Source: Fistulifera solaris
Lineage: Eukaryota; Bacillariophyta; Bacillariophyceae; Naviculales; Stauroneidaceae
Direction: 5' to 3'
DNA length: 64,000 nucleotides
Assembly: GCA_030295235.1 (NCBI GenBank)
Contig: AP026127.1
Span: forward strand, 64,501-128,500
Every line of letters starts with the position of its first letter. The stretch's first letter is position 1. Both the position numbers and the translations under genes were made by a program. The notes beneath the pieces are model-generated. The model made no database searches and had not been told where the DNA came from. It worked only from the letters and a program-made list of their open reading frames with translations. Of this stretch, positions 1 to 64,000 are shown one piece after another.

Positions 1-200
1 AGCCGGTCGGAGGATGGAATGTCGCGAAAGTGTCCGACATGCGATCTATGTTCAACGGCGCCGCGGACTTCAATCAAGATATGTGTGTTTGGACGGAAAT
101 TACCTTGAGCGCCTTGAAAGGTGGCATGTTTACCGGAACGAGTTGTGCGCAGCAGGGAGAACCGACGGGCAACTTTTTCTGTCGCGAATGCGTGAGATGA
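1..200 (+). pseudogene. 3' end of a DUF285/BspA-like repeat protein (partial)
   Basis: The frame beginning at base 3 reads one and a half DUF285 repeats (GGWNVAKVSDMRSMF, then GAADFNQDMCVW) and ends with a cysteine tail (PTGNFFCRECV-type) before TGA at 198-200. The same C-terminal signature closes the copy ending at 1437, so this is the 3' end of a paralogue whose body lies outside the window. DUF285 proteins are repeat-rich, usually secreted or surface-exposed, and of unknown role in diatoms. This stretch is open; whether the whole gene is intact cannot be judged. Confidence 0.75.
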
Positions 201-676
201 AATCGAATTATGAGGAGTCGTTGATGAGATCGGAGCACGCCGAAATGAAAAACAAAGTCTGTTTTCTTATTTTATATTAAGAATTGTAGGATATAGGGAC
301 TCATTTGTTTTAGTTTATTTAGAATGTTCGAACCATTTCATTCCGCACTCGCCATACTCGTGACCTGCGTCATCCTTCGCTTTTGTAAAGCGAATAATTT
401 ATTTTTGACAGACCTCAAGAAAACGTGTCTGACTTCCGTATCTAGGGATTTACAGAAAGGTGTCAGAACTTTATTGTTCATTCAAGTTTGAACTGTAGAG
501 CCGAGTGTACACAGGCGCGAAAAGCAACATTTCTGTTTTATTCTGCTTGCCGTTTCCGATTTCGCGTTTCTTTGCGCAACACAAAAAAAGATTCACAGAC
601 GAATGAATAGACTAGTCGAATATCTTTCACGATAACATTATAAATAATCGTTCGATCCTTCTTCCTTTTAACAAAG

Positions 677-1437
677 ATGAACGTCTTCAGTAAATCGAAT
701 CTATTTGCGCGCAACAATATCTTTTTGAATTGCCGAGATCCTCCGAATCCGTGTCCGAATGGCAAACGACCAATAACCGACCTTTTCGAACTGAAACAAG
801 CCATCATCGATTACCAGAATGATCCGTCGGAACCAGAACCCAATTGTTGGGATATTTCGGCAGTGACCGACTTGGATCAGCTATTCAGAGGAATGGAATC
901 CTTCAATGAACCGATTGGCAACTGGGATACTTCGGCCGTCACGCGCATGACGCATGTGTTCAGCGGCGCCGACAACCTCCCGAGTAACCACTATGGAAGG
1001 AATGTTTGACTTTGCTGTATCTTTCAATCAAGATATCAGCGGCTGGGACACGTCGGCCGTCACGAGCATGTTCCAAATGTTCCGCGGTGCGCGGTCCTTC
1101 AGCAAAATATTGGAAAATGGGATACGACGGCCGTCATCAATATGCGGAATACCTTCGATCGTGCAACGGTCTTCAACCAAAATATTGCAACATGGGATAC
1201 GTCCAAGGTCACGAGCATGGCGTTCATGTTTCGGGAGACGGCTGTGTTCAATCAAGACTTGAGCAATTGGGATACTTCCGCAGTCACCAGCATGGAGTCC
1301 ATGTTCCAAGATGTTGCAGAATTCAATCAAGACTTGTTTTGCTGCCGGAGATTTACTTTTGGAAATGTACGGGCATAAGTTGTCCGCAAGCCGATACTCC
1401 GTCGGGGAATTTCTTTTGTCGCGAATGCGTCATCTAG
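677..1437 (+). pseudogene. DUF285/BspA-like repeat protein, multiply frameshifted
   Basis: Begins with ATG at 677. After a short N-terminal region it reads the family entry motif (PNCWDISAVTDLDQLF, about 845-890) followed by about five repeats of the form [17 protein letters not shown]. The reading frame changes near 980, near 1105 and again near 1345, after which the C-terminal PSGNFFCREC signature ends at TAG/1437. Three or more frame changes in about 760 bp with conserved protein in every frame mark a broken or badly sequenced gene. Its closest relatives in this window are the 3' fragment at 1-200 and the gene at 42.3-43.1 kb. Function unknown; a surface or adhesion role is known only for bacterial relatives. 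Confidence 0.8.
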
Positions 1438-1599
1438 CGTAGATTGGCAGTAGTATTTTATGATCAGAAAGACAGTGATAAACAAAAACAATTAATTGTT
1501 GGCAACGTTTCGTCCTCATTGTAGGATTTATTATTGTTTCTGCACATTTTGAATTCTCTATCATCTTTAATAGTAAACAAAGTTGACCTCACTCGAAAC

Positions 1600-1875
1600 G
1601 ACGCCTGGGACTCGTCCGCCGTCAAGGACGCAAATGTTTATTTTCGGTGCTACCGCATTCAATCAGGACATTCCCGGGTAAGACACGGCCCAATATAAGT
1701 AACCAGCATGGAGGACATAATTACCAATGCGGCGGCAAACGGCCGAAACTTGAGTGCGTGGAAGAATGTTGGATCTCTGCTCTATTTATGTGAACAAATA
1801 TGTTTGTTGGCACCCGTAGGTATCCTCATCCCGACGCCTGAAGACAACAAATTCTGTGTCACTTGCCCGCCTTGA
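1600..1875 (+). pseudogene. Decayed DUF285 remnant
   Basis: Short pieces of DUF285 repeat sequence (AWDSSAVKD, then in other frames AFNQDIPG, NLSAWKNV and a cysteine-containing tail before TGA at 1873-1875) are visible across shifting frames with internal stops. It is more decayed than the copy just upstream and probably non-coding now. Confidence 0.6.
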
Positions 1876-2733
1876 AGTGGCTCTCTTTGGGACGAAATAG
1901 TCGATGAGAGCGAACTACGTTTCGTACCACGAGTAAATACTCAGTATCATGGCAGGTGCTCTCGTCATCATGTAGAGCCACAAAGCGAGCGATTTTGGTG
2001 ATGAACTATTCGAAGGCACGCAGCTCGCCGATCAGCCTCTTGCATTCAGCTTGATTTCAAAGTAGATCAAGCGATGGCAATTTTCGTTTGTCGTTACTTA
2101 TCGTACTTGGCGACAATAGTGGAATGACACAAACAGTAGCAATTCGTCCTACCGAAATATACAAAAAGTCATTCTCTCTTGAGGACGGGGTATCAACTGT
2201 TGCTTGATGGCGGTACTTTATCTTCCGAAAAGGCGGGTCTTGACGGACGTAGATACCTTTCGGGTGTTGAATAAGTCAATTGAAGGGATTGTAGAGAGCG
2301 GGTGCTGTTCGCTAATACTCGGAGTAATAAGGAACCTTAGATGAGAACCGGATTGATTACCGTTCCGATGTCTCAGGACAGAAGTCGTGTACGAAAGTAA
2401 CACACTACTACTTGTACGACTGTATTCTACCAGCCCAGATTTTTAACGCCGTTCCCGGTGCTTTTCGTTTTTCGACAAAAATCAAACTTGATGCTTCCAT
2501 GCGTTTTTATGTACTGTGTGTACGGATTATTGAAGAGGACATAAAACCTGGAACCAGTGAAAAGTGAAAACGTAAAAACACTCCGACTCCGACGTCTCTT
2601 GGTAGTGCAACACTACCATTATTCTTTACCATGAACGCAAATCTTTCTTTTCTCTGTTGGCGCGGAACGACCTTTTCTTGAATTGTGGTCATCATCGATC
2701 TCGCAATAATCTTCGGTTTACCCCGCTGTCAAT

Positions 2734-2865
2734 AATCCTGACGAACCGAAACCCCACTGCTGGGATGTATCCGCCGTGACCGATCTTAGCCGCCTGTTTC
2801 ATTCTGTAACTACCTTGAATGAACCGATTGGCAATTGGAAAAAATCGGCTGTCACCGACATGTGA
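2734..2865 (+). pseudogene. DUF285 remnant (entry motif only)
   Basis: Reads DEPKPHCWDVSAVTDLSRLF then LNEPIGNWKKSAVTDM, matching the N-terminal entry and first repeat of the 677 copy, and then hits TGA. The stop overlaps ATGTGAGTATG, which also resembles a splice donor, but no continuing repeat is visible downstream, so a truncated fragment is the simpler reading. Confidence 0.6.
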
Positions 2866-3014
2866 GTATGCTATCTAGCTAGAGTCTAGAGACTGGTAAT
2901 AGTAGTTTTCACAGGCCATGAGAAACGATAGCTACTTGTACTGGAGTCAATTGCTGGTATAACCATCCATCCTTATTCTACGAAGAATTAGTGCTACTGT
3001 TAACCTTGTTAGCC

Positions 3015-3433
3015 TCAATCGGAACGACGAATTTGCGTCGCGCAGAGACCACCGTCAAAATCAATGCAAACGCGGCTTGAAAAGAAGCAAAGTTAGTTAG
3101 GAGTGAGACAGCAGCTGGACCAAGAAAGTGTCCGAGAGTCGCAAAAAATACATACTTTCCCGAACAATCTCTTGATCGACTGCAGGAATCCCCGTCGCCC
3201 TGTCTTTCCGTAACACAGACTACACCACCTTCGACCGCTTTGACACAAATGCCTCGACCATCCAGACAAGTATCTCCCATAATGCCGTCACTGAAAAGCT
3301 CACTATTCCGGTTGCAGTCATCGAATAAGGGCAAGCACAAAAAGTTTCGCAGAAAAAGTGAACGAGGGTCGCTTTCTGCCGCCATGAAAGCCAGAGCGAA
3401 GCAGAGCAAGAGAAAGGTAAATGATTGCTTCAT
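3015..3433 (-). CDS. Small secreted cysteine-rich protein, spliced (112 aa)
   Basis: ATG at 3433 opens a classic signal peptide (MKQSFTFLLLCFALAFMAAE). Unspliced, the frame runs on into a hydrophobic stretch with no family resemblance. A textbook 80-nt intron is present at 3076-3155 (GTATGT donor, CTAAC branch-type motif, TTTTCAAG acceptor). Splicing gives CSRDCSGNRVCIDFDGGLC and a stop at 3015-3017, so the mature domain has a regular series of cysteines (at least nine after the signal). I do not recognise the family. It resembles small secreted, disulfide-stabilised proteins, and sits between DUF285 remnants. Start chosen at the signal-peptide Met rather than the upstream in-frame Met at 3517. 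Confidence 0.6.
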
Positions 3434-3900
3434 TGTCAAGTAATGATAGAAATGGGTTTTTGACGCTCTCTTTTCGATTGCAGTGCAAACGTTGTTTTGT
3501 GAGTTTTTGTCTTGCATAGATCGTTATTGGAATGGGAAATGGCGTGGATAATATTTCGTCGTGTGCACGATACGACATTCCCAATAGGATACAAACCAGT
3601 AATGTCGCTCACACTTGATGTCTTAGAAAAGTCTGTTCCGTGTTCCGTGTACTATCAACGTCCATGTCGTATGTCTGATCTACAAAATAGCCACGTATCA
3701 TTAGTACGAATCAATCTAGCGACGAGCGACGAGGAGTGAAAAGTAAAGATGATTCATTCGTGAATGGTGAAAACGCTGGTCATTCTATAATTAATTACCA
3801 GTACAGCTGTTTTTTCTTTCCGGATCAGGCATGTACACCCGGTACAAAATCTACATACGGCAGCCAGACGTTTTTTCTTTCTACAGCGTATCGCTGCCGC

Positions 3901-4203
3901 TGCAGCCTCAATTTTCGTGCTGTTTGAAATTAAATCTGATTTGAAATGCAAAATATTATTATATGAATAGATTCAAAATTAAAAACGAATCGAAAGCTTA
4001 TTGTTGAATATGCAGTTTTTCGTGGTTTTGACCTCGAAAATTTAGTCCAACTTTGGACCGTCGTATCTCCTGCTAGAATAAAAAAAACTGCATATTCAAC
4101 AATAACCTTTCGATTCGTTTTTTAATTTTGAATCCATTTATATACTAATATTTTGCATTTTAATTCAAATTTAATTTCGAATAGCACGAAAATTATGCTG
4201 CAG
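3901..4203. repeat. Long inverted repeat (about 120-bp arms, 62-bp spacer)
   Basis: Bases 3901-4020 are repeated in reverse complement at 4083-4203 with roughly 88-90% identity by eye, including the inner motif ACTGCATATTCAACAATAA on the right arm. The spacer 4021-4082 contains a small palindrome (GTCCAA...TTGGAC). The arrangement is that of a foldback element or MITE; no clear target-site duplication was found. Confidence 0.8.
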
Positions 4204-4317
4204 CGTGCGCGGCGAAGGGAAAATTCCGTGACGTTTTCCGTAGGTTCTACGTATTTCTACATGAAAAATTTGGAACGGAGAAACAGCTGTACAAGGCGAA
4301 GGACGATGCGATGCGCA

Positions 4318-4650
4318 TCTTTTGGAATTATTGTCGAGATCCTCCAAATCAATCCGCGCCGGAATGGAAGAAGTGCTTTTACCGACAATGTTGAGCTTCG
4401 ACAAGTCATTGTTCCTTACTCCTTTGAATCTTCCGCGCTTTTATTATGTTCAATGGTGCACTCTCTAGGGCTCAACCCATCGGTGACTGAGATACTTTTT
4501 ACAACACGAATGCTTTTCACCAGGCCATCGGCCGTCACCACCATGCAAGATATGTTTCAGTTGACTGCAACATTTATTTCATCAAACCATTGATGGTTGG
4601 AATACTGCTGAAGTTACTGACATGACCGATATCTCAATTCTTCAAAGCAG
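4318..4650 (+). pseudogene. Decayed DUF285 remnant
   Basis: Fragments correspond to the N-terminal half of the 677 copy: NCRDPPNQ in one frame, then DNVELRQVIVPY in another (compare FELKQAIIDY), then SAVTTMQDMFQLTATF and EVTDMTDI. No continuous frame joins them. It is the fifth DUF285 locus in the first 5 kb. Confidence 0.55.
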
Positions 4651-5836
4651 TCGCGGCAAATCGGACCTGCCAAGCGAAGGAGCTGCCAGCGGAATGGAGA
4701 TCGGCGTGATGCAGTTGTGCACTCTGGTACCGTCGTTTCCAGATTCCTTGGTCTCTAGGTGATAATGAATGAACTAACGTAGACCAAAAAGTTATGTTTT
4801 ATAATATTTTCCCTTACATGGAGAGACCGTCGATGCCAAACAATGCCCTTGTACACCATAAACCATAATCATATCCGATGGCCACATCAAAATAGAGAGT
4901 TGAGCTATTTGTTATAAAATATTATAAAATCAATAAGAACCAAACCGTTAACTTTCCTACATCATCGACCATAGCACATATTTGCTCTGTTGTTGTCTCT
5001 TGCCGCATTTTATTGTTATCACGGCGCTGTCTTTTCGCGTTATTGTATTATTTCCGTTTCCTTCCTTTGCTTCCATTATTGCTTCGTCGTTCTCGGAACA
5101 ATGATTTCTCCGCGCGGTCGGCTAGAGTACGGAAACTTTGCTGTACGATGCTTTGCAATCAATTCCAGTGCGTTTATATTGGATCTACGTTTTGGCCGCG
5201 CGGCCTTGAATCTTTCCTTGACGCGACAAAATGTTCACTATCCAGCTGCTTGATAATAATTTGATGGACCTCCTGGAATAATGAGTTGCTTTCGTGTCCG
5301 CCGGCGGTGAATTCTCTTTGACTCGATCGTGTTTATTCATGGCGTGAGAGAAAAGTCACGACCGTTTGCTTTAGGATATACCGTTTTGGGAGGCGCCCTC
5401 GCAACTGTTTCACTCGTTTTCAATGATGATGACAGGATGGAGGTGAAAAGTTGCTCGAGATTCGGAAGCGCAAACTGTGTATAGAAGAACATTCTATCTT
5501 TGGCTGCGAGAGAGAAAAAAAAAGTATTCGTCGCATTCTCAGGTGAACGAAACGCTGCTGAGAGACACAAAGGGACAGTTTGTTTTTCGGTTTGCTCTCA
5601 GCTTCTTTCACAAGGAAACGTTGTTTGGCAGACGTTTCATTCAATTCGATATAATTCGCGAGACAATCCAAGTGGGCAACGAGTGCACAATGAAGCAGAC
5701 TGTTCTTCATCGCTTGGCCGAACGATCGCTTCAGAAACTGGTATCGTCAATACGCAGCTGGTTCAAAGGGTGCGAATCATTGGAAACGTTGGAGAAACAA
5801 AGACCAAAAACAATTTACATTGCACAGGCTACTGAA
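4651..5836. other. Gene-free stretch
   Basis: Several short ORFs are present on both strands (for example 4990-5253 +, 5420-5710 -) but none shows recognisable domains or splice structure. The right part is the 3' flank of the cyclase-PDE gene. I see no supported gene here. Confidence 0.4.
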
Positions 5837-8800
5837 TTATTCGGACCCGGGTGCCTCCAATCGTGCCACCATTTCGGCCACCAATTGTCGACCTTTGGCT
5901 TCCCACTCTTTGCGATTCGTTTCGGCATAGTTCAAGTATTCATCGCTTGCAACACCAAAGACACCACATTCCTTCAACTTCTTGGCCAGGGGAATGATAT
6001 AAAAATCAAAAAGCCGATTTCCCCTTCGTACCAGACATCGGCAGGATTCTTGGACGCGGCCTTGACGATAGGCCGTCATCATTTCTTCAAACAGACGAGC
6101 ATTCCATTTGCGGTAAATGTGCCAGTGTTGCATCGTGTGCGATACATCGGAGGCTTGAATGACATGCTCCAACACAATGGTCGCCCCTCACGATTGATTT
6201 GCTCTTCGATTTCTTCGGGAAACAGGTTGACGCTGTGGTTGTTTTCGGCAAAGGCTTTGGCCCAGCGGTCTTTGCGCTTGACTGAGTGACTTGTCCATAA
6301 TATCCGTGGCCATGACCAAATTCACAATGAGTTGGCGGAAGCGATTGTATTCGGCCGGTGTGGTGTAAATGCAGTTCGCGCAGATCAATGAAAGCTTCGT
6401 CCATGAGTAATGACCAGGCGATATCGACGGAGTTTTGTTCGGCGACACTTTTGTTGTGGTAGACAGCGGCAATGGGAGACTTTTCTTCGATCAATGTGGC
6501 ATTGGTGACACCCTGGTGATCGACGTCGTGAATGAGAGCCGCAAAGGCGGGCGGCAAATTGGCGTCAATGGCTCGGAGGTAATACCGTACGTGTAATCGT
6601 GGAGAGTCCGGTCGTCTCCGGATACTTCAGGTGCCACAATACGTGAAAAGAGCTTTGTGACCGACATGGTGACGTGACTCACGTGTTCAAAGTTGTGGAA
6701 GGCATTGTTGCGATAGAGTGTAGCAATGGCGTGGACGTACTTTTCGAGTTGTTGCATAACCTTTTCTTCCAAAACGACGGGTGCGAAGCTTCTCCTGACG
6801 CGCCGCCGCTTCGGCATCAAAGGTGGGCAGGGCGAGAATTTCCGTGACTTCTCCGAAAAGCGTGACCCACTTGAGTGACCTCTTCGGAGCAATCGGACGG
6901 CTTCGAAATTGGGGGCAGTGTTCAATGCTTGACGTCGTTGGACCACGTCTTTCAATATCTTGGCAAGGACTTCGGCATTCCACTTCACCAGGCGTTGGGA
7001 TTTTTCCGTCAACGCATTGTTTTTCGATGGGGTAGCATTTTGGAAAAGAGCCGTAGCATCATCACGAATTCTACCTTCGTCATCTCCTTCGCTGGAAGAG
7101 ACACCCGATGAAGTCGACCGGGGACCGTCGTCTTTGACCAGCCAGTAGGTTGTCAATTCGCCCTTGCCTTTGGCGTTGACCTTGTCTTCTCTCAGTCTGG
7201 TCCAGTGCCCCTTGCCGAATGCCTGCAAAATGTTTGCAGTTTCTTCAGAAATGTGGATCATGTTCTTTTTTCCCGTGGTTTCGATACGAGCCGTCGTGAT
7301 TCATCGTGTCACCAAAGAGTTGGAACCGCGCCTTTTCACCACGGAGAACTCCGCCCTATTCGGAAAGGGAAGAAGGATAGTGGTTGAGATAAATGTCATG
7401 GGATGAAGGATTCCATTGGAGCTCCAACTGTATTTTGACGTACCGTCACAGGCCCGCTGTGCAAACCGACTCGCAATCCCAACTCTCCGGTATCTGGTCC
7501 TAATGTAACCTCGAGCTCATTCATCAATGACATCATACAAGCGCGACAATCGCGTGCAAAACGAGCCATGGCGACAGCATGGTCGCGACGTGGATCCGGA
7601 AGACCACACGCTGCTACGTAACAGTCACCCACCGTCTCCACTTTGAATATGCGTCTCCTCTTGGCAATACTGTCGAATTCGGAATATATGGTTTCAAGCA
7701 ACTGGAACACTTGTGCCGGTTCTCTCATCGAACTCCATGCAGTGAAGCCTGACAACAAAATGCGTTGAAAAGGTAAGGCCACGCGTCTCTGGGGCAACAG
7801 AACGTTGATTTCCAATTCGGTTGGTTACTTACCAACAAGATCTGCAAACTGTGCATTAGTAGGAAAAGAAAGGGAGTGGGCTTGTGAGTCTCCGAAAGCA
7901 CACGTGACAATCTGAGCGAAAAATCATGCCTTTGTGGACGTACCATAATTGTTGTGGATGGAAATAGATCAGCGATGGGTGGCATATTCCGTTGTACCGA
8001 CTCGTTGCGATCCCCATTGTCGGGAGTACTCAGCGTTTCCTTCAATCGGTCCTTCATGCTGATACGGAACGCTCCTTTCCCCATTCCTTTCTCGGCCATT
8101 TCCGCCTCCTGCTTGGCCTCGGCCATGATGCGTTCCTGGACGTTTTTGGGAAACAATGATTTGACTATGTCCGTTGTGCGCTTCGCGACTCGTGATATGT
8201 TTCTTTGACGTCGCTCCACGGCACAGTCGTAGCAGAAAAAGATGCCGGTTGTAAAGAGGAAGACACCCAGAATGGCCAACGCGAAGAGATAAGGATCATG
8301 CGTCATATACTTGTCCTTTAGTTCGTCAGTAGGGTAAACATCAATGGTATAGTAGCAATGCTCGACGGAAGTGTCTGCTCCATCGTACTGCGCGAACCCC
8401 GCAAAGTTCGCTTCCATATGCAGGTAGTTGTACTTCGTATCGTGCAAATTCCCCTGTCCGACGACTGTGGCATCGTGTCCGTCGACTCGATACGTTACGA
8501 TTGTGCCGCAATGATCGTTGACTTCAACGATAAATCCATGAATATCGTGCGGAAGAACATTCTTGAAATACTTTTCCCACGGCAATACGGCAAAGACGAA
8601 TCCACCCGGGTCGGTGTAGGACAGATTGTCGCTATGAAGAGTCTTTTGAACAGCTTCCAGGATAACAGACCGCGGATGCCACTCCGAAAGCTCTTGTTGT
8701 CGCGTGGCCTCGAGCAAGTATTCCACATCCACAATGCCGGACATGACGACATGCTCTACTTCGAGAACATCTTGTTCCAACTGATGAAACCAGGAGAAAG

Positions 8801-9578
8801 TGTCCATGTCCAAGAGCATGGTATCTAGGTCATTCGCTTGGGGTGCGACTTGCCATACCGGCACAAACGCAGAGTCTTGGTCATCTTTTTCGGACATGGC
8901 TTCCCCTTGAACATTGTGAATGTGTTTGGGGATCTGTCCTTGGTTGTGTTGGGGCCATTCCATTGCAGTATAAGCCTCAAAGGAGTCTCTCTGCTCCAAG
9001 AGAACCATTGGAGTGAACGCGAACAGCTCGGATCCGGTCAAACGGATGGCTTCTTGCACTTGCTGCGGGAAGAAAGGCAGAGTAACGTTGGGCCAGACCC
9101 CCGCCGTTTGCGAGGCGTGAGACGAAATCGCCGTGGCTAGACTGCGAACTTGCCCGACGGTATTGGCGGCGTTGGTTTCGGACAATTCAATGATTTCACC
9201 GGCCAAGTCACGAAACTGAATGAAAAGTAGAACCGTAGAAAGTGATGGGTTAGAATGCGTAGTGTAAGATGTCGTTCGACACGACAACAAACCTGGACTT
9301 ACCTCTGCTTCAAAGACACTTTCTTCGCTCTTTTTCACAAAGAAGAAAGCTGCCACTGATATCGCTATGCTAGCGAGAAGGAGACAAATGTAAACAATCG
9401 CCTTGGTTCGATTTACAATTCGAGTATCTTCTCGAACGAAACTGCCATTGGAAGTCGAACCATCGGAACGGGCGTTGGTTTGAGACTGCGACGGATCCGA
9501 TGTGCTTTCTCCCTCGTGTTTGGACGAAAGCGACTTGGAGGATTCCGAATGCTCCAATTGAATGATTTGCGGAGGCAT
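5837..9578 (-). CDS. Membrane class III nucleotide cyclase fused to cyclic-nucleotide phosphodiesterase; PDE half frameshifted
   Basis: ATG at 9578. Exon 1 (9303-9578) ends after TM1 (residues 60-81). Four introns fit GT-AG: 9216-9302, 7849-7943, 7749-7832 and 7356-7443, leaving a 16-nt microexon at 7833-7848. Order: cytosolic Ser-rich N-terminus, TM1, an extracellular sensor of about 315 aa with the GFVFAVLPWEKYF motif typical of diatom receptor cyclases, TM2 (about 400-422), then the class III cyclase. Metal-binding Asp519 (FADLVGF) and Asp563 (VETVGD) are 44 residues apart, as in known cyclases. Glu559 favours GTP, but the second purine position is Gln (FQLFGD), so substrate is uncertain. 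The PDEase_I domain follows, with HNFEHVSH and the metal signature HDVDHQG. About seven frame changes lie between about 7300 and 6180, all after the cyclase core; the end (ASDVSHTMQHWHIYRKWN) is well conserved. It would make and destroy cGMP or cAMP at a membrane. Confidence 0.88.
7833..7848 (-). other. 16-nt microexon carrying the cyclase catalytic Asp
   Basis: Reading TTTGCAGATCTTGTTG between CACAG (7849-7851) and GTAAGT (7832-7827). Joined to the flanking exons it gives STTIM-FADLV-GFTAWSS, the exact start of a class III cyclase catalytic core. A longer acceptor (TTTGCAG) inside it would delete FAD, so the CACAG acceptor is required for activity. Confidence 0.8.
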
Positions 9579-10223
9579 TTTTGTGTTTTTATGAGCGAAG
9601 AAAGAATCGATTCGCTTTTGCCGAATTGTTGCGCAGATAACTTGCGACAAAGTTTGGGATGAGATTTGGAGTTGGCGGTTGGCGCTCCAGTGAGAAAATT
9701 TTCTCGTTCGTTGTGACCTTCGCGCTTCGCGACAATTCGTGGAGGCCCAAACGAGACATAATAATGAAATAATACAGAAAACAGGTCGAGTACGGTCATT
9801 TTCAAGTTGAATGATATGATCTGTACTGCAGTTCAATGTAAGCTTATTTCTCTGAGCCAAAGCCCGAGACATTCGGTGCATTATTGCAAAGCTCGCCGCT
9901 CGCCGCCCTCCGCCTTTTTCCTTTTTCCGTGCGTATTCAAATAGACCTTAAAGTACTACGTAGTACGTAGACGTCATTCTGTCTTTATTCTCGGTCTTGG
10001 CATCCGTGCTGTCATCCAGAAGTACTACGGAATCAATAAGTAGCTACTTGAATTGATTCACAGAACAATGACCGTTTTCTCCTGACGTGGTCGACTTGGG
10101 ACCTTGGGACTTGGGGCGGTTGGCGGTTGGCTTTTGGCTTGCTCTCTGCTCTCTTTGGACCTCTGTTCAATAGGCTTGTCGCTTGTCAAGTACCGATAAA
10201 AATGCAGTAGTGCGTTCTGGAGA
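9579..10223. other. 5' flank of the cyclase-PDE gene
   Basis: No supported gene. The in-frame sequence from 9578 upstream to 9881 lacks domain features and is treated as 5' UTR. A TACGTAGTACGTAGACGTC run at about 9958-9976 contains CGTA/ACGT palindromes that could bind bZIP factors; this is suggestive only. Confidence 0.3.
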
Positions 10224-10314
10224 GGACGTAAAATTTTTTTTTTATTTTAAAATAAAAAAATTCTGCCTCCAGTACAAAATTCTACTTAACGTCTATGACA
10301 AGGCAGAATTTTAG
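10224..10314. mobile_element. Palindromic mini-element, copy 1 (interrupted)
   Basis: Begins GGACGTAAAATT, contains TTCTGCCTCCAGTACAAA and TTCTAC, and closes with AGGCAGAATTTTAG. It matches the complete 70-bp copy at 54670-54739, but its left arm is interrupted by an A/T run (10231-10260) that is itself palindromic. Non-coding; resembles a tiny MITE. Confidence 0.65.
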
Positions 10315-10346
10315 CATCGATTCCAATATTTCCAGTGTTCTACTTT

Positions 10347-10546
10347 TGCAGGACAAGTAATTCGTGACTAAATATAGACAGTACATTTTCTACATACGTG
10401 GGTGCTCTTACAGGACAAACCTTTCCTGCATACGTACGTTTTGGTCAATCATCGGCAAATGATTGTCCTGCACACGTCGCGATAATTTCTCGTGATAGTT
10501 GCATCAACGGGAAATGAAACAACCGGTCGATACATTTGCAGGACAA
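10347..10546. repeat. Four TGCAGGACAA-type motifs in 200 bp
   Basis: TGCAGGACAA occurs at 10347-10356, as TACAGGACAA at 10409-10418, inverted (TTGTCCTGCA) at 10463-10472 and again at 10537-10546, and each is next to short TACGTA or CGTCG-like words. Too regular for chance in an unconserved region, but a function is not evident. It could be a protein-binding cluster or a decayed repeat. Confidence 0.4.
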
Positions 10547-10569
10547 GTTTCCTGTCGTACAACTTCTAC

Positions 10570-13148
10570 GAAGACAAAGATCAAAAGCGCACAACATCAC
10601 TTTTTTTCTTCGTAAATGCTATTAATATTATCAAATGGACCAGACGAAGCTTATGAATAAAATGTTAGCAGGCACCGCAAGTAATTAAAACGATGGGTTT
10701 ATTATGTGCCATTGTAAATGGCGTAGGCTTCGTCGGGTGCCAGCTTTTTTCGACGTCGGCTTTACATTACGGCAAAAGGAAAAGAGAGTGAGATGGCGGC
10801 TTTCCGCATTCTTTTTGTTTCTTTTCTGTACCTTTTCGATGATACAAAACATGTATTATCTTCACTTTCATTTCTGAGATAACAATCAACCATTTTTTTG
10901 TCGCACAAATTTCAAACTTGGAAAATTGTCTCACGCGATGAGACGGATTTCGACCTCCATATTGTGACTTCGCGTGAGAGAAATGCATTAAAAAGAGTCT
11001 TAGACTGGTGTGCTACGAAAATGGGTTACCGCGTGTTTTCTCTGTTGATAGTTTCGTGTACGACAGACGTACTTCATCATCAAGTGGGATGAATCTTGTC
11101 GTAGCTCTGAGTCTACGAACAATGATGCTAGATGCTTGAGTTTCGTGGCAGCACGGGTGAATGCAAATTTGAGGCCAGAAAGTGTGCCGCCATGGATGAA
11201 ACAACACGTGGTGTTCGCCTGTTGTAAAAGAAGAATTGGATGAAGTCTTTTAGCTGTAAATAAGAGAAGAATCTCTTTTAATAGCTTCAATATTCCCTAT
11301 ATTCGGGTGCGCAAGACACAACTTGGCCTAGTAATTGTTAGTTAGGACACCGTACGGCACATGTAACCAAGGTTTTTTAAAAAAAAGAAAGTGATCAGCA
11401 TTAGTTTAGTCCGGGACTGATATCGTTGTTAGTCGTAGAACGTTTTGTCTAAAAGTCAAAAACAACAAAGCCACCGTAACATCTTGAGCGAGAAGCTTTT
11501 TAAAAGCACAAGATATTTTAGTGATGATGGGGTGATTGCACATCGTCGAAGATGTGTAGTCGACATAATCCGTGACTGAAAATTTAGGTGAGTCGGAAAA
11601 TACTCTTGTACACTAACGATTATAGTCCGATTCGAATGATTCCGAAGAACTCGCATCTAACTTGATTCGGGTCAAAACGCCGATATAAACAACACCAACA
11701 CAATACGGTCTCCAGCATGATTATTTGGTTCCAAGCCAAAAAGATATATAGAAATTAGCACATAGGTGTAAAGCGGCTATAAAATCAAGCCGAAAAAGTG
11801 ACAACCTCAGGACCATGATTGTTCGTATCGACTTTAGATAGTCGGCAAGAATTTCAACATATTAAATAACTTAAGAAACAAAGCTGACGCTATCTCCATC
11901 TCGCATATCGATTACGTAGTTGCCGTAGGACAGGGCTAGGACAGAACGAGACGCCGATAGTCATCTCTAGTCCAGAATACGAAAAGAAACGTCCGCTCGG
12001 CTCTCAAGCTGCTTGACCACAAGGCCTGATACGCAACTAGTTTTTTGTTTGCGATAGGAAAGATCTAGCAGTTCTCTATTCTCTCTTCCGTGGAAGCCGG
12101 TTCAGAATTTGAAAAGAGAAAACTAGAGGATGCGATTTATGTTTTCATTGTCTCAGACTACTAAAGCTACGAGGTACTCTTTTGTCTTAGTCTTCTGTGA
12201 CTGTAGCGCTTTCTTGTAGAACGGTTGCAATACAGACCATAAAATTTTGCAGGACGACCTTGTCCGGCAAAAGTCGAAGTTTTTACATTGTTCTCACTAC
12301 CCCTCTTGTAGCTATAGCTTGCGGCTTGGCTACGGTGCTTGGGTATCCGCGATCCGCAATCCACATCCGTCCCTCCATTCAAGTAAACATAACGAACAAA
12401 CATCAAACACATGAACTTACAAGGAGAGAAAGAGCTAAAGGAAACAAAGAGAAACAAGCTGGAAGCGCTAAAGACGGATGTCTAAAAATTTATAAGCTAT
12501 TGCTACATCGGCATCCAAAGCAACGTTGAATTGATAACCGTTGCGGGTGGATACGAAATTGGGACGTGGCGGGGAACGTAGACGTCACCAATCACGGATG
12601 ACTCGCGTTATACTTTACTTGCATTATCCAGGATGCTACCCACGGATTGTGAGTCAGCAGTCAGCAATAATGTTGGTTTGGGTCGAATTCGAACACCTCT
12701 ATCTTCTATCTCTGGGCTCTGGGCCTGTTGGAATAGGCAATCCCAACCTTCAAGAACTTGTAGGGGATCAGACAGCCTTCACAAAATCAAAAATTGTCGA
12801 ACAAGTCGACAGTTTTTATTTTCGCCGTAGAAATGGACCAGCGTTTCTACTTGAAAGAATCCGGAACTAAAAGTCAGAAAATCCTCAAAAATTGGTTTTG
12901 ATACGAAACAAACTATTGTATTCAGCATTTTCTAATGCATCTGACTGAACAATTAGATCTTTTGTTTAAGCCATTATTTTGATCAAAAACTGATGATTTA
13001 CATTAATATACCAAGGGTTAAGGATATGTTTTGAAAAGGTTGTGCAGTTGTGCACGGTCGGAAATGACTCCTTTTTCATAGAGTACAACGTACAACGGTA
13101 TCACTATCACTATCACTTCCGTTTCTACTAGAGAGGGAGTCATCCTAG
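10570..13148. other. Gene-free stretch
   Basis: Only short overlapping ORFs without domains (for example 11000-11290 -, 12167-12457 -, 12197-12529 +). Codon patterns switch and no consistent splice structure links them. I see no supported gene. Confidence 0.35.
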
Positions 13149-13454
13149 TCACAGGTCGAAAGTCGAAAGACGTTCGTTCCGTTGCTTTTCTCGCGGATCG
13201 CTCATCGGCATTCGTCGGCATTCATCGACTTCAAGAGCAGCCTTGGATCTTGGATCTTTGATGAAAGATTCTGGATAATCCGAATCGTGTTTGTGAAGGT
13301 AAAATGGCGCGCCAGCCCTTCGTTCGACGTTTGTGCTTGTAAAGGACCCAGAGTGAAAAATAAAGAATGGAATGGGTATGGCGAGGATCCCTACCAAAAA
13401 TAATGTGAGACCTCCCTTCACTCGGCATGAATTGTTATTGGTGCAATAACGCAT
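13149..13454 (-). CDS. Possible small single-TM protein
   Basis: ATG at 13454 opens a 101-aa frame with one hydrophobic segment (LTLFLVGILAIPIPFFIF) followed by a charged C-terminal half. No family recognised. It lies upstream of nothing obviously related and could be a chance ORF. The main support is the membrane segment placed after a short N-terminus. Confidence 0.22.
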   Translation of the reverse strand: MRYCTNNNSCRVKGGLTLFLVGILAIPIPFFIFHSGSFTSTNVERRAGAPFYLHKHDSDYPESFIKDPRSKAALEVDECRRMPMSDPREKQRNERLSTFDL

Positions 13455-13636
13455 CAATGGATTCAGATATTAAAAAGGATTTCCATTGGTGCTAAAATGA
13501 ATGGGAAGGCCGGGCGAACGACTACAATACACCTCTGTATAAATCGAACAGTCGGCACTAAAAAGTGGATCAATTGTAGCTGGTTAGTTTAAGAAACGTC
13601 ATACAAATATAAACAAAACCTATAACTACTATAAAA

Positions 13637-15209
13637 TCAAATGTCTTCTTCATCGTCACCAAATACTTCCGCCTCTTTCACTTGAATCAAAAGATGGACC
13701 GGATCCAATTTTGCTCCCGCCACCAAATCAAAAAACTGTTGCAGTGTGGTAATTGCCAAATCGCCCTGCGTGAAGGTATGATAGGGCGCTTTGTCAGCTG
13801 TCGAATGGCAAATGATCCATTGCACTTCCATGTCACCCTTGGCCAATTTGGCACTCGTGTCCGCATCAAACTCGTACAAGCCCGCTGTTTGGATGGGCGG
13901 TGCCATTTGCTGTTCCAATGTCAAGGACAAATCATCGAGCATCGGAGTGAAATGCAAATCGACGGATTGCTCTCCGTGAACCGAACTCGTGACCCGGACG
14001 ATGGGAGGATACGATTGCAACTTGCGTTCGTTGCTGGGAGGATAGGCTCCGGTTTGGGGTTGTTTGCCACCAAATTCGGACGCATTCCATGTGGTGGCGT
14101 GCAATCGAGTGGGCAAATCCGACAACTTCGGCCACGTAGATGGATCGTCTTCGTGCAATGTAAATACTTCATAGCACAATTTTCCCGCGTATCCATTGAT
14201 ATTGGTGGACACATGGCCGTCGGTTTGAAAGTTGGCATCCTTCCACACTTCAATCAAATGGGTAAAGTGTTCCAATGTCAACGCATGGTACAATTCACAG
14301 TCTTGTTTCAAAAAACAACGACGGACCAATTCTTCGACGCGCAAGACCGAAGCTTGGGCTCCTCCTTCCTTGAAAGTTTCTCGGAAATTGTTTTGCAGTT
14401 GCGAGAGTGTGGTGGACACGGCCGTCGCCACGGTGGGATCATCGCCCGATACCGTTTTGCGAACGGATGGCTTTTGTTTTTTGCCCCGCAATTTGTGCGC
14501 GTCCGCCGGACCGGCCGTGTGGACTCTCCACACCGTCTGTTTGTGTGTTTGGCCGTTGGTGCCTTCAATTTGTTCGTCTTGTAAAGCGATTTGATCCAAT
14601 TCAATTTCAATCGAAAAGTAAGTCCGGGCGATTCGTTTGAGAACCCCTTCGACCAACGGCACCAACAATGTTCCACGTTGCGAATAGTAATGCACCAAAA
14701 TGGCACCTTCTTCGGCACTCGAATCCGGATCGTCTTCGCTCCAAAAGACCGGTGCTACGAATCCTTTCGGATACGACGCCTGCAAATGATCGTGCAAGGA
14801 ATTCAAGTTGGACAACCAGTCGCGCAGATTGCTTCCGAGACATTCCAACACATTGGAATACCCATTGTCTTGAACATAATCAATAAAGTAGTCACCAAAC
14901 GCGTGCAAGACATCGTCGACACGGATGCCCAAGACTTCGGAGGCCGCGACGACCAATTGCACCGTATCGGCGTCGGGATAGTACTTGTATCGCAAGAATC
15001 CTCCATCCGGAACATCACAATTCGCCTTTTCTTTGATTTGATGCCACGTTTCTGGGGAGGTGAGTCAAAGAAGAAAACGGCATAATGTTGGCAAAGGAAG
15101 TTGAGCCGACCCAGCGAAGGAACCATCAAAAAGGCCACCGATATCGCTTACCTTCCCCAAACTTGCTCACCACCAGACATTCGGTGCAATCGTTGATCCA
15201 ACCAAACAT
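13637..15209 (-). CDS. H-NOX (HNOB) haem-based gas sensor with novel C-terminal region (490 aa)
   Basis: ATG at 15209 starts a 58-nt exon (MFGWINDCTECLVVSKFGE). A 100-nt GT-AG intron at 15052-15151 joins it in frame to ETWHQIKEKANCDVP. The first 185 residues are an H-NOX domain of standard length: proximal haem ligand His106 (SLHDHL; His105 in animal sGC beta) and the haem-propionate motif YxSxR at Tyr141-Ser143-Arg145 (HYYSQRG). H-NOX domains bind haem and sense NO or O2. The following 300 residues (from about Lys190) are not HNOBA, cyclase or kinase and I do not recognise them; they are one continuous frame ending in an acidic tail (VFGDDEEDI). The gene is intact, 4 kb from a cyclase-PDE and 6.7 kb from an HNOBA kinase. 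A cytosolic NO sensor is the likely role; the output domain is unknown. Confidence 0.9.
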
Positions 15210-16086
15210 TGTTGAAACTGTTGGAGATGTTAATGATGGGTTGCACGGCGATGATTGACATACCTTTCGGTGCAAAACATCATCGCGCCGTTTCTTGTTC
15301 GCGTCGCTCGGTCGGAGCTACCCGAAATTCGAAATTAGCAGAATCTAGTTGGAACTTTATCTGTAATGCTGCGGCGTGTGGCGTACGAGTGACGAATACC
15401 TGGCACAGTACGGTGGTCTACTTGTATCCATCCTCAAAAATCGTTGCTTCTTCTTGCAGCATCGATAGTGCATTGACGTCATGACTCATGAGTCGCGGGT
15501 CATGGATCGCGGTTCGTTGCTAAGATAAACAAATAATACGAAGTTCTGCAACGACAACTCCAAACACATATGGTAGACTATAATATACAAAATTCATTGT
15601 GAGGTAATAGTGAATAGTTTTCGCTTTCGTATTTCCGACATGTGTCAAGGGTCTATGCGTCTATGCTTCTAATGCGGATGCATGATGTCGAAGAAACTTG
15701 ATACAGAACACGTTAAGTGGATAATCACTCCTTTCGACTTGCTCGGTGTGCAGTAACAAGTTTGGCAGTCAGCTAACATCCTATTACAGGGAAAGTACCA
15801 TTTACGACTTACAACACCCCGTGGAGTGCAAGCGCGACTATCGGCGACCAGGCGCCCTCCGCCAAGCCTCAAGACAAGTTACTCGTCTTGGGAAGACAAT
15901 GTAGTACCAACAAACCTATGATGCATAGAATGTCTAGCGCAAGGCAAGGAAAAATGAGTAGGACATCAAGTAATGCTTATCAGCTTATTCTGTATTGATA
16001 CTATCATCTGACAAAAAGGAGCCGCAAAATCGAAAGCAATGTCTTGTTGTTTCACTTGATACGGTAAGTAGCCACTCTAAGTATGC
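15210..16086. other. Intergenic, no gene seen
   Basis: The left part is the H-NOX promoter (no clear TATA box). The rest, including a short ORF at 15669-15872 (-), shows no coding features. Confidence 0.35.
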
Positions 16087-17090
16087 CTAATCATATGGAG
16101 GATCTCGATAGCCGCAGGAAAAAAGCTTTTCGCCGTGATTGATTGCCAATTGCGTGATGACAGCAACAGCGGCGAATGCGTCGCCATGTTTTACCAGTTC
16201 CCTCGCCATCTCCCCTGCAAGACACTTCCATTGCTTGAAACGCTTGTTGATTGTCTCTTGTCGGTTACGCACCCTTTGCTGCATGTATTCAGTGTAGGGA
16301 GGGTTTGCGAAACCCGCAGGACATTTTACAAACAAAGGATGGTCGCCGATGTAGCCATCGTCTGCCTCGACTCGCTCACCAGGTTCAAGATGGCTTCGGA
16401 GTGAATTGCGAAAAATGTTGATATCCGGCCAAAGCCCAGCTTCGTACGGACCATTTACCCAAACAATGTCGCCAGTTAAAATACATAATGCCACTTCATA
16501 CCGGAATGCCGACTTCTTGAATTTATGGCTGTAAAACGCTCGACCGTGCTCTGGAATCAGGAAGTCTGTTCCGTCAACTGATATCAAACAATCATTTCCC
16601 TTATCCATCTTGAATCGATTCTCCCAGATTATCTGATGAAGAGAGTCGAAAAAGAGACGCGTTAGATGTTATTATCCGATATGTAGGTGATGATTCTTTT
16701 ACTGCAGCAACTTACCAGGAAAGACTGAAGCGAAGAAATTGCCTCGACAAACTGCCAAGACCACTTTCGAAACGTGTCCTTGTCTACTCCGCCAGCGAGC
16801 GCGCACATGACCTTTTCCGTGCCGTATACTTTCAGGAACATAAGTGCCCACAGCAGATGCTCCTTATTGCTTGTGCTACCAGGCGGTAGGCTTTCCGTTT
16901 TTTTCAACAAATTCCACAGAGAAACACAAACACCAACACTACAACCAAACATTTCACGAAACTCGCCGTCTTCGCTCGAGAACGCTCGCTGTTTCCACGG
17001 GTCACGTCGCCAAATTTCTCTAGCAAGAATCAAGAACGCATCCGGAGAGGCCTCATCTGTTAGTTGTTGAACGTTCGCATTACCGAACAT
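16087..17090 (-). CDS. Harbinger-type DDE transposase-like protein (306 aa, spliced, intact)
   Basis: ATG at 17090; exon 1 (16716-17090), intron 16633-16715 (GTAAGT...CATCAG, 83 nt), exon 2 to the stop at 16087. The joined protein reads SLQSFL-IIWENRFKMDKG without a break. The DDE_Tnp_4/HARBI1 signature is present: first Asp in LISVDGTDF, second in GLWPDINIF followed by ADDGYIG, and the conserved RVRNRQETINKRFKQW block near the C-terminus. Normal role is cut-and-paste transposition with a partner DNA-binding protein. No partner ORF, terminal inverted repeat or target duplication was seen nearby, so it may be a stranded copy or a domesticated nuclease like HARBI1. Unlike the transposase at 53.7 kb it has no frameshift. 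Confidence 0.82.
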
Positions 17091-17877
17091 GATTGCTCTC
17101 AGTAATCACGTATGCGACAAGAAAAATCGTTATCTTGAAATGGAATGAAGAAGTTTATGCTCTTCATCAAAACCCGATCAATTATCAGCTCATCGCAATT
17201 GGGATCGCACAGACGAGGAGGCAAAAACAAAAAAAGATCCGAGACTCTCGTCACTCATCACAGCGTCACAGGTCACAGTCAACACCCTTTCGCATAGCAG
17301 TCGATACATAGCACAATCGTTGATGGTCCCCCATGCGTTTGAAAATTCGAAATTTCAGATTATTCTACTCAAAAATTTAGTTATGAAGGGAAAGCTTTGA
17401 TAACTTAACCTTTAGTGTTTCGATAGATAGAAGGGATACCTCTGAAAATTGAGTGTTAAGTGAACAACTATCGATCTTTTTGTAAAAAAATGAAAAATAA
17501 CCTCTCTCGCCACTCGCCACTCCTAAGCTAACGCCTTACCCACTGTATAAGTACACGACCAAGTCGACTACTTTACTCACTTACAGTACAACGTTGACCG
17601 TTGTTTGTTCTCAAAGTTCAACATGAACCAAGACCGCCGTTGCGTACTCTTCACCGCGAAAAAAGAGACTTAAAGCTGCACGTTTCGGCTTCCAGCTTCC
17701 AGCAAACCGTACAACGTATGAATTATTAGGAGATGCGAAATGAGAGAATGAGATTTTTAGTGGAACCGATATCCGATGCACAAAGAAAAGGAAGAAGGGG
17801 CATATCATTTTAAAGAAACGCTTTCCTTAAAGAATCGTACTCTCTTGCTTGTAAGTTGTAAGGAAATCCAGGTATCT
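17091..17877. other. Intergenic, no gene seen
   Basis: AT-rich, with only short ORFs lacking domain features. It is bounded by the transposase start on the left and a degenerate tandem array on the right. Confidence 0.35.
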
Positions 17878-18172
17878 GCGGCATGCGGCATTACGCATTA
17901 CGCATTACCGCATTACAGCCAATCGCGGCAATAATGCGTTCCTCGGCATTAATGCTTTCTGACGCATTACTGCGATGTGCGGCATTAATGCTTTCTGCGG
18001 CATTAATGCTTTCTGGGGCACATGTGCTTCCTCGTACAAAAGTCTACGCCTTTTTCCGTAGAAGACAGCATTTAGTGCTTTCTGGGGAATATGTGCTTTC
18101 TGCGGAATTAGTGCTTTCTGCGGCACTTGTGCTTTTGGCGACATTAATGCGTTCTTCGGCATAAATGCTTTT
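17878..18172. repeat. Degenerate tandem array of about 18-bp GCGGCATTAATGCTTTCT units
   Basis: At least a dozen units of the type GCGGCATTAATGCTTTCT, with variants (GCACATGTGCTT, GAATTAGTGCTT), broken by a unique piece at about 18034-18070. Each unit holds the palindrome GCATTAATGC. Both strands are open through part of it only because the period is a multiple of three; it is not considered coding. Confidence 0.75.
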
Positions 18173-18873
18173 TTCTTTGAAGATACAGTACTGCTCTAAA
18201 AGTTTTTCCAGTTTTAGTCTCAGTTTTATGTACAGTAGTAATTTTTATTCCGGTAAAATAGGGAGTACTGATTTCTTAAGTGACTCTCGCTACAGTAATG
18301 TGTGTAGTGTGGTTACGATTAATTAACCCCTGTGATTAATCACGGTAAATGATCAAAATTTCTTATTCATCGAAAAACGGAATGCAGTAGTGAATATGCG
18401 ACTTAGAAATCAGAAACGAGACACGGAGTTCTTCTTAGCTGATACTCGAGACTCGAGACTAATTTAACTTTAGTCTGTGCCACATACAGTTGGCGATACT
18501 CAAAAGTAGTGAAAAGCTAAACAAATTCTGAGGCTATTTTAGAGAAAGCACATTTATGGGGTTGAGTGTAGACTAAATTAGCTTGTATCTTGCATCTTGT
18601 ATCGTATTTATTGTGACTTGTGACGATGATTCGTGATTGCTAATCGCCCCTCGATAGCTAAACAGTACATATGATGCTCGTTTTACGTGCATTTTCAAGG
18701 TGGGTGTTCCGTGACCGTGGCTGTCTCCAACCCACTCTCTCTTCAACTAGTGATCAACGAAGAACATCTCGCCCATCTTGCCTCTTGCAACCGCAACATT
18801 CAAAGTAATCACACTTTTGACGCAATTGCCAAAGTTTCACTTTTCAAATCCATCACAATAGACAAAAAGGTAC

Positions 18874-19308
18874 ATGAAATGGGATCAAGCACGCAAAATG
18901 GGAAATGAAGCAGAGGAATCCGTAGAATCCTACGACAGGGCTACGAAGTCGACAATCAATGCTTTCGTAGAGTTTTCAAGCTCAGACGATCACAATTTTG
19001 CGCTGCATGATGGCACGCTGGGGCAATCCTGACAACGCAAAACTTCGCGTCTTGTTTGAGCAAGGGCTTCGAAACGGTGGCGCTGATCCAGGAGACCTGA
19101 GTCAGCCTGCAATCGAACGCGTTCGGTTTCGCCATTGGAAAGATCGAGACTACCACGCTTTCGCGCAGATTTACCGGAAAAAGGCTCGCGCTTACCTTGC
19201 GAACGGAACCTTGGTGGGAGCCCGACGAGGTAATTTAAGGTTGCGCAGCTGCAATTGTGCTTCGCGTACTTCACTAACCCTTTGATGCCTTTGTTTGTAC
19301 CAAGGCGG

Positions 19309-19341
<33 letters not shown>

Positions 19342-20290
19342 TCCAGACGTTGAAGAGAACCAGCCACCGAACCCGGAACAGATTCCGCCGCCGAACCCTG
19401 AGCCTCCCCGTCCCCGCGGCCCCGAGAACGGAGACGAGGACGCTGGTGAACAAGAGGAAGAAGGAGAAGAAGAAGAGACTCCTGACGATTTTGAAGAGTT
19501 TGACGAAGAAAAAGACGAGACCGGGGCAGGTGATCTCGAACGTAGTTTTTCCGAGTTTGCCTTAGACGAGATGAAAGGTGAAGACGCAGAAGACAGCAAG
19601 CCTGCCGCCAGAGACAAGAGCAATGTTGTTACTTTGTCCGATGGCAGTAGCTACTGTCTTGTTCACCAGTTTCCCTACTTGGCGTACCACTATGTTGAAC
19701 ACTCGGAGCGTTTTGTGCTGATCGACTTTCTCGTCGCTGGACAAGATGAGCAGAACTTCCGTCCCAGAGTCTCCGCCAATGGAAAAGCGCTTGTTTTGAA
19801 CATGCATATTCCCGAGCTCTTCATCGAGGCAGATCGTGTAGATTGGGTCCGAGGTACGGGTATGAGCCATCATGCCGTGGCTGCTTTGCGTGTGCTGGGG
19901 TCGAAGATTGCCGAGCACCAACAGGATGAACAGGTTCTTCAGAGCCAGAAAGGACAGGTTGTCAAGCTTCCGTTTGAGGTAGAACGCGATCCAGTGGAGT
20001 GGAACCTTGTGCGATTGGAAGCCGGGAATCGCGACCCTGTCCACGTCTTTTGTGTGCTTCTCAAAGGTGTCCAGAAGCTTAAGAAGCGGGACAAAAAAGC
20101 AGGCTACGTTCAAGTCGTTTCTCCTCGAAGTCTGATCCCACCTTCTGGAGGATCTTCGCAGCCACCGACTGGTCAAACCCAGCAGCAACCTCCGGAACCT
20201 GAGCGGGGCCCCGGCTTATTTGGAGCCATTTCGGGCTTGCTCACACCTCGTCCTAAGAACCGAGACGAACGCGGTGTTACCTTCTCCTGA
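18874..20290 (+). CDS. Unknown acidic, alanine/proline-rich protein, one frameshift near the N-terminus
   Basis: ATG at 18874 (in frame with a second at 18898) gives YDRATKSTINAFVEF and SSSDDHNFALHDGTL, then the frame runs to TGA. Conserved-looking protein resumes in another frame from about 19010 (ARWGNPDNAKLRVLFEQGL, FRHWKDRDYHAFAQIY). The switch falls inside GGCACGCTGGGG, as if one of two tandem GCACGCTG units were lost. A 75-nt intron (19230-19304, GTAATT...CCAAG) leads into an Ala tract, a Pro/Glu-rich linker, then a folded-looking domain of about 190 aa (ending VQVVSPRSL) and a Pro/Gln tail. No family recognised. The opening resembles proteins with a short W-N-P-containing DNA-binding-like module, but this is inference. 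It has no signal peptide and is likely soluble. Confidence 0.55.
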
Positions 20291-21298
20291 GCTTCCAGCG
20301 ATGTATCTGCATATCTATACATAATTACGTAGGAATTTCATGTTGGTGAATGCTTTAGCTTCGTACTATGTCTGTTTGTGTCTAGTGCCGAGTCATTTCA
20401 AAAGATATGATGCTTGTTGGTTGTTGGTTTATTGGCTCCTCTCATCTGATCAAGGAAAATGATTTGCGATATAATTAGGGCGCGAGTGTCGGAAATAGGC
20501 GATCTCTGTACGGGGTAGTGAGGACTAAAACGTTATCAAGTTCTTGGCTCACTTTCGCTATCTGTTTCTCTAAGCTGGTCTTTACGCATTTCTTTGCAGA
20601 GTGTCGTTATTATTGTCGTCCCCGCTGTCACTTGTCACCCATTGAAGTGCCCTGTCGTTTTTAGCGGTACCTGGGAATTTTTTGCTTCTTCCACCTAGTT
20701 CAGTGCCGTTATGACGTCAACGAAACAAAAACATAAAAGTCGGTGGAATCTCTCGGTTTTGCTGATTTCGGGTAGCTCCGTCATCCGACTTGCATTCGCT
20801 CGGACGGTCATTCTCAGAAATCATTCAGTTTCGAGAGTAATTCCAATAGTACAGAGGGTCACGGAGCAGCCGGCGGCCAATAACGCATCGGGAGACGCAA
20901 TAAAGTGGAAATGCCACATGCCACGTGCCAGTACTACTCAAAGCTTTATAAAGGTTTACCAAAAGACAGAACCAAATTATCAATAGTCATCAACTTCGTT
21001 GTAAGTGTAACTGACGAAAAGTAGAGTAGAATGTAGAATTGTGCGTTGTGCCTTGGGCCCAGGTCACGTGTCCTACTACGTAAGCACGTCCAAAATGCGT
21101 ATTAGCTACTCCGGAGTATTAGCTTTCGGCCTTCGGCATTCTTTTGCAAATCACTCTATTTTCTATTTCTCCGATCCTCCTTTGACTGTATGTAGAAGAA
21201 GTATTATGTATAAGATTGACCGGAATGCCGTGTTTTTGACTAAGAATGTACGTGCCCAAAATATAAGCCTCCTACTTTAGTGATAATGTTCAGGAAAC
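20291..21298. other. Intergenic, no gene seen
   Basis: Small ORFs at 20711-20986 and 21041-21280 (+) show no domains, signal peptides or splice structure. Confidence 0.35.
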
Positions 21299-21389
21299 GA
21301 CGTTAAAAGTTAAAAGTTAAAACCCTGCCTCGCCGTAGGCTCTACGTAGAAACTTGTACTGAGAGACTGAGAGGCAGAATATTAACGTC
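21299..21389. mobile_element. Palindromic mini-element, copy 2 (inverted)
   Basis: GACGTTAAAAG at the left and GAGGCAGAATATTAACGTC at the right; the middle (CGCCGTAGGCTCTACGTAG) is the reverse complement of the 54670-54739 copy. The left arm carries an extra repeated AGTTAAA. No target duplication is clear (flanks AAAC and CTTT). Confidence 0.7.
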
Positions 21390-21560
21390 CTTTTTTCCTT
21401 TCCAGTACTCCGTATTTTAATTAAAAATCAAGACCGATGACCAAAACCGGTTTTTTTTTTATTTTAATAAAATATCCCAGAAAGCGTACCAGCAGCCAGC
21501 AGCTTGAAGTTTCCGAAAGGAAAGCGGCATTTCATTATGCCGAACAACGTACGCACGTAC

Positions 21561-21568
21561 TATAAATA
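21561..21568 (+). promoter_or_regulatory. Possible TATA box upstream of the HNOBA kinase
   Basis: TATAAATA, within ACTATAAATAGTACC, 295 bp before the likely kinase ATG. TATA boxes are uncommon in diatoms and a transcription start is not visible, so this is tentative. Confidence 0.3.
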
Positions 21569-21862
21569 GTACCAGTACAACTACGAACGTTTCTCACTTG
21601 CAACTGCAACTTGCAAGGGCCATGCATGGGCCATGGGCCTTCAGAAAAGTACACCTTCAAGGTGGGACCAACGGAAGAACGGAAGTGGACAAGCGACCCT
21701 TCTGCCGGCATAAGAAGATGGACCGACGAAGTCGCTTTGTGACGCTATTTTGTTTGATTTATTGCTTGTTTGTTGTTGTGTTAGCGTTCTCTCTCGAACC
21801 AATCTAAAGTAGACTCCATCACAACAGCAAAGCACAAATCAAAGTGAAAGTAATAGCGTTAC

Positions 21863-24800
21863 ATGAAATTGTCGTCGTCGGCTCCGGAAATGAGCAGCGA
21901 TAATACCACATTGCCGCCCAATCATCCCCCGATCGTTGCGGAAGAAACGAACGGTGAACCCAATCTTCTGTTGCCGCCGGCGGCTTGTCCCTTTCCGGGG
22001 TTGCCTTTGATCCGAAACTTTGGGAAACATTCCAAGCAAAATTGGCTTCCAACGGCGTTTTCCAGCATCCTATGACTCATGACGAGGACCAGGAAAACGA
22101 AGAAAATGTTCATCTCGTATCGTTACGCGGCGAGGTCGACGATAATCTCCCCTTTCCTACCACATACTTCTGGAAAGGATCTGAAGCAACCAATTATCGA
22201 GTACAAGTCATCAACGAAATGACCAAGCGAAGCAAGGATTTGGTGTTGGATCGGTCCAAGAACGAAAGTCTGTACGAAGCCGTGTATGACAATCCTCGCG
22301 TCAAAGAAGCTCACATTCGCAAATGGGGCGCAGAAGTAGCAGAGAATGTCCGCAACGGAACGGCCGAAGTTCGCGTCAAAATCATCGTCGGCGAGGAATT
22401 GTGTTGTTGGCTCACATTGGAAGAAATGAAAACGTTGGGTACGAACGATCTCTATCAAAAATTCATCAAGAGATCGAGATCCATCGATAGAATCCGAATT
22501 GCTTTGTCGTGCGTCGCCAAAGATCATTCCCATCAGCGAACGGATGAAAGGAACGGATCATCGTCGAGCATGAGAAAAGAAAAGACTCTCTGTGTGTTTT
22601 TCAAAAGGTCCTAGTCGCCCGACGTCTCCTGCCAAGCAAAGCAGTCCCATGAAAGGTATTCAGCGAGAAAATGGAAGCAAGCCCTCGTGCCACACATTAA
22701 AAACGGTGTTGGTCGCTCACCGCAGTCCAATGGATGGTCCTCTTCTCACCAGAGAGAACGAGATCACTTGCCTGGATGACATGGTTCAGAGGGGCGATGG
22801 TGTGGACGTGGTGACTCCTTACTATTTGGAAGAATACTCATTTTCAGCGAGTGATGGATTGACACTATCTATACTTGATACAGAATCCACGACTGTTTTG
22901 GACTTGTTGTCATCGTCAACGGTTCGAGCGAAAACGACCATGGGAGTCCGTGTCATCAATCGAGCGTCCAAAAGGAGTAAGGATTTAGTTTTACAAATCA
23001 ATGACACTGACACAATCTTTGATGCGGTCTATGATCACCCAGGAGTCAAAGCAGCGCACGTCCGGAAATGGGGCAGTTCCGTGGTCCAGGCCGTTAAAAG
23101 TGGAACATCGGAGGTTCAGTTTTGTGTCTGGGACGATGATACGGATAGGCCGTGGAGGGTCTTCTCCATTGATGAACTGAAGTCGACTACGACCCGCCAA
23201 CTTTACGAGCTTGTTTCCGAATCGAGCAACCTCATTACTATCTATTTGCAATGCGTGCCTGTCGACAGTCATACTTCAACCTCTGACAACAACTCGTTTT
23301 CCGGAACATCACCGCCAGAACTCAAGATGGAGCCGCTGACAGATAAGGCTAGTGGATCCTCGGTAAGACCAGAAGCAAAAAGCTTATGTAACAGTATCGA
23401 CGAAGACAGTCCTTCGCTCCATGACAAAGAGCTGAGCAGCTTGGAACAGCAGAAGCGACAAACGTTGCAGCGACTGAAGATGATGAATGCGCCCCGTCGC
23501 CCATCCCTTCGAATCATGAAAGATGGCAGGCCGCAATTTACTATAGAGACGGAGGAAAGGTCAACGGATAATTTGGTTGTAAAGAAGCCCAGCCGTGGGA
23601 ACCACATGAAATTGGCTGCGGTGCCCCATATTCCTCGCACTCGATCATTCCCGACGACTCGGGTGGCAACGAATGATAATGCAGAATTCGTGCGCCGTAA
23701 TGGTAGCTACAGTCAAGAAACGGTTTTCACCGATCCAACCGAAACGCTTAGGAAAGAAGGCGTGTCTTATGACTCTTCAGCGGATCCCAATACGGCTGGA
23801 TGCTCTAACACTTCATGGAACTCGCCGACAAAATCTTTGATCCGCAAACGGCTGCTTGGTGCTTTAGACCGTTCAAAGGCGAATTCTCCGGCTACGGAAG
23901 TGTCATCTCAAAGTGCTGATCAGCATGTACATTTGCGAGGAGAGCAGAAGGTGTCGATCCCGTACACCGAAGGAGATGTGACACTGGACATTAAACCGAC
24001 GAAGAATGCAATCGACCAGCAGAGTGGCAACGAAGAGCCATCGCGATCGAAAAGAGAAGTGTTGACGAATCATAGTGACAAGCTGGCGTCGTCAATTGCT
24101 CTTGATCTCCCATCTACATCATTCACAACTATGCAAGACGTCGACTCGAACTCTAACAGCCGGATACATGAGCCACAGGACAAACTCAAGACCAACGATA
24201 AAATAAAACGATTTTTGGCGTTGCAGCAAGGAAAAACAGACTCAGTCTCCCCGGATGATGACGCTTCGTCCGAAGTGCATTCATTGTCCGCGTGCACTCA
24301 AAATCGCCGTGATATGCCACCATTGAAAGAAATATCGGTCATTGCGGACAGTAGAAACTCAGATATTATCCCTCTCCCTCCGGCCGGTCCTCAGGAAATC
24401 TCGCTCCCGGCGAATGTTGTCAAGGATGTCTTCCCATACCATATAATTCTTGATGCCGATTTTGGTATCATACAAGTGGGAAATAACCTCGAGGTTCTTC
24501 TCGAACAAACCGGCCTAACGGGTCTGTGTGTAAATGACATTCTGGCAGTTACGAACCCTATCCCCATGATGGACGGATGGGATTGGACCGTGCTGGAGAA
24601 GATGAAGGATAAAACCATATTTTTTGAATCCGTTCTGCCGTCACCCTCCGGCGACAAACGAAAATTGAAGGGAACAATTGTTGAGGTTTCCGCTTCACCC
24701 AAACACGTCATGTTGGTCCTCTTTCCCAATGTAAAGAACCTTGCGGAAATGGAAGACGCCAATTTATCTATGGGAGACTTGCCCCTTCACAGTTGTCAAC

Positions 24801-26957
24801 GTGAAACAGTATTGTTCGGAGAGCATAGCAAAAGTGAAGTGAATTTAACAAATCATCTTGATCAGCTCCATAGAGATTTGATTGATTCCATGGAACAACA
24901 GATAAAGGATCGTACCGAGGAATTGGCGGCAGCGTTTCGGAACCTTGAAGCGGCAAACGCGCGACTGGCGATACAATCGGCTCGTCAGCTGGAGCATTTC
25001 GCATGTAAGTCTTTTCTGATAACTTTATTGGCTGCTCGTTTCAACAATTGAACTAAGCTAACCTTTGCATGTACCTCCTCCCGACTCGTTTAGGCATGTC
25101 TCACGAAATCCGAACTCCGTTGAATTGTATTGTGGGTATGTCTTCGCTTCTGTTGGACGACGCCGATGACATGGAGCCGATGCATGCCGATTCCATCCAG
25201 ATGATCAATACCAGCGGCGAGTTGTTGAAGGCCGTTGTCGACGACGTTTTAGATTATGCAAAGCTCGAGAGTGGAAGTTTTGAGGTGGACATCAAAGAAG
25301 CGAATCTGCAGAGCACATTAAACAGCGTAGTCCATTCCATGTCCGAGAAAGTGCGAGAGAAGAACATTCGTCTTCGACTGGACTACTCTCCATTTTTACC
25401 CGAAATTGTCGAAACAGATTCCCGGCGACTGCAGCAAGTCCTCTTTAATCTACTCGGCAATGCTGGCAAATTTTCCAACCAAAACAGTGTGATTGATTTG
25501 ACTGTAAGTCTCGTTCCTGTGGAATCGACGGGAGTGGACCCCGCGGAAACGAGCAACGGTCAAGTCATTCGATTCGAAATCAAGGATTACGGAAAAGGTA
25601 TCCAAAGCAAAGACTTTCAGACCATTTTCGAGCCATTCTCGCAAGCCAGCAAGGAGACGCAAACGCTTTATGGCGGCACCGGGTTGGGCCTGAGTATAAC
25701 TTCCAAGTTGGTGCATCGATTGGGTGGAACCATAACGTTACAGTCCGAGTACGGAAAATTCGCCGAGTTCACCGTAAATTTGCCGATGCGAGGTGAAAGT
25801 GTGGACGTCGAATGTCTCTCAAAGCGAGTCGAAAACACCACCATTGTCTTGATCGAAAACCCCACGGTCCATGATTATAGCTTCACCAGTCACGCCATCA
25901 AGCCCGAACCAATTCCACTCAACGCCGAGACGGCAGCGGCCTACCATGTCAACGTCGAACGATGCACGAGTTTGGAAGAAGCCTGCCAGCGCATTCAAAA
26001 CAACAACACTCCGACCAAGACGCATCACTTTGCGTTTTTGGTCCACGAAGAGTTGTATCAAAGCGGAATTCTGGAAAGGCTGGACGGTCTGGTGGGCCAC
26101 TTGAATCACACGCTCATGACCTTTGGTCCGGATTTTAGCGTCGACTCGACAAAGGATCGCCATTTCAAATCTTTGTCCGGTATCTTTGCCTCGTCGCTTA
26201 TTAACAAAATTGCCGGTTACATAGAACAGCGAAGAAGGGAGAAACTATTGTTTGCTACGGGCTCTTCGCTCGCGCCAACAAGTGTTCGTGAGATGCCTTT
26301 AATGACGCCAGCAGCTTCTGCACATGTTTCAACCCAGAACCCTAACCCTCCGCAGCCTGGATCCTCCGTCATCATTTCCCCCAATAAGATTGTCAAACAC
26401 ATTCAACCATCAACGACGGCAACCGCCGAACGGCAGCATTTAAAAATTTTGTACGCCGGTACGTTGTTTCGTGTCTTTGCGCTTTCGACTATGAGCAGAA
26501 TCTCTCACACACTATCAGAGGACAACAAAGTGAATCAAAAAGTCCTTTCGCGCATTCTCACTCGCGCCGGAATCACGCAACTCACCATTGTCGACAACGG
26601 GAAGAAAGCAGTCGATTTGACCGAAACCGAACAATTTGACATTATCTTCATGGATATTCAGGTACGTCAACGTGAATTCACGTAAGATTCGAGGAATGCG
26701 AAATTCGTTTCTTAACTTCCTTCCTCTCTTCGTTCGTTCGCTCTTTCTTCACAATCCTCTAGATGCCCGTCATGGATGGTATGCAAGCCACCAAGATTAT
26801 TACGGAGCGCAATCCGTTCGAAAAGATTATTTTCTGTACCGCACACGCCTTGGAAGAATTCAAAGAACAAACCGAAGCCGTTGGTGCCACTCACTTCATT
26901 TCGAAACCCTTTCGATTGGATGACATTGAGCGCGTATTGCAAGAATTGGGGTATTAG
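21863..26957 (+). CDS. HNOBA-sensor hybrid histidine kinase with receiver domain
   Basis: Likely ATG at 21863 or 21893 (MSSDNTTLPP). The frame changes near 21985 and near 22600 in low-complexity sequence, so the N-terminal third is broken or contains unresolved introns. Domains in order: two tandem copies of an unrecognised domain of about 100 aa (22195-22520 and 22935-23255, sharing SKDLVL, AVYD and IRKWG/VRKWG); a disordered Ser-rich linker; an HNOBA domain (24430-24900: FPYHIILDADFGIIQVG, LKGTIVEV, MGDLPLHS); a coiled coil; a HisKA with phospho-His at 25102-25104 (CMSHEIRTPLN); an ATPase with LGNAGKF, DYGKGI and GGTGLGLSI; and a receiver with Asp at 26653-26655 (FMDIQMPVMDG), Thr and Lys (SKPF). 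Introns 25005-25093, 26459-26518 and 26662-26762 are required to restore HFACMSHE, LYAEDNK and MDIQMPV. HNOBA normally pairs with H-NOX in soluble guanylyl cyclase, so NO-linked phosphorelay is a fair inference. Confidence 0.88.
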
Positions 26958-27945
26958 CGGTGCCTGCAAAGTGAAGGATTCTTCACAAAAGCGCGGCTAA
27001 AAGCTAAATTCCCTCCTAACAGGCCGCATGCACCAACTTTCTGTCCTGTTTACTCCACACACACTTTTTGTCTGGATGCACAAAGAACCATTTTTCATTT
27101 CTCCCTTGTTGATAGAAATAAGAAAAAAGAATCATCATTACCACCAATTAGCGCGACATTTTTCAATCCATTTGTAAAATCAGATAGCTTCCTGTTATTG
27201 TTTTCTTTCAAAGACGTTCTCCTTTCTTGTCGAATTTGTTCACTTGCAGCATGCTCTTCACGTTTGACGACGAGTGCATCGCAACACAAGGACGTGCTCC
27301 CCTCGCGATCCTTCCGTAAGCCCGAATAATCATCCGCACCGACGCGACACTGTATCCCAGTTTCTCAAAGTCTGGATCGATAGGAAGCTGCTGTTGTGAA
27401 TTGTATGGACGTTATCAAAGTTGTTGCAAGCACACTTCTGTTGACGTTTCGATGAAATAATAACGTCGTCGTCCGCTTCTCGCGTGTTGCGTGCTTGCGT
27501 CGCGCAATAAGGATCCGGATCAATACCCACATTTAGTCCGTTGCGTGTACATAACTCACGTGATCCTTCGAGTGCCGGCTTGTATTTTACAGCCTGTAAC
27601 AGTAGCCATGAACAGTACAATTATCTTCAACGGACAAAAATGTGGGCTCTTGATAGTGTAAGCCTTACTGTACCGGTAGCCGTCGACCCTCCATAATGTC
27701 ACAACAGTATTCCGAGCCACTCATTATGCAACAGTCGGGCTGGTGGACGTCGCATAGTCCGCCCGCGACCCGCAACAACCTTTCTCTTTTCAAGAAGTAG
27801 GGCAATCATTGACAGCGGGAATGGCGTTTGTATAGCATATGCTATGATAAAGTCCAGCTACGGTTGATATGGATTTTATTACGTTTCTTGCAATTGTCAA
27901 GCTTGTGACTGCTATTGTGCAATCCAGCGCTATCCAACGCCCTTT
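26958..27945. other. Intergenic, no gene seen
   Basis: The 3' flank of the kinase. Short ORFs at 27095-27289 and 27330-27620 (-) lack features. Confidence 0.35.
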
Positions 27946-28505
27946 TCACACATGTTCCCCTTCAAACACAAACGAATGCAATTCTGTAATATGTTCAATC
28001 AATGTCTTTTTGTGATGCGCAGCCTCCGCCTCCTCTTGGTTGGCTTGTACTTGCAATTCGATCATCATTGACACTTGAAGTAACCACAGAATTTCCGTGT
28101 GTCTGTTTTCACGTTCAGTGCACCAACTTTCATCTTTCGATTTTTCCTCACGCAATGCCGACAAAATCGTCTCCAACGTACTAATTGGTGCCGCCGTGGG
28201 ATCAATGTCACCCTCTCTCTTCTTGACACTGTCAATCATTGCTGTGACCCATTTCATGTTTTCATCGATGGCCGATCTTCCTTTTATAGAAGGAGGTGTG
28301 CTGTAGGTAATCAAATTCAATAGATCGACGGCGGCGGCGGTGACTGTTGCTTGGTGGCCGAAATCGCTGATGGTTGGATAGAGCAATGCTGACGCGGGTG
28401 TAGCCAGTGCAGGTGTAGCTACCGCATGGGCAAACGGCGTAGCAAAAAATCTGGATGCACGTAGAATTCCAGTACATTTTTCTACGTCAGCGATAGCGCC
28501 GTGTT
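27946..28505 (-). CDS. Unknown protein, 5' end unresolved
   Basis: A frame open from about 28505 to a stop at 27946 reads EKCTGILRASRFFATPFAH, then an Ala/Thr/Pro-rich stretch and YPTISDFGHQATV, then a mostly helical charged C-terminal half (MKWVTAMIDSVKKREGD; EEAEAAHHKK). No ATG lies near the 5' end of the frame, so either an upstream exon is missed or the start is the internal Met. The opening 60 bases reappear, inverted, at 29.7 kb with the same protein frame (EKCTGILRAS), which supports coding on this strand. Family not recognised. Confidence 0.4.
28425..28505 (-). repeat. Inverted duplicate, arm A
   Basis: About 80 bp repeated in the opposite orientation at 29716-29798, including TGGATGCACGTAGAATTCCA exactly. 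See the second arm. Confidence 0.8.
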
Positions 28506-29645
28506 ATTTTTTCGAAGCGTGCCGATGCCAAACGGTGTGACATCGCTGAGTGGAGTAAATAGTAGTTTTTGAAAAAAATAGATTGCAAATTCTAACGACT
28601 TTTTCATCTTCCGACCATTTCGCCTTTTTCCCATTGTCATTTTAAAGCATGATAACGCATCATACGTGTTGCCTTTCCCGTTAGTTTTCTTTGAACAACC
28701 TTTATCAAAGGCATCGAAAGGGTGGTAAAGGCTAGGCTATTGGTCCAGATCAGAGGAGTTGTTCTCAAAGATGCTGATTATGTGCTTCGTGTCCATCGAG
28801 AGAGTAAAGAGCGGACGGCGGGGATTTGAAAGCAATCTACTGGCAGGAGGTCTCTTATGGTCGTCATGATCGTACATTCAATCAACCAGGTGGTGGAAGA
28901 AAGAGGCTTGCTCACGATGAACTTTGTCGGGCATGTTTAGTATGATCAAATGATGCATACACTGTACAATGGATGTTCACTTGAAGTTTGTCAAAGTCAC
29001 ATTCGGTATTCCATCTAACCTTCATATTTCGTGAGGGTTCCTATGTGAACCATTCCTCCACAAATTCTTGTTACTCTCAAACATATTTCTTGGTGTCGGA
29101 AAATAACAATACACTTCTCCTTGAGCACGCAAGGTTGCAGGCTATCTGAAATGTGACGGCGAAAGCGCTAACAGAAATAGCATCTTACGGCAGTGTGTCG
29201 TGCGACAGATATTGGAGTTGGAATTTTAGCAGCGGGTAGAAAATATGCGCTTTCGAAAATGTTTTGAATCGAAAGTGGCAATCCACTCGTCCTGGTTAGG
29301 AAAGATTCTAGGCTAGACAGATGGCGACGGCGCATATGCCCTCAGTGAGAGGAGAATGCGTTTCTCACGACAATCAGACGAAAACTTTCAGTCGAAGAAG
29401 ATAGGAGTTGTTCACATCGAGATAATAGTGGACTAAAGTGGCAATAAGGAGATGCGTTGAGAGTCGAGCGTAGTGACGACGCATGCCGACGTTACCCTAT
29501 GTTGCATCTAGGAACAAATGATGCGAGAATCTAACGTAAGTTACCAATCCATCGGATATAAAGATAAATCGGTGCCATTGTTGTTATTGAAGCGTAAATG
29601 TGGTCTTTGAAAGTTTATTATTGCATGGAAGATACCTTCGGAGCA
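28506..29645. other. Gene-free stretch
   Basis: No ORF above 60 codons on either strand and no recognisable element. Confidence 0.4.
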
Positions 29646-30999
29646 TTAGTTTTTTACTAAGACTTCTACGGTATAAATGCACGTATTTTCTGAAAATGAC
29701 CCGGATTTCCATGGTTTAACACGGGGTATCGCTGACGTGAGAAAAATGTACTGGAATTCTACGTGCATCCATATTTTTGCTACGCCCGTTTGCCCATTTT
29801 CCTTCCAATGCTGAATATATGGTGCCATCTGGTCTCTGGTAAAGGGTCTAGCAAATACACTGGGGAATGCACCAGCCGTGTAAGGGAAAACAAAGTAATT
29901 GTTGACCATGTTCCGAATCTCGCGCGTCGCGATAATACGCTGATCATGTCCATAATTGCTTCGCGATTGTTTTCAAAGATTGGTTCAATTTCCTTGCCAA
30001 TATTCATTAATAACCGTTTCATCTCTTTTTTTAGAGCTTGAGTTGACATATCCTTCCCTTCAAAATTCTGAACCAGTTCCTCCTTAGCTTTCGCGAAAGT
30101 ACGCTGAAATTCCATTTGATTGAACGAGACTCATCGCATTCACTATGCGCTCAAAACACAGATCCTTTATTGCTTGCAACCTTGTAGAATTGTCCAACTT
30201 GATCCAATTGGAGATGTTAGTAAAGGGATATTTGTCAAGTTCTTGGCGAAGGCACCACTCAACCAAGCCCTGCCATGTCCTCCTTGCACCATTCCCGCCG
30301 TCCACGCAATCTCTTTTCTGTTGTCTTTTTGTTTCGTCAATCTGCTTCGAATAAATGTTCCATAACGGCACATTGGGGTGGTCTTCTTGTACGTGATTTT
30401 TTATCATTCTTTTTACATCCTTAAGTACCGTCCGAAGCTGGTTTTCCAGTTTTGTCCTGCAACTCTTCAAAATAGTTAATATCAAAGAACCGCCCAAAAT
30501 CAAGATTGCATTTTAACTTCAATTCTTTTAGACAGACGGGACAACGGACGCCAAGATGCTCAATGTCATTGGTTTGCAAAATTCGAAAACAACGTAGCGA
30601 TTCATCATTTAAAGCGGCTTTGGTTAAAGGATGGAACATATCTGAATTCTCAGCATCAAGGCTTGACTCTTTATCCTTGTTGTCCTTCGGATAACCAAAC
30701 TTGGTGCCACTTTCACTCCTGTCGCTGTTGTCTTTGTCGTTGCTATCACTGTCATTACTGTTGTTCTCGGTGTTTAGGCTATCACCGTCATCATTGCTGT
30801 TCGCGGTGTTGTTTCTGATGTCGTTGTCATGGTCATGGTCGCGGTGGTCATCCTCATCATCATTTGGGCAGAAATAATCAAAATCTTCATTGCCATCGTA
30901 GTTGACATCAGGATCCACCCTTAACTTTTTCTGAGCTGGTTCAGATTCAGTCGAATGACTAGCCTCTTGAAAACTCCTTACTGCAATTTGTGGCGGCAT
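29646..30999 (-). pseudogene. Acidic Asp/Asn-rich protein with CxxC motif, frameshifted (function unknown)
   Basis: A frame from ATG 30999 reads an Asp/Asn/Ser-rich linker (repeats of DHDHDND and NDSDSND type), then a folded segment with CPVCLKELKLKC. Protein continues in a second frame from about 30450 (KLENQLRTVLKDVKRMIKN, RTWQGLVEWCLRQELDKYPF), a third from 30115 (MEFQRTFAKAKEELVQNF) and a fourth from about 29930 (VNNYFVFPYTAGAFPSVFARP). Each change is one base, the first at CAAAACTGG. The end runs into a duplicated fragment from another gene at 29716-29798, so the last 40 codons are not native. It may be the 3' part of the helicase-associated gene just upstream: the two frames overlap at GATGCCGCCACAAATTGC. 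No family recognised. Confidence 0.5.
29716..29798 (+). repeat. Inverted duplicate, arm B
   Basis: Repeats 28425-28505 in the opposite orientation at about 90% identity. On the + strand it still encodes EKCTGILRAS followed by PFAH, so it is a copied fragment of the unknown gene at 27.9-28.5 kb. Confidence 0.8.
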
Positions 31000-32226
31000 C
31001 CGGCGTCCAATCGGGAGTGAACTCGAACCGCCATGCTTGCAAACGCAGATATCGACTCAATTTCATGTTTTCAAAATATCCCTTGCCTACCAAATGATGA
31101 GTGGCTTATAGAAAAACAGGCACACGCGGCAAAAACGCAGCAACAACTACTTACGCCGCTGGCGTGCGGTCCATTCTCCTAACACTTCGTGATGGGGCGG
31201 CACATCCATATGACCGTGCTGCTCATAAAAATCAACCAACAAAGCCATGTTCTTGTCCCAAGACTCATCAGATTCTTCTTCATAGGGCAACGGAATGCCC
31301 ATCTGCATCAAACGATCGATACACCCGATGGGTAGCCAGTCGTGCTCGGTCTTGACTGTTTGACAAAAGCATGAGGCAACAGTAAATGAATTCAGAGGAG
31401 ATACTCACAAAACACTCTTACCTTGCTGATGTAAAACCCACGCATTTAATTCCGAATCTTTTTTGTGCATGAAATCAAAGGAACCATAATTTTCTTTGAA
31501 ATCTTGCAGCCGCCAAAACATTGACTCCCATTCTTCCATGTCTCGGCCTCCATTCGGACAAAGCATCACTGGGAGTCTCAAAGAAGTTCATCATTCTTGT
31601 TCTGCGTTTGTCTGAACAAGATGAAGACAAATAACAAAGAGTCAGACGCAAGTATCGCCTCAATTTCATGTTTTGAAAGTATCCCTTGCCTACAAAAATG
31701 TGAGCAGTGGGTTATAGAAAAACGATCAAACGCGACAACAACTACTTACGTTGCTGGCGCGGTCCATTCTCCCAACACTTCGAGATCGAGCGGCACACGC
31801 ATATGACCGTGCTGCTCACAAAAATCAACCAGCAAAGCCATGTTCTTGTCCCAGGACTCATCAGATTCTTCTTCATAGGGCAACGGAATGCCCATCTGCA
31901 TCAAGCGACGGATACACCTTTCGTGTAGCCAGTCCTGTTTGGTCTCGACTGTTTGACAAAAGCATGAGACAACAGTAAATGAATTCAGAGGAGATTGCTC
32001 ACAAAACACTCTTACCTTGCTGATGTAAGACCCACGCATTTAATTCCGGATCTGTTTCTTGCATGGAATCGAAGGAACCATACTTCTCTTTGAAGTCTTG
32101 CAACCGCCGAAGCATTGACTCCCATTCTTCCATGTCTTGACGCCCCCATTCATCCCAAGTATCATCGGTCATTTCTTTTTTGCTGGCCTTCTTGGAGGTC
32201 ATCCAATTAAGGAAAAAGCTTATCAT
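31000..32226 (-). CDS. Helicase-associated (HA) domain protein with tandemly duplicated exon unit
   Basis: ATG at 32226 or 32202 (MTSKKASKKEMTDD). The protein repeats an HA-type module (PF03457 style): WESMLRRLQDFKEKYGSF then WDKNMALLVDFCEQHGHMRVP and LGEW. Both modules occur twice, encoded by two tandem genomic copies offset by about 595 bp with introns at matching places: 31949-32015 and 31356-31421, 31690-31749 and 31088-31154 (60-67 nt, GTAAG...AG). In the first copy ACCGCGCCAG should read as in the second copy (ACCGCACGCCAG, TARQR); two bases are missing and the frame breaks. HA domains, many in diatoms, are thought to bind nucleic acid; no helicase core is present here. The exon between the copies (31475-31669) also needs a frame change at GAATGGAGGCC. 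The 3' end probably joins the acidic gene downstream. Confidence 0.65.
31045..32150. repeat. Tandem duplication, two copies of about 505 bp
   Basis: 31045-31550 and 31648-32150 match at high identity, for example CCCATCTGCATCAA and GACTCCCATTCTTCCATGTC in both, with intron positions shifted by 593-602 bp. Divergent sequence between the copies (31551-31647) and after 32150 marks the ends. Confidence 0.85.
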
Positions 32227-33346
32227 GTTTGTTTATTGTTGTCTGGATGAGAAGAAAACAAATAATAAAGAGAAAGAAAAGAACTTTTGCGACCCTGCGA
32301 AGCGCAAAATAAAGCAAAAGCGTGACGGAATTCTTTCTTCGAATTCGAAACGTGACAATTGTCAGTCCCGGTAGGATAAGCTGTATGTTGAATAGACTCC
32401 CTCCACTTATTTACAGTTCGTCAATGAGAAGGTGAAAAGTGATGACTGTGAATGAATGAGTAGCACAAATGGCTAGTAATTTGTGCGGCGTTTTTTATCA
32501 AAAAAATTTGAAACGTTTTATTTTTGATCCGCAAAACCGATGCTTCAATCAGAAGATGGAGTGTTGCGCGCATCGATTTAGTTTTCACCACGGACAGCCA
32601 AAGAAGAAGCGATGATGATGGCAGGATGATAGGCCTCGGGATGATGATGCTCTTTGCAATTTAATTCGAGTGTTTTTTGACGCCTTCGTTCGAAAGAAAG
32701 CGTGAAATGGACCTCGCCACAAGCACTTTATTTCGCGTTTTTGTCAATTGAACCGAACGCCGTTATATGGTTGAATCAACCGGCCTCCGTTCTATAGTCA
32801 GTTCAGAAAGATCCCTTGCCACGTTTCATCATCTGATAGGCGAAATGCGTTTAACTCCGAAAATTTGGAGCGTCTATTTCAGCTCAAGCAGGTCTCTAAG
32901 TGGCGTTTACATCGAGCTCTTAATCCCCAAGCTCAGGCAATTTTTCTGGTCGCTGACACGGCGATCCGCTGTCTCGGTATTTGCTCAATCGACTTTGCTC
33001 TATCCTTCTCTTGGCGAAACTGCCGTTGCATCCCTTTTTGTTATGCAAGGTATACATTCGACAAGCGTTTGTAACTGTGGAAGATTGCGAACTGCAGCCG
33101 CGTAGTTCACAAGCTCGAAGTTGCTCTCACTCTCTTCGTTATGAAAAATGTGAAAAAGCATCCTCATCACCAAATAACGCGAGCCCTATCATTCCATGGT
33201 AATGAATAATCAGTCTCCAGTCGATCTTTCCTTGTAAAGTGGATCTCCTTCCTTGTCGAATTTATGCTTTTTCAGCGGTTTCTTCGGTTTCGACGGTTTC
33301 ACCGAGAACGACTCCTCGTGCACAGGAGCGCTCCCAGCAACGATCG
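32227..33346. other. Intergenic plus 5' flank of the LINE insertion
   Basis: No supported gene. A frame from 33264 reads SAVSSVSTVSPRTTPRAQ and would continue across the LINE insertion point in the empty site (QRSILEWALTF), so an exon may have been interrupted; this is weak. The ORF at 32767-33105 has no recognisable features. Confidence 0.35.
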
Positions 33347-33363
33347 ATCCTTGAGTGGGCTCT
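33347..33363. repeat. Target-site duplication, left copy
   Basis: ATCCTTGAGTGGGCTCT, identical to 41632-41648 and directly abutting the element. Confidence 0.9.
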
Positions 33364-33482
33364 ACAATTTAAATGCAGAGACAAAGTTGGACCCCGTACT
33401 CTGTAGCCTACACTACCTAAAAAGTAAAAATCGCAACCACTTACCCTCTAGTACTTTTTTGAGCGATAGTAACCGTTGCAAA

Positions 33483-35591
33483 ATGCGCCTTTCGACCATG
33501 GGGATCCCCCCCGAAACAAACCAAAACCACGACGACGGCCAAGGGCAGTGGATCCAAAACACCGGTAAAACGAAAACAGGAGCCACTGGCACAAGTGATG
33601 CTGAAGAAACCAGGTTCAAACACTCGATTTTGGCAAAGTTCTCCATCTTGGATGAAGAGGCCAACATTTACACCGATGTGCAACGATTCACCGCAGCTCT
33701 TCTCGGTCATCTACCCGGCGCAAGCATGTTATCCATGAACGAAAAACACTCTATCCACAGTATGGATCAATTCCCCACGACGCCCCCAGTCATTCTGTCG
33801 TTTTTCGACATCAAACAAGAACTCCGTGAGAATCCGACAACGCCGATCAAAGGTTATCATACCATCCGTTTCAAAGTGGAAACCCAGCGCACCTTTAGCG
33901 CCGTTAAAAGCAACACGTTCTTAGAGCACATTCAAGAACACCGCATCTTCATCAAAAGCACCAATGCCGAAACCAACAAGTACGTTAAAATGGGAGTCAT
34001 TACCATGCGCCACACCAAGATCACCAGCACTTTCGAAATCAATCGCCTAGTTCGAGACGCCATTGATACCCATTTCCAGCAGCTCAGCGACAACAATAAC
34101 GGCAATGCAACCACTGCTGACGGCTTGAACCCCAATGTTACCTCCCATGTCTTTGTGCTTCCAGAAAAACCAAACCACACGGTGCCCAGCACGAACCCGA
34201 ACGATCCTAATGCTACCGAACGCATCGAAACACATCTATTCTGCGTCTACACCAAAGCAGAATATGCAACCAAGTTGGCAACATACCTCTCCGCAGAAGG
34301 TGTCTTCGAAGACCACATTCACGGACACTTCACACCCTGGTGTGTCCGCCATTCAAAGCACTTTTCGGCCAGATTCTCCGCAAACACAATGCATTTCTTT
34401 TAAATGTTCGCACATTTGTCATTGAGGGAGTAACCAAAGAACTCATGTTCTCTCCGTCGGGACGCACCATCAATGGCGACGTCGTACCATGCGCTGCTGA
34501 ATTCGCGAACATTGTGGGCTCCACTCGACCGCCCAGCATCGAATGCATTAGAGGAGTACTATGACCGCGACGCAACCCAGCCCATCTGTTTCGCCCCCCA
34601 GAACCGACTAAACTCACCGCCACTCGTGGACGCTGGCTCATTCCGTACTTTCCCGATGAAAACAATACGGCGAAAACCCTTCTCGAAGAAATTATTGTCA
34701 CCTGGAACATAGCTGACCCGAAAGCATTCGAAGAGTTGCAACGCCCCGGAAATCATCAATAAGGAGCAGAGCCAACCAAAACCAAACCCAGCACAACACT
34801 ACATCGATATCTACAGCAGCAAGGGTACTGTCCCAGCAGAGGTTCGACTCAATCCGAGCAAGTACAACACATACAACACCACGCGATCTCCTCCAGTGGT
34901 GATCAACATTCCAACAAACCCAGTAACCACTGGCAACCGCACATGGTCACAGGTTGTTCTCGGACACTCAAACCTACGGTCGCTCCACAAAATTCGGCTC
35001 CTGCTCAAATTCTTAAACCGCCGGCCGAAGTCTTCACTGCAGGCGGCAGCTACAGCAACGACACAACAGGACGAAACCAGTCTCAACCAGACTGTCAACA
35101 CATCACGTTCTGACTTGGAAAGCATGATCAGCAAATTGACTGCCGACCAAGCCCTATACAATCAACGACAACGTGAAGTCGAACAATCCATCAATGAACT
35201 CAGAGCAAGCATGGGCGCTTCAGCGCCCACGGTTTCACAACAGCAGGTACACACGACCGAACAGCTTCAGATGATGAACTTCCTCTCCCAAGGCATGACT
35301 TCTATCATGAAAAGTCTCAACATCCTTCCCCCAGCTCAGCAGTCAGCACTATTGAGCACTGCTATAGTCCCAGTTGTTGACGAGAACCAAACTGAGGATG
35401 TTCAGATGGAAGCAGCATCGCTCAGCGGTTCCAAGCGATCCAAACCCGCCACCCCACAGCGAAACGACACTTTGCCTAGTAATGATTCATTCTACTCGGC
35501 AACTCAGCCACCGGCAACCCCTACAAGAGAGCCGGCGCAACCCACCAATCTCTTTCAAGAAGGCCCCGCATCCGAGGATAGCGGCGCTTAA
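33483..35591 (+). pseudogene. LINE ORF1 (Gag-like), frameshifted
   Basis: Likely start ATG at 33483 (MRLSTMGIPPETNQ). First frame to 34403 holds a globular region (VQRFTAALLGHLPGASML, SFFDIKQELRENPTTPIKGY). Protein continues in other frames at 34340-34760 (VRTFVIEGVTKELMFSPSGR) and from 34896 to the stop at 35591, where a Gln-rich coiled coil (LESMISKLTADQALYNQRQ) precedes a disordered acidic tail. In LINEs ORF1 packages RNA. No zinc knuckle seen; the family is assigned from position and architecture. Confidence 0.65.
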
Positions 35592-35597
35592 CAGTCA

Positions 35598-38500
35598 ATG
35601 AGTTCCCTAGGGAACTCCACGGGTGGTCGAGAGGCCACCCACTCCAGCACACTATATCATCACACTAACAACGGCGATACTCAACCAGAGATCGACCCAG
35701 AACCACCTCCGATCCACAACCCCTACTCCCGACCCCAGGGAGAGCCACCGCCCACATCATCAGAACCCAACCACCATTTTGGGGATGACATCTACTTTAA
35801 AACCAAAGGTGTTTATCGCCACATCGGGGGAAATGTCAATGGTATATCCTCCAAAGACAAATTCGCCGATGTCACCGCACTCAGTATTCACGCGATCACA
35901 TGCAAAGCCGACGGGCGAGCTTCATCGAAACCAACATCAACTACGAACGCGATGGCATAGCGCACAAAATCCGCAACAAATTGAAACCAGCATGGCATAA
36001 CAACGTCCACGATGATCCATAGCAATGCTGACATTAAAACAACAAACTACTACCAACCAGGGCGGGAGTATGCCAAGTCATTGGCGGCAGATGGACTCGT
36101 CGCACAACCTGCTCTACTGCTGATCCATCGGGATTAGGCCAGTGGACGTACCAAACACTATCCGGTCCCAATAACAAACAACTAACCATCATTACGGCAT
36201 ACCAAGTCTGTCAAGGCGGCGATAACTCTGGTGAGCACACAGCGTGGCTTAAACGGCAATCAGTACTTACGCGGAACGACCCTGAGAACGACAACAAATC
36301 CCCCAACCCACGCCATCATTTTGCTGCAGACCTCACAAACCTCTGCCGCAAACTCATCTCCCAAGGACAGGCCATACTGGTGTTTATCGGCAGCCAATAG
36401 CAATTTCGAGGATGGAAGCTCATGGCTACACGAATTCCTCAACCGCACGGGCATGCACGACGTTTACAATCACCGCCATGGATACAGTACGAACCCGCGA
36501 CATACACAAGAGGCACCAAGCGCATTGACTTCATGTTTACCACCACCGAGCTACTACCGTATATCGATGCTTGCGGATACACTCCGTTCCAGAGCTTCAG
36601 CGATCATCGCATAATGTATTGTGACCTTCACCTCGTCCGATTCTTTCAAGACGACAGCGGCTCCAAGTCAGGACGATGACACAACACGCTATATTTACAG
36701 TAAATACAAAAAGATGCGAACTGAATACAAAAAGAGGTGCTGACGCGACTAACACACCAGCAGTATGAAGAAACAATCAACAACCTCGCAGAAGCGGCAA
36801 TGCAGCACGGTACCCTATCACCAGAGCAATATAGCCAGCTCGACGAAGTAGATAGACTCATCACTGCCACCATGGTTTCAACGGAAAAGCAAATGCGCCG
36901 TCACCATTCACATCCATGGTCACCAACACTCATCCGTCACATCAAAGCCTGCCAATATTGGAAATCATGGATCAAAGAATTAAGAACCACCATCGATCAA
37001 AGCGGGGCAACGTGCAGAGATCCTTCTCCTGTTCGAGGACACATCCCAGTTCCCTTTGGAGAGCCGACCTTAGCCCAAGCACAACGCGAGTATCGACGCA
37101 GCAACGCAAAACTCAAATTGATGTTTCGAAATGCTGAAAAATTGCGAGAACAGTGGCTTCTTGACCAAGAAGATGTAGCCCGAGATGCTGGAGAAAAAGC
37201 CAAAGCCAATATTCTACGCAATATCAGGAAAGCAGAGGCAACTGCGAGGTCCTACCAACAACTCCGACAAATCGTTCACGGCCGCACCGCCGGGAAACTG
37301 AAATGCGTACTGATACCGAAGGAAGATGGATCGTTCGAGCGTCTCAAAACCAAAAGAACTCATTGAGACACTCATCGCACGGAACATCGCACACTTCAAC
37401 CAAGCCGAAGGCACTGCATTCACAGGACGTCATATACAGCACATCTGTGCAAATACTTTCTCTGCAGCACTTCAACAGCTACATGAGCTCACTGGACACG
37501 GAGACGGGCGTTTGATGCAATCCTCGACGAACTACTTGACCTCTCCACCACACAAGAATGCAACGGACTTATTTCGGGAGCAGAGCTCATGGGCAAATTC
37601 AAATACTGGCGAAGCAACATCCACCTCTCCATCAGGTTGCCATCTCGGTTTGTATCGATCGATCTTGAAAGGCGACAACCCACAAATAGGAACACCTTCA
37701 CTCCTACAAGAAGAGCCAAATCACGGCGACATCTTTTTCGATTGCCTTGCTAAGATCATCAACATCTGTGTACGAACTGGACACATTCTACCCCGATGGA
37801 AATCAGTTACCAACGTTATGCTTGAGAAGATTCCAGGTCAACCGCTGCTTCCCAAATTGCGTGTCATCAACATCTTTGAGGCTGATTTCAACGCATGGGC
37901 TGGTCTGATCTTTTCACGCCGCCTCATCTACCACGCAGAACGACTACACGCTTTCGGGGAATGAACAAGGCGGATCACGTCAAGGGCGCACTTGCATCGA
38001 TGTATACGCAATGAAATTTCTTTCATTTCAGATCTCCCGAAACTACCCGGACACCTCTTGCAGTGATGGACAATGACGCCCAAAGCCTGCTACGATCGAA
38101 TAGTCATGGCGCTCGCATACCTACGGAGTCAACAACTGGGCATGGATCACAGCGCATGCCGCCTTCTTGAAAACTTTCTCAGTCAGGCCCAATACCACAT
38201 TCAGACCCAGCATGGAATCTCAAACCAATCCTACTCTTCTACTGCAGATACTAAACTACATGGACCAGGCCAGGGCAGTCAGTGCTCTCCAGCGATTTGG
38301 ACGCTAGTCAGCACTCTCATCCTCCAGGCTGTCCGCCGCGCAAATCCCCAGGCACAGTATTCACTGACCCGCGACAGCAACTCACAGTAGCTCACTACAT
38401 GCAATCCTTTGTTGACGATAGCTCCATATGGGTGAACGATTTCTTACACAGTCTCCGAGGGAAGACATTGATCTTTCGTCGCTCACAGCAACACTAGAAA

Positions 38501-41430
38501 CGGTAACGCAATGGTGGGAACAATTACTTGTCACAACCGGAGGCAAACTGGAGCTCCCAAAATGCTTTTTCTACATCAACCATTGGCAGTTCTCAACAAC
38601 CGGTGCTGCGCAACTGGCGAGCAATACCGACCATAACCTCCGTGTAACCATCCGACCAGAGCACAGACGGCCAAACAGTTGACATCCGCCGATTGGAATC
38701 CAACGATTCACATAGGACGCTCGGCTTCCAAACAAAACCAAGCAACGACTTCGAAGACCAATACCGAATTCTACTTGACAAGAGCGTAAAACTCACACGA
38801 CAACTGCGCACACATCGCTTAGATCCCACCACCGCCAGCAGAGCATACCACTCAATTTTTCTCCCACGAATATCATATGCACTGAACCTCTGTGGTATCT
38901 CCGAGGCAAAATTAGCGAAAGTGCAATCTCCAGCATTAACAGCAATTCTGCAATTCCTAGGATACCCCAGATCGTTCCCTCGAACCATTGTCTTGGCGAA
39001 TAAACAACAAGGCGGACTGGGATTCTCGTCGTTATATACAGAACAAGGTATACTCAACATAACCTTCATCATGCGTCATCTTCGCCAGAACTCACAGCTA
39101 GGAGACATGATCCGTATTCAACTAAGATGGTTCCAACAGTTTGCAGGGGTCTCCTACCTACTCCTCGAAAAACCGTCACAACCTCTTCTATATCTTCCGA
39201 GCACATGGTTTAATGAACTCCGAGCCTTTCTCTCCAAAGTCAACGGCAAAATTCTCTTACCCGGGGAATGTAAACCGTCTGTGTATCGCCAATGTGATGA
39301 ATTCATTATGGATAAGGCTGCCTCACTCGGCTTCACCAACTCGGAGCTCGACCACCTCAACAGAATCCGACTTTTTCTCAAAGTGGAGCGCATTTCCGAC
39401 ATCACAAATGTTACTGGAGACATACTCCACATTCCACTCAAGCGCAACCCTCTTCCTACCGATCTCAGTTCCATTACCACGACTCTTTGGCCTCGACAAC
39501 TCAACCCAGGCAAACCTAGCTGGCGAATTTGGAAGTACTTTCTGTCTCTCATTACAACAGATGGCAAGCGGCTCCGCTCGATTAGGACCCTGGCTCCCTC
39601 GACAATACGAGCGTGAATGGAGTGCAGTATCACGATATCGAAGCCGATGTGGTGCTTTGCCGCCGCGGCATCGGGATGGACAATTCATACGTACCAAACT
39701 GGGCGAAGAGGAGTTACACTATCCAACGCCATCAACACCACAATTACATTGCCAGCCAACTACATTCCAGTCCAATCACCGACCCCACCAGGTAGAATCT
39801 ATCACATTCCACACCACGTACCACCCGCTCCCCGAACAAAACCAGCACCAACATGGCCGACATATCTTACAACACTCCCAGCCTGGGAATCTGACCTAAT
39901 CTCGAACACTACGGAATTAGTCGAAAACAATAGACTTCTCCACACACTCCATCACCGAGAACAAACACTCTACATAGTATCCGACGGGGGATGTGACAAA
40001 CACGCGGAAGCTTCGGCTGGGTCATTGCCGACGAATCTCGCATACTATGGGAGGGTTGGGGAATTGCGCACGGAAATCCGATGTCATCTTACAGAGCGGA
40101 AGGCTATGGGAGACTGGCAGCCATCCGATTCCTCCTTCACTATGCGACATATCTTGACATTACACCACCAGGCGACATTCGAATAGAGACGGCGACGGAT
40201 AACAAAGCCTTACTCCACCAGGAGGCGCGAGTGGCGCGCAGTCTCAATACCAAATCCTTACCGACAACTCAAACCAGATATTGACATCTTACTCCTTCTG
40301 AATGACAGCTGGCACCAACTTAATCGAAACACAAACCACGACATGTCAAAGGCCACCAGGATGACCATCAACAACAACATCTCCTCCCTTGGAAAGCACA
40401 ACTTAATATACGAGCCGATCAACTTCGCCACCTACGCTCTTGACACGTACCCAGTCAAGCCCGAATGTCATCCGACGGACAACCTACCACATCTATATCT
40501 AAACGGTAAATGGATCACCAGCAAATTTCCCGAGAACTCCGCGCGCCGCAACCCGAAATGTCAATAAAGCGAACTTAGCCAAAATTGGTCTTAGTGAACC
40601 ACTCAATCGATCGGTCAACTGGGAGGCGTTTAACACGGCTCGCAACCGACTGCAACCGTCCCATCAGGCATTCGCACTCAAAGCACTTTACCGACTGGAA
40701 TCCAACGAACTCCAAAACGTCACCGTGAAAATCCGGCAATATCCTCCAAGTGCCCCCACTGCGAGTGGGATTCTGAAGACCTCGATCACGTATTACAATG
40801 CACAGCACTCCAGCATTGGCGTGTCACATTTATGGAAAAACTCAACACAGCCTTCGACAAGGCAAGCACCCCACCAGCATTCCAGGAAGCGCTTTGCTCA
40901 GACATATCACACTGGCTTCACCGGCAGCCATTATTCGGATTCACGACCATGTCCAGAAATCCCAGTTCGACTAATATTGCGAGGAATTGTTCCAAAACAA
41001 TGGGAAACCATCATCAACTCGCACTATGAAGACAATGAACTTCTGGATCATCGCACTACAGGTCGGACGTGGACCACAAACCTCATTCAACTCATCCTTC
41101 AACAAACACAACTCGCCTGGAAGATCCGGACAACACTACAAAACGAGAAAACAGCCACAGCGGCGGAACGCGACTTCGAGTACAAGCACAGCACACAGTC
41201 CAACAACTTTACGCACTCATCCCACAATGCACACTCCGATACCCCTTCGGTAAAGCCACTGGAGGAAAGGCTTCAGCAATCAACAGAGGCCATCCAAACA
41301 TGGATTGACAATAATAGGGACAACATCCATCGCAGCCATACCAGATGGAAGCTCAGAAACCGTCTCAGGCAAACAGACATCAGACACTTTCTACAACGCC
41401 GCGTCAGGAGAAATCGGCGCAGGCGATAGC
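35598..41430 (+). pseudogene. LINE ORF2: endonuclease, reverse transcriptase, RNase H; frameshifted
   Basis: Starts 6 bp after ORF1 with ATG at 35598. AP endonuclease entry GGNVNGISSKDKFADV (about 35828) and C-terminal part KRIDFMFTTTELLPYIDACG and SFSDHRIMYCDLHL (36515-36640). A basic helical linker (36740-37360). Reverse transcriptase: motif A AKACYDRI (about 38080), motif B GPGQGSQCSPAIW (38262-38300), motif C FVDDSS (38408-38425; the usual Tyr replaced by Val). RNase H: SDGGCDKHAEASAG (39980-40020), SYRAEGYG in the next frame, TATDNKALL (about 40192). Zinc knuckle CPHCEWDSEDLDHVLQC at about 40752-40802. At least ten frame changes; not functional. The element would copy itself through target-primed reverse transcription. 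Confidence 0.85.
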
Positions 41431-41631
41431 CATCACACACACAACCCACAAAACACATTTCATCACCCGTTAAGTAGTACTCTGCTCTGGCAGAGCATCC
41501 GATTCAGTAATGGCGACTTTACCCGGTTCCGACTTGGTATGACCTCAAGCTTTTCTTGACGTTCCGACCTACATGGCGGAGTACCCAGAGCAAAGATAGG
41601 ATGTTAAACTAGTTTATTCATTTTTATTTTT

Positions 41632-41648
41632 ATCCTTGAGTGGGCTCT
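41632..41648. repeat. Target-site duplication, right copy
   Basis: ATCCTTGAGTGGGCTCT, identical to 33347-33363. Confidence 0.9.
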
Positions 41649-42269
41649 CACGTTCAGCGCCAGACGACGTTGTTGCCCCATTCCTCAAGCTTGGATCAAT
41701 AGCCGTTTACTTCCATGAGCCTGATTGACGATAGCGATTGTGACAAGGACATTGTTTCGGCTAATCAATGATTGCTTTGCATCCGTTTTCGCGTTGAACA
41801 CTTAACACAGCACTCGATGAGCGCACGAATTCATTACGCCGTCCTCCAAGGTTTTATCAAGCCTGGTCTAAGTCGCGAGTCGTGACCGATCAAATTATGG
41901 TCTGCGAATGCGAGGGCCCTTTTCCACAAAAGACGGAACAGAATCCCATTCGCCGGGTGTCGGAAAAGCACCCTTAACTTCACGAGTCCGATGAAAGCCA
42001 AGTTCATGGGAATTGATCGGCATCGTCGTCTTCAGTTGCCAAGGAAGAGGTAGAGCGTTTGTTGTTATATGATTTGGAGGATCGTTCACGACAGAATATG
42101 GCAGATATTAGCTCTGTTGGCTGGGAAGAGCTTGCAAATTGGTTTCGTTAGCGTCTTGATGATTCAACTATTGCCATGACACACTAAAGTTCTTAACCAC
42201 CTTTTCGAAGCTTAATCATAAATTGCAGCTTATACACTTAATAACTAAACGGCTCTCATTAGACCCTAC
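41649..42269. other. Intergenic, no gene seen
   Basis: Right flank of the LINE. A short ORF at 41895-42089 (-) has no features. Confidence 0.35.
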
Positions 42270-43083
42270 TCAGACCACACATTCGCGGCAAAGAAATCAC
42301 CCGACGGGGTGTCGGCTTGAGGGCAACTCGTTTCATAAAACATTTGGAATTTGTCGGTTAGAACGTTGACATCCTTCCACGCACACAAGTTCTGGTTGAA
42401 GGATACACCTCATAAAACATAAAGAACATGTCCGCTACTTTGCTTGTATCCCACGAGCTCACATCTTGGTTGAACGATCCGGCGAGGTAAAACATTTCAC
42501 GCATGCTAGTGACTTCAGCCGTGTTCCACCGCCCAATATTTTGGTTGAACGTGTAGGCTGACGTAAACATACCCCTCATACTGGTGACTTTGGCCGCGTT
42601 CCAGTTGCCAATGTCTTGATTAAACAAACTTCCTTGGCTGAACATTTCTGTCATATCCGTGACAGCCGGCGTATCCCAGTCGCCCAAGTCCTTGTCGAAG
42701 GATTTGGCCGCTAGAACATTATATTCATGTCGGTTACGGACGTCCCATTCGCCGATATTTTGATTGAATCTGTTAGCTCCCAAGAACATGGCACTCATTG
42801 TGGTGACTTTGCTCGTATTCCATTTAGCAATGGGTTGATTGAATACGGAAGTATATAGAAACATTCGTTCCATGGTTGTGACAGAAGACGTATCCCAATC
42901 ATCGATGGGCTCATTGAATGACTCGTCATCTTCGAACAGAAAACTAAAATCGGTAGCTTGAGAAACATCCCAGCAATTGGGCACCGGCCCCGATCGTGCA
43001 CTGGAGTAAGCGACAATGGCGGACCGCAGCTCGGCTTTGTCGGCGAGCACTCGTCTTCCGTCGGCTCGTGCGATCGGCCACAC
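42270..43083 (-). pseudogene. DUF285/BspA-like repeat protein, 5' exon unresolved, two frameshifts at 3' end
   Basis: Open from about 43083 (the first codon is GTG, so an upstream exon is likely) with entry motif PNCWDVSQATDFSFLF and eight repeats (FNQPIAKWNTSKVTTMSAMF, FNQDIGNWNAAKVTSMRGMF and others). At about 42408 a base is missing (GAGGTGTATCC) and the repeat SFNQNLCAWKDVN continues in the next frame. A second missing base at about 42290 converts the family tail FFCRECV into another frame; with it the stop is TGA at 42270-42272. Otherwise the best preserved of the window's DUF285 genes. The repeats probably form a solenoid on a secreted or surface protein; a signal peptide was not found. 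Confidence 0.78.
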
Positions 43084-43819
43084 AAGAATAGGTCGTTAGC
43101 ACAAAAGGAGAAGAAAAGAGAACCTTGGTTGACGTACATGTTTGTTAGCTTATCTCTAGCTGGTGTCAGAAACAACGAAACAACGTTGAATCAAAGAAAA
43201 GATCAAACAAACCGAACAATCTATTTATAATAGCGCGCTGTGTCCGTGTGTGTCACGTAACGTAACGCTGGTCCCGGGTGTCCGAATCACGGGTGTGACG
43301 CTATCCCCGGGGATCGAGCCCCCGCTTGCGGGAAGGGCGAGAACGAAAAAAGCCCGCAGGGGCTAGACGCTCGAAGGCGGCTACTAAAAAATAAAGTAGA
43401 TCGATCTTGTTTGCAAAACACTTACCAGTATTGCAAAACATTTGCGAAACACGGCCCCATGCGCGCTTTTCGCGCATTGTTTTAGTAGCGAGAAACACAT
43501 CATCTCGTCGATCATGAATAGTGCGTCAAGACGGCTGACAGACAGTCCGACGCGGGTGATTATCGATTGATTATTACGGAGTATTTTCTTCTTCGTGATC
43601 TTTTTCTTTGTGCGCAAAAAGATGCGATCATTATTATTTCATTTCATCATTTCCTTGTATGACTCGTCCTTAACACTCCAACAAAGAACTAGTTGGTGAG
43701 AGGAGTTACCTGGTACAATCTGATATCGTTCTTTAAGCGTGGCGTACACAAAAAAGACCAACTGCCGGTCAAAGACTTTGGATCTGCGGCTTATTCGAAA
43801 GAGACGAAGGAGAGGAGTC
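43084..43819. other. Intergenic, contains GC-rich hairpins
   Basis: At 43318-43370 two short GC-rich palindromes (CCCGCTTGCGGG; GCCCGCAGGGGC) stand out from the AT-rich surroundings. They are not a tRNA (no cloverleaf). The rest holds only short ORFs. The right end is the promoter of the DUF1415 gene. Confidence 0.35.
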
Positions 43820-44443
43820 ATGATTCTACAGCGACACGTATTATCTACCGTTCGGCACCTCTGTTCCCGAGGTTTCGCCACAGCAACTTTCAAAGAGCAG
43901 GCTACTTTAAAATGGTTCCGAACGGTTGTACTGGGCGAAAAATTGTGCCCTTTTGCTCGGCCCTTCCAAGAAAATGGCATGCTACGAATCATATCCTCGA
44001 AAGCAAATACACTTCAGGAAGCGATGGACGAGATACATCGCGAAGTGGAAGAACTTGTGGGAGAGAACCGTCAGCGTACTCACGAGTCGACTTTGATTGT
44101 GTTTGACGATCGGCAAGAAATGGCTCTCCATTTCGTTCACTTTACGGATCTTCTCAAAGAGGCTCGAGGAAACTACCGCGACCTTGTTGATTTGATTCCA
44201 TTTCATCCGCGAAATAAACACGCAAACTTGAAAGGTAAAGATGTACCGAACGAAGAGCCTTTCGATTACTCGTTTCGGTCTCCATTCCCTACCATTCATC
44301 TCCTTCGTGAAGAGGATATCATGAAGTCGGAACGTGCGGGTGACACGGACTACATTCGCCGGCGCAATCGAGACCGATTTCATCGACAAGGACTCGACGT
44401 ATGTCGCGAGCGATTGCAAGCTTGCTATGATGTCGAGAAGTAG
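43820..44443 (+). CDS. DUF1415 family protein, probably organelle-targeted (207 aa)
   Basis: ATG at 43820 begins an Arg/Ser/His-rich, acid-free leader (MILQRHVLSTVRHLCSRGFA) of mitochondrial presequence type, followed by the family core: ATLKWFRTVVLGEKLCPFARP, STLIVFDDRQEMALHFVHF and the C-terminal signature SPFPTIHLLREEDI. DUF1415 proteins are common in bacteria and patchy in algae; the biochemical role is unknown. The frame is intact and unspliced and the length is normal for the family plus a leader. The upstream in-frame codon at 43739 is GTG and was not used. The gene converges on the membrane-protein gene at 44.5-45.0 kb. Confidence 0.85.
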   Translation: MILQRHVLSTVRHLCSRGFATATFKEQATLKWFRTVVLGEKLCPFARPFQENGMLRIISSKANTLQEAMDEIHREVEELVGENRQRTHESTLIVFDDRQEMALHFVHFTDLLKEARGNYRDLVDLIPFHPRNKHANLKGKDVPNEEPFDYSFRSPFPTIHLLREEDIMKSERAGDTDYIRRRNRDRFHRQGLDVCRERLQACYDVEK

Positions 44444-44531
44444 CATTCACAATGGCGTTCTTTCTCATATCGTCGATCTTGTCCTTTATAACAAGAATCT
44501 ATATGCATAGACCGAAGTAGTTCAATTGACG

Positions 44532-45012
44532 CTATTCTACTTTTAATTTAGAGCATCTTGTGACTTCACCCTTATCCTCCTCGAAAGCAATAGTAAAATT
44601 ATCGTTAAGCGACGAGACAAAAATGTCGGTCAGAGTCGATAATAACACTCCACTTCGACAAGTGTCGTGGCTATGCTGCAACAGTGCTGTGTAAAAGAGC
44701 CTTACTTTCAGAATATCATTGTCGACTGTTCGACAAGACTGAACGCCGTGGTAAAATCGGTTGAAGGAAAGTGCTTCGATAATCAACTCGCGGTTCGAAC
44801 ACTGCCAGTCTCCCGGTCAGCGCCACTTTGACTTCCGGATGTGTTTTGACCAACTTCATCAAGGCATGCGCAAAGGTGCCGTCGAGGGTCCGAGGGGTAC
44901 GGTACGGAAACGTCCACCGGTAAATCCACAGGAAGGTGATTCCGCCGAGTAGAAAAGCGAGAACGATCACCATTGCAAGCGCCACGTCATCTGCCACTGA
45001 CAAAGAATACAT
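44532..45012 (-). CDS. Single-TM protein of unknown family, one frameshift
   Basis: ATG at 45012; residues 8-32 form a membrane segment (VALAMVIVLAFLLGGITFLWIY) followed by YRWTFPYRTPRTLDGTFAHAL. The frame changes by one base at GTGTTCGAACCGCGAG (about 44798), after which NRELIIEALSFNRFYHGVQS and TAFEED-type sequence continue to the stop at 44532. About 160 aa when read through. No family recognised; N-anchored with a soluble C-terminal domain. Confidence 0.5.
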
Positions 45013-45530
45013 CGAAGAGATGATTGTCGCTGAAATGGCAACTTTACAAACGCTATTGCACCGTTTTTATGATCCAGGATCGAACGAATTTGAATTTCTC
45101 GACGGTCATGTCAAAGAATTTTTATTTTCACTCGTACTTCTCTCTGTACTACTCTTTATTTCACAGTAGTCGCATGTGTACATAAGGGGTACTGGTGCGA
45201 CAGTTGGTCGTTACAGAAATATGGAGCGATGACGAGACGTGCACGTGAGATTTACCTGGTATACGTATTGTACTGTATTCTTTGAATGTTTTCGACAAAA
45301 ACGAAAAGACGACACATTTCGACCATTTGAAGGTTTTGATGCGAGCACTTTCCACGCAACAACGATGATAAACGCGCACAAATTTGCTTTTCACGCTTTA
45401 GCATCTTCGCTACCATGCCTCTCGGTTTCAAGTTCCACGCTCGTAAAAGATCAGTTGAGACTGAGTCGTCGTTCTCATTTTCGACGACTTCGTTCTTCAA
45501 AAGAGATTCTCACTTTTCAAGAGGAAAAAA

Positions 45531-46037
45531 ATGCCACAACGCAAAACGGTCTCCTTTTATCCGATGATCCGAATGCGCAGGGTGGAGCGCCATGATGAAG
45601 AATCTGCCTCCGAACTTTGGTATAGCCTTGCCGATGTCCGTGCTTTTACGGTAGCCAATTATGGCGCAGTCAAGCAGTATCGTGAAAACGCTTTCATGGA
45701 GTCTTCCATGGAGACGTTTATGGGTCTGGAGTGCCTTTTGAAAAAACAGGAAATGAAGCAGAAGCGGGATTGCATATACAATGCCGTTTTACAAGCTCAA
45801 AGGTATTACCATGGTCAAGGGTCGGCCAACATTCCAGAGCAAATCGCTACTGTGTACAAGGAGACTATGGCGATCTTCTCCTATGAACAGACGAATGACG
45901 CAACTGCACAACTCGCGAGTATGGAAATCTTCTCATACGAACAGGCGAATGATGCAACTGTACAACTCTCGAGTATGGAAATCCTCTCCTACAAACAGGC
46001 GAATGACGTAACGGCACAACTCGCGAGTAGTCTTTAG
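45531..46037 (+). CDS. Diatom-type protein of unknown function with 18-residue tandem repeats
   Basis: ATG at 45531 (MPQRKTVSFYPMIRMRRV). The core reads SELWYSLADVRAFTVANYG, then METFMGLECLLKKQEMKQKR; the opening KxVxF, WYS and (R/M)GLE spacing resembles a large diatom-restricted family I know only as hypothetical proteins. The C-terminus is three copies of an 18-aa unit (IFSYEQ-NDATAQLAS). Intact; probably cytosolic or nuclear. Confidence 0.6.
   Translation: MPQRKTVSFYPMIRMRRVERHDEESASELWYSLADVRAFTVANYGAVKQYRENAFMESSMETFMGLECLLKKQEMKQKRDCIYNAVLQAQRYYHGQGSANIPEQIATVYKETMAIFSYEQTNDATAQLASMEIFSYEQANDATVQLSSMEILSYKQANDVTAQLASSL
45866..46027 (+). repeat. Three in-frame copies of a 54-bp coding minisatellite
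   Basis: Units at 45866, 45920 and 45974, each 18 codons, begin ATGG(A/C)(A/G)ATC. They differ by a few substitutions and no indels, so the reading frame has been kept. Confidence 0.9.
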
Positions 46038-46099
46038 TTACTTATGAATAGCACGGCAAACCGAGTCAGCTTACAATATCATTGCTTTCGCTTGGCGCA

Positions 46100-48914
46100 C
46101 TAGTCGTCACATGTAACTTCAGTGTAGTCAGAATCGTCCTCCACAATCTCAGTGTATTCCGACAATTCAGGTTCTTCCATTTGGTTCGACTTTTTCTTGC
46201 GATACACGGGTTTATATTGCTTGAAAACACTGGGACGAGCTCGTAAGAGTCCATAAATTGTTCGTAAGTTTTCGAGCTCACGTTTCTCCAGATCGGCCTG
46301 GTGTTGAGCCTCCGTTTGGTTCAAGAAGAATGAGGGTCTGCGTTTCGAGAGTGGAATAAACGATACAACAGCGGCAACCATGAAAGGGTACATCCCTTCC
46401 ACTGCCAGTACAGGATCTACCCAGTCTGAATCGACGGACTCATTATCATCGTATACATCCACGCTTAACAGTTGCTCATTCTCGTCATCCACCGCGCGTA
46501 GCTTACGTGGGATGCTCAAACCATCTTCGAACACTCGAATCAGCGCCTCCAGACCACCGTGAAACGGAGTTTTGGACTCGATTGCTAATTGCAACGGAGT
46601 TTCACCCATATTATTCTTGATGCGTGCCGCTTCCGGGTAAAGCTGTAACAAACTTTCTATCGCGGCAGTTTTTCTCCTCAATACAAAGGGATCACCCGCA
46701 ATCATTTCGCTATCACAAATCCACATACAAACTTGGTGTAAAGGCAAATTGCCCAACTCGTTTACAGGTTCTTTCAATTGTCCAGGATTGCTTTGTGCCG
46801 CAATTAACAAGATCGGCAATGGGCAGCCCGTTAGTCCACATGCGGCGTGTAACGATTTGTATTCCGAAGAGTTGTTGTGTTGTCGAAGGAGCACATCGGC
46901 CCACCGCCAAGCCCACCATTCTTGTGGCGAGTCCATCGATGCTGAGAGCGGCGAAAAGTCACTAACTTTGCTGCTGTCCTTAAAGTGCTCCAAGTTGCTG
47001 CGATACAGCAATTCCAAAGGCCCTCTAACACGGTTTTTGTACGATCGAGCTTCAGCTAAATCAGGCCGTTCTTCCAAAAGGGCCCGCATGACCAGTGTAC
47101 TATCGTCTTGGCTGTCTTGCTTATCGCGATGGAATCTCGAATAGCTCAAAATATGCACGTCGAGTGCTGAAAATCCATCGTCCGTAAACACATAAACGCT
47201 GTGTGGTGCATGCTGCAGCAATGAGCGCACCATAGCAACGCCGTCGTGTAGGTCGTAGTCTTGACCAAGAACGAGACACGCATAAATCAGCGGAGTGTAC
47301 TTTTTGACAGAGCACCGCGTAATGGCCGCTTCCGGACAAGCAGCCACCAATTGCTCAATGAGTTCCAGTGGCGCCATCTCAACATCCGGAAGGCTGCCTT
47401 CTCGCAAAAATGGATTGATGCGGCTCATGACCGCCAAATGCAACGCGGTGGTTCCGTCGGATGGTTCGACGCACTTGGCGTCACGAGGATATAGTTTACA
47501 TTCACAACTAACGGCTTCCCAGTTGCATTGTCTTGCGTACTTGTACAAACGCGTGATCGGGAGTTTTGCTGTAGGACTATCGATGGTATCCGATAACGGT
47601 GTTGCGAGCGCGCCTTCTTGTTCGGCAGGCGCAATTCGTAAGGAAGGTGTTTCGGGCCATTGTGTCGTATCGAAAATATCGTGAACCGTAGGCATTTTCG
47701 GAGACCGGGGAACGGTCCTTTTCGGAAGAATCGCAGGAGTGACTGGAACACCCGCTGAAGTAACGTGCGACATCGTGGCTCTGCGATATCGCTGTCGAGG
47801 TGTTAAACCAGGGGTGAGCGGAGTCTGTGGAATGGGATTTTGCTGGGTGTGAAACTTCGATGAAGGCTTTGTTGTTTTAGGCCTTGTTACTTTCGGTGTA
47901 CCCTCTTGAGATCTCGCCTTTAGCTCGGATCCAAGTGGTAGCTCTCTAGCAACAGTGGTCGATGGTCTTGGTATCGCACCCAGGGAACTACGGCGATACA
48001 TTTTCCCTACACTTTTGGAATTTGTTGGCGCATTCAATGTTTTGTTTTGTCGCGTTCTGTCGACATTAGAATTGACTGGTTGCGGTGATAGGTCATCTTC
48101 GGTCAGCGGCACAGCCGGAATGCTTCCAAGTGATTGTCGTCGTATGCGATGTGTTCGGACTGGCGTCTTTTTCACATTTTTGGGTAATTCTTCTCCTGGT
48201 TTCCAAAATGCGTGTCGTCGTAGTCCCATCAGCTTTCCGAATAATGACTTTGCGGTATCGTTCCGCCGATGGATTGGAACTCGGTGAAGAATTCGAAACC
48301 AGAAGCGATGGACCTGGAGAATGATGCGACGTTGATCGGGGAGATTGTGTAGCACTGGCACTCTCTACGGGAGACTCAGGAACAAGAGTCGTCGAAGGGC
48401 TTTGTATGGGTGATTTCGTTGACTGACAGCTTTTATCATTGCTCTTTGACGATCTAAAACTGCCGCTAGAGATTTCAGATGTCGCTATTTGCTTGCTGTT
48501 CGGAGTCGTTGTTGAACTTTGACTCTGACATTCGCTTTTCGGTCCGAAAATCAGATTCCCTTTCGACTCCCATACTTTGCTAGCCCTTTCTTTCTCTCCT
48601 GTAAACAATTTCTTTATTTTTCCACCCTGACCCTTGACTTGCTCTAGCATCGGAGCCATAAGGCCCGAAGGGGACGAGTTTCCAGGAAAGGTCGTCTTTT
48701 TTCCCAAAGGACTGACGCGTGGGCTTTTCCGTTTCTCTCGATCATCTAATGATGTAAACATTCTTTGTAAGCTTCTGCTTTGAGCAGAGTTAGAAAGAGG
48801 GAAGCACAAATGAAAGAAGTAGTACCTGGTATAATTGCTTGCAACTTCTTTGTTGAACTTTGTCAACAAGGCGCTCACTTCTTCGCCGCCAGCTGCCAAT
48901 TGCCATTCTGACAC
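46100..48914 (-). CDS. Ankyrin-like repeat protein A (long basic N-terminus)
   Basis: The frame opens near 48914 (codon GTG; ATG start or 5' exon not settled) with KFNKEVASNYT. A 51-nt GT-AG intron is possible at 48775-48825; it is a multiple of three with no stop, so retention is also possible. Then a Ser/Thr/Pro-rich basic region of about 350 aa (RRQSLGSIPAVP, RRSSLGAIPRP), with one frame change at CCCAAAAATGTG (about 48180). The C-terminal 480 aa hold ankyrin-like modules: DGTTALHLAV, YTPLIYACLV, DDGFSALDVHIL, LGNLPLHQVCMW, GETPLQLAIE; then a hydrophobic MYPFMVAAVVSFIPL and an acidic YTE-repeat tail (SEYTEIVEDDSDYTEVT). Likely a cytosolic scaffold or peripheral membrane protein. Head-to-head with its paralogue at 49280. 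Confidence 0.78.
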
Positions 48915-49279
48915 TCTCAGCCTGTTTGCTGTTTGCGTCTTTGCGCCAAAATTTCAAAATTTTGAAAGGACCAATACATGTACTTTATCCGCTACAGCTC
49001 TTCTTTTGACTAGGTCTTTGTGTAGTTGGATGGTCATTGCCGGTCATGACACATAAGTTACGTATCAAGCGTGAACGAAATGCCCAGCTTCCCAAAGTAT
49101 CACCCACACTCTTGTAAAGTGTAAAAGACGTATTTCGATGTTTCTCCGCAAAGCCGCAAAATAGAATAGTCACCCATTTTCGTCGCTTCTTTTGCCCGTG
49201 GTGCCTCGCCATTGCTTCGATGAAAAGAGAGAAATACGGCAAAAGTGCCACTTTTACCTACACAACGACTTGAAAAGCC
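48915..49279. promoter_or_regulatory. Shared divergent promoter region
   Basis: About 365 bp separate the start regions of two paralogous ankyrin-like genes pointing away from each other, so both promoters must lie here. No strong core element was identified. Confidence 0.5.
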
Positions 49280-51453
49280 ATGAAACAGGAAATGCAAAAG
49301 AATTTGAGTTCGGGGAGTCTGACGACCAAGCGAAAGACGCCAGCTCGCACACAGAGTGCAAGAGTCGGTACGCCCAATGAAACGTTTCCACAATCGTCGG
49401 CATTAGACATGCCTCGTGTTCCAAGCTCCGGAAAACTACCAACCCGAAGCAAATCGCACCGACTGGAACGGAATCAAACTGATTCTGCGGCGAATGCAAC
49501 TTTCGTCGATCCATCAATTTTGAAATCGACCAAAGAAAAGAAGATTAAAGGAGACGCTGAACCGAAAAGAAACGATATTCGGCGCACTCACAGTTCTCGA
49601 TCAGTTCTAAAAACAGCAGATGTGTCATCCGACCAGGATATGGCGAATGCAATCTTCACTCACCCAGTCCTGCCCAAATCAACAATCGACAAGAAAGGAG
49701 ATAACGAAAGCAAACGTCGAGGTATTCGACGGAGTCATAGCGCCCGGTCCAATCTTACAGCAGAGAAATCGGATCAAGCTATGGAACGGGCCTTGAGTTC
49801 AGGGAGTTTGTCGTCAAGGCGGAGTGGTATCTCCCGGACGAATAGCGACCGAAGCAAGACATTGAATGCCACCTTTCCCGATCCAACGGCAAAGTCAAAG
49901 GATGTGCAGCAGCAACTATTCAACTTGACTTCCAGTTCTCACTCCAATCGATCGCGAAAGACCGCCTCACAACCCAAGGTGAAGAATGTAGATGAGATAA
50001 CACCGGATCCGTCCTGGACACCCCTATATCTCTATGCACGTCAAGCAAACTGGAAAGCGGTCAGTCGACAGTGCCGAAAGCTACCTCGCGATGCCAAATG
50101 TGTCGACCCGACGGATGGTACGACCGCGTTACATTTGGCAGTGATCAGTCGAACCAACCCGACGTTTCGGAATCTATACGAGAAAGATACGCCACCGGCA
50201 CCCTTAGAGCTCATTGAAGAGCTAGCGGCAGCTTGTCCCGAAGCCGGTATTATACGGTGCCATTTGAAATCGTACACACCTTTGTGCTACGCATGCTCCG
50301 TCTATGAACGAGAGTACAATTTGCAAAATGCCAAACTCATTGCCCGAATATTATTAGAGCACGCACCGCACAGTGCCTACGTCTTCACCGACGATGGCTT
50401 ATCGGCCTTGGATGTCCACATTTTAAAGTGTTCGCGGTTGTTTAAGAAGGAGCCGAAAACAGATAGCACCATTGTACTCAAGGCACTACTTGACGCCCAT
50501 CCTCGTTTGGCGAAAACACGATGCTACAACGATAAAGTGCGAGGACCAATCGAGATGCTCTATCGTTCCAACCGAGAAAAATTCAAGAAGATTGCAAGCA
50601 AAAGGAATCCCCGGATTCGTGGTGGGCGTGGACGTGGGTGAACAGTTTGCTTCGAAGTTGTTCTGGTCCATCGAGAACCAATGCTCTTCATTCGGCATCG
50701 GGAGTAAATGGATGCCCGGTAGCCATACTGAAGATTGCCGCACAGAATTATCCGCAATATCTCAGTCAGCCCGTGGATGAGTCGGGCAATACGCCTTTGC
50801 ATGAAGTTTGCATGTGGATTGATGAGCAAAACGAAGAAGAAATGACGGAGTTCATCAATCAGCGCAAGCGAGAAGCTATTCAATGTCTATTGCGACTGAA
50901 CTCAAAGGTTTGTAGAATGAAGAATATTTATGGGGAAACCCCCTTGCAATTGGCTATTGAATCACAGACTCCGTACCAGCGCGGAATCCAGGCGTTGGTG
51001 CGCTCGTATCCGGGAGCACTGTCGGTGCCGCGCTCGCTAAGGTCTGTCGAAGATGAGAATGCAAAACTATTGAGCGTTGATCTCTACAATGATAACGAGT
51101 CGGTCGATTCCGAGTGGGAAAACCCTGTTTTGGCAGTGGAAGGGATGTTTCCGTTTATGGTTGCCGCTGTTGTTGCTGTTGAGCCTGCTTCATGGGGATC
51201 ACGAGAAATTCATCTACACGGGAGTAGTAGCGTCAAGAACGCTGAGCAAATGAAGAAGAAAACTCTTGCCAGTCTTGACACAATCTACGGTCTACTGCGA
51301 GCAAAACCGAGTATGCTTGGGCTCTATAAGCCAGTCTATGTCAGGCTTGATTTCAGTGAATCGGAAGAATACACTGACGAATACGTGGAAGAAACAGAGA
51401 GCGAGTACACTGAAGTCACACAGGAAGACGAAGATGATGATGTTTCTTCATAG
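49280..51453 (+). CDS. Ankyrin-like repeat protein B, one frameshift
   Basis: ATG at 49280. The N-terminal 230 aa are basic and Ser-rich with internal short repeats (LSSGSLTTKRKTPARTQSAR; LSSGSLSSRRSGISRTNSDR), unlike protein A in sequence but alike in character. From WKAVSRQCRKLPRDAKCVDP on, it is collinear with protein A (DGTTALHLAV, YTPLCYACSV, DDGLSALDVHIL). At about 50603 the frame changes in AGCAAAAGGAATCC, and KESPDSWWAWTWVNSLLRSC continues, matching SPQEWWAWRWADVLLRQ of A. The end carries NTPLHEVCMW, GETPLQLAIE, FPFMVAAVV and an acidic YTE tail. Role unknown; probably the product of an inverted duplication. Confidence 0.78.
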
Positions 51454-52445
51454 ACTAATGTAATCGTAATCGAAATAGATTCCAAGCTCAGAGATCAACG
51501 CCTCAAAGCTTACAGTACAAATGTATCTACTTCAGCGTTTTATTCCGACAAAACGTTACATTTCATTCTAAAGATGTGGGCCGTCCTCCTCCTATGTCCC
51601 AGAAGACATCTAGTAGTGCAGGACCCTCCTCACCGGGGGAATGTAAGCTGCTTATCGATTTCCATGAGAAACGTTTTTACCTGGTAGTTTTATGGACAGA
51701 GATGATCACTGATGTCGTGGCATATCCAACTTAGCACGACAGGGAAAAATTTGTAAGGGAATATAACCAGCAAAAGTCCGTAAAAGATATAGCGTAGCCC
51801 GGCGCGCCATTTTTCTGGTTCACAACCAACCCACAGCTCCACATGCATAGCAAGTAGCAGGTGGTCTAACAAGCAGTTTCAAAGCCGTTTTTCTTGCCTA
51901 AACATCCTAAGCCTTTGGCGTGAACTATTGCTTCTGCCAAAACCCTACTCGACAAGAAGAACCTATTGAAGATAAAAAAACAATCAATAGAAAATAAAAA
52001 AAAGTTAGAAGCATGTCAACTTTTACACTTGTGGCTGCAAAGAATGTCCTTTGCATCCTTTCCAAGCATCTCCGTCCGTCAAAACCTCGTCAAGGTTCAC
52101 TAGAAGTTCTACACGAGAAGTTCCTTTGCGATAACTTCGTGTTAAAATTATTGATTCCTAGGAACGGCGTTAAAATGCTGCGAAGAGTACAGATGCGCGT
52201 TTGCGTGATTTATCCTCACATTAGGGATAGCTCGCCGTAACCGTTAACTGTTGTTTCACAAAATCACGAACACTACCACTGCATTTAGATGTATTCCTAC
52301 TTTTTCTCGTATACAGACTTGAACACGTGACACGACGCGTCTAAGTTCGAAGGCTAAAGCAACGAGCGCGTTTTGCACTTAAACAATTCACCTGCAAGTG
52401 TAAATGCTCAGTGAATCGCTGACTACGCGTTGGGCCTACGAGAGG
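51454..52445. other. Intergenic, no gene seen
   Basis: The ORF at 52013-52240 (+) opens with a basic stretch but shows no domain or conserved pattern. Short ORFs only. Confidence 0.35.
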
Positions 52446-52566
52446 CAAAAATCTGCCTCCAGGCAGAAAAATCTGCCTCCAGGCAGAAAAATCTGCCTCC
52501 GCGCAGAAAAATCTGCCTCCGCGCAGAAAAATCTGCCTCCAGGCAGAAAAATCTGCCTCCGCGCGA
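52446..52566. repeat. Six tandem 20-bp units, TCTGCCTCCAGGCAGAAAAA type
   Basis: Units alternate between TCTGCCTCCAGGCAGA (a perfect 7-bp-armed palindrome) and TCTGCCTCCGCGCAGA, separated by AAAA. The word TTCTGCCTC is also the inner end of the mini-element arms at 54670, and the array sits at the left edge of the Harbinger-like block. Confidence 0.92.
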
Positions 52567-52727
52567 CTATTATGCTCGCGACGCTCGACGCTCGCATAAG
52601 GTTTTTCGACCTCCAACCTGCTATCGACGCTCGACGCATTCAATGAATTCTTTCGATGGAACAAATAAAATAGTGCGAAGCTTTGATTGACTCTTTGCAA
52701 GATAAACTCAACGATTATTATATTGAC

Positions 52728-53453
52728 ATGGCAGCGCGTAAGAAGCCTATTGATTGGCGAAACAGCGAGGCTCGCGTGATCATTATCACGGAACTTGAAT
52801 TGAAAAGGTTGCCTCTTGACGAAAAGGAGTGCTCAGCAGAACAAGCTTGGGAGAAATATGGCAAAATGGTTGAATTTGCCCATGTTCCTTTCAGCCAATT
52901 TAAGGCCCGTCTAGCAGACCACAGATTACAGGCAAGCCGAGTTGACTGGAAGAACAGCAAAGCTCGAACAATATTGATTGAAGATCTTCATGAGGGTTTC
53001 TTGCCACTTGACGAAGAAGATCTTTCGGCCGAGGAAGCGTGGGAGTCAGTCTACTCGCTCCTTGACGAGTTTTTGGATGTTCCATTTGAGCAGTTTGAAG
53101 TCCGTCTTGCTGATCATAGAGCTCAAGTAAAAAAGGAATATCTTGCGTCGATTAGAGATGAAGTCGCATTTATCAACAGTCGGCGGCTTTATCCACGTTC
53201 ACCACTCAACCGCAAAGGAGAAAAGGTATTTGACATGACTACCGCACAAGAGATGCTTCGGCAAGACATCAAGAATGGGGTTGGTAAGTCGAAAAGCCCT
53301 GAACAAATTCGCCTTTCGCGCAAGGAGTACATGGAGTTTGACAAGACAATTTTCCATGGTCGCGTTCGCCAAGCAATTCGCCGCGACAAATTTGAGAACT
53401 TTATGAAAAGAAGAAGAGCAAGAAGAAGGGAAGTAGTACTTAGTGATAATTGA
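52728..53453 (+). CDS. Two-repeat W-x-S-x-AR domain protein, candidate transposon accessory factor (241 aa)
   Basis: ATG at 52728 (MAARKKP); the in-frame upstream codon at 52683 is TTG. Residues 9-72 and 75-139 are tandem copies of a module of about 65 aa: DWRNSEARVIIITELELKR, then PLDE, SAEQAWE, VPFSQFKARLADHR; the second copy reads DWKNSKARTILIEDL and VPFEQFEVRLADHR. This W-(K/R)-x-S-x-A-(R/K) module recurs in stramenopile and other algal genomes in unnamed proteins. A Lys/Arg-rich tail (KRRRARRRE) suggests nuclear location or nucleic-acid binding. Its position tail-to-tail with a Harbinger transposase suggests it is the element's second protein; that is inference. The frame is intact, unlike its neighbour. 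Confidence 0.6.
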   Translation: MAARKKPIDWRNSEARVIIITELELKRLPLDEKECSAEQAWEKYGKMVEFAHVPFSQFKARLADHRLQASRVDWKNSKARTILIEDLHEGFLPLDEEDLSAEEAWESVYSLLDEFLDVPFEQFEVRLADHRAQVKKEYLASIRDEVAFINSRRLYPRSPLNRKGEKVFDMTTAQEMLRQDIKNGVGKSKSPEQIRLSRKEYMEFDKTIFHGRVRQAIRRDKFENFMKRRRARRREVVLSDN

Positions 53454-53695
53454 TAGGTTGATATGTAAAATTGCTGTTGTGATCGTGCCTAGCATTTTCT
53501 GTCGACGATACGATGACGACTCGCGTGTCCCGCGTGCGTTTCCCTTACGTAACGGGACTCGTTTTAGTCGTGCCGTTTTTTCGTTTTCTCTCAGCGTCCT
53601 TATGCGGTGCAAAACAGCACTTTTTGTGTCTATCGTCGTCGTCTCGATGATTCTATCATTACAAACGAAACGAATGTTAACGTTAGCCATTTAAT

Positions 53696-54606
53696 TCAAA
53701 CGTCAAAGATAGGACTACCGTTGTCCATCTGGTATTGAACTGTGACGACAACAGCTTGAATGCCAGCTTGTGCTTAATCTTGATGTCGTGCCGGTAAGTC
53801 TCATTGCAGCACGTTGAAGTTCTTGATTCTCCCATTAAAGCTTTCATGTCGTGAGCGTGCTCGCGATTTTAACCTCTCCACTTCGGCGTTGCCTAACCTG
53901 TTTGGCAAAGAAAGTTTTCTCTGTTCGTGAGGCACACTCGTTCGATAGCCTCTGTCGGCAATCACAAGGTCACCGAGAGCAATTTTGTCCAGTAAGCCGC
54001 CTTCGCGAAGGATCGTTATGTCGTGTTTTCCCCCTGGATGCGGCCCATTCATCCAAACACATCGTGGCTCAAAGATCGATAGTGCAATTTCGTATTTAAC
54101 AGCTCCGTGGTTGATTTTGTGCGAGTAGTATCCTCTGTTGACTGGTTCATCGTCATGCTGAACCTCGTCAATCTTCATGTCTGTTCCGTCAACTGAAATA
54201 ACAAATTGCGCTGGATGCGGTTCGTTTAAGCGCGCCTCCCACTTAATTTTGATGTGCTTCAGCATCGAAATTCGTTCGATCCAGCTCCACAAAGGCTTTC
54301 CCTGTGCATACGACAGTCCAATATCAAATCGCTTCGCAAATTGTTCCGTATTTTTGGGGTAAGTAAACAGAAAATAGTGAGCACGTAAAAAGAAATCCAG
54401 TCCCCAACCGCTTTTCTCTTTTCATTCAAGACAAGGCCTGGAATTTGTGTGGTAATAAGATCATTCCACATATCCGCTAATGCGTCATGTGAAGAACCAT
54501 AATGTTTCTTGAAATGTTTAATTTGATTGTCCATGGACTCATTTTCCCAGGCAATGGAGAGAATGTAGAGTCCTCGTTTGAGAATAGTTGCTGCATTGAA
54601 AGCCAT
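53696..54606 (-). pseudogene. Harbinger-type DDE transposase, three or more frameshifts
   Basis: ATG at 54606 (MAFNAATILKRGLYIL). The frame changes at GAAAAGAGAAAAGCGG (about 54412), then LDFFLRAHYFLFTYPKNTEQ and WSWIERISMLKHIKIKWEAR lead to the catalytic blocks VISVDGTDM, WMNGPHPGGKHDITILREGG, VIADRGY and RARSRHESFNGRIKNF. It breaks again after NVL (about 53813; YRHDIKIKHKLAF in the next frame) and returns for VTVQYQMDNGSPIFDV, ending with TGA at 53696-53698. It is a different lineage from the intact transposase at 16-17 kb. Confidence 0.82.
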
Positions 54607-54669
54607 GTTGGGGCATTTGTGTTTGTATGAATTTTTTCGAAGAGAAGCAAAGTAAAGGATCCCGGAAAG

Positions 54670-54739
54670 GACGTTAAAATTCTGCCTCTCAGTACAAATT
54701 TCTACGTGAGAGCCTACGGCGTGGCAGAATTTTAACGTC
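54670..54739. mobile_element. Palindromic mini-element, copy 3 (complete, 70 bp)
   Basis: Perfect 17-bp terminal inverted repeats: GACGTTAAAATTCTGCC at the left and GGCAGAATTTTAACGTC at the right, with a 36-bp non-palindromic centre. Copies lie at 10224-10314 and, inverted, at 21299-21389. No target duplication is evident. It is too small to code and could be a MITE mobilised by a Harbinger-type transposase. Confidence 0.85.
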
Positions 54740-55090
54740 GTTTCAAAAGCAAGAGAGAGGGGCGCAAAGCCTTGTAAATAAAGCTAGTTAACGGTGGTTG
54801 CCTATGTCTTAAAATTTAAAAAGTACAGGACATCGCATTGCCGTTTGAATTATGTTCGTTGCTGTTTGATTGTTGTTCGTTGCCGTTTGAAATAGTCCGT
54901 TGTCCTTGGATTGGCATTCAAGTAAAACACATAGGAACTTTCCTGTTAAGTGGTGGGTAATTTTTCGTAGCGAACAACAAGAGACGTTCATGTGAAGCGA
55001 CCGTTGAAGTGAAAATGCAGCAATTTTTACCACCGCGAAGGTGCCACAAAATGGACCAGGGCGAAATCCACAAGCAGTTGAGACTACGTC

Positions 55091-56258
55091 GTGTTCAGGG
55101 ACGCTGAAGTAGCAGCAACAAAGAACGGCGGCTCTGTATTTAATGTGGGCATTCCCGATCTTGTTAAACTAAACTCGGAATACAAATCTCTCGGACGCGC
55201 AGAAAAAGATTGTCTCCAACAAGCTGTACGGCTTCAAAAAACTAACCAAAAAAACCTATCGCAGACTGGAAGAAGAGTATCAAGAGCAGAAAGGCTGCCT
55301 TCAATCCTTGGCAGCATTAATTGTAAGGCTCACCATGAACAACGCTGAAACCGATCACGACGGAATGGACACTGATTTTGAGACCGAGAGTCCAAGCTTT
55401 GACCCTGCCGGGGATTATCCTGAAGGGTCCAGAGTTCGCTTTCCTGAATCGATTCTAAGGAACGGCGCAACCCAATCCCCGGTCCGATCTCCGACCCGGT
55501 CTTCGGTGAAGTCTCCACCTCGATCAACAACGCGGTTGACTCCAAACGTTAACGGTCTTACTGCTGATCTGGCTGCACTCAGGTTTTCCGTCCAGCCTGT
55601 CGAGGGGACATTGGAGGATCCTTTTATCTTGTTTGCAAATGTCGGAAAGCCAATTTGGAGTTCATCATCTATAAAACGTATCTCAAAGATGAAGCCCGCG
55701 CCAAATGCGTCCACAAAAAAACAATCACTGCGTGCTAGCGAATGTGCTGTACTGTGTGCATCGCGTTTTACCCGTCCGGTACTCACAATTTGCCCCGCTA
55801 TTTCTTTTTTTTTTAAAAAGGGTTTATGAGACTATTGTGATCTTCAAGCAGTCGCAGCTGCTCGACATCGACAAATGGCATGCATGGGCACCCTCTGCAA
55901 ATGAGTTGCAAGTACAACCGTCATCTTGCGGACAAGTGTATCATGGTTAAAAAACCCATGGTGGATCATCACGCGCAGGAGCTTTTTGCAGATGCGGTGA
56001 AGGCGGATCGTTCGATCTTGCAGAGGGCCATCAAGCGTTTGTTAATACGACAAAGGAAAAATTTGTCTATATTCTTATCGTCTTGCCGGAGAACTTGGGT
56101 TCTATCTACAAAGATGGATTTTCTCCGGACGGCCGAAAACGGGCTATGATACTACGGTGACTCTGCTGAAGAAGGACGTTCACCAGTATAGTAAGCACAT
56201 GCACGAGCAAGTCGTTAACATCTCCTGGTACCGCGCTTGGGGCGAGGCAAGGGCGTAG
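55091..56258 (+). pseudogene. Decayed gene of unknown function
   Basis: Protein-like pieces follow each other in changing frames: GIPDLVKLNSEYKSLGRAEK (55154-55213); a Pro/Ser/Arg-rich region (SPVRSPTRSSVKSPPRST) and TLEDPFILFANVGKPIWSS; YETIVIFKQSQLLDIDKWHA (55827-55890); KPMVDHHAQELFADAVKADR; KEKFVYILIVLPENLGSIYK; KDVHQYSKHMHEQVVNISWY. The order looks collinear, with indels, one at a T8 run near 55805. No family recognised; it could be part of the neighbouring mobile DNA or an ordinary gene with sequence errors. Confidence 0.45.
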
Positions 56259-56418
56259 CCCAAAGAAAGCAACAAAGTCGAGCAAACTCAAATAAAGTCG
56301 GCCGTGCAACCTATCATCATCACAAGAGAACAGAAGCAGAGCTATAATTCCAACGCTTGCTCAATTCATTACGAAGTAATAGATAAAGCTATAGTATCGT
56401 TTTATCTGAATTCCAAGT

Positions 56419-56895
56419 TTATCGGCGTTTTCGAGAATCAGTCTTCACCTCTGGCATAGAATAAAATGTTGAATCATCATCCAAGTCTTCAAGTCTAGCC
56501 TCTAGGGTAACTCCAAAAAGTTCTGCAAATTCAGTAACATGCTCAACGTCGATATGGCATATCGCTAGGAGCTTGCATGCTTGATTCATCAAAGCCCATG
56601 CCTCGGGTCGCTTCTTCATGACAGCTCCTGAAATGGTTTTTGGGTCGAACTGCTCAACATTGACAATATTTTCCGTCATTACGCCCACACTAGATGTAGC
56701 ATCCTTGCTAACAAAGACGTAGGTCTTCATTGCTGTTGGTTCCTTAGTGGGATCCAACCATCCCCACTTTCCTTTGTACTTTCCTCCGACAAATTTCACT
56801 CTTGCTCCGACATGGCGTCTTTGTCCATTCTGCTGAGGACGAGCAGTAGCTCCATTCTGCTGAGGACGAGCGGATGCTCCGTTCTGGGTTGGCAT
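56419..56895 (-). CDS. KOW-like small protein (158 aa)
   Basis: ATG at 56895 (MPTQNGASARPQQNGATARP). A short low-complexity N-terminus repeats PQQNGA, then GARVKFVGGKYKGKWGWLD has the look of a KOW/SH3-like motif (G-x-Y-x-G-x-x-G), followed by a domain of about 100 aa (VMTENIVNVEQFDPKTISGA; LLAICHIDVEHVTEFAELF) and a basic end (DSRKRR). KOW motifs occur in ribosomal and transcription-elongation proteins, but this is not one of those families by length. The upstream in-frame extension to 56955 lacks similarity. Frame intact. Confidence 0.5.
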   Translation of the reverse strand: MPTQNGASARPQQNGATARPQQNGQRRHVGARVKFVGGKYKGKWGWLDPTKEPTAMKTYVFVSKDATSSVGVMTENIVNVEQFDPKTISGAVMKKRPEAWALMNQACKLLAICHIDVEHVTEFAELFGVTLEARLEDLDDDSTFYSMPEVKTDSRKRR

Positions 56896-57013
56896 ACTCT
56901 GTATTTTTAGAAAAATTGTGAGGATCATCGTGGAACTCCTTCGTGAAGAATCCACAAACTGATATTGCCATAAGTGATCTCCAGAGGGTCACGATTTTGA
57001 CCTTACAAATCAC

Positions 57014-60000
57014 GTAGAAGGCAGCGCGTCAGAAAGTGATCATGCATTTTGCGCTTTCAAACTGCTTTTAAGGCCATAGTTTCGAGTTAATGGTTTAAAT
57101 GATCTTTAATAATATATCATTTACTTTTGACAAAGAAAGCGCGACATTTATACTCGAACAGCTGAGCGACGTGCAGCAGAAAATTGCTACTTCAGTTTAA
57201 GCCGACGACTCTCATGTTGCTATCACCTCTTTTCCTCCAAATCATTCTATAAGTGCGTGAAACCGTGTTTGAGCGGTGTCAATGTGTGAACCAACCATGG
57301 CAATTATTTCTCCTCATGAGCCCTGGATGATGAAATGAGATTTTTCACGGTGCTTCGGTCGCACCTACGAGAAGTAAATTGCCGACTTTTCTTATCAACA
57401 ATCACAGTAAGTGTCATTAACTTTTCGTCGATGCATATAGTAACCGCAAGGAACAACGAGGCGACCGAAGCAATTGCTTTCACGCAAGGTGCAAAGGAAG
57501 TCAAGTCGTCAATGGAATAACGACTTGCTCTCAGCGAGTATCATGTGCGCCGTGTCGACTCGACTCTCCGTCTTCTGCTTTTTTTCACAGTCAGGAGCTT
57601 GTACATTGGTTCATCACAAACAACACATGTGGTGCTGAACCGCAGGCATTGATTACGACACAAAATTTCGTTCTGTTGGCCTTTCATGTTGGCGATGCCT
57701 CGACGACGTTGTCAAAGCGTCAACGCTGCTTTCGCTCAGCAAATGCAACGGTCATTCATAGATTTTCGTCTGACGAGAAAGGATTCAGCGTCCTCCTGTG
57801 ATCAAAAGGACGCACGGCTGCCAAGGGACCGTCGTCTTCATGGCCGCACGGTGCTGTTTTGAAGCTTGTCGGCGCATGTATTCTTTCGGTCATTTTCAGA
57901 TTTTGGCGAGGAATTCACGTTTTAGTGAAACCGGATAGACAGATAGTGTGAGATAAAATGTATATCCGATACCGGTTTGGGGTTTGAAATTTTTTGACAA
58001 AACGTGCGGACGAAACTTGTTTTGTGTCGCGAGCACGTCATTTTCACCTATCACTTGGGGGTATACGATTGTTCTCCTGGATCAAAACAAGCTTCTAGTT
58101 CTTTGTTTAGCATCAACGGACTTAAATTGAACAGATTACGAGTTGCGCAAAAATGTACTTTTGGATAGCATGTGAGGTAGCATATTAGGGTTCAAAATGC
58201 TATCAACACGTATAACCACTAGTGCTTTTTGTTAAATTTAACGTTACCAAAATTCACCCCTACGAAGCTTAACGAAATATGTTTTCTTGGTTCCCGTAGA
58301 CGCCCTCGCGACTGGAAAAGCATTATCAAAATGCATATTCGTAGGTGATCCGCGACTCCCTTAAATAGCCCTAAAAACGTCCATCGCAAGCCAAAGGTTC
58401 ATGACTGCACCCGTCACACTAAGCGAGATTCAACCACATATTCGTTTCTGATTGATTGACAAAGTCGACACTTGCTTTAGAAACCATCAAAGGGCGGGTT
58501 CCTGTCCAAACAAGGATTTTTCGGTAGAAAAACTAGTTCATGGTATTGCACCTCGGATATATCCGGTAACCCGGTCCATTTTCATTTCTTTTCTCTTGGC
58601 GGTGTAAATCTCTGCATATCTCATTCTTGACAATCAAAGAATATGCATTAAAATTCAGGTTGAATCACAAATATAATGTTAACAAATAAGGAAGTAGATC
58701 GATACTAATTAATAATAAGTTAAGGATTTATATAGTTTACTCATCACTATATCGACTCAAAAGCCTACCGTCCGGTTTTATGTAGATGGTCCGAGACGTT
58801 TTGCTAGCTGTTTCGCCAGCGGAAAAAACTGGGAAACCGGGAAAAGAGAAAAGACAGAAAAACTGAATTTTAATGGAATTAGGGAAGCCGACACATGACA
58901 TTAATGCTTCCTATGTAAGCATTTCGTAAATTGTCAGCAGATTAGTCCAATATGTGCTGCTCAGAACGACGAAACGTGGTATTGTCTAGGGATAGCTGTT
59001 CGTCAAACGAGGAGTGTATCTCGGCGAGCTACCAAGGATATCATCCTTGCCCCTAGAGATGAACAGTAGTTGAAGTGCTACATCTTCATTGACGAGAACG
59101 GACGGCGGGAGAAACAATGTGGAGCCATCTCCGGCAGGCGTCTCAGTCAGTAACATTCAGCGACTCCCGCATTACTCGACGAAGATTTATTTCTCCTTGA
59201 GGAACCCTTGGCAGCGATACTGCAACGACCTCTCCAAGACCAACGCGCATGGCTAGAATCGATTCACCGCGCTCGAGCCCGGTTTGAACTCCACTGGGAG
59301 ATCGCCAATTAGAACATACCCCTTTCCCTTAACATCCTTTCGTTGTTTGCCCTTGGATTGTCTTTTACACTCCTCCTTAACAACTTCGGTTGATGACCTT
59401 TATGGTTTTAAAGACCACATATGGTTCGTCAAAACGTTATGGCTCTGCTCCCATGACGGTAGGCTTTATAGTCGGTAAAGTATAATAACTATATTAATGA
59501 TTGTGAATAAATAAATAGATAAAGAGCCAAGTGTTTCTTAGTTGCAAGCAATGCGTAAACAACTTTGTGTTTTATTTCAAAGAGAGGCTGATTTTTGTCC
59601 GACTAAGAGTTTTCGCTTAGAACCACAAGTCCATTCGGGAAAAATGTCTTCCGCGTTCATCAACGCGAATCTATGTTTACTTTTTATCTTTAAGCGACGG
59701 TTTGATTGCGCAGCGAATGAAATTGCGATCTCTGGCTAAATTCAATACTGATTTGCTTCGCAAAAATGGATTGTCGAAATGGTCTCTGATATATCCGGTG
59801 ACCCGGTCCTTGGTTAAACTACTTCTATTCTTCCATTGACTTTTGTTTTCCAACCGATCCTACAATGACCGTCAGTATAAACTTACATATCATCCATAAG
59901 GCTTAATAACGCTTTCCTTACTGATTTGGTTTGTAAGCACATTTTTAAGTAACGAAATACAAAAGCGCCCATTAAGTCGATTCTTTAAACGAAACAAAAT

Positions 60001-61462
60001 TCATTTTTATTTTAGCTTGCAATCTTTATGATACCAGTGGCATGCTGCTGAGTCGGTTTTGAAGTCAGAATAAATGAGACGATTCCTTCTGGACTGTTAT
60101 ATTATTGATAGCTTATAAAGGATAAACCTCAAGAAAAAAAAAATAACCAGGAATTGACGAAACTTAAAAAGGAGCCGAATGGATTGGGCTGATTATCTCA
60201 ATTTGTAGAGACGAAGCTTTATGGGTCTTAGTTGCCACTTTGTTGGAAAATTATTATTTAAAAGCAACATGCGTCGAATCAGCTTGACCTCCGTCTTGGT
60301 TTTGTCAAAAGAGCCGACGTATAGCTAAATGCTTTGCCGTCTTGAAAGCTGTGATTTCCACGACCGTGCAAATCTAATGTGAACTTGATCGTATACTAAC
60401 CTTTCTTGTTGTTGCGACAATCGGAGCATCTGAAAGGCGGTGCGTGGAATTACTGCAAAGCTACCTTAGAAAACAAAAAGGAGCAATGGAATGTGAATGG
60501 CGGTGCATGGAGTTAAAGCTAACTTAGAAAACGAAAAGAGCAATGGAAAACTAAGTCGAATATTTGACTTTGAAAAGGAACGAGAGATCTGATCGTCGAA
60601 GCGTGGCAAAGCTTTGGTTATTTAAACATTGCTTGTCACTTTTCCATTTGGTTTAGGGTTTGACTTTATCGGCAAAATCCATTAGCGATGCCACTCAATA
60701 GAATCTAAAGGACAGTGGTTAATTTTTTAAGGTTAAATGTTAGTTTCGGAAGCGGTAAACTTAAGTTACTGGATAAACTCTTTAGGTGCTTATGCGCTAG
60801 GAAAGTTTTCAATCGTTAGCATGCGACTATGATCCTACTGTACAGCTGTTGTTGTCATCGCGCCTGGTGATACTGCCATAGTCAACGTGCAGGTTGTTGT
60901 CTACGCTTTCTTCGCGCCCTTTGATTTTTAAGCAGTCTCCTCACGCAAGCTTCAGTCAGCTTCGTCTCTAAGGGTCAAATACGAAACACGAACTTTCCTA
61001 TTAGAAATTACCCTAAGGAACTTCGCATGGAGCAGGTGCCTTTTTTTTTGAGGTGGCGCTTGGTGTACTAAGAACCCCCTGTGGGCGAAAAGTTTGGCGT
61101 CGTCTAACAGCTTGTGTAGGGGAGGATCGCCTCTTCTGGTGCTTGTTGATCAGGCCTTCTTCCGATTGAAATAATTCCGAGTTCCCGGTGATGAACACAT
61201 GCCTGCAATAGGTAAGGTGTGCGAACGGGATGTGACTACTATGTAACGATTGATTATTTACTTAAAAACTGGGTACGATGCGCTTGAGTGAGAAACGAGC
61301 TAGGATGGTTATGAGTCAATTGATAAATCCCGTGCTAGGTTTTTACTTCAACTCATGTCGAAGTCCACACACACAGTGAATATAATAAGTTTAGTTCAAC
61401 AAAACGGCGCGATACATGCCTGAAATAAAAGTTGCGTTTCTATGCACTCGTTCTCTTATATC
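57014..61462. other. 4.4-kb nearly gene-free region
   Basis: Only a handful of ORFs just above 60 codons (57304-57504 -, 57335-57520 +, 59284-59478 +, 59542-59739 +, 61013-61198 -), none with domains or splice structure. A 22-bp direct repeat with one mismatch (GATATATCCGGT...ACCCGGTCC) lies at 58556-58577 and 59788-59809, and a tandem pair at 60436-60548. It may be decayed repeat DNA or hold non-coding RNA. Confidence 0.45.
60436..60548. repeat. Imperfect tandem pair, about 50-56 bp units
   Basis: GGCGGTGCGTGGA to GAGCAATGGAA (60436-60491) repeats at 60499-60548 with two small indels; both contain AAAGCTA, CTTAGAAAAC and GCAATGG. Confidence 0.75.
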
Positions 61463-62378
61463 TTACTTATTCGTTCTATTTTCCATCGATCGTTCCGCTA
61501 AAATGCCACTAAACGACATGGGGCGACGATGGGTCACTTGCGACGTACTCCGGAGACGCATCGGTTTGATAGGAAAACAATCCCGTCGCAGATGCAACCT
61601 TTGGCTCGTCGCACTGCACGAATGAGCCCGAACCACCAATCGGGGTCGGGATAGCGAAGGGAGGCGTCGCGGAGCCGTCGTAGGATTGATTAGCTCGCGG
61701 TTGGGTGTATTCCATCGTTCTTCTTTGTCGTAATCTCCGACCGAGGAAACGTGACTACTAATATCGCTGGCAGTAATATCATCCCCTTCTTCTAAAGTAC
61801 TCTGATTTCTCGGAGAGCAAACAATGTTCGTCATCGGAGCGGCTCCCACATGCGTTGAAGAAGCGGAGGAGTAATCATCGTCTTGTGAATTTTCGTCCTC
61901 CGGTAAACTGAAGCAATCATTGCTATTGAAGAAGCTATCATCACTGTAGTTCCTTAGCGGAAGACGTGGTGAAAGGGAGTGTTTCCGTCGCAAAGTGTCA
62001 CACGGTAAGGCGACGGGGCTGCCGCTGTTGCGGCGATTCGGCATGGTCTTGGCAATCGCCAGGCGACCGTATTCGTCGCAATCTTGTTGTTGCATGCTTA
62101 TTATAGGCTCAAATGCGTTGAAGATGTCTAGAATGAATGTGAAATGGTTTATGCAAAGTAGGTAAGAAAGGATTATGTCAAACGAGAATTGTAGCGTCAG
62201 CAAAAAACGCAAGAGCGCAGCGAGCAATAAAAAGCGCGATACCTGGTAAGGCCGAAAACACGCAATTGGGAATCGGGAACCGGGAACGTGCGACGTGGGA
62301 GACGCGCGCTCGTGCAGCGCAGGTTAGGTGCAGCGTGATAAGCGTAGAGGCGGATGACTTACCGGTACTTAAAAACAT
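61463..62378 (-). CDS. Serine-rich protein of unknown function, spliced model (226 aa)
   Basis: A 16-nt first exon (62363-62378, MFLST) is followed by GTAAGT and a 235-nt intron to TTCTAG (62128), joining in frame to DIFNAFEPIISMQQQDCDE. A simpler start is the ATG at 62095 (MQQQDCDEYGRL). The body is hydrophilic and disordered: RRKHSLSPRLPLRNYS, Asp/Ser-rich DDDYSSASST, then a basic C-terminus (RLHLRRDCFPIKPMRLRST). Arg-x-x-Ser sites suggest a phosphoprotein. No family recognised. Confidence 0.45.
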
Positions 62379-62458
62379 TAGAGCATCATTGACTGGGTAC
62401 CGATGCGATTGAGAAAGACGAAATGAATGTTACACGCGAAGAGTTGTTTTGTTGCATT

Positions 62459-62500
62459 GCATCTGATCACATCCACCATCTGGTGGATGTGATGAGATGC
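62459..62500. repeat. Near-perfect 20-bp-armed palindrome
   Basis: The right arm TGGTGGATGTGATGAGATGC is the reverse complement of the left arm except at one position, with a 2-base centre (TC). It would form a strong hairpin or cruciform. It lies 80 bp upstream of the serine-rich gene's ATG, in non-coding DNA. Confidence 0.9.
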
Positions 62501-62689
62501 AAGTTTCTTCGTCAATAAGGTCGCGTTCTACTAGTACCGTTCCAAGTGTCAATTTTTTGCTTTAGTGTTCGAAGGTGCGCGAGGTCAGAACAACAACTTG
62601 CGCCCGTGCTGCATTCAGCGGGTGTAAAAAGGATCCTACACTCTTGATCAACTGCAAATGGTGCCTCCGATTTATTCACCGAAATTGCT

Positions 62690-63131
62690 GTGAGACTCAT
62701 CTCTCTGCGAAAACATAATCTACCATTGAACCGCAGTTTCCTCTGCACAAAACACTGCTACTTGATGCGGCAGAAAATACGAACAAATCGTAAGTACATG
62801 TGGAAGTTTGACGGGAAACACGACAAGGAGGACCCCAATACATCCGAAGTCATGTCACTTCGCTTGCTGACAACGCCCGGGTAATTACAATCGCTACCGT
62901 AGAGTTTGATGGAATGCACCGCATTCGAATGTCACGAGAGATTGCGAAATACATCAATGCTTCGAGTGTAGTCCGCAAAAGACAACTGCCGAGGTCAAGG
63001 AGAGGATTGATTTGATTGAGGAACAAATGCATCGAGCCAATCTCTCGAGATGGAATAACCGAGAGAGATTCAGAAACTCGGATCCGAAAGTCTTTCTTGA
63101 AGAAATGACAAAGATTTGCGAGCACTACTGA
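62690..63131 (+). pseudogene. Possible coding remnant
   Basis: Protein-like runs in three frames: KYMWKFDGKHDKEDPNTSEV, then ATVEFDGMHRIRMSREIAKY, then AEVKERIDLIEEQMHRANLS and KVFLEEMTKICEHY before TGA at 63129-63131. The joins are off by single bases. No family recognised; kept at low confidence. Confidence 0.3.
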
Positions 63132-63421
63132 AGCCTTCATTCAAATATATGACAATCGCATCTGTCCCCTTCCAACGGTCACGTCAGCTACCGTCTTTGG
63201 CACAAAATGGTGAATGCTGTGACTTTTAAGCGACAAGACACAAATGAGTTCGCTGGTAGTGTGTCGAGAGCGTCGTGGGATGCTGTCGATCGGCACTTTG
63301 CAGGAGTCGTCGAGGAGGTTAGCTAGTTTGAACTGTTCAAAAAAATTAAATAAATAAACTATATTGTAATGTACAAAACATGTAAACTCGCAGTCAATCG
63401 AATCAAAAGTAATCGCATGAC

Positions 63422-64000
63422 TCAGAGGAAATAAAGTGTGTTGGCATATCTTTCGGCGCTAATCGAACCGCCATGATCCGGCATATTTCCCGCCAACTCG
63501 GCTAACTTGTGCGCGTACTGCGTTGGTGCAGGAAGCTTGACGGGACCGGCCCAATTGGCGTAGTTGTGACACGACGACCAAGTAAGGGAGGGAATATCGA
63601 CTTGAGCAAGTCCTGCATCGCGGTGCACGGTAATAAAGCGCACGGGCTTTGGGGTGCTAAACGGCGGAGCTCTTCCATTGATGTAAAAGGTGTGGTGTCG
63701 CAAACCTTGGAAGCCTTCCACCAATGTCCCACTAGGAGAGCCGAATGGCTGCTGTCCCTCCATCGCAAAAAAACTTAGTTGCGATTCGTTTCTGGCAGAC
63801 GGCGTAAGCAAGAGGGACCGAATTTTCAATCTTTTGGTTCCTACGACTGCATCTGCACCGAGTCCTTTTCGAATACCTTTCATTTCGTCTATTGCGTCCG
63901 TAGCGAATGCACCCTCTCCGATTCCATCGCGCCAAATTACGCATGATTTAGGTTTCTCGTGAAGAAGCTTCAGTGCGGCTTTTACTGTTTGTTCCAAGCA
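63422..64000 (-). CDS. Argonaute/Piwi protein, C-terminal part of the PIWI domain (partial)
   Basis: The frame enters from beyond the window and ends at 63422. It shows the PIWI-domain landmarks in order: CVIWRDGIGEGAF (YRDGxxEG-type motif with the third catalytic Asp), GTLVEGFQGLRHHTFYINGR, RFITVHRD, then SLTWSSCHNYANWAGPVKLP with the catalytic His position (the CH-Y of human AGO2 LCHTY), PTQYAHKLAEL, and the C-terminal tail ending in YFL. PIWI domains slice RNA guided by small RNAs. The Asp and His of the DEDH tetrad are retained; the other two residues lie off the window. The C-terminal aromatic-Leu end is also typical of Argonautes. Confidence 0.85.
   Translation of the reverse strand, partial: CLEQTVKAALKLLHEKPKSCVIWRDGIGEGAFATDAIDEMKGIRKGLGADAVVGTKRLKIRSLLLTPSARNESQLSFFAMEGQQPFGSPSGTLVEGFQGLRHHTFYINGRAPPFSTPKPVRFITVHRDAGLAQVDIPSLTWSSCHNYANWAGPVKLPAPTQYAHKLAELAGNMPDHGGSISAERYANTLYFL

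Follow-up and report, generated by a model that had tools for sequence, protein, structure and literature searches.

In the diatom Fistulifera solaris, an H-NOX protein and an HNOBA-hybrid histidine kinase are probably (we put it at roughly 60%) the two halves of one gas receptor, most likely for NO, which acts in trans and stems from a split gene of the soluble guanylyl cyclase (sGC) type whose cyclase was replaced by a kinase. A cyclase-phosphodiesterase (PDE) encoded close by is not needed for this receptor. All three genes lie inside 21 kb of the window (the whole stretch of 64,000 nucleotides analysed, on contig C7), and their features are collected in Table 1.

Table 1. Positions in the window of the three genes, their parts and the intervening transposase frames.
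Feature	Position	Strand	Basis
Cyclase-PDE gene, membrane-like segments by eye	about 5840-9947, limits approximate	-	Pfam; homeolog C8:63343-67637
H-NOX protein gene, 490 aa	13637-15209	-	HNOB Pfam match; splice joins; match to sGC beta-1 residues 1-178
H-NOX gene exons	exon 1 15209-15152; intron 100 nt; exon 2 15051-13637	-	splice joins MFGWINDC..FGE/ETWHQ
H-NOX (HNOB) domain, about residues 1-180 (His106, Pro120, YYSQR 141-145)	14570-15209	-	alignment; motif positions
C-terminal stretch of H-NOX protein, possibly beta-grasp and related to the kinase N-terminal repeats	13640-14056	-	hhalign, weak
Transposase frames between the H-NOX and kinase genes	16087-17105	-	DDE_Tnp_4 on 16090-16668 (Pfam)
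HNOBA-hybrid histidine kinase-receiver gene, five exons, 1,525 aa	22072-26957	+	Pfam; gene model
Kinase gene exons	22072-22607, 22666-25004, 25094-26458, 26519-26661, 26763-26957	+	single open frame
N-terminal domain repeat 1, predicted ubiquitin-like beta-grasp	22195-22530	+	fold prediction
N-terminal domain repeat 2	22934-23272	+	39% identity to repeat 1, 5e-27
HNOBA (PAS-like) domain	24401-24913	+	matches C7:88901-89131 and 89156-89413; PDB comparison
Helical linker from HNOBA to kinase, intron inside	24914-25092	+	motif positions
HisKA, phosphoacceptor motif MSHEIRTP	25093-25275	+	Pfam; gene model
HATPase_c	25417-25791	+	Pfam
Receiver over three exons (EDN, FMDIQMP, SKPF)	26440-26957	+	Pfam; motifs by eye

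The original prediction had placed an H-NOX protein at 13.6-15.2 kb, an HNOBA-histidine kinase-receiver at 21.9-27.0 kb and a cyclase-PDE at 5.8-9.6 kb, and had set a profile search of the H-NOX and HNOBA calls beforehand as a test. When the window frames were searched with Pfam profiles, both calls passed, and the domains of the cyclase-PDE were likewise recovered. HNOB was found in 13640-15064 (minus strand, 1.6e-32), HNOBA in 22574-25048 (plus strand, 5.9e-23), and HisKA (3.3e-13) and HATPase_c (3.9e-23) in 25057-26682 (plus strand). Guanylate_cyc (7.6e-7) lay in 6491-7297 and PDEase_I (6.1e-12) in 6087-6623, both on the minus strand, with the first half of the cyclase domain at 7438-7782. 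The receiver, matched on one exon of the kinase gene, gave 1.3e-6 and 29.0 bits, below the Pfam cut-off of 30.2. The nearest PDB chain by sequence was sGC beta-1 for both the H-NOX protein (1e-33) and HNOBA (2.9e-11).

The H-NOX (HNOB) family is defined by a proximal His and the YxSxR motif. The window protein has a full HNOB domain with His106 and YYSQR, and so belongs to this family; its heme residues are kept, and it is predicted to bind heme and NO. A Leu, not a Tyr, stands at the position taken as equivalent to Ile145 of sGC. The kinase carries HisKA, HATPase_c and a receiver, with the phospho-His and the receiver Asp (receiver motifs read by eye), and is thus a hybrid histidine kinase. 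In its 1,525-aa model the position of the start codon is unsure, and the first intron (58 nt, 22608-22665) was deduced from the reading phase, the alternative being a 1-nt frame break. No Hpt domain was matched by Pfam in a six-frame search of the genome (two candidates scored), in which introns or divergence could hide one.

HNOB and HNOBA occur at six or more places each in the 51.7-Mb genome (profile search, exon matches merged by hand). At five of these places HNOB, HNOBA and cyclase stand together as ordinary fused sGC genes. The sole separate HNOB and the sole separate HNOBA found in the genome adjoin each other; the chance of such adjacency, reckoned after the fact and assuming uniform placement, is about 3e-4. 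With 58 cyclase loci in the genome, the nearby cyclase-PDE contributes little to the case against chance. The claim that sGC modules are split between neighbouring genes held for H-NOX and HNOBA. A soluble guanylyl cyclase has HNOB, HNOBA and a class III cyclase in one polypeptide; the window pair, with divergent genes and a kinase in the place of the cyclase, falls outside that class. Between the two genes, which are 6.9 kb apart, lie a transposon (16662-17105 being counted as transposase by position only) and another frame (19286-20290) for which no good Pfam match was obtained. Divergent, so spaced and so interrupted, the pair is not an operon.

A separate H-NOX gene beside an HNOBA-kinase gene is also the arrangement of the cyanobacterial H-NOX/HNOBA(H-NOXA)-histidine kinase operons (Nostoc, Cyanobium). 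According to an excerpt of PMC2576301, H-NOX of Nostoc sp. is encoded in a histidine kinase operon, and the H-NOXA domain of the Nostoc punctiforme kinase is a PAS dimer. We found at least 29 HNOBA loci in at least 25 of 386 cyanobacterial genomes, and at least 26 of these 29 adjoined an H-NOX gene. These figures were counted by hand and are lower bounds; an HNOBA match was present in 51 genomes, of which 26 were left out as they matched only from position 162 on (helix). The cyanobacterial pairs are on the same strand, with 0.09-0.32 kb between domain matches, whereas the diatom genes adjoin in divergent orientation at the longer distance given above. One cyanobacterial pair (L033) has the hybrid kinase-receiver form. 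The linker from the conserved His of DLPLH to the phospho-His measures 75 residues in the diatom, compared with 71 in cyanobacterial genomes (n=3, both motifs found by script). In viral contigs no HNOBA relative was found (34 pattern matches, 0 confirmed).

The same domain set, the same pairing and the similar linker length would be expected if the diatom pair were a direct legacy of such an operon, acquired by transfer or from the plastid ancestor and later scattered. The trees, however, grouped each of the two domains with sGCs of the diatom itself: support was 99/98 for HNOB (the bootstrap had not settled) and 99/99 for HNOBA (with a long-branch warning). A joined HNOB and HNOBA tree, also with a long-branch warning, gave 100/99 for the same grouping and rejected the cyanobacterial one (p-AU 0.0129); after removal of four long-branch rows (G005, G271, G034, G046), the support was again 100/99 and the p-AU against the cyanobacterial grouping was 0.00107. 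The joined tree left out human beta-1 (HNOBA not typed), the second H-NOX of G005, two sGC copies of C22, the unpaired HNOBA of G043, G025 and G341, and the partial or weak G097, G019 and G072. By the time of the AU tests, the single-domain trees were already known. That the sensing domains share their ancestry with sGC emerged from trees with few eukaryotic rows, drawn from a single diatom plus one or two animals. The kinase core, too, appears nearer to kinases of its own genome: it was 52% identical to the C30 kinase over residues 1-171 and 57% over 164-230, 50% and 51% to the C3 kinase over 1-138 and 148-226, and 47% to the C18 kinase over 29-229, but at most 38% (over 226 residues) to cyanobacterial HNOBA kinases. 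Direct cyanobacterial origin was rejected on the trees and AU tests, and we hold such a legacy to be very improbable.

Alternatively, the eukaryotic ancestor could already have had the two domains apart, fused sGCs then having formed independently in the animal and algal lines. By our own count, joined trees with cyanobacteria as outgroup need two changes either way. Chlamydomonas CYG12, however, reportedly has each domain of the well-characterized sGCs (PMC2576301), and an ancestral split would therefore need more such fusions. The likeness of the window kinase core to other kinases of the genome points instead to a later join. An ancestral split is, in our judgement, improbable. The most likely origin of the receptor pair would be the splitting of an sGC-type gene and the exchange of its cyclase for a diatom kinase, the likeness to the cyanobacterial pair having arisen by convergence.

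The homeologous contig C8 retains the cyclase-PDE (84% nucleotide identity). Its H-NOX gene is a remnant with three in-frame TGA codons and frame breaks, and neither HNOBA nor the kinase core was found there. The pair is therefore dispensable on C8; a single break could have removed both genes. The C8 remnant with its absent kinase, and the transposase sequence between the genes on C7, would both fit an account in which H-NOX and kinase are not partners but what remains of a disintegrated sGC-like gene, each decaying or serving something else. On C7, however, both genes look intact, with long, open frames and catalytic motifs kept, and cyanobacteria commonly have a separate H-NOX next to an HNOBA protein. 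We consider this account unlikely. The proposal that the kinase is the likely effector of the separate H-NOX appears to be supported by the neighbourhood, by the cyanobacterial precedent and by the loss of both on C8.

The original prediction had joined the cyclase-PDE to the other two in a three-gene unit, and this part of the interpretation was not supported. The three genes could in principle form one NO/cGMP module, given their closeness and the approximately 0.03 cyclase loci expected per random 24-kb stretch. Against this, the cyclase-PDE layout is common, being present in 36 of the 58 cyclase loci of the genome, and C8 keeps the cyclase-PDE without the other two. Membership in the unit was rejected on these two grounds, a joint module being scarcely credible, and the cyclase-PDE is probably a bystander.

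Both proteins of the pair carry accessory domains, at the C-terminus of H-NOX and the N-terminus of the kinase. When these were aligned by hhalign, a score of 22.5 (22.49) with a probability of 8% was obtained. This score was reached by 0 of 100 shuffles, by 1 of 500 in a second run, by 0 of 78 window-frame pieces and by 0 of 174 cyanobacterial pieces. Since the best of the latter scored 22.44, kinship of the H-NOX C-terminus with the kinase repeats is only suggestive. No significant match between the accessory domains was returned by blastp (E=11 and nothing), and no credible Pfam family or PDB sequence relative was found for either. A PDB match of the kinase repeats at 5.4e-4 was to a designed TIM barrel and was taken as chance. 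For the H-NOX C-terminus the predicted fold (pLDDT 39.6) was too poor for use. A fuller version of events, in which sGC was taken apart, its cyclase gave way to a kinase so that the two-protein form of cyanobacteria arose again by convergence, and docking domains of beta-grasp type that are related to each other (one on H-NOX, two on the kinase) took over from the covalent link, is offered as tentative.

In the proposed receptor, binding of NO to the ferrous heme carried by His106 would break the Fe-His bond, and the H-NOX domain, docked on the kinase in trans, would then shift against the HNOBA PAS dimer. Through the helical linker this change would reach the kinase and modify phosphorylation of the kinase's own receiver. 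The accessory domains may stand in for the lost covalent link.

HNOB and HNOBA were reportedly first described by Iyer et al. in 2003. In bacterial H-NOX/HnoK systems a separate H-NOX regulates a separate kinase, as proposed here; HnoK, unlike the diatom kinase, is not known to carry HNOBA. The cyanobacterial operons share the arrangement of the diatom pair and differ in the ancestry of its domains, which group with eukaryotic sGC, and of its kinase core. Among the proteins examined, sGCs (of animals, Chlamydomonas CYG12 and the five fused loci here) are the nearest relatives of its H-NOX and HNOBA, but the diatom has these on two proteins, with a histidine kinase-receiver where sGC has the cyclase. 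Acanthamoeba likewise has eukaryotic H-NOX proteins not joined to guanylyl cyclase, although an HNOBA kinase partner is not mentioned in the excerpt of that source (PMC4053784). No HNOBA kinase of a diatom or alga was named in the titles or abstract openings searched in the open-access literature, most subscription papers lying outside it.

Passage of the signal from H-NOX to HNOBA has been studied in animal sGC, where both are on a single chain. With the two on separate eukaryotic proteins, their contact could be tested in a mixture of the two, as for the cyanobacterial proteins but with domains of the sGC type, and one genome has both fused and split forms for comparison. If the proposal is true, diatoms would gain a direct route from NO to a histidine kinase beside cGMP, and one receptor family would have two outputs in diatom NO signalling: cGMP from the fused sGCs and phosphotransfer from the split pair.

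Pfam searches confirmed the three genes of the original prediction, and with them the observation that sGC modules are split in the window. Two exons make up the H-NOX gene, whose 490-residue product contains a complete H-NOX domain. The closest PDB chain was sGC beta-1 (1e-33), the Nostoc protein Alr2278 being more distant (1.8e-22). His106, Pro120 and YYSQR were retained, and the position matching sGC Ile145 was occupied by Leu, which, on established knowledge, is consistent with NO and not with oxygen. Five exons of the kinase gene form a single open frame of 1,525 residues (one 58-nt intron was deduced from the reading phase). The encoded protein begins with two repeats at its N-terminus; a long linker then leads to HNOBA, a helix, HisKA, HATPase and a receiver. 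Its kinase core was compared with kinases of the same genome on contigs C30 (52% identity over residues 1–171, 57% over 164–230), C3 (50% over 1–138, 51% over 148–226) and C18 (47% over 29–229); identity to cyanobacterial HNOBA kinases was 38% at best (226 residues). A Pfam search of the whole genome for Hpt found none, despite 32 HisKA stretches.

When the whole genome (51.7 Mb in 61 contigs) was searched, HNOB and HNOBA each appeared at six places, exon matches being merged by hand. At five of the six, both lay together with a cyclase; only in the window do they belong to different genes, with 6.9 kb between them. The probability of such a neighbourhood, if loci were placed uniformly, is about 3e-4, a figure computed after the fact. 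The cyclase-PDE does not share in this weight: of the 58 cyclase loci in the genome, 36 have a PDE downstream, on the same strand and no more than 2.5 kb away.

Features of the diatom genome (C, contigs; the window is C7:64501-128500) and cyanobacterial HNOBA loci lacking an adjoining H-NOX gene (G, genomes)
Feature	Location	Strand	Remark
Cyclase-PDE gene	window ~5840-9950	-	
H-NOX gene	window 13637-15209	-	
HNOBA-hybrid histidine kinase-receiver gene	window 22072-26957	+	
Retrotransposon-like stretch (by eye)	window 33210-41429		GC skew strongly negative; long one-strand frames
Stretch with C8 counterpart	window 44.5-64 kb		corresponds to C8 108-128 kb, order inverted
Related neighbour genes (within 46103-51450)	window 46103-48364; 49274-51450	-; +	82-89% identity to own C8 copy, 52-60% to partner's C8 copy
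Cyclase-PDE copy	C8:63343-67637		84% nt identity; 90% amino-acid identity within a 259-residue piece
H-NOX gene 3'-end remnant	C8:68665-69140 (extracted locus L019, 8665-9140)		gene order beyond it differs from window
Fused sGC place (one of five)	C22:153.5-155.6 kb		stop codons in cyclase stretch
Unpaired HNOBA	G025:C102:91228		
Unpaired HNOBA	G043:C1:2708216		
Unpaired HNOBA	G341:C1:3488588		

Judged from paired matches of the domain searches, C7/C8, C21/C22, C3/C4 and others are homeologous contigs, which fits the allopolyploid F. solaris (42 homoeologous pairs with 75% overall homology; PMC5935921). On C8, the cyclase-PDE is adjoined by the H-NOX remnant, which has three in-frame TGA codons and frame breaks and lacks the H-NOX domain itself. 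C8 was searched for the H-NOX domain, HNOBA, the kinase N-terminal repeat and the kinase core, and none was reported. Thus, the pair was lost together there, while the cyclase-PDE stayed. Since this loss could stem from one break removing both genes, C8 favours the cyclase as a bystander more than the pair as a unit. The original prediction had counted all three genes as one NO-signalling group; in our judgement the H-NOX/kinase pair was rightly joined, and the inclusion of the cyclase-PDE was most likely wrong.

In a tree of 33 rows, whose bootstrap had not converged, the window H-NOX grouped with H-NOX domains from sGCs of the same diatom (99/98); in one of 36 rows, which carried a long-branch warning, the window HNOBA grouped with the HNOBA of those sGCs (99/99). 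A joined tree of 31 rows, with the same warning, gave this grouping at 100/99. AU tests were run after the single-domain trees were known; grouping of the pair with cyanobacteria was rejected in the joined tree (p-AU 0.0129). After removal of four long-branch cyanobacterial rows, support was again 100/99 and the cyanobacterial grouping had a p-AU of 0.00107; the group also persisted in a quick tree from which the animal row was omitted. The simplest history would be that the parts of an sGC-type gene came to be separated and its cyclase was exchanged for a diatom kinase. The tree alone also accommodates an ancestral split with repeated fusion, made costlier by the Chlamydomonas sGC, which carries the full domain set (PMC2576301).

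Used as a query against genomes of bacteria and archaea, the HNOBA alignment gave one locus, on a Cyanobium contig, where an HNOBA-hybrid kinase bearing receivers comes immediately after H-NOX. True HNOBA occurred in at least 25 of 386 cyanobacterial genomes, all 25 having H-NOX, and at 26 of 29 loci the H-NOX gene adjoined it on the same strand, with 0.09–0.32 kb between domain matches (counts made by hand; lower bounds). The three unpaired proteins have frames of ~1,330 residues with no adjacent H-NOX match, and each genome also holds a paired one. Frames with visible ends (n = 31, several at cut loci), classed by eye, were kinase-like in 24 cases and GGDEF-like in one; the other six ended in a receiver, in GAF- or PAS-like stretches or shortly past HNOBA. 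In the GGDEF-like case (locus L059, genome G271), this stretch follows HNOBA in the same frame beside H-NOX, a different output on the same sensor.

PMC2576301 describes an H-NOX that belongs to a histidine kinase operon of Nostoc, as well as the H-NOXA domain found in a kinase from Nostoc punctiforme; the predicted working principle, NO sensing passed to a kinase, therefore has a known bacterial model. By analogy with sGC and the cyanobacterial systems, the H-NOX protein would probably bind NO at its ferrous heme and dock on the kinase at the latter's HNOBA PAS dimer. The change would reach the kinase through the helical linker; the conserved HNOBA His and the phospho-His lie 75 residues apart here, versus 71 in three cyanobacterial genomes, those for which a script located both motifs. 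The window pair represents a known two-protein design in a eukaryotic variant, its sensing parts grouping with sGC.
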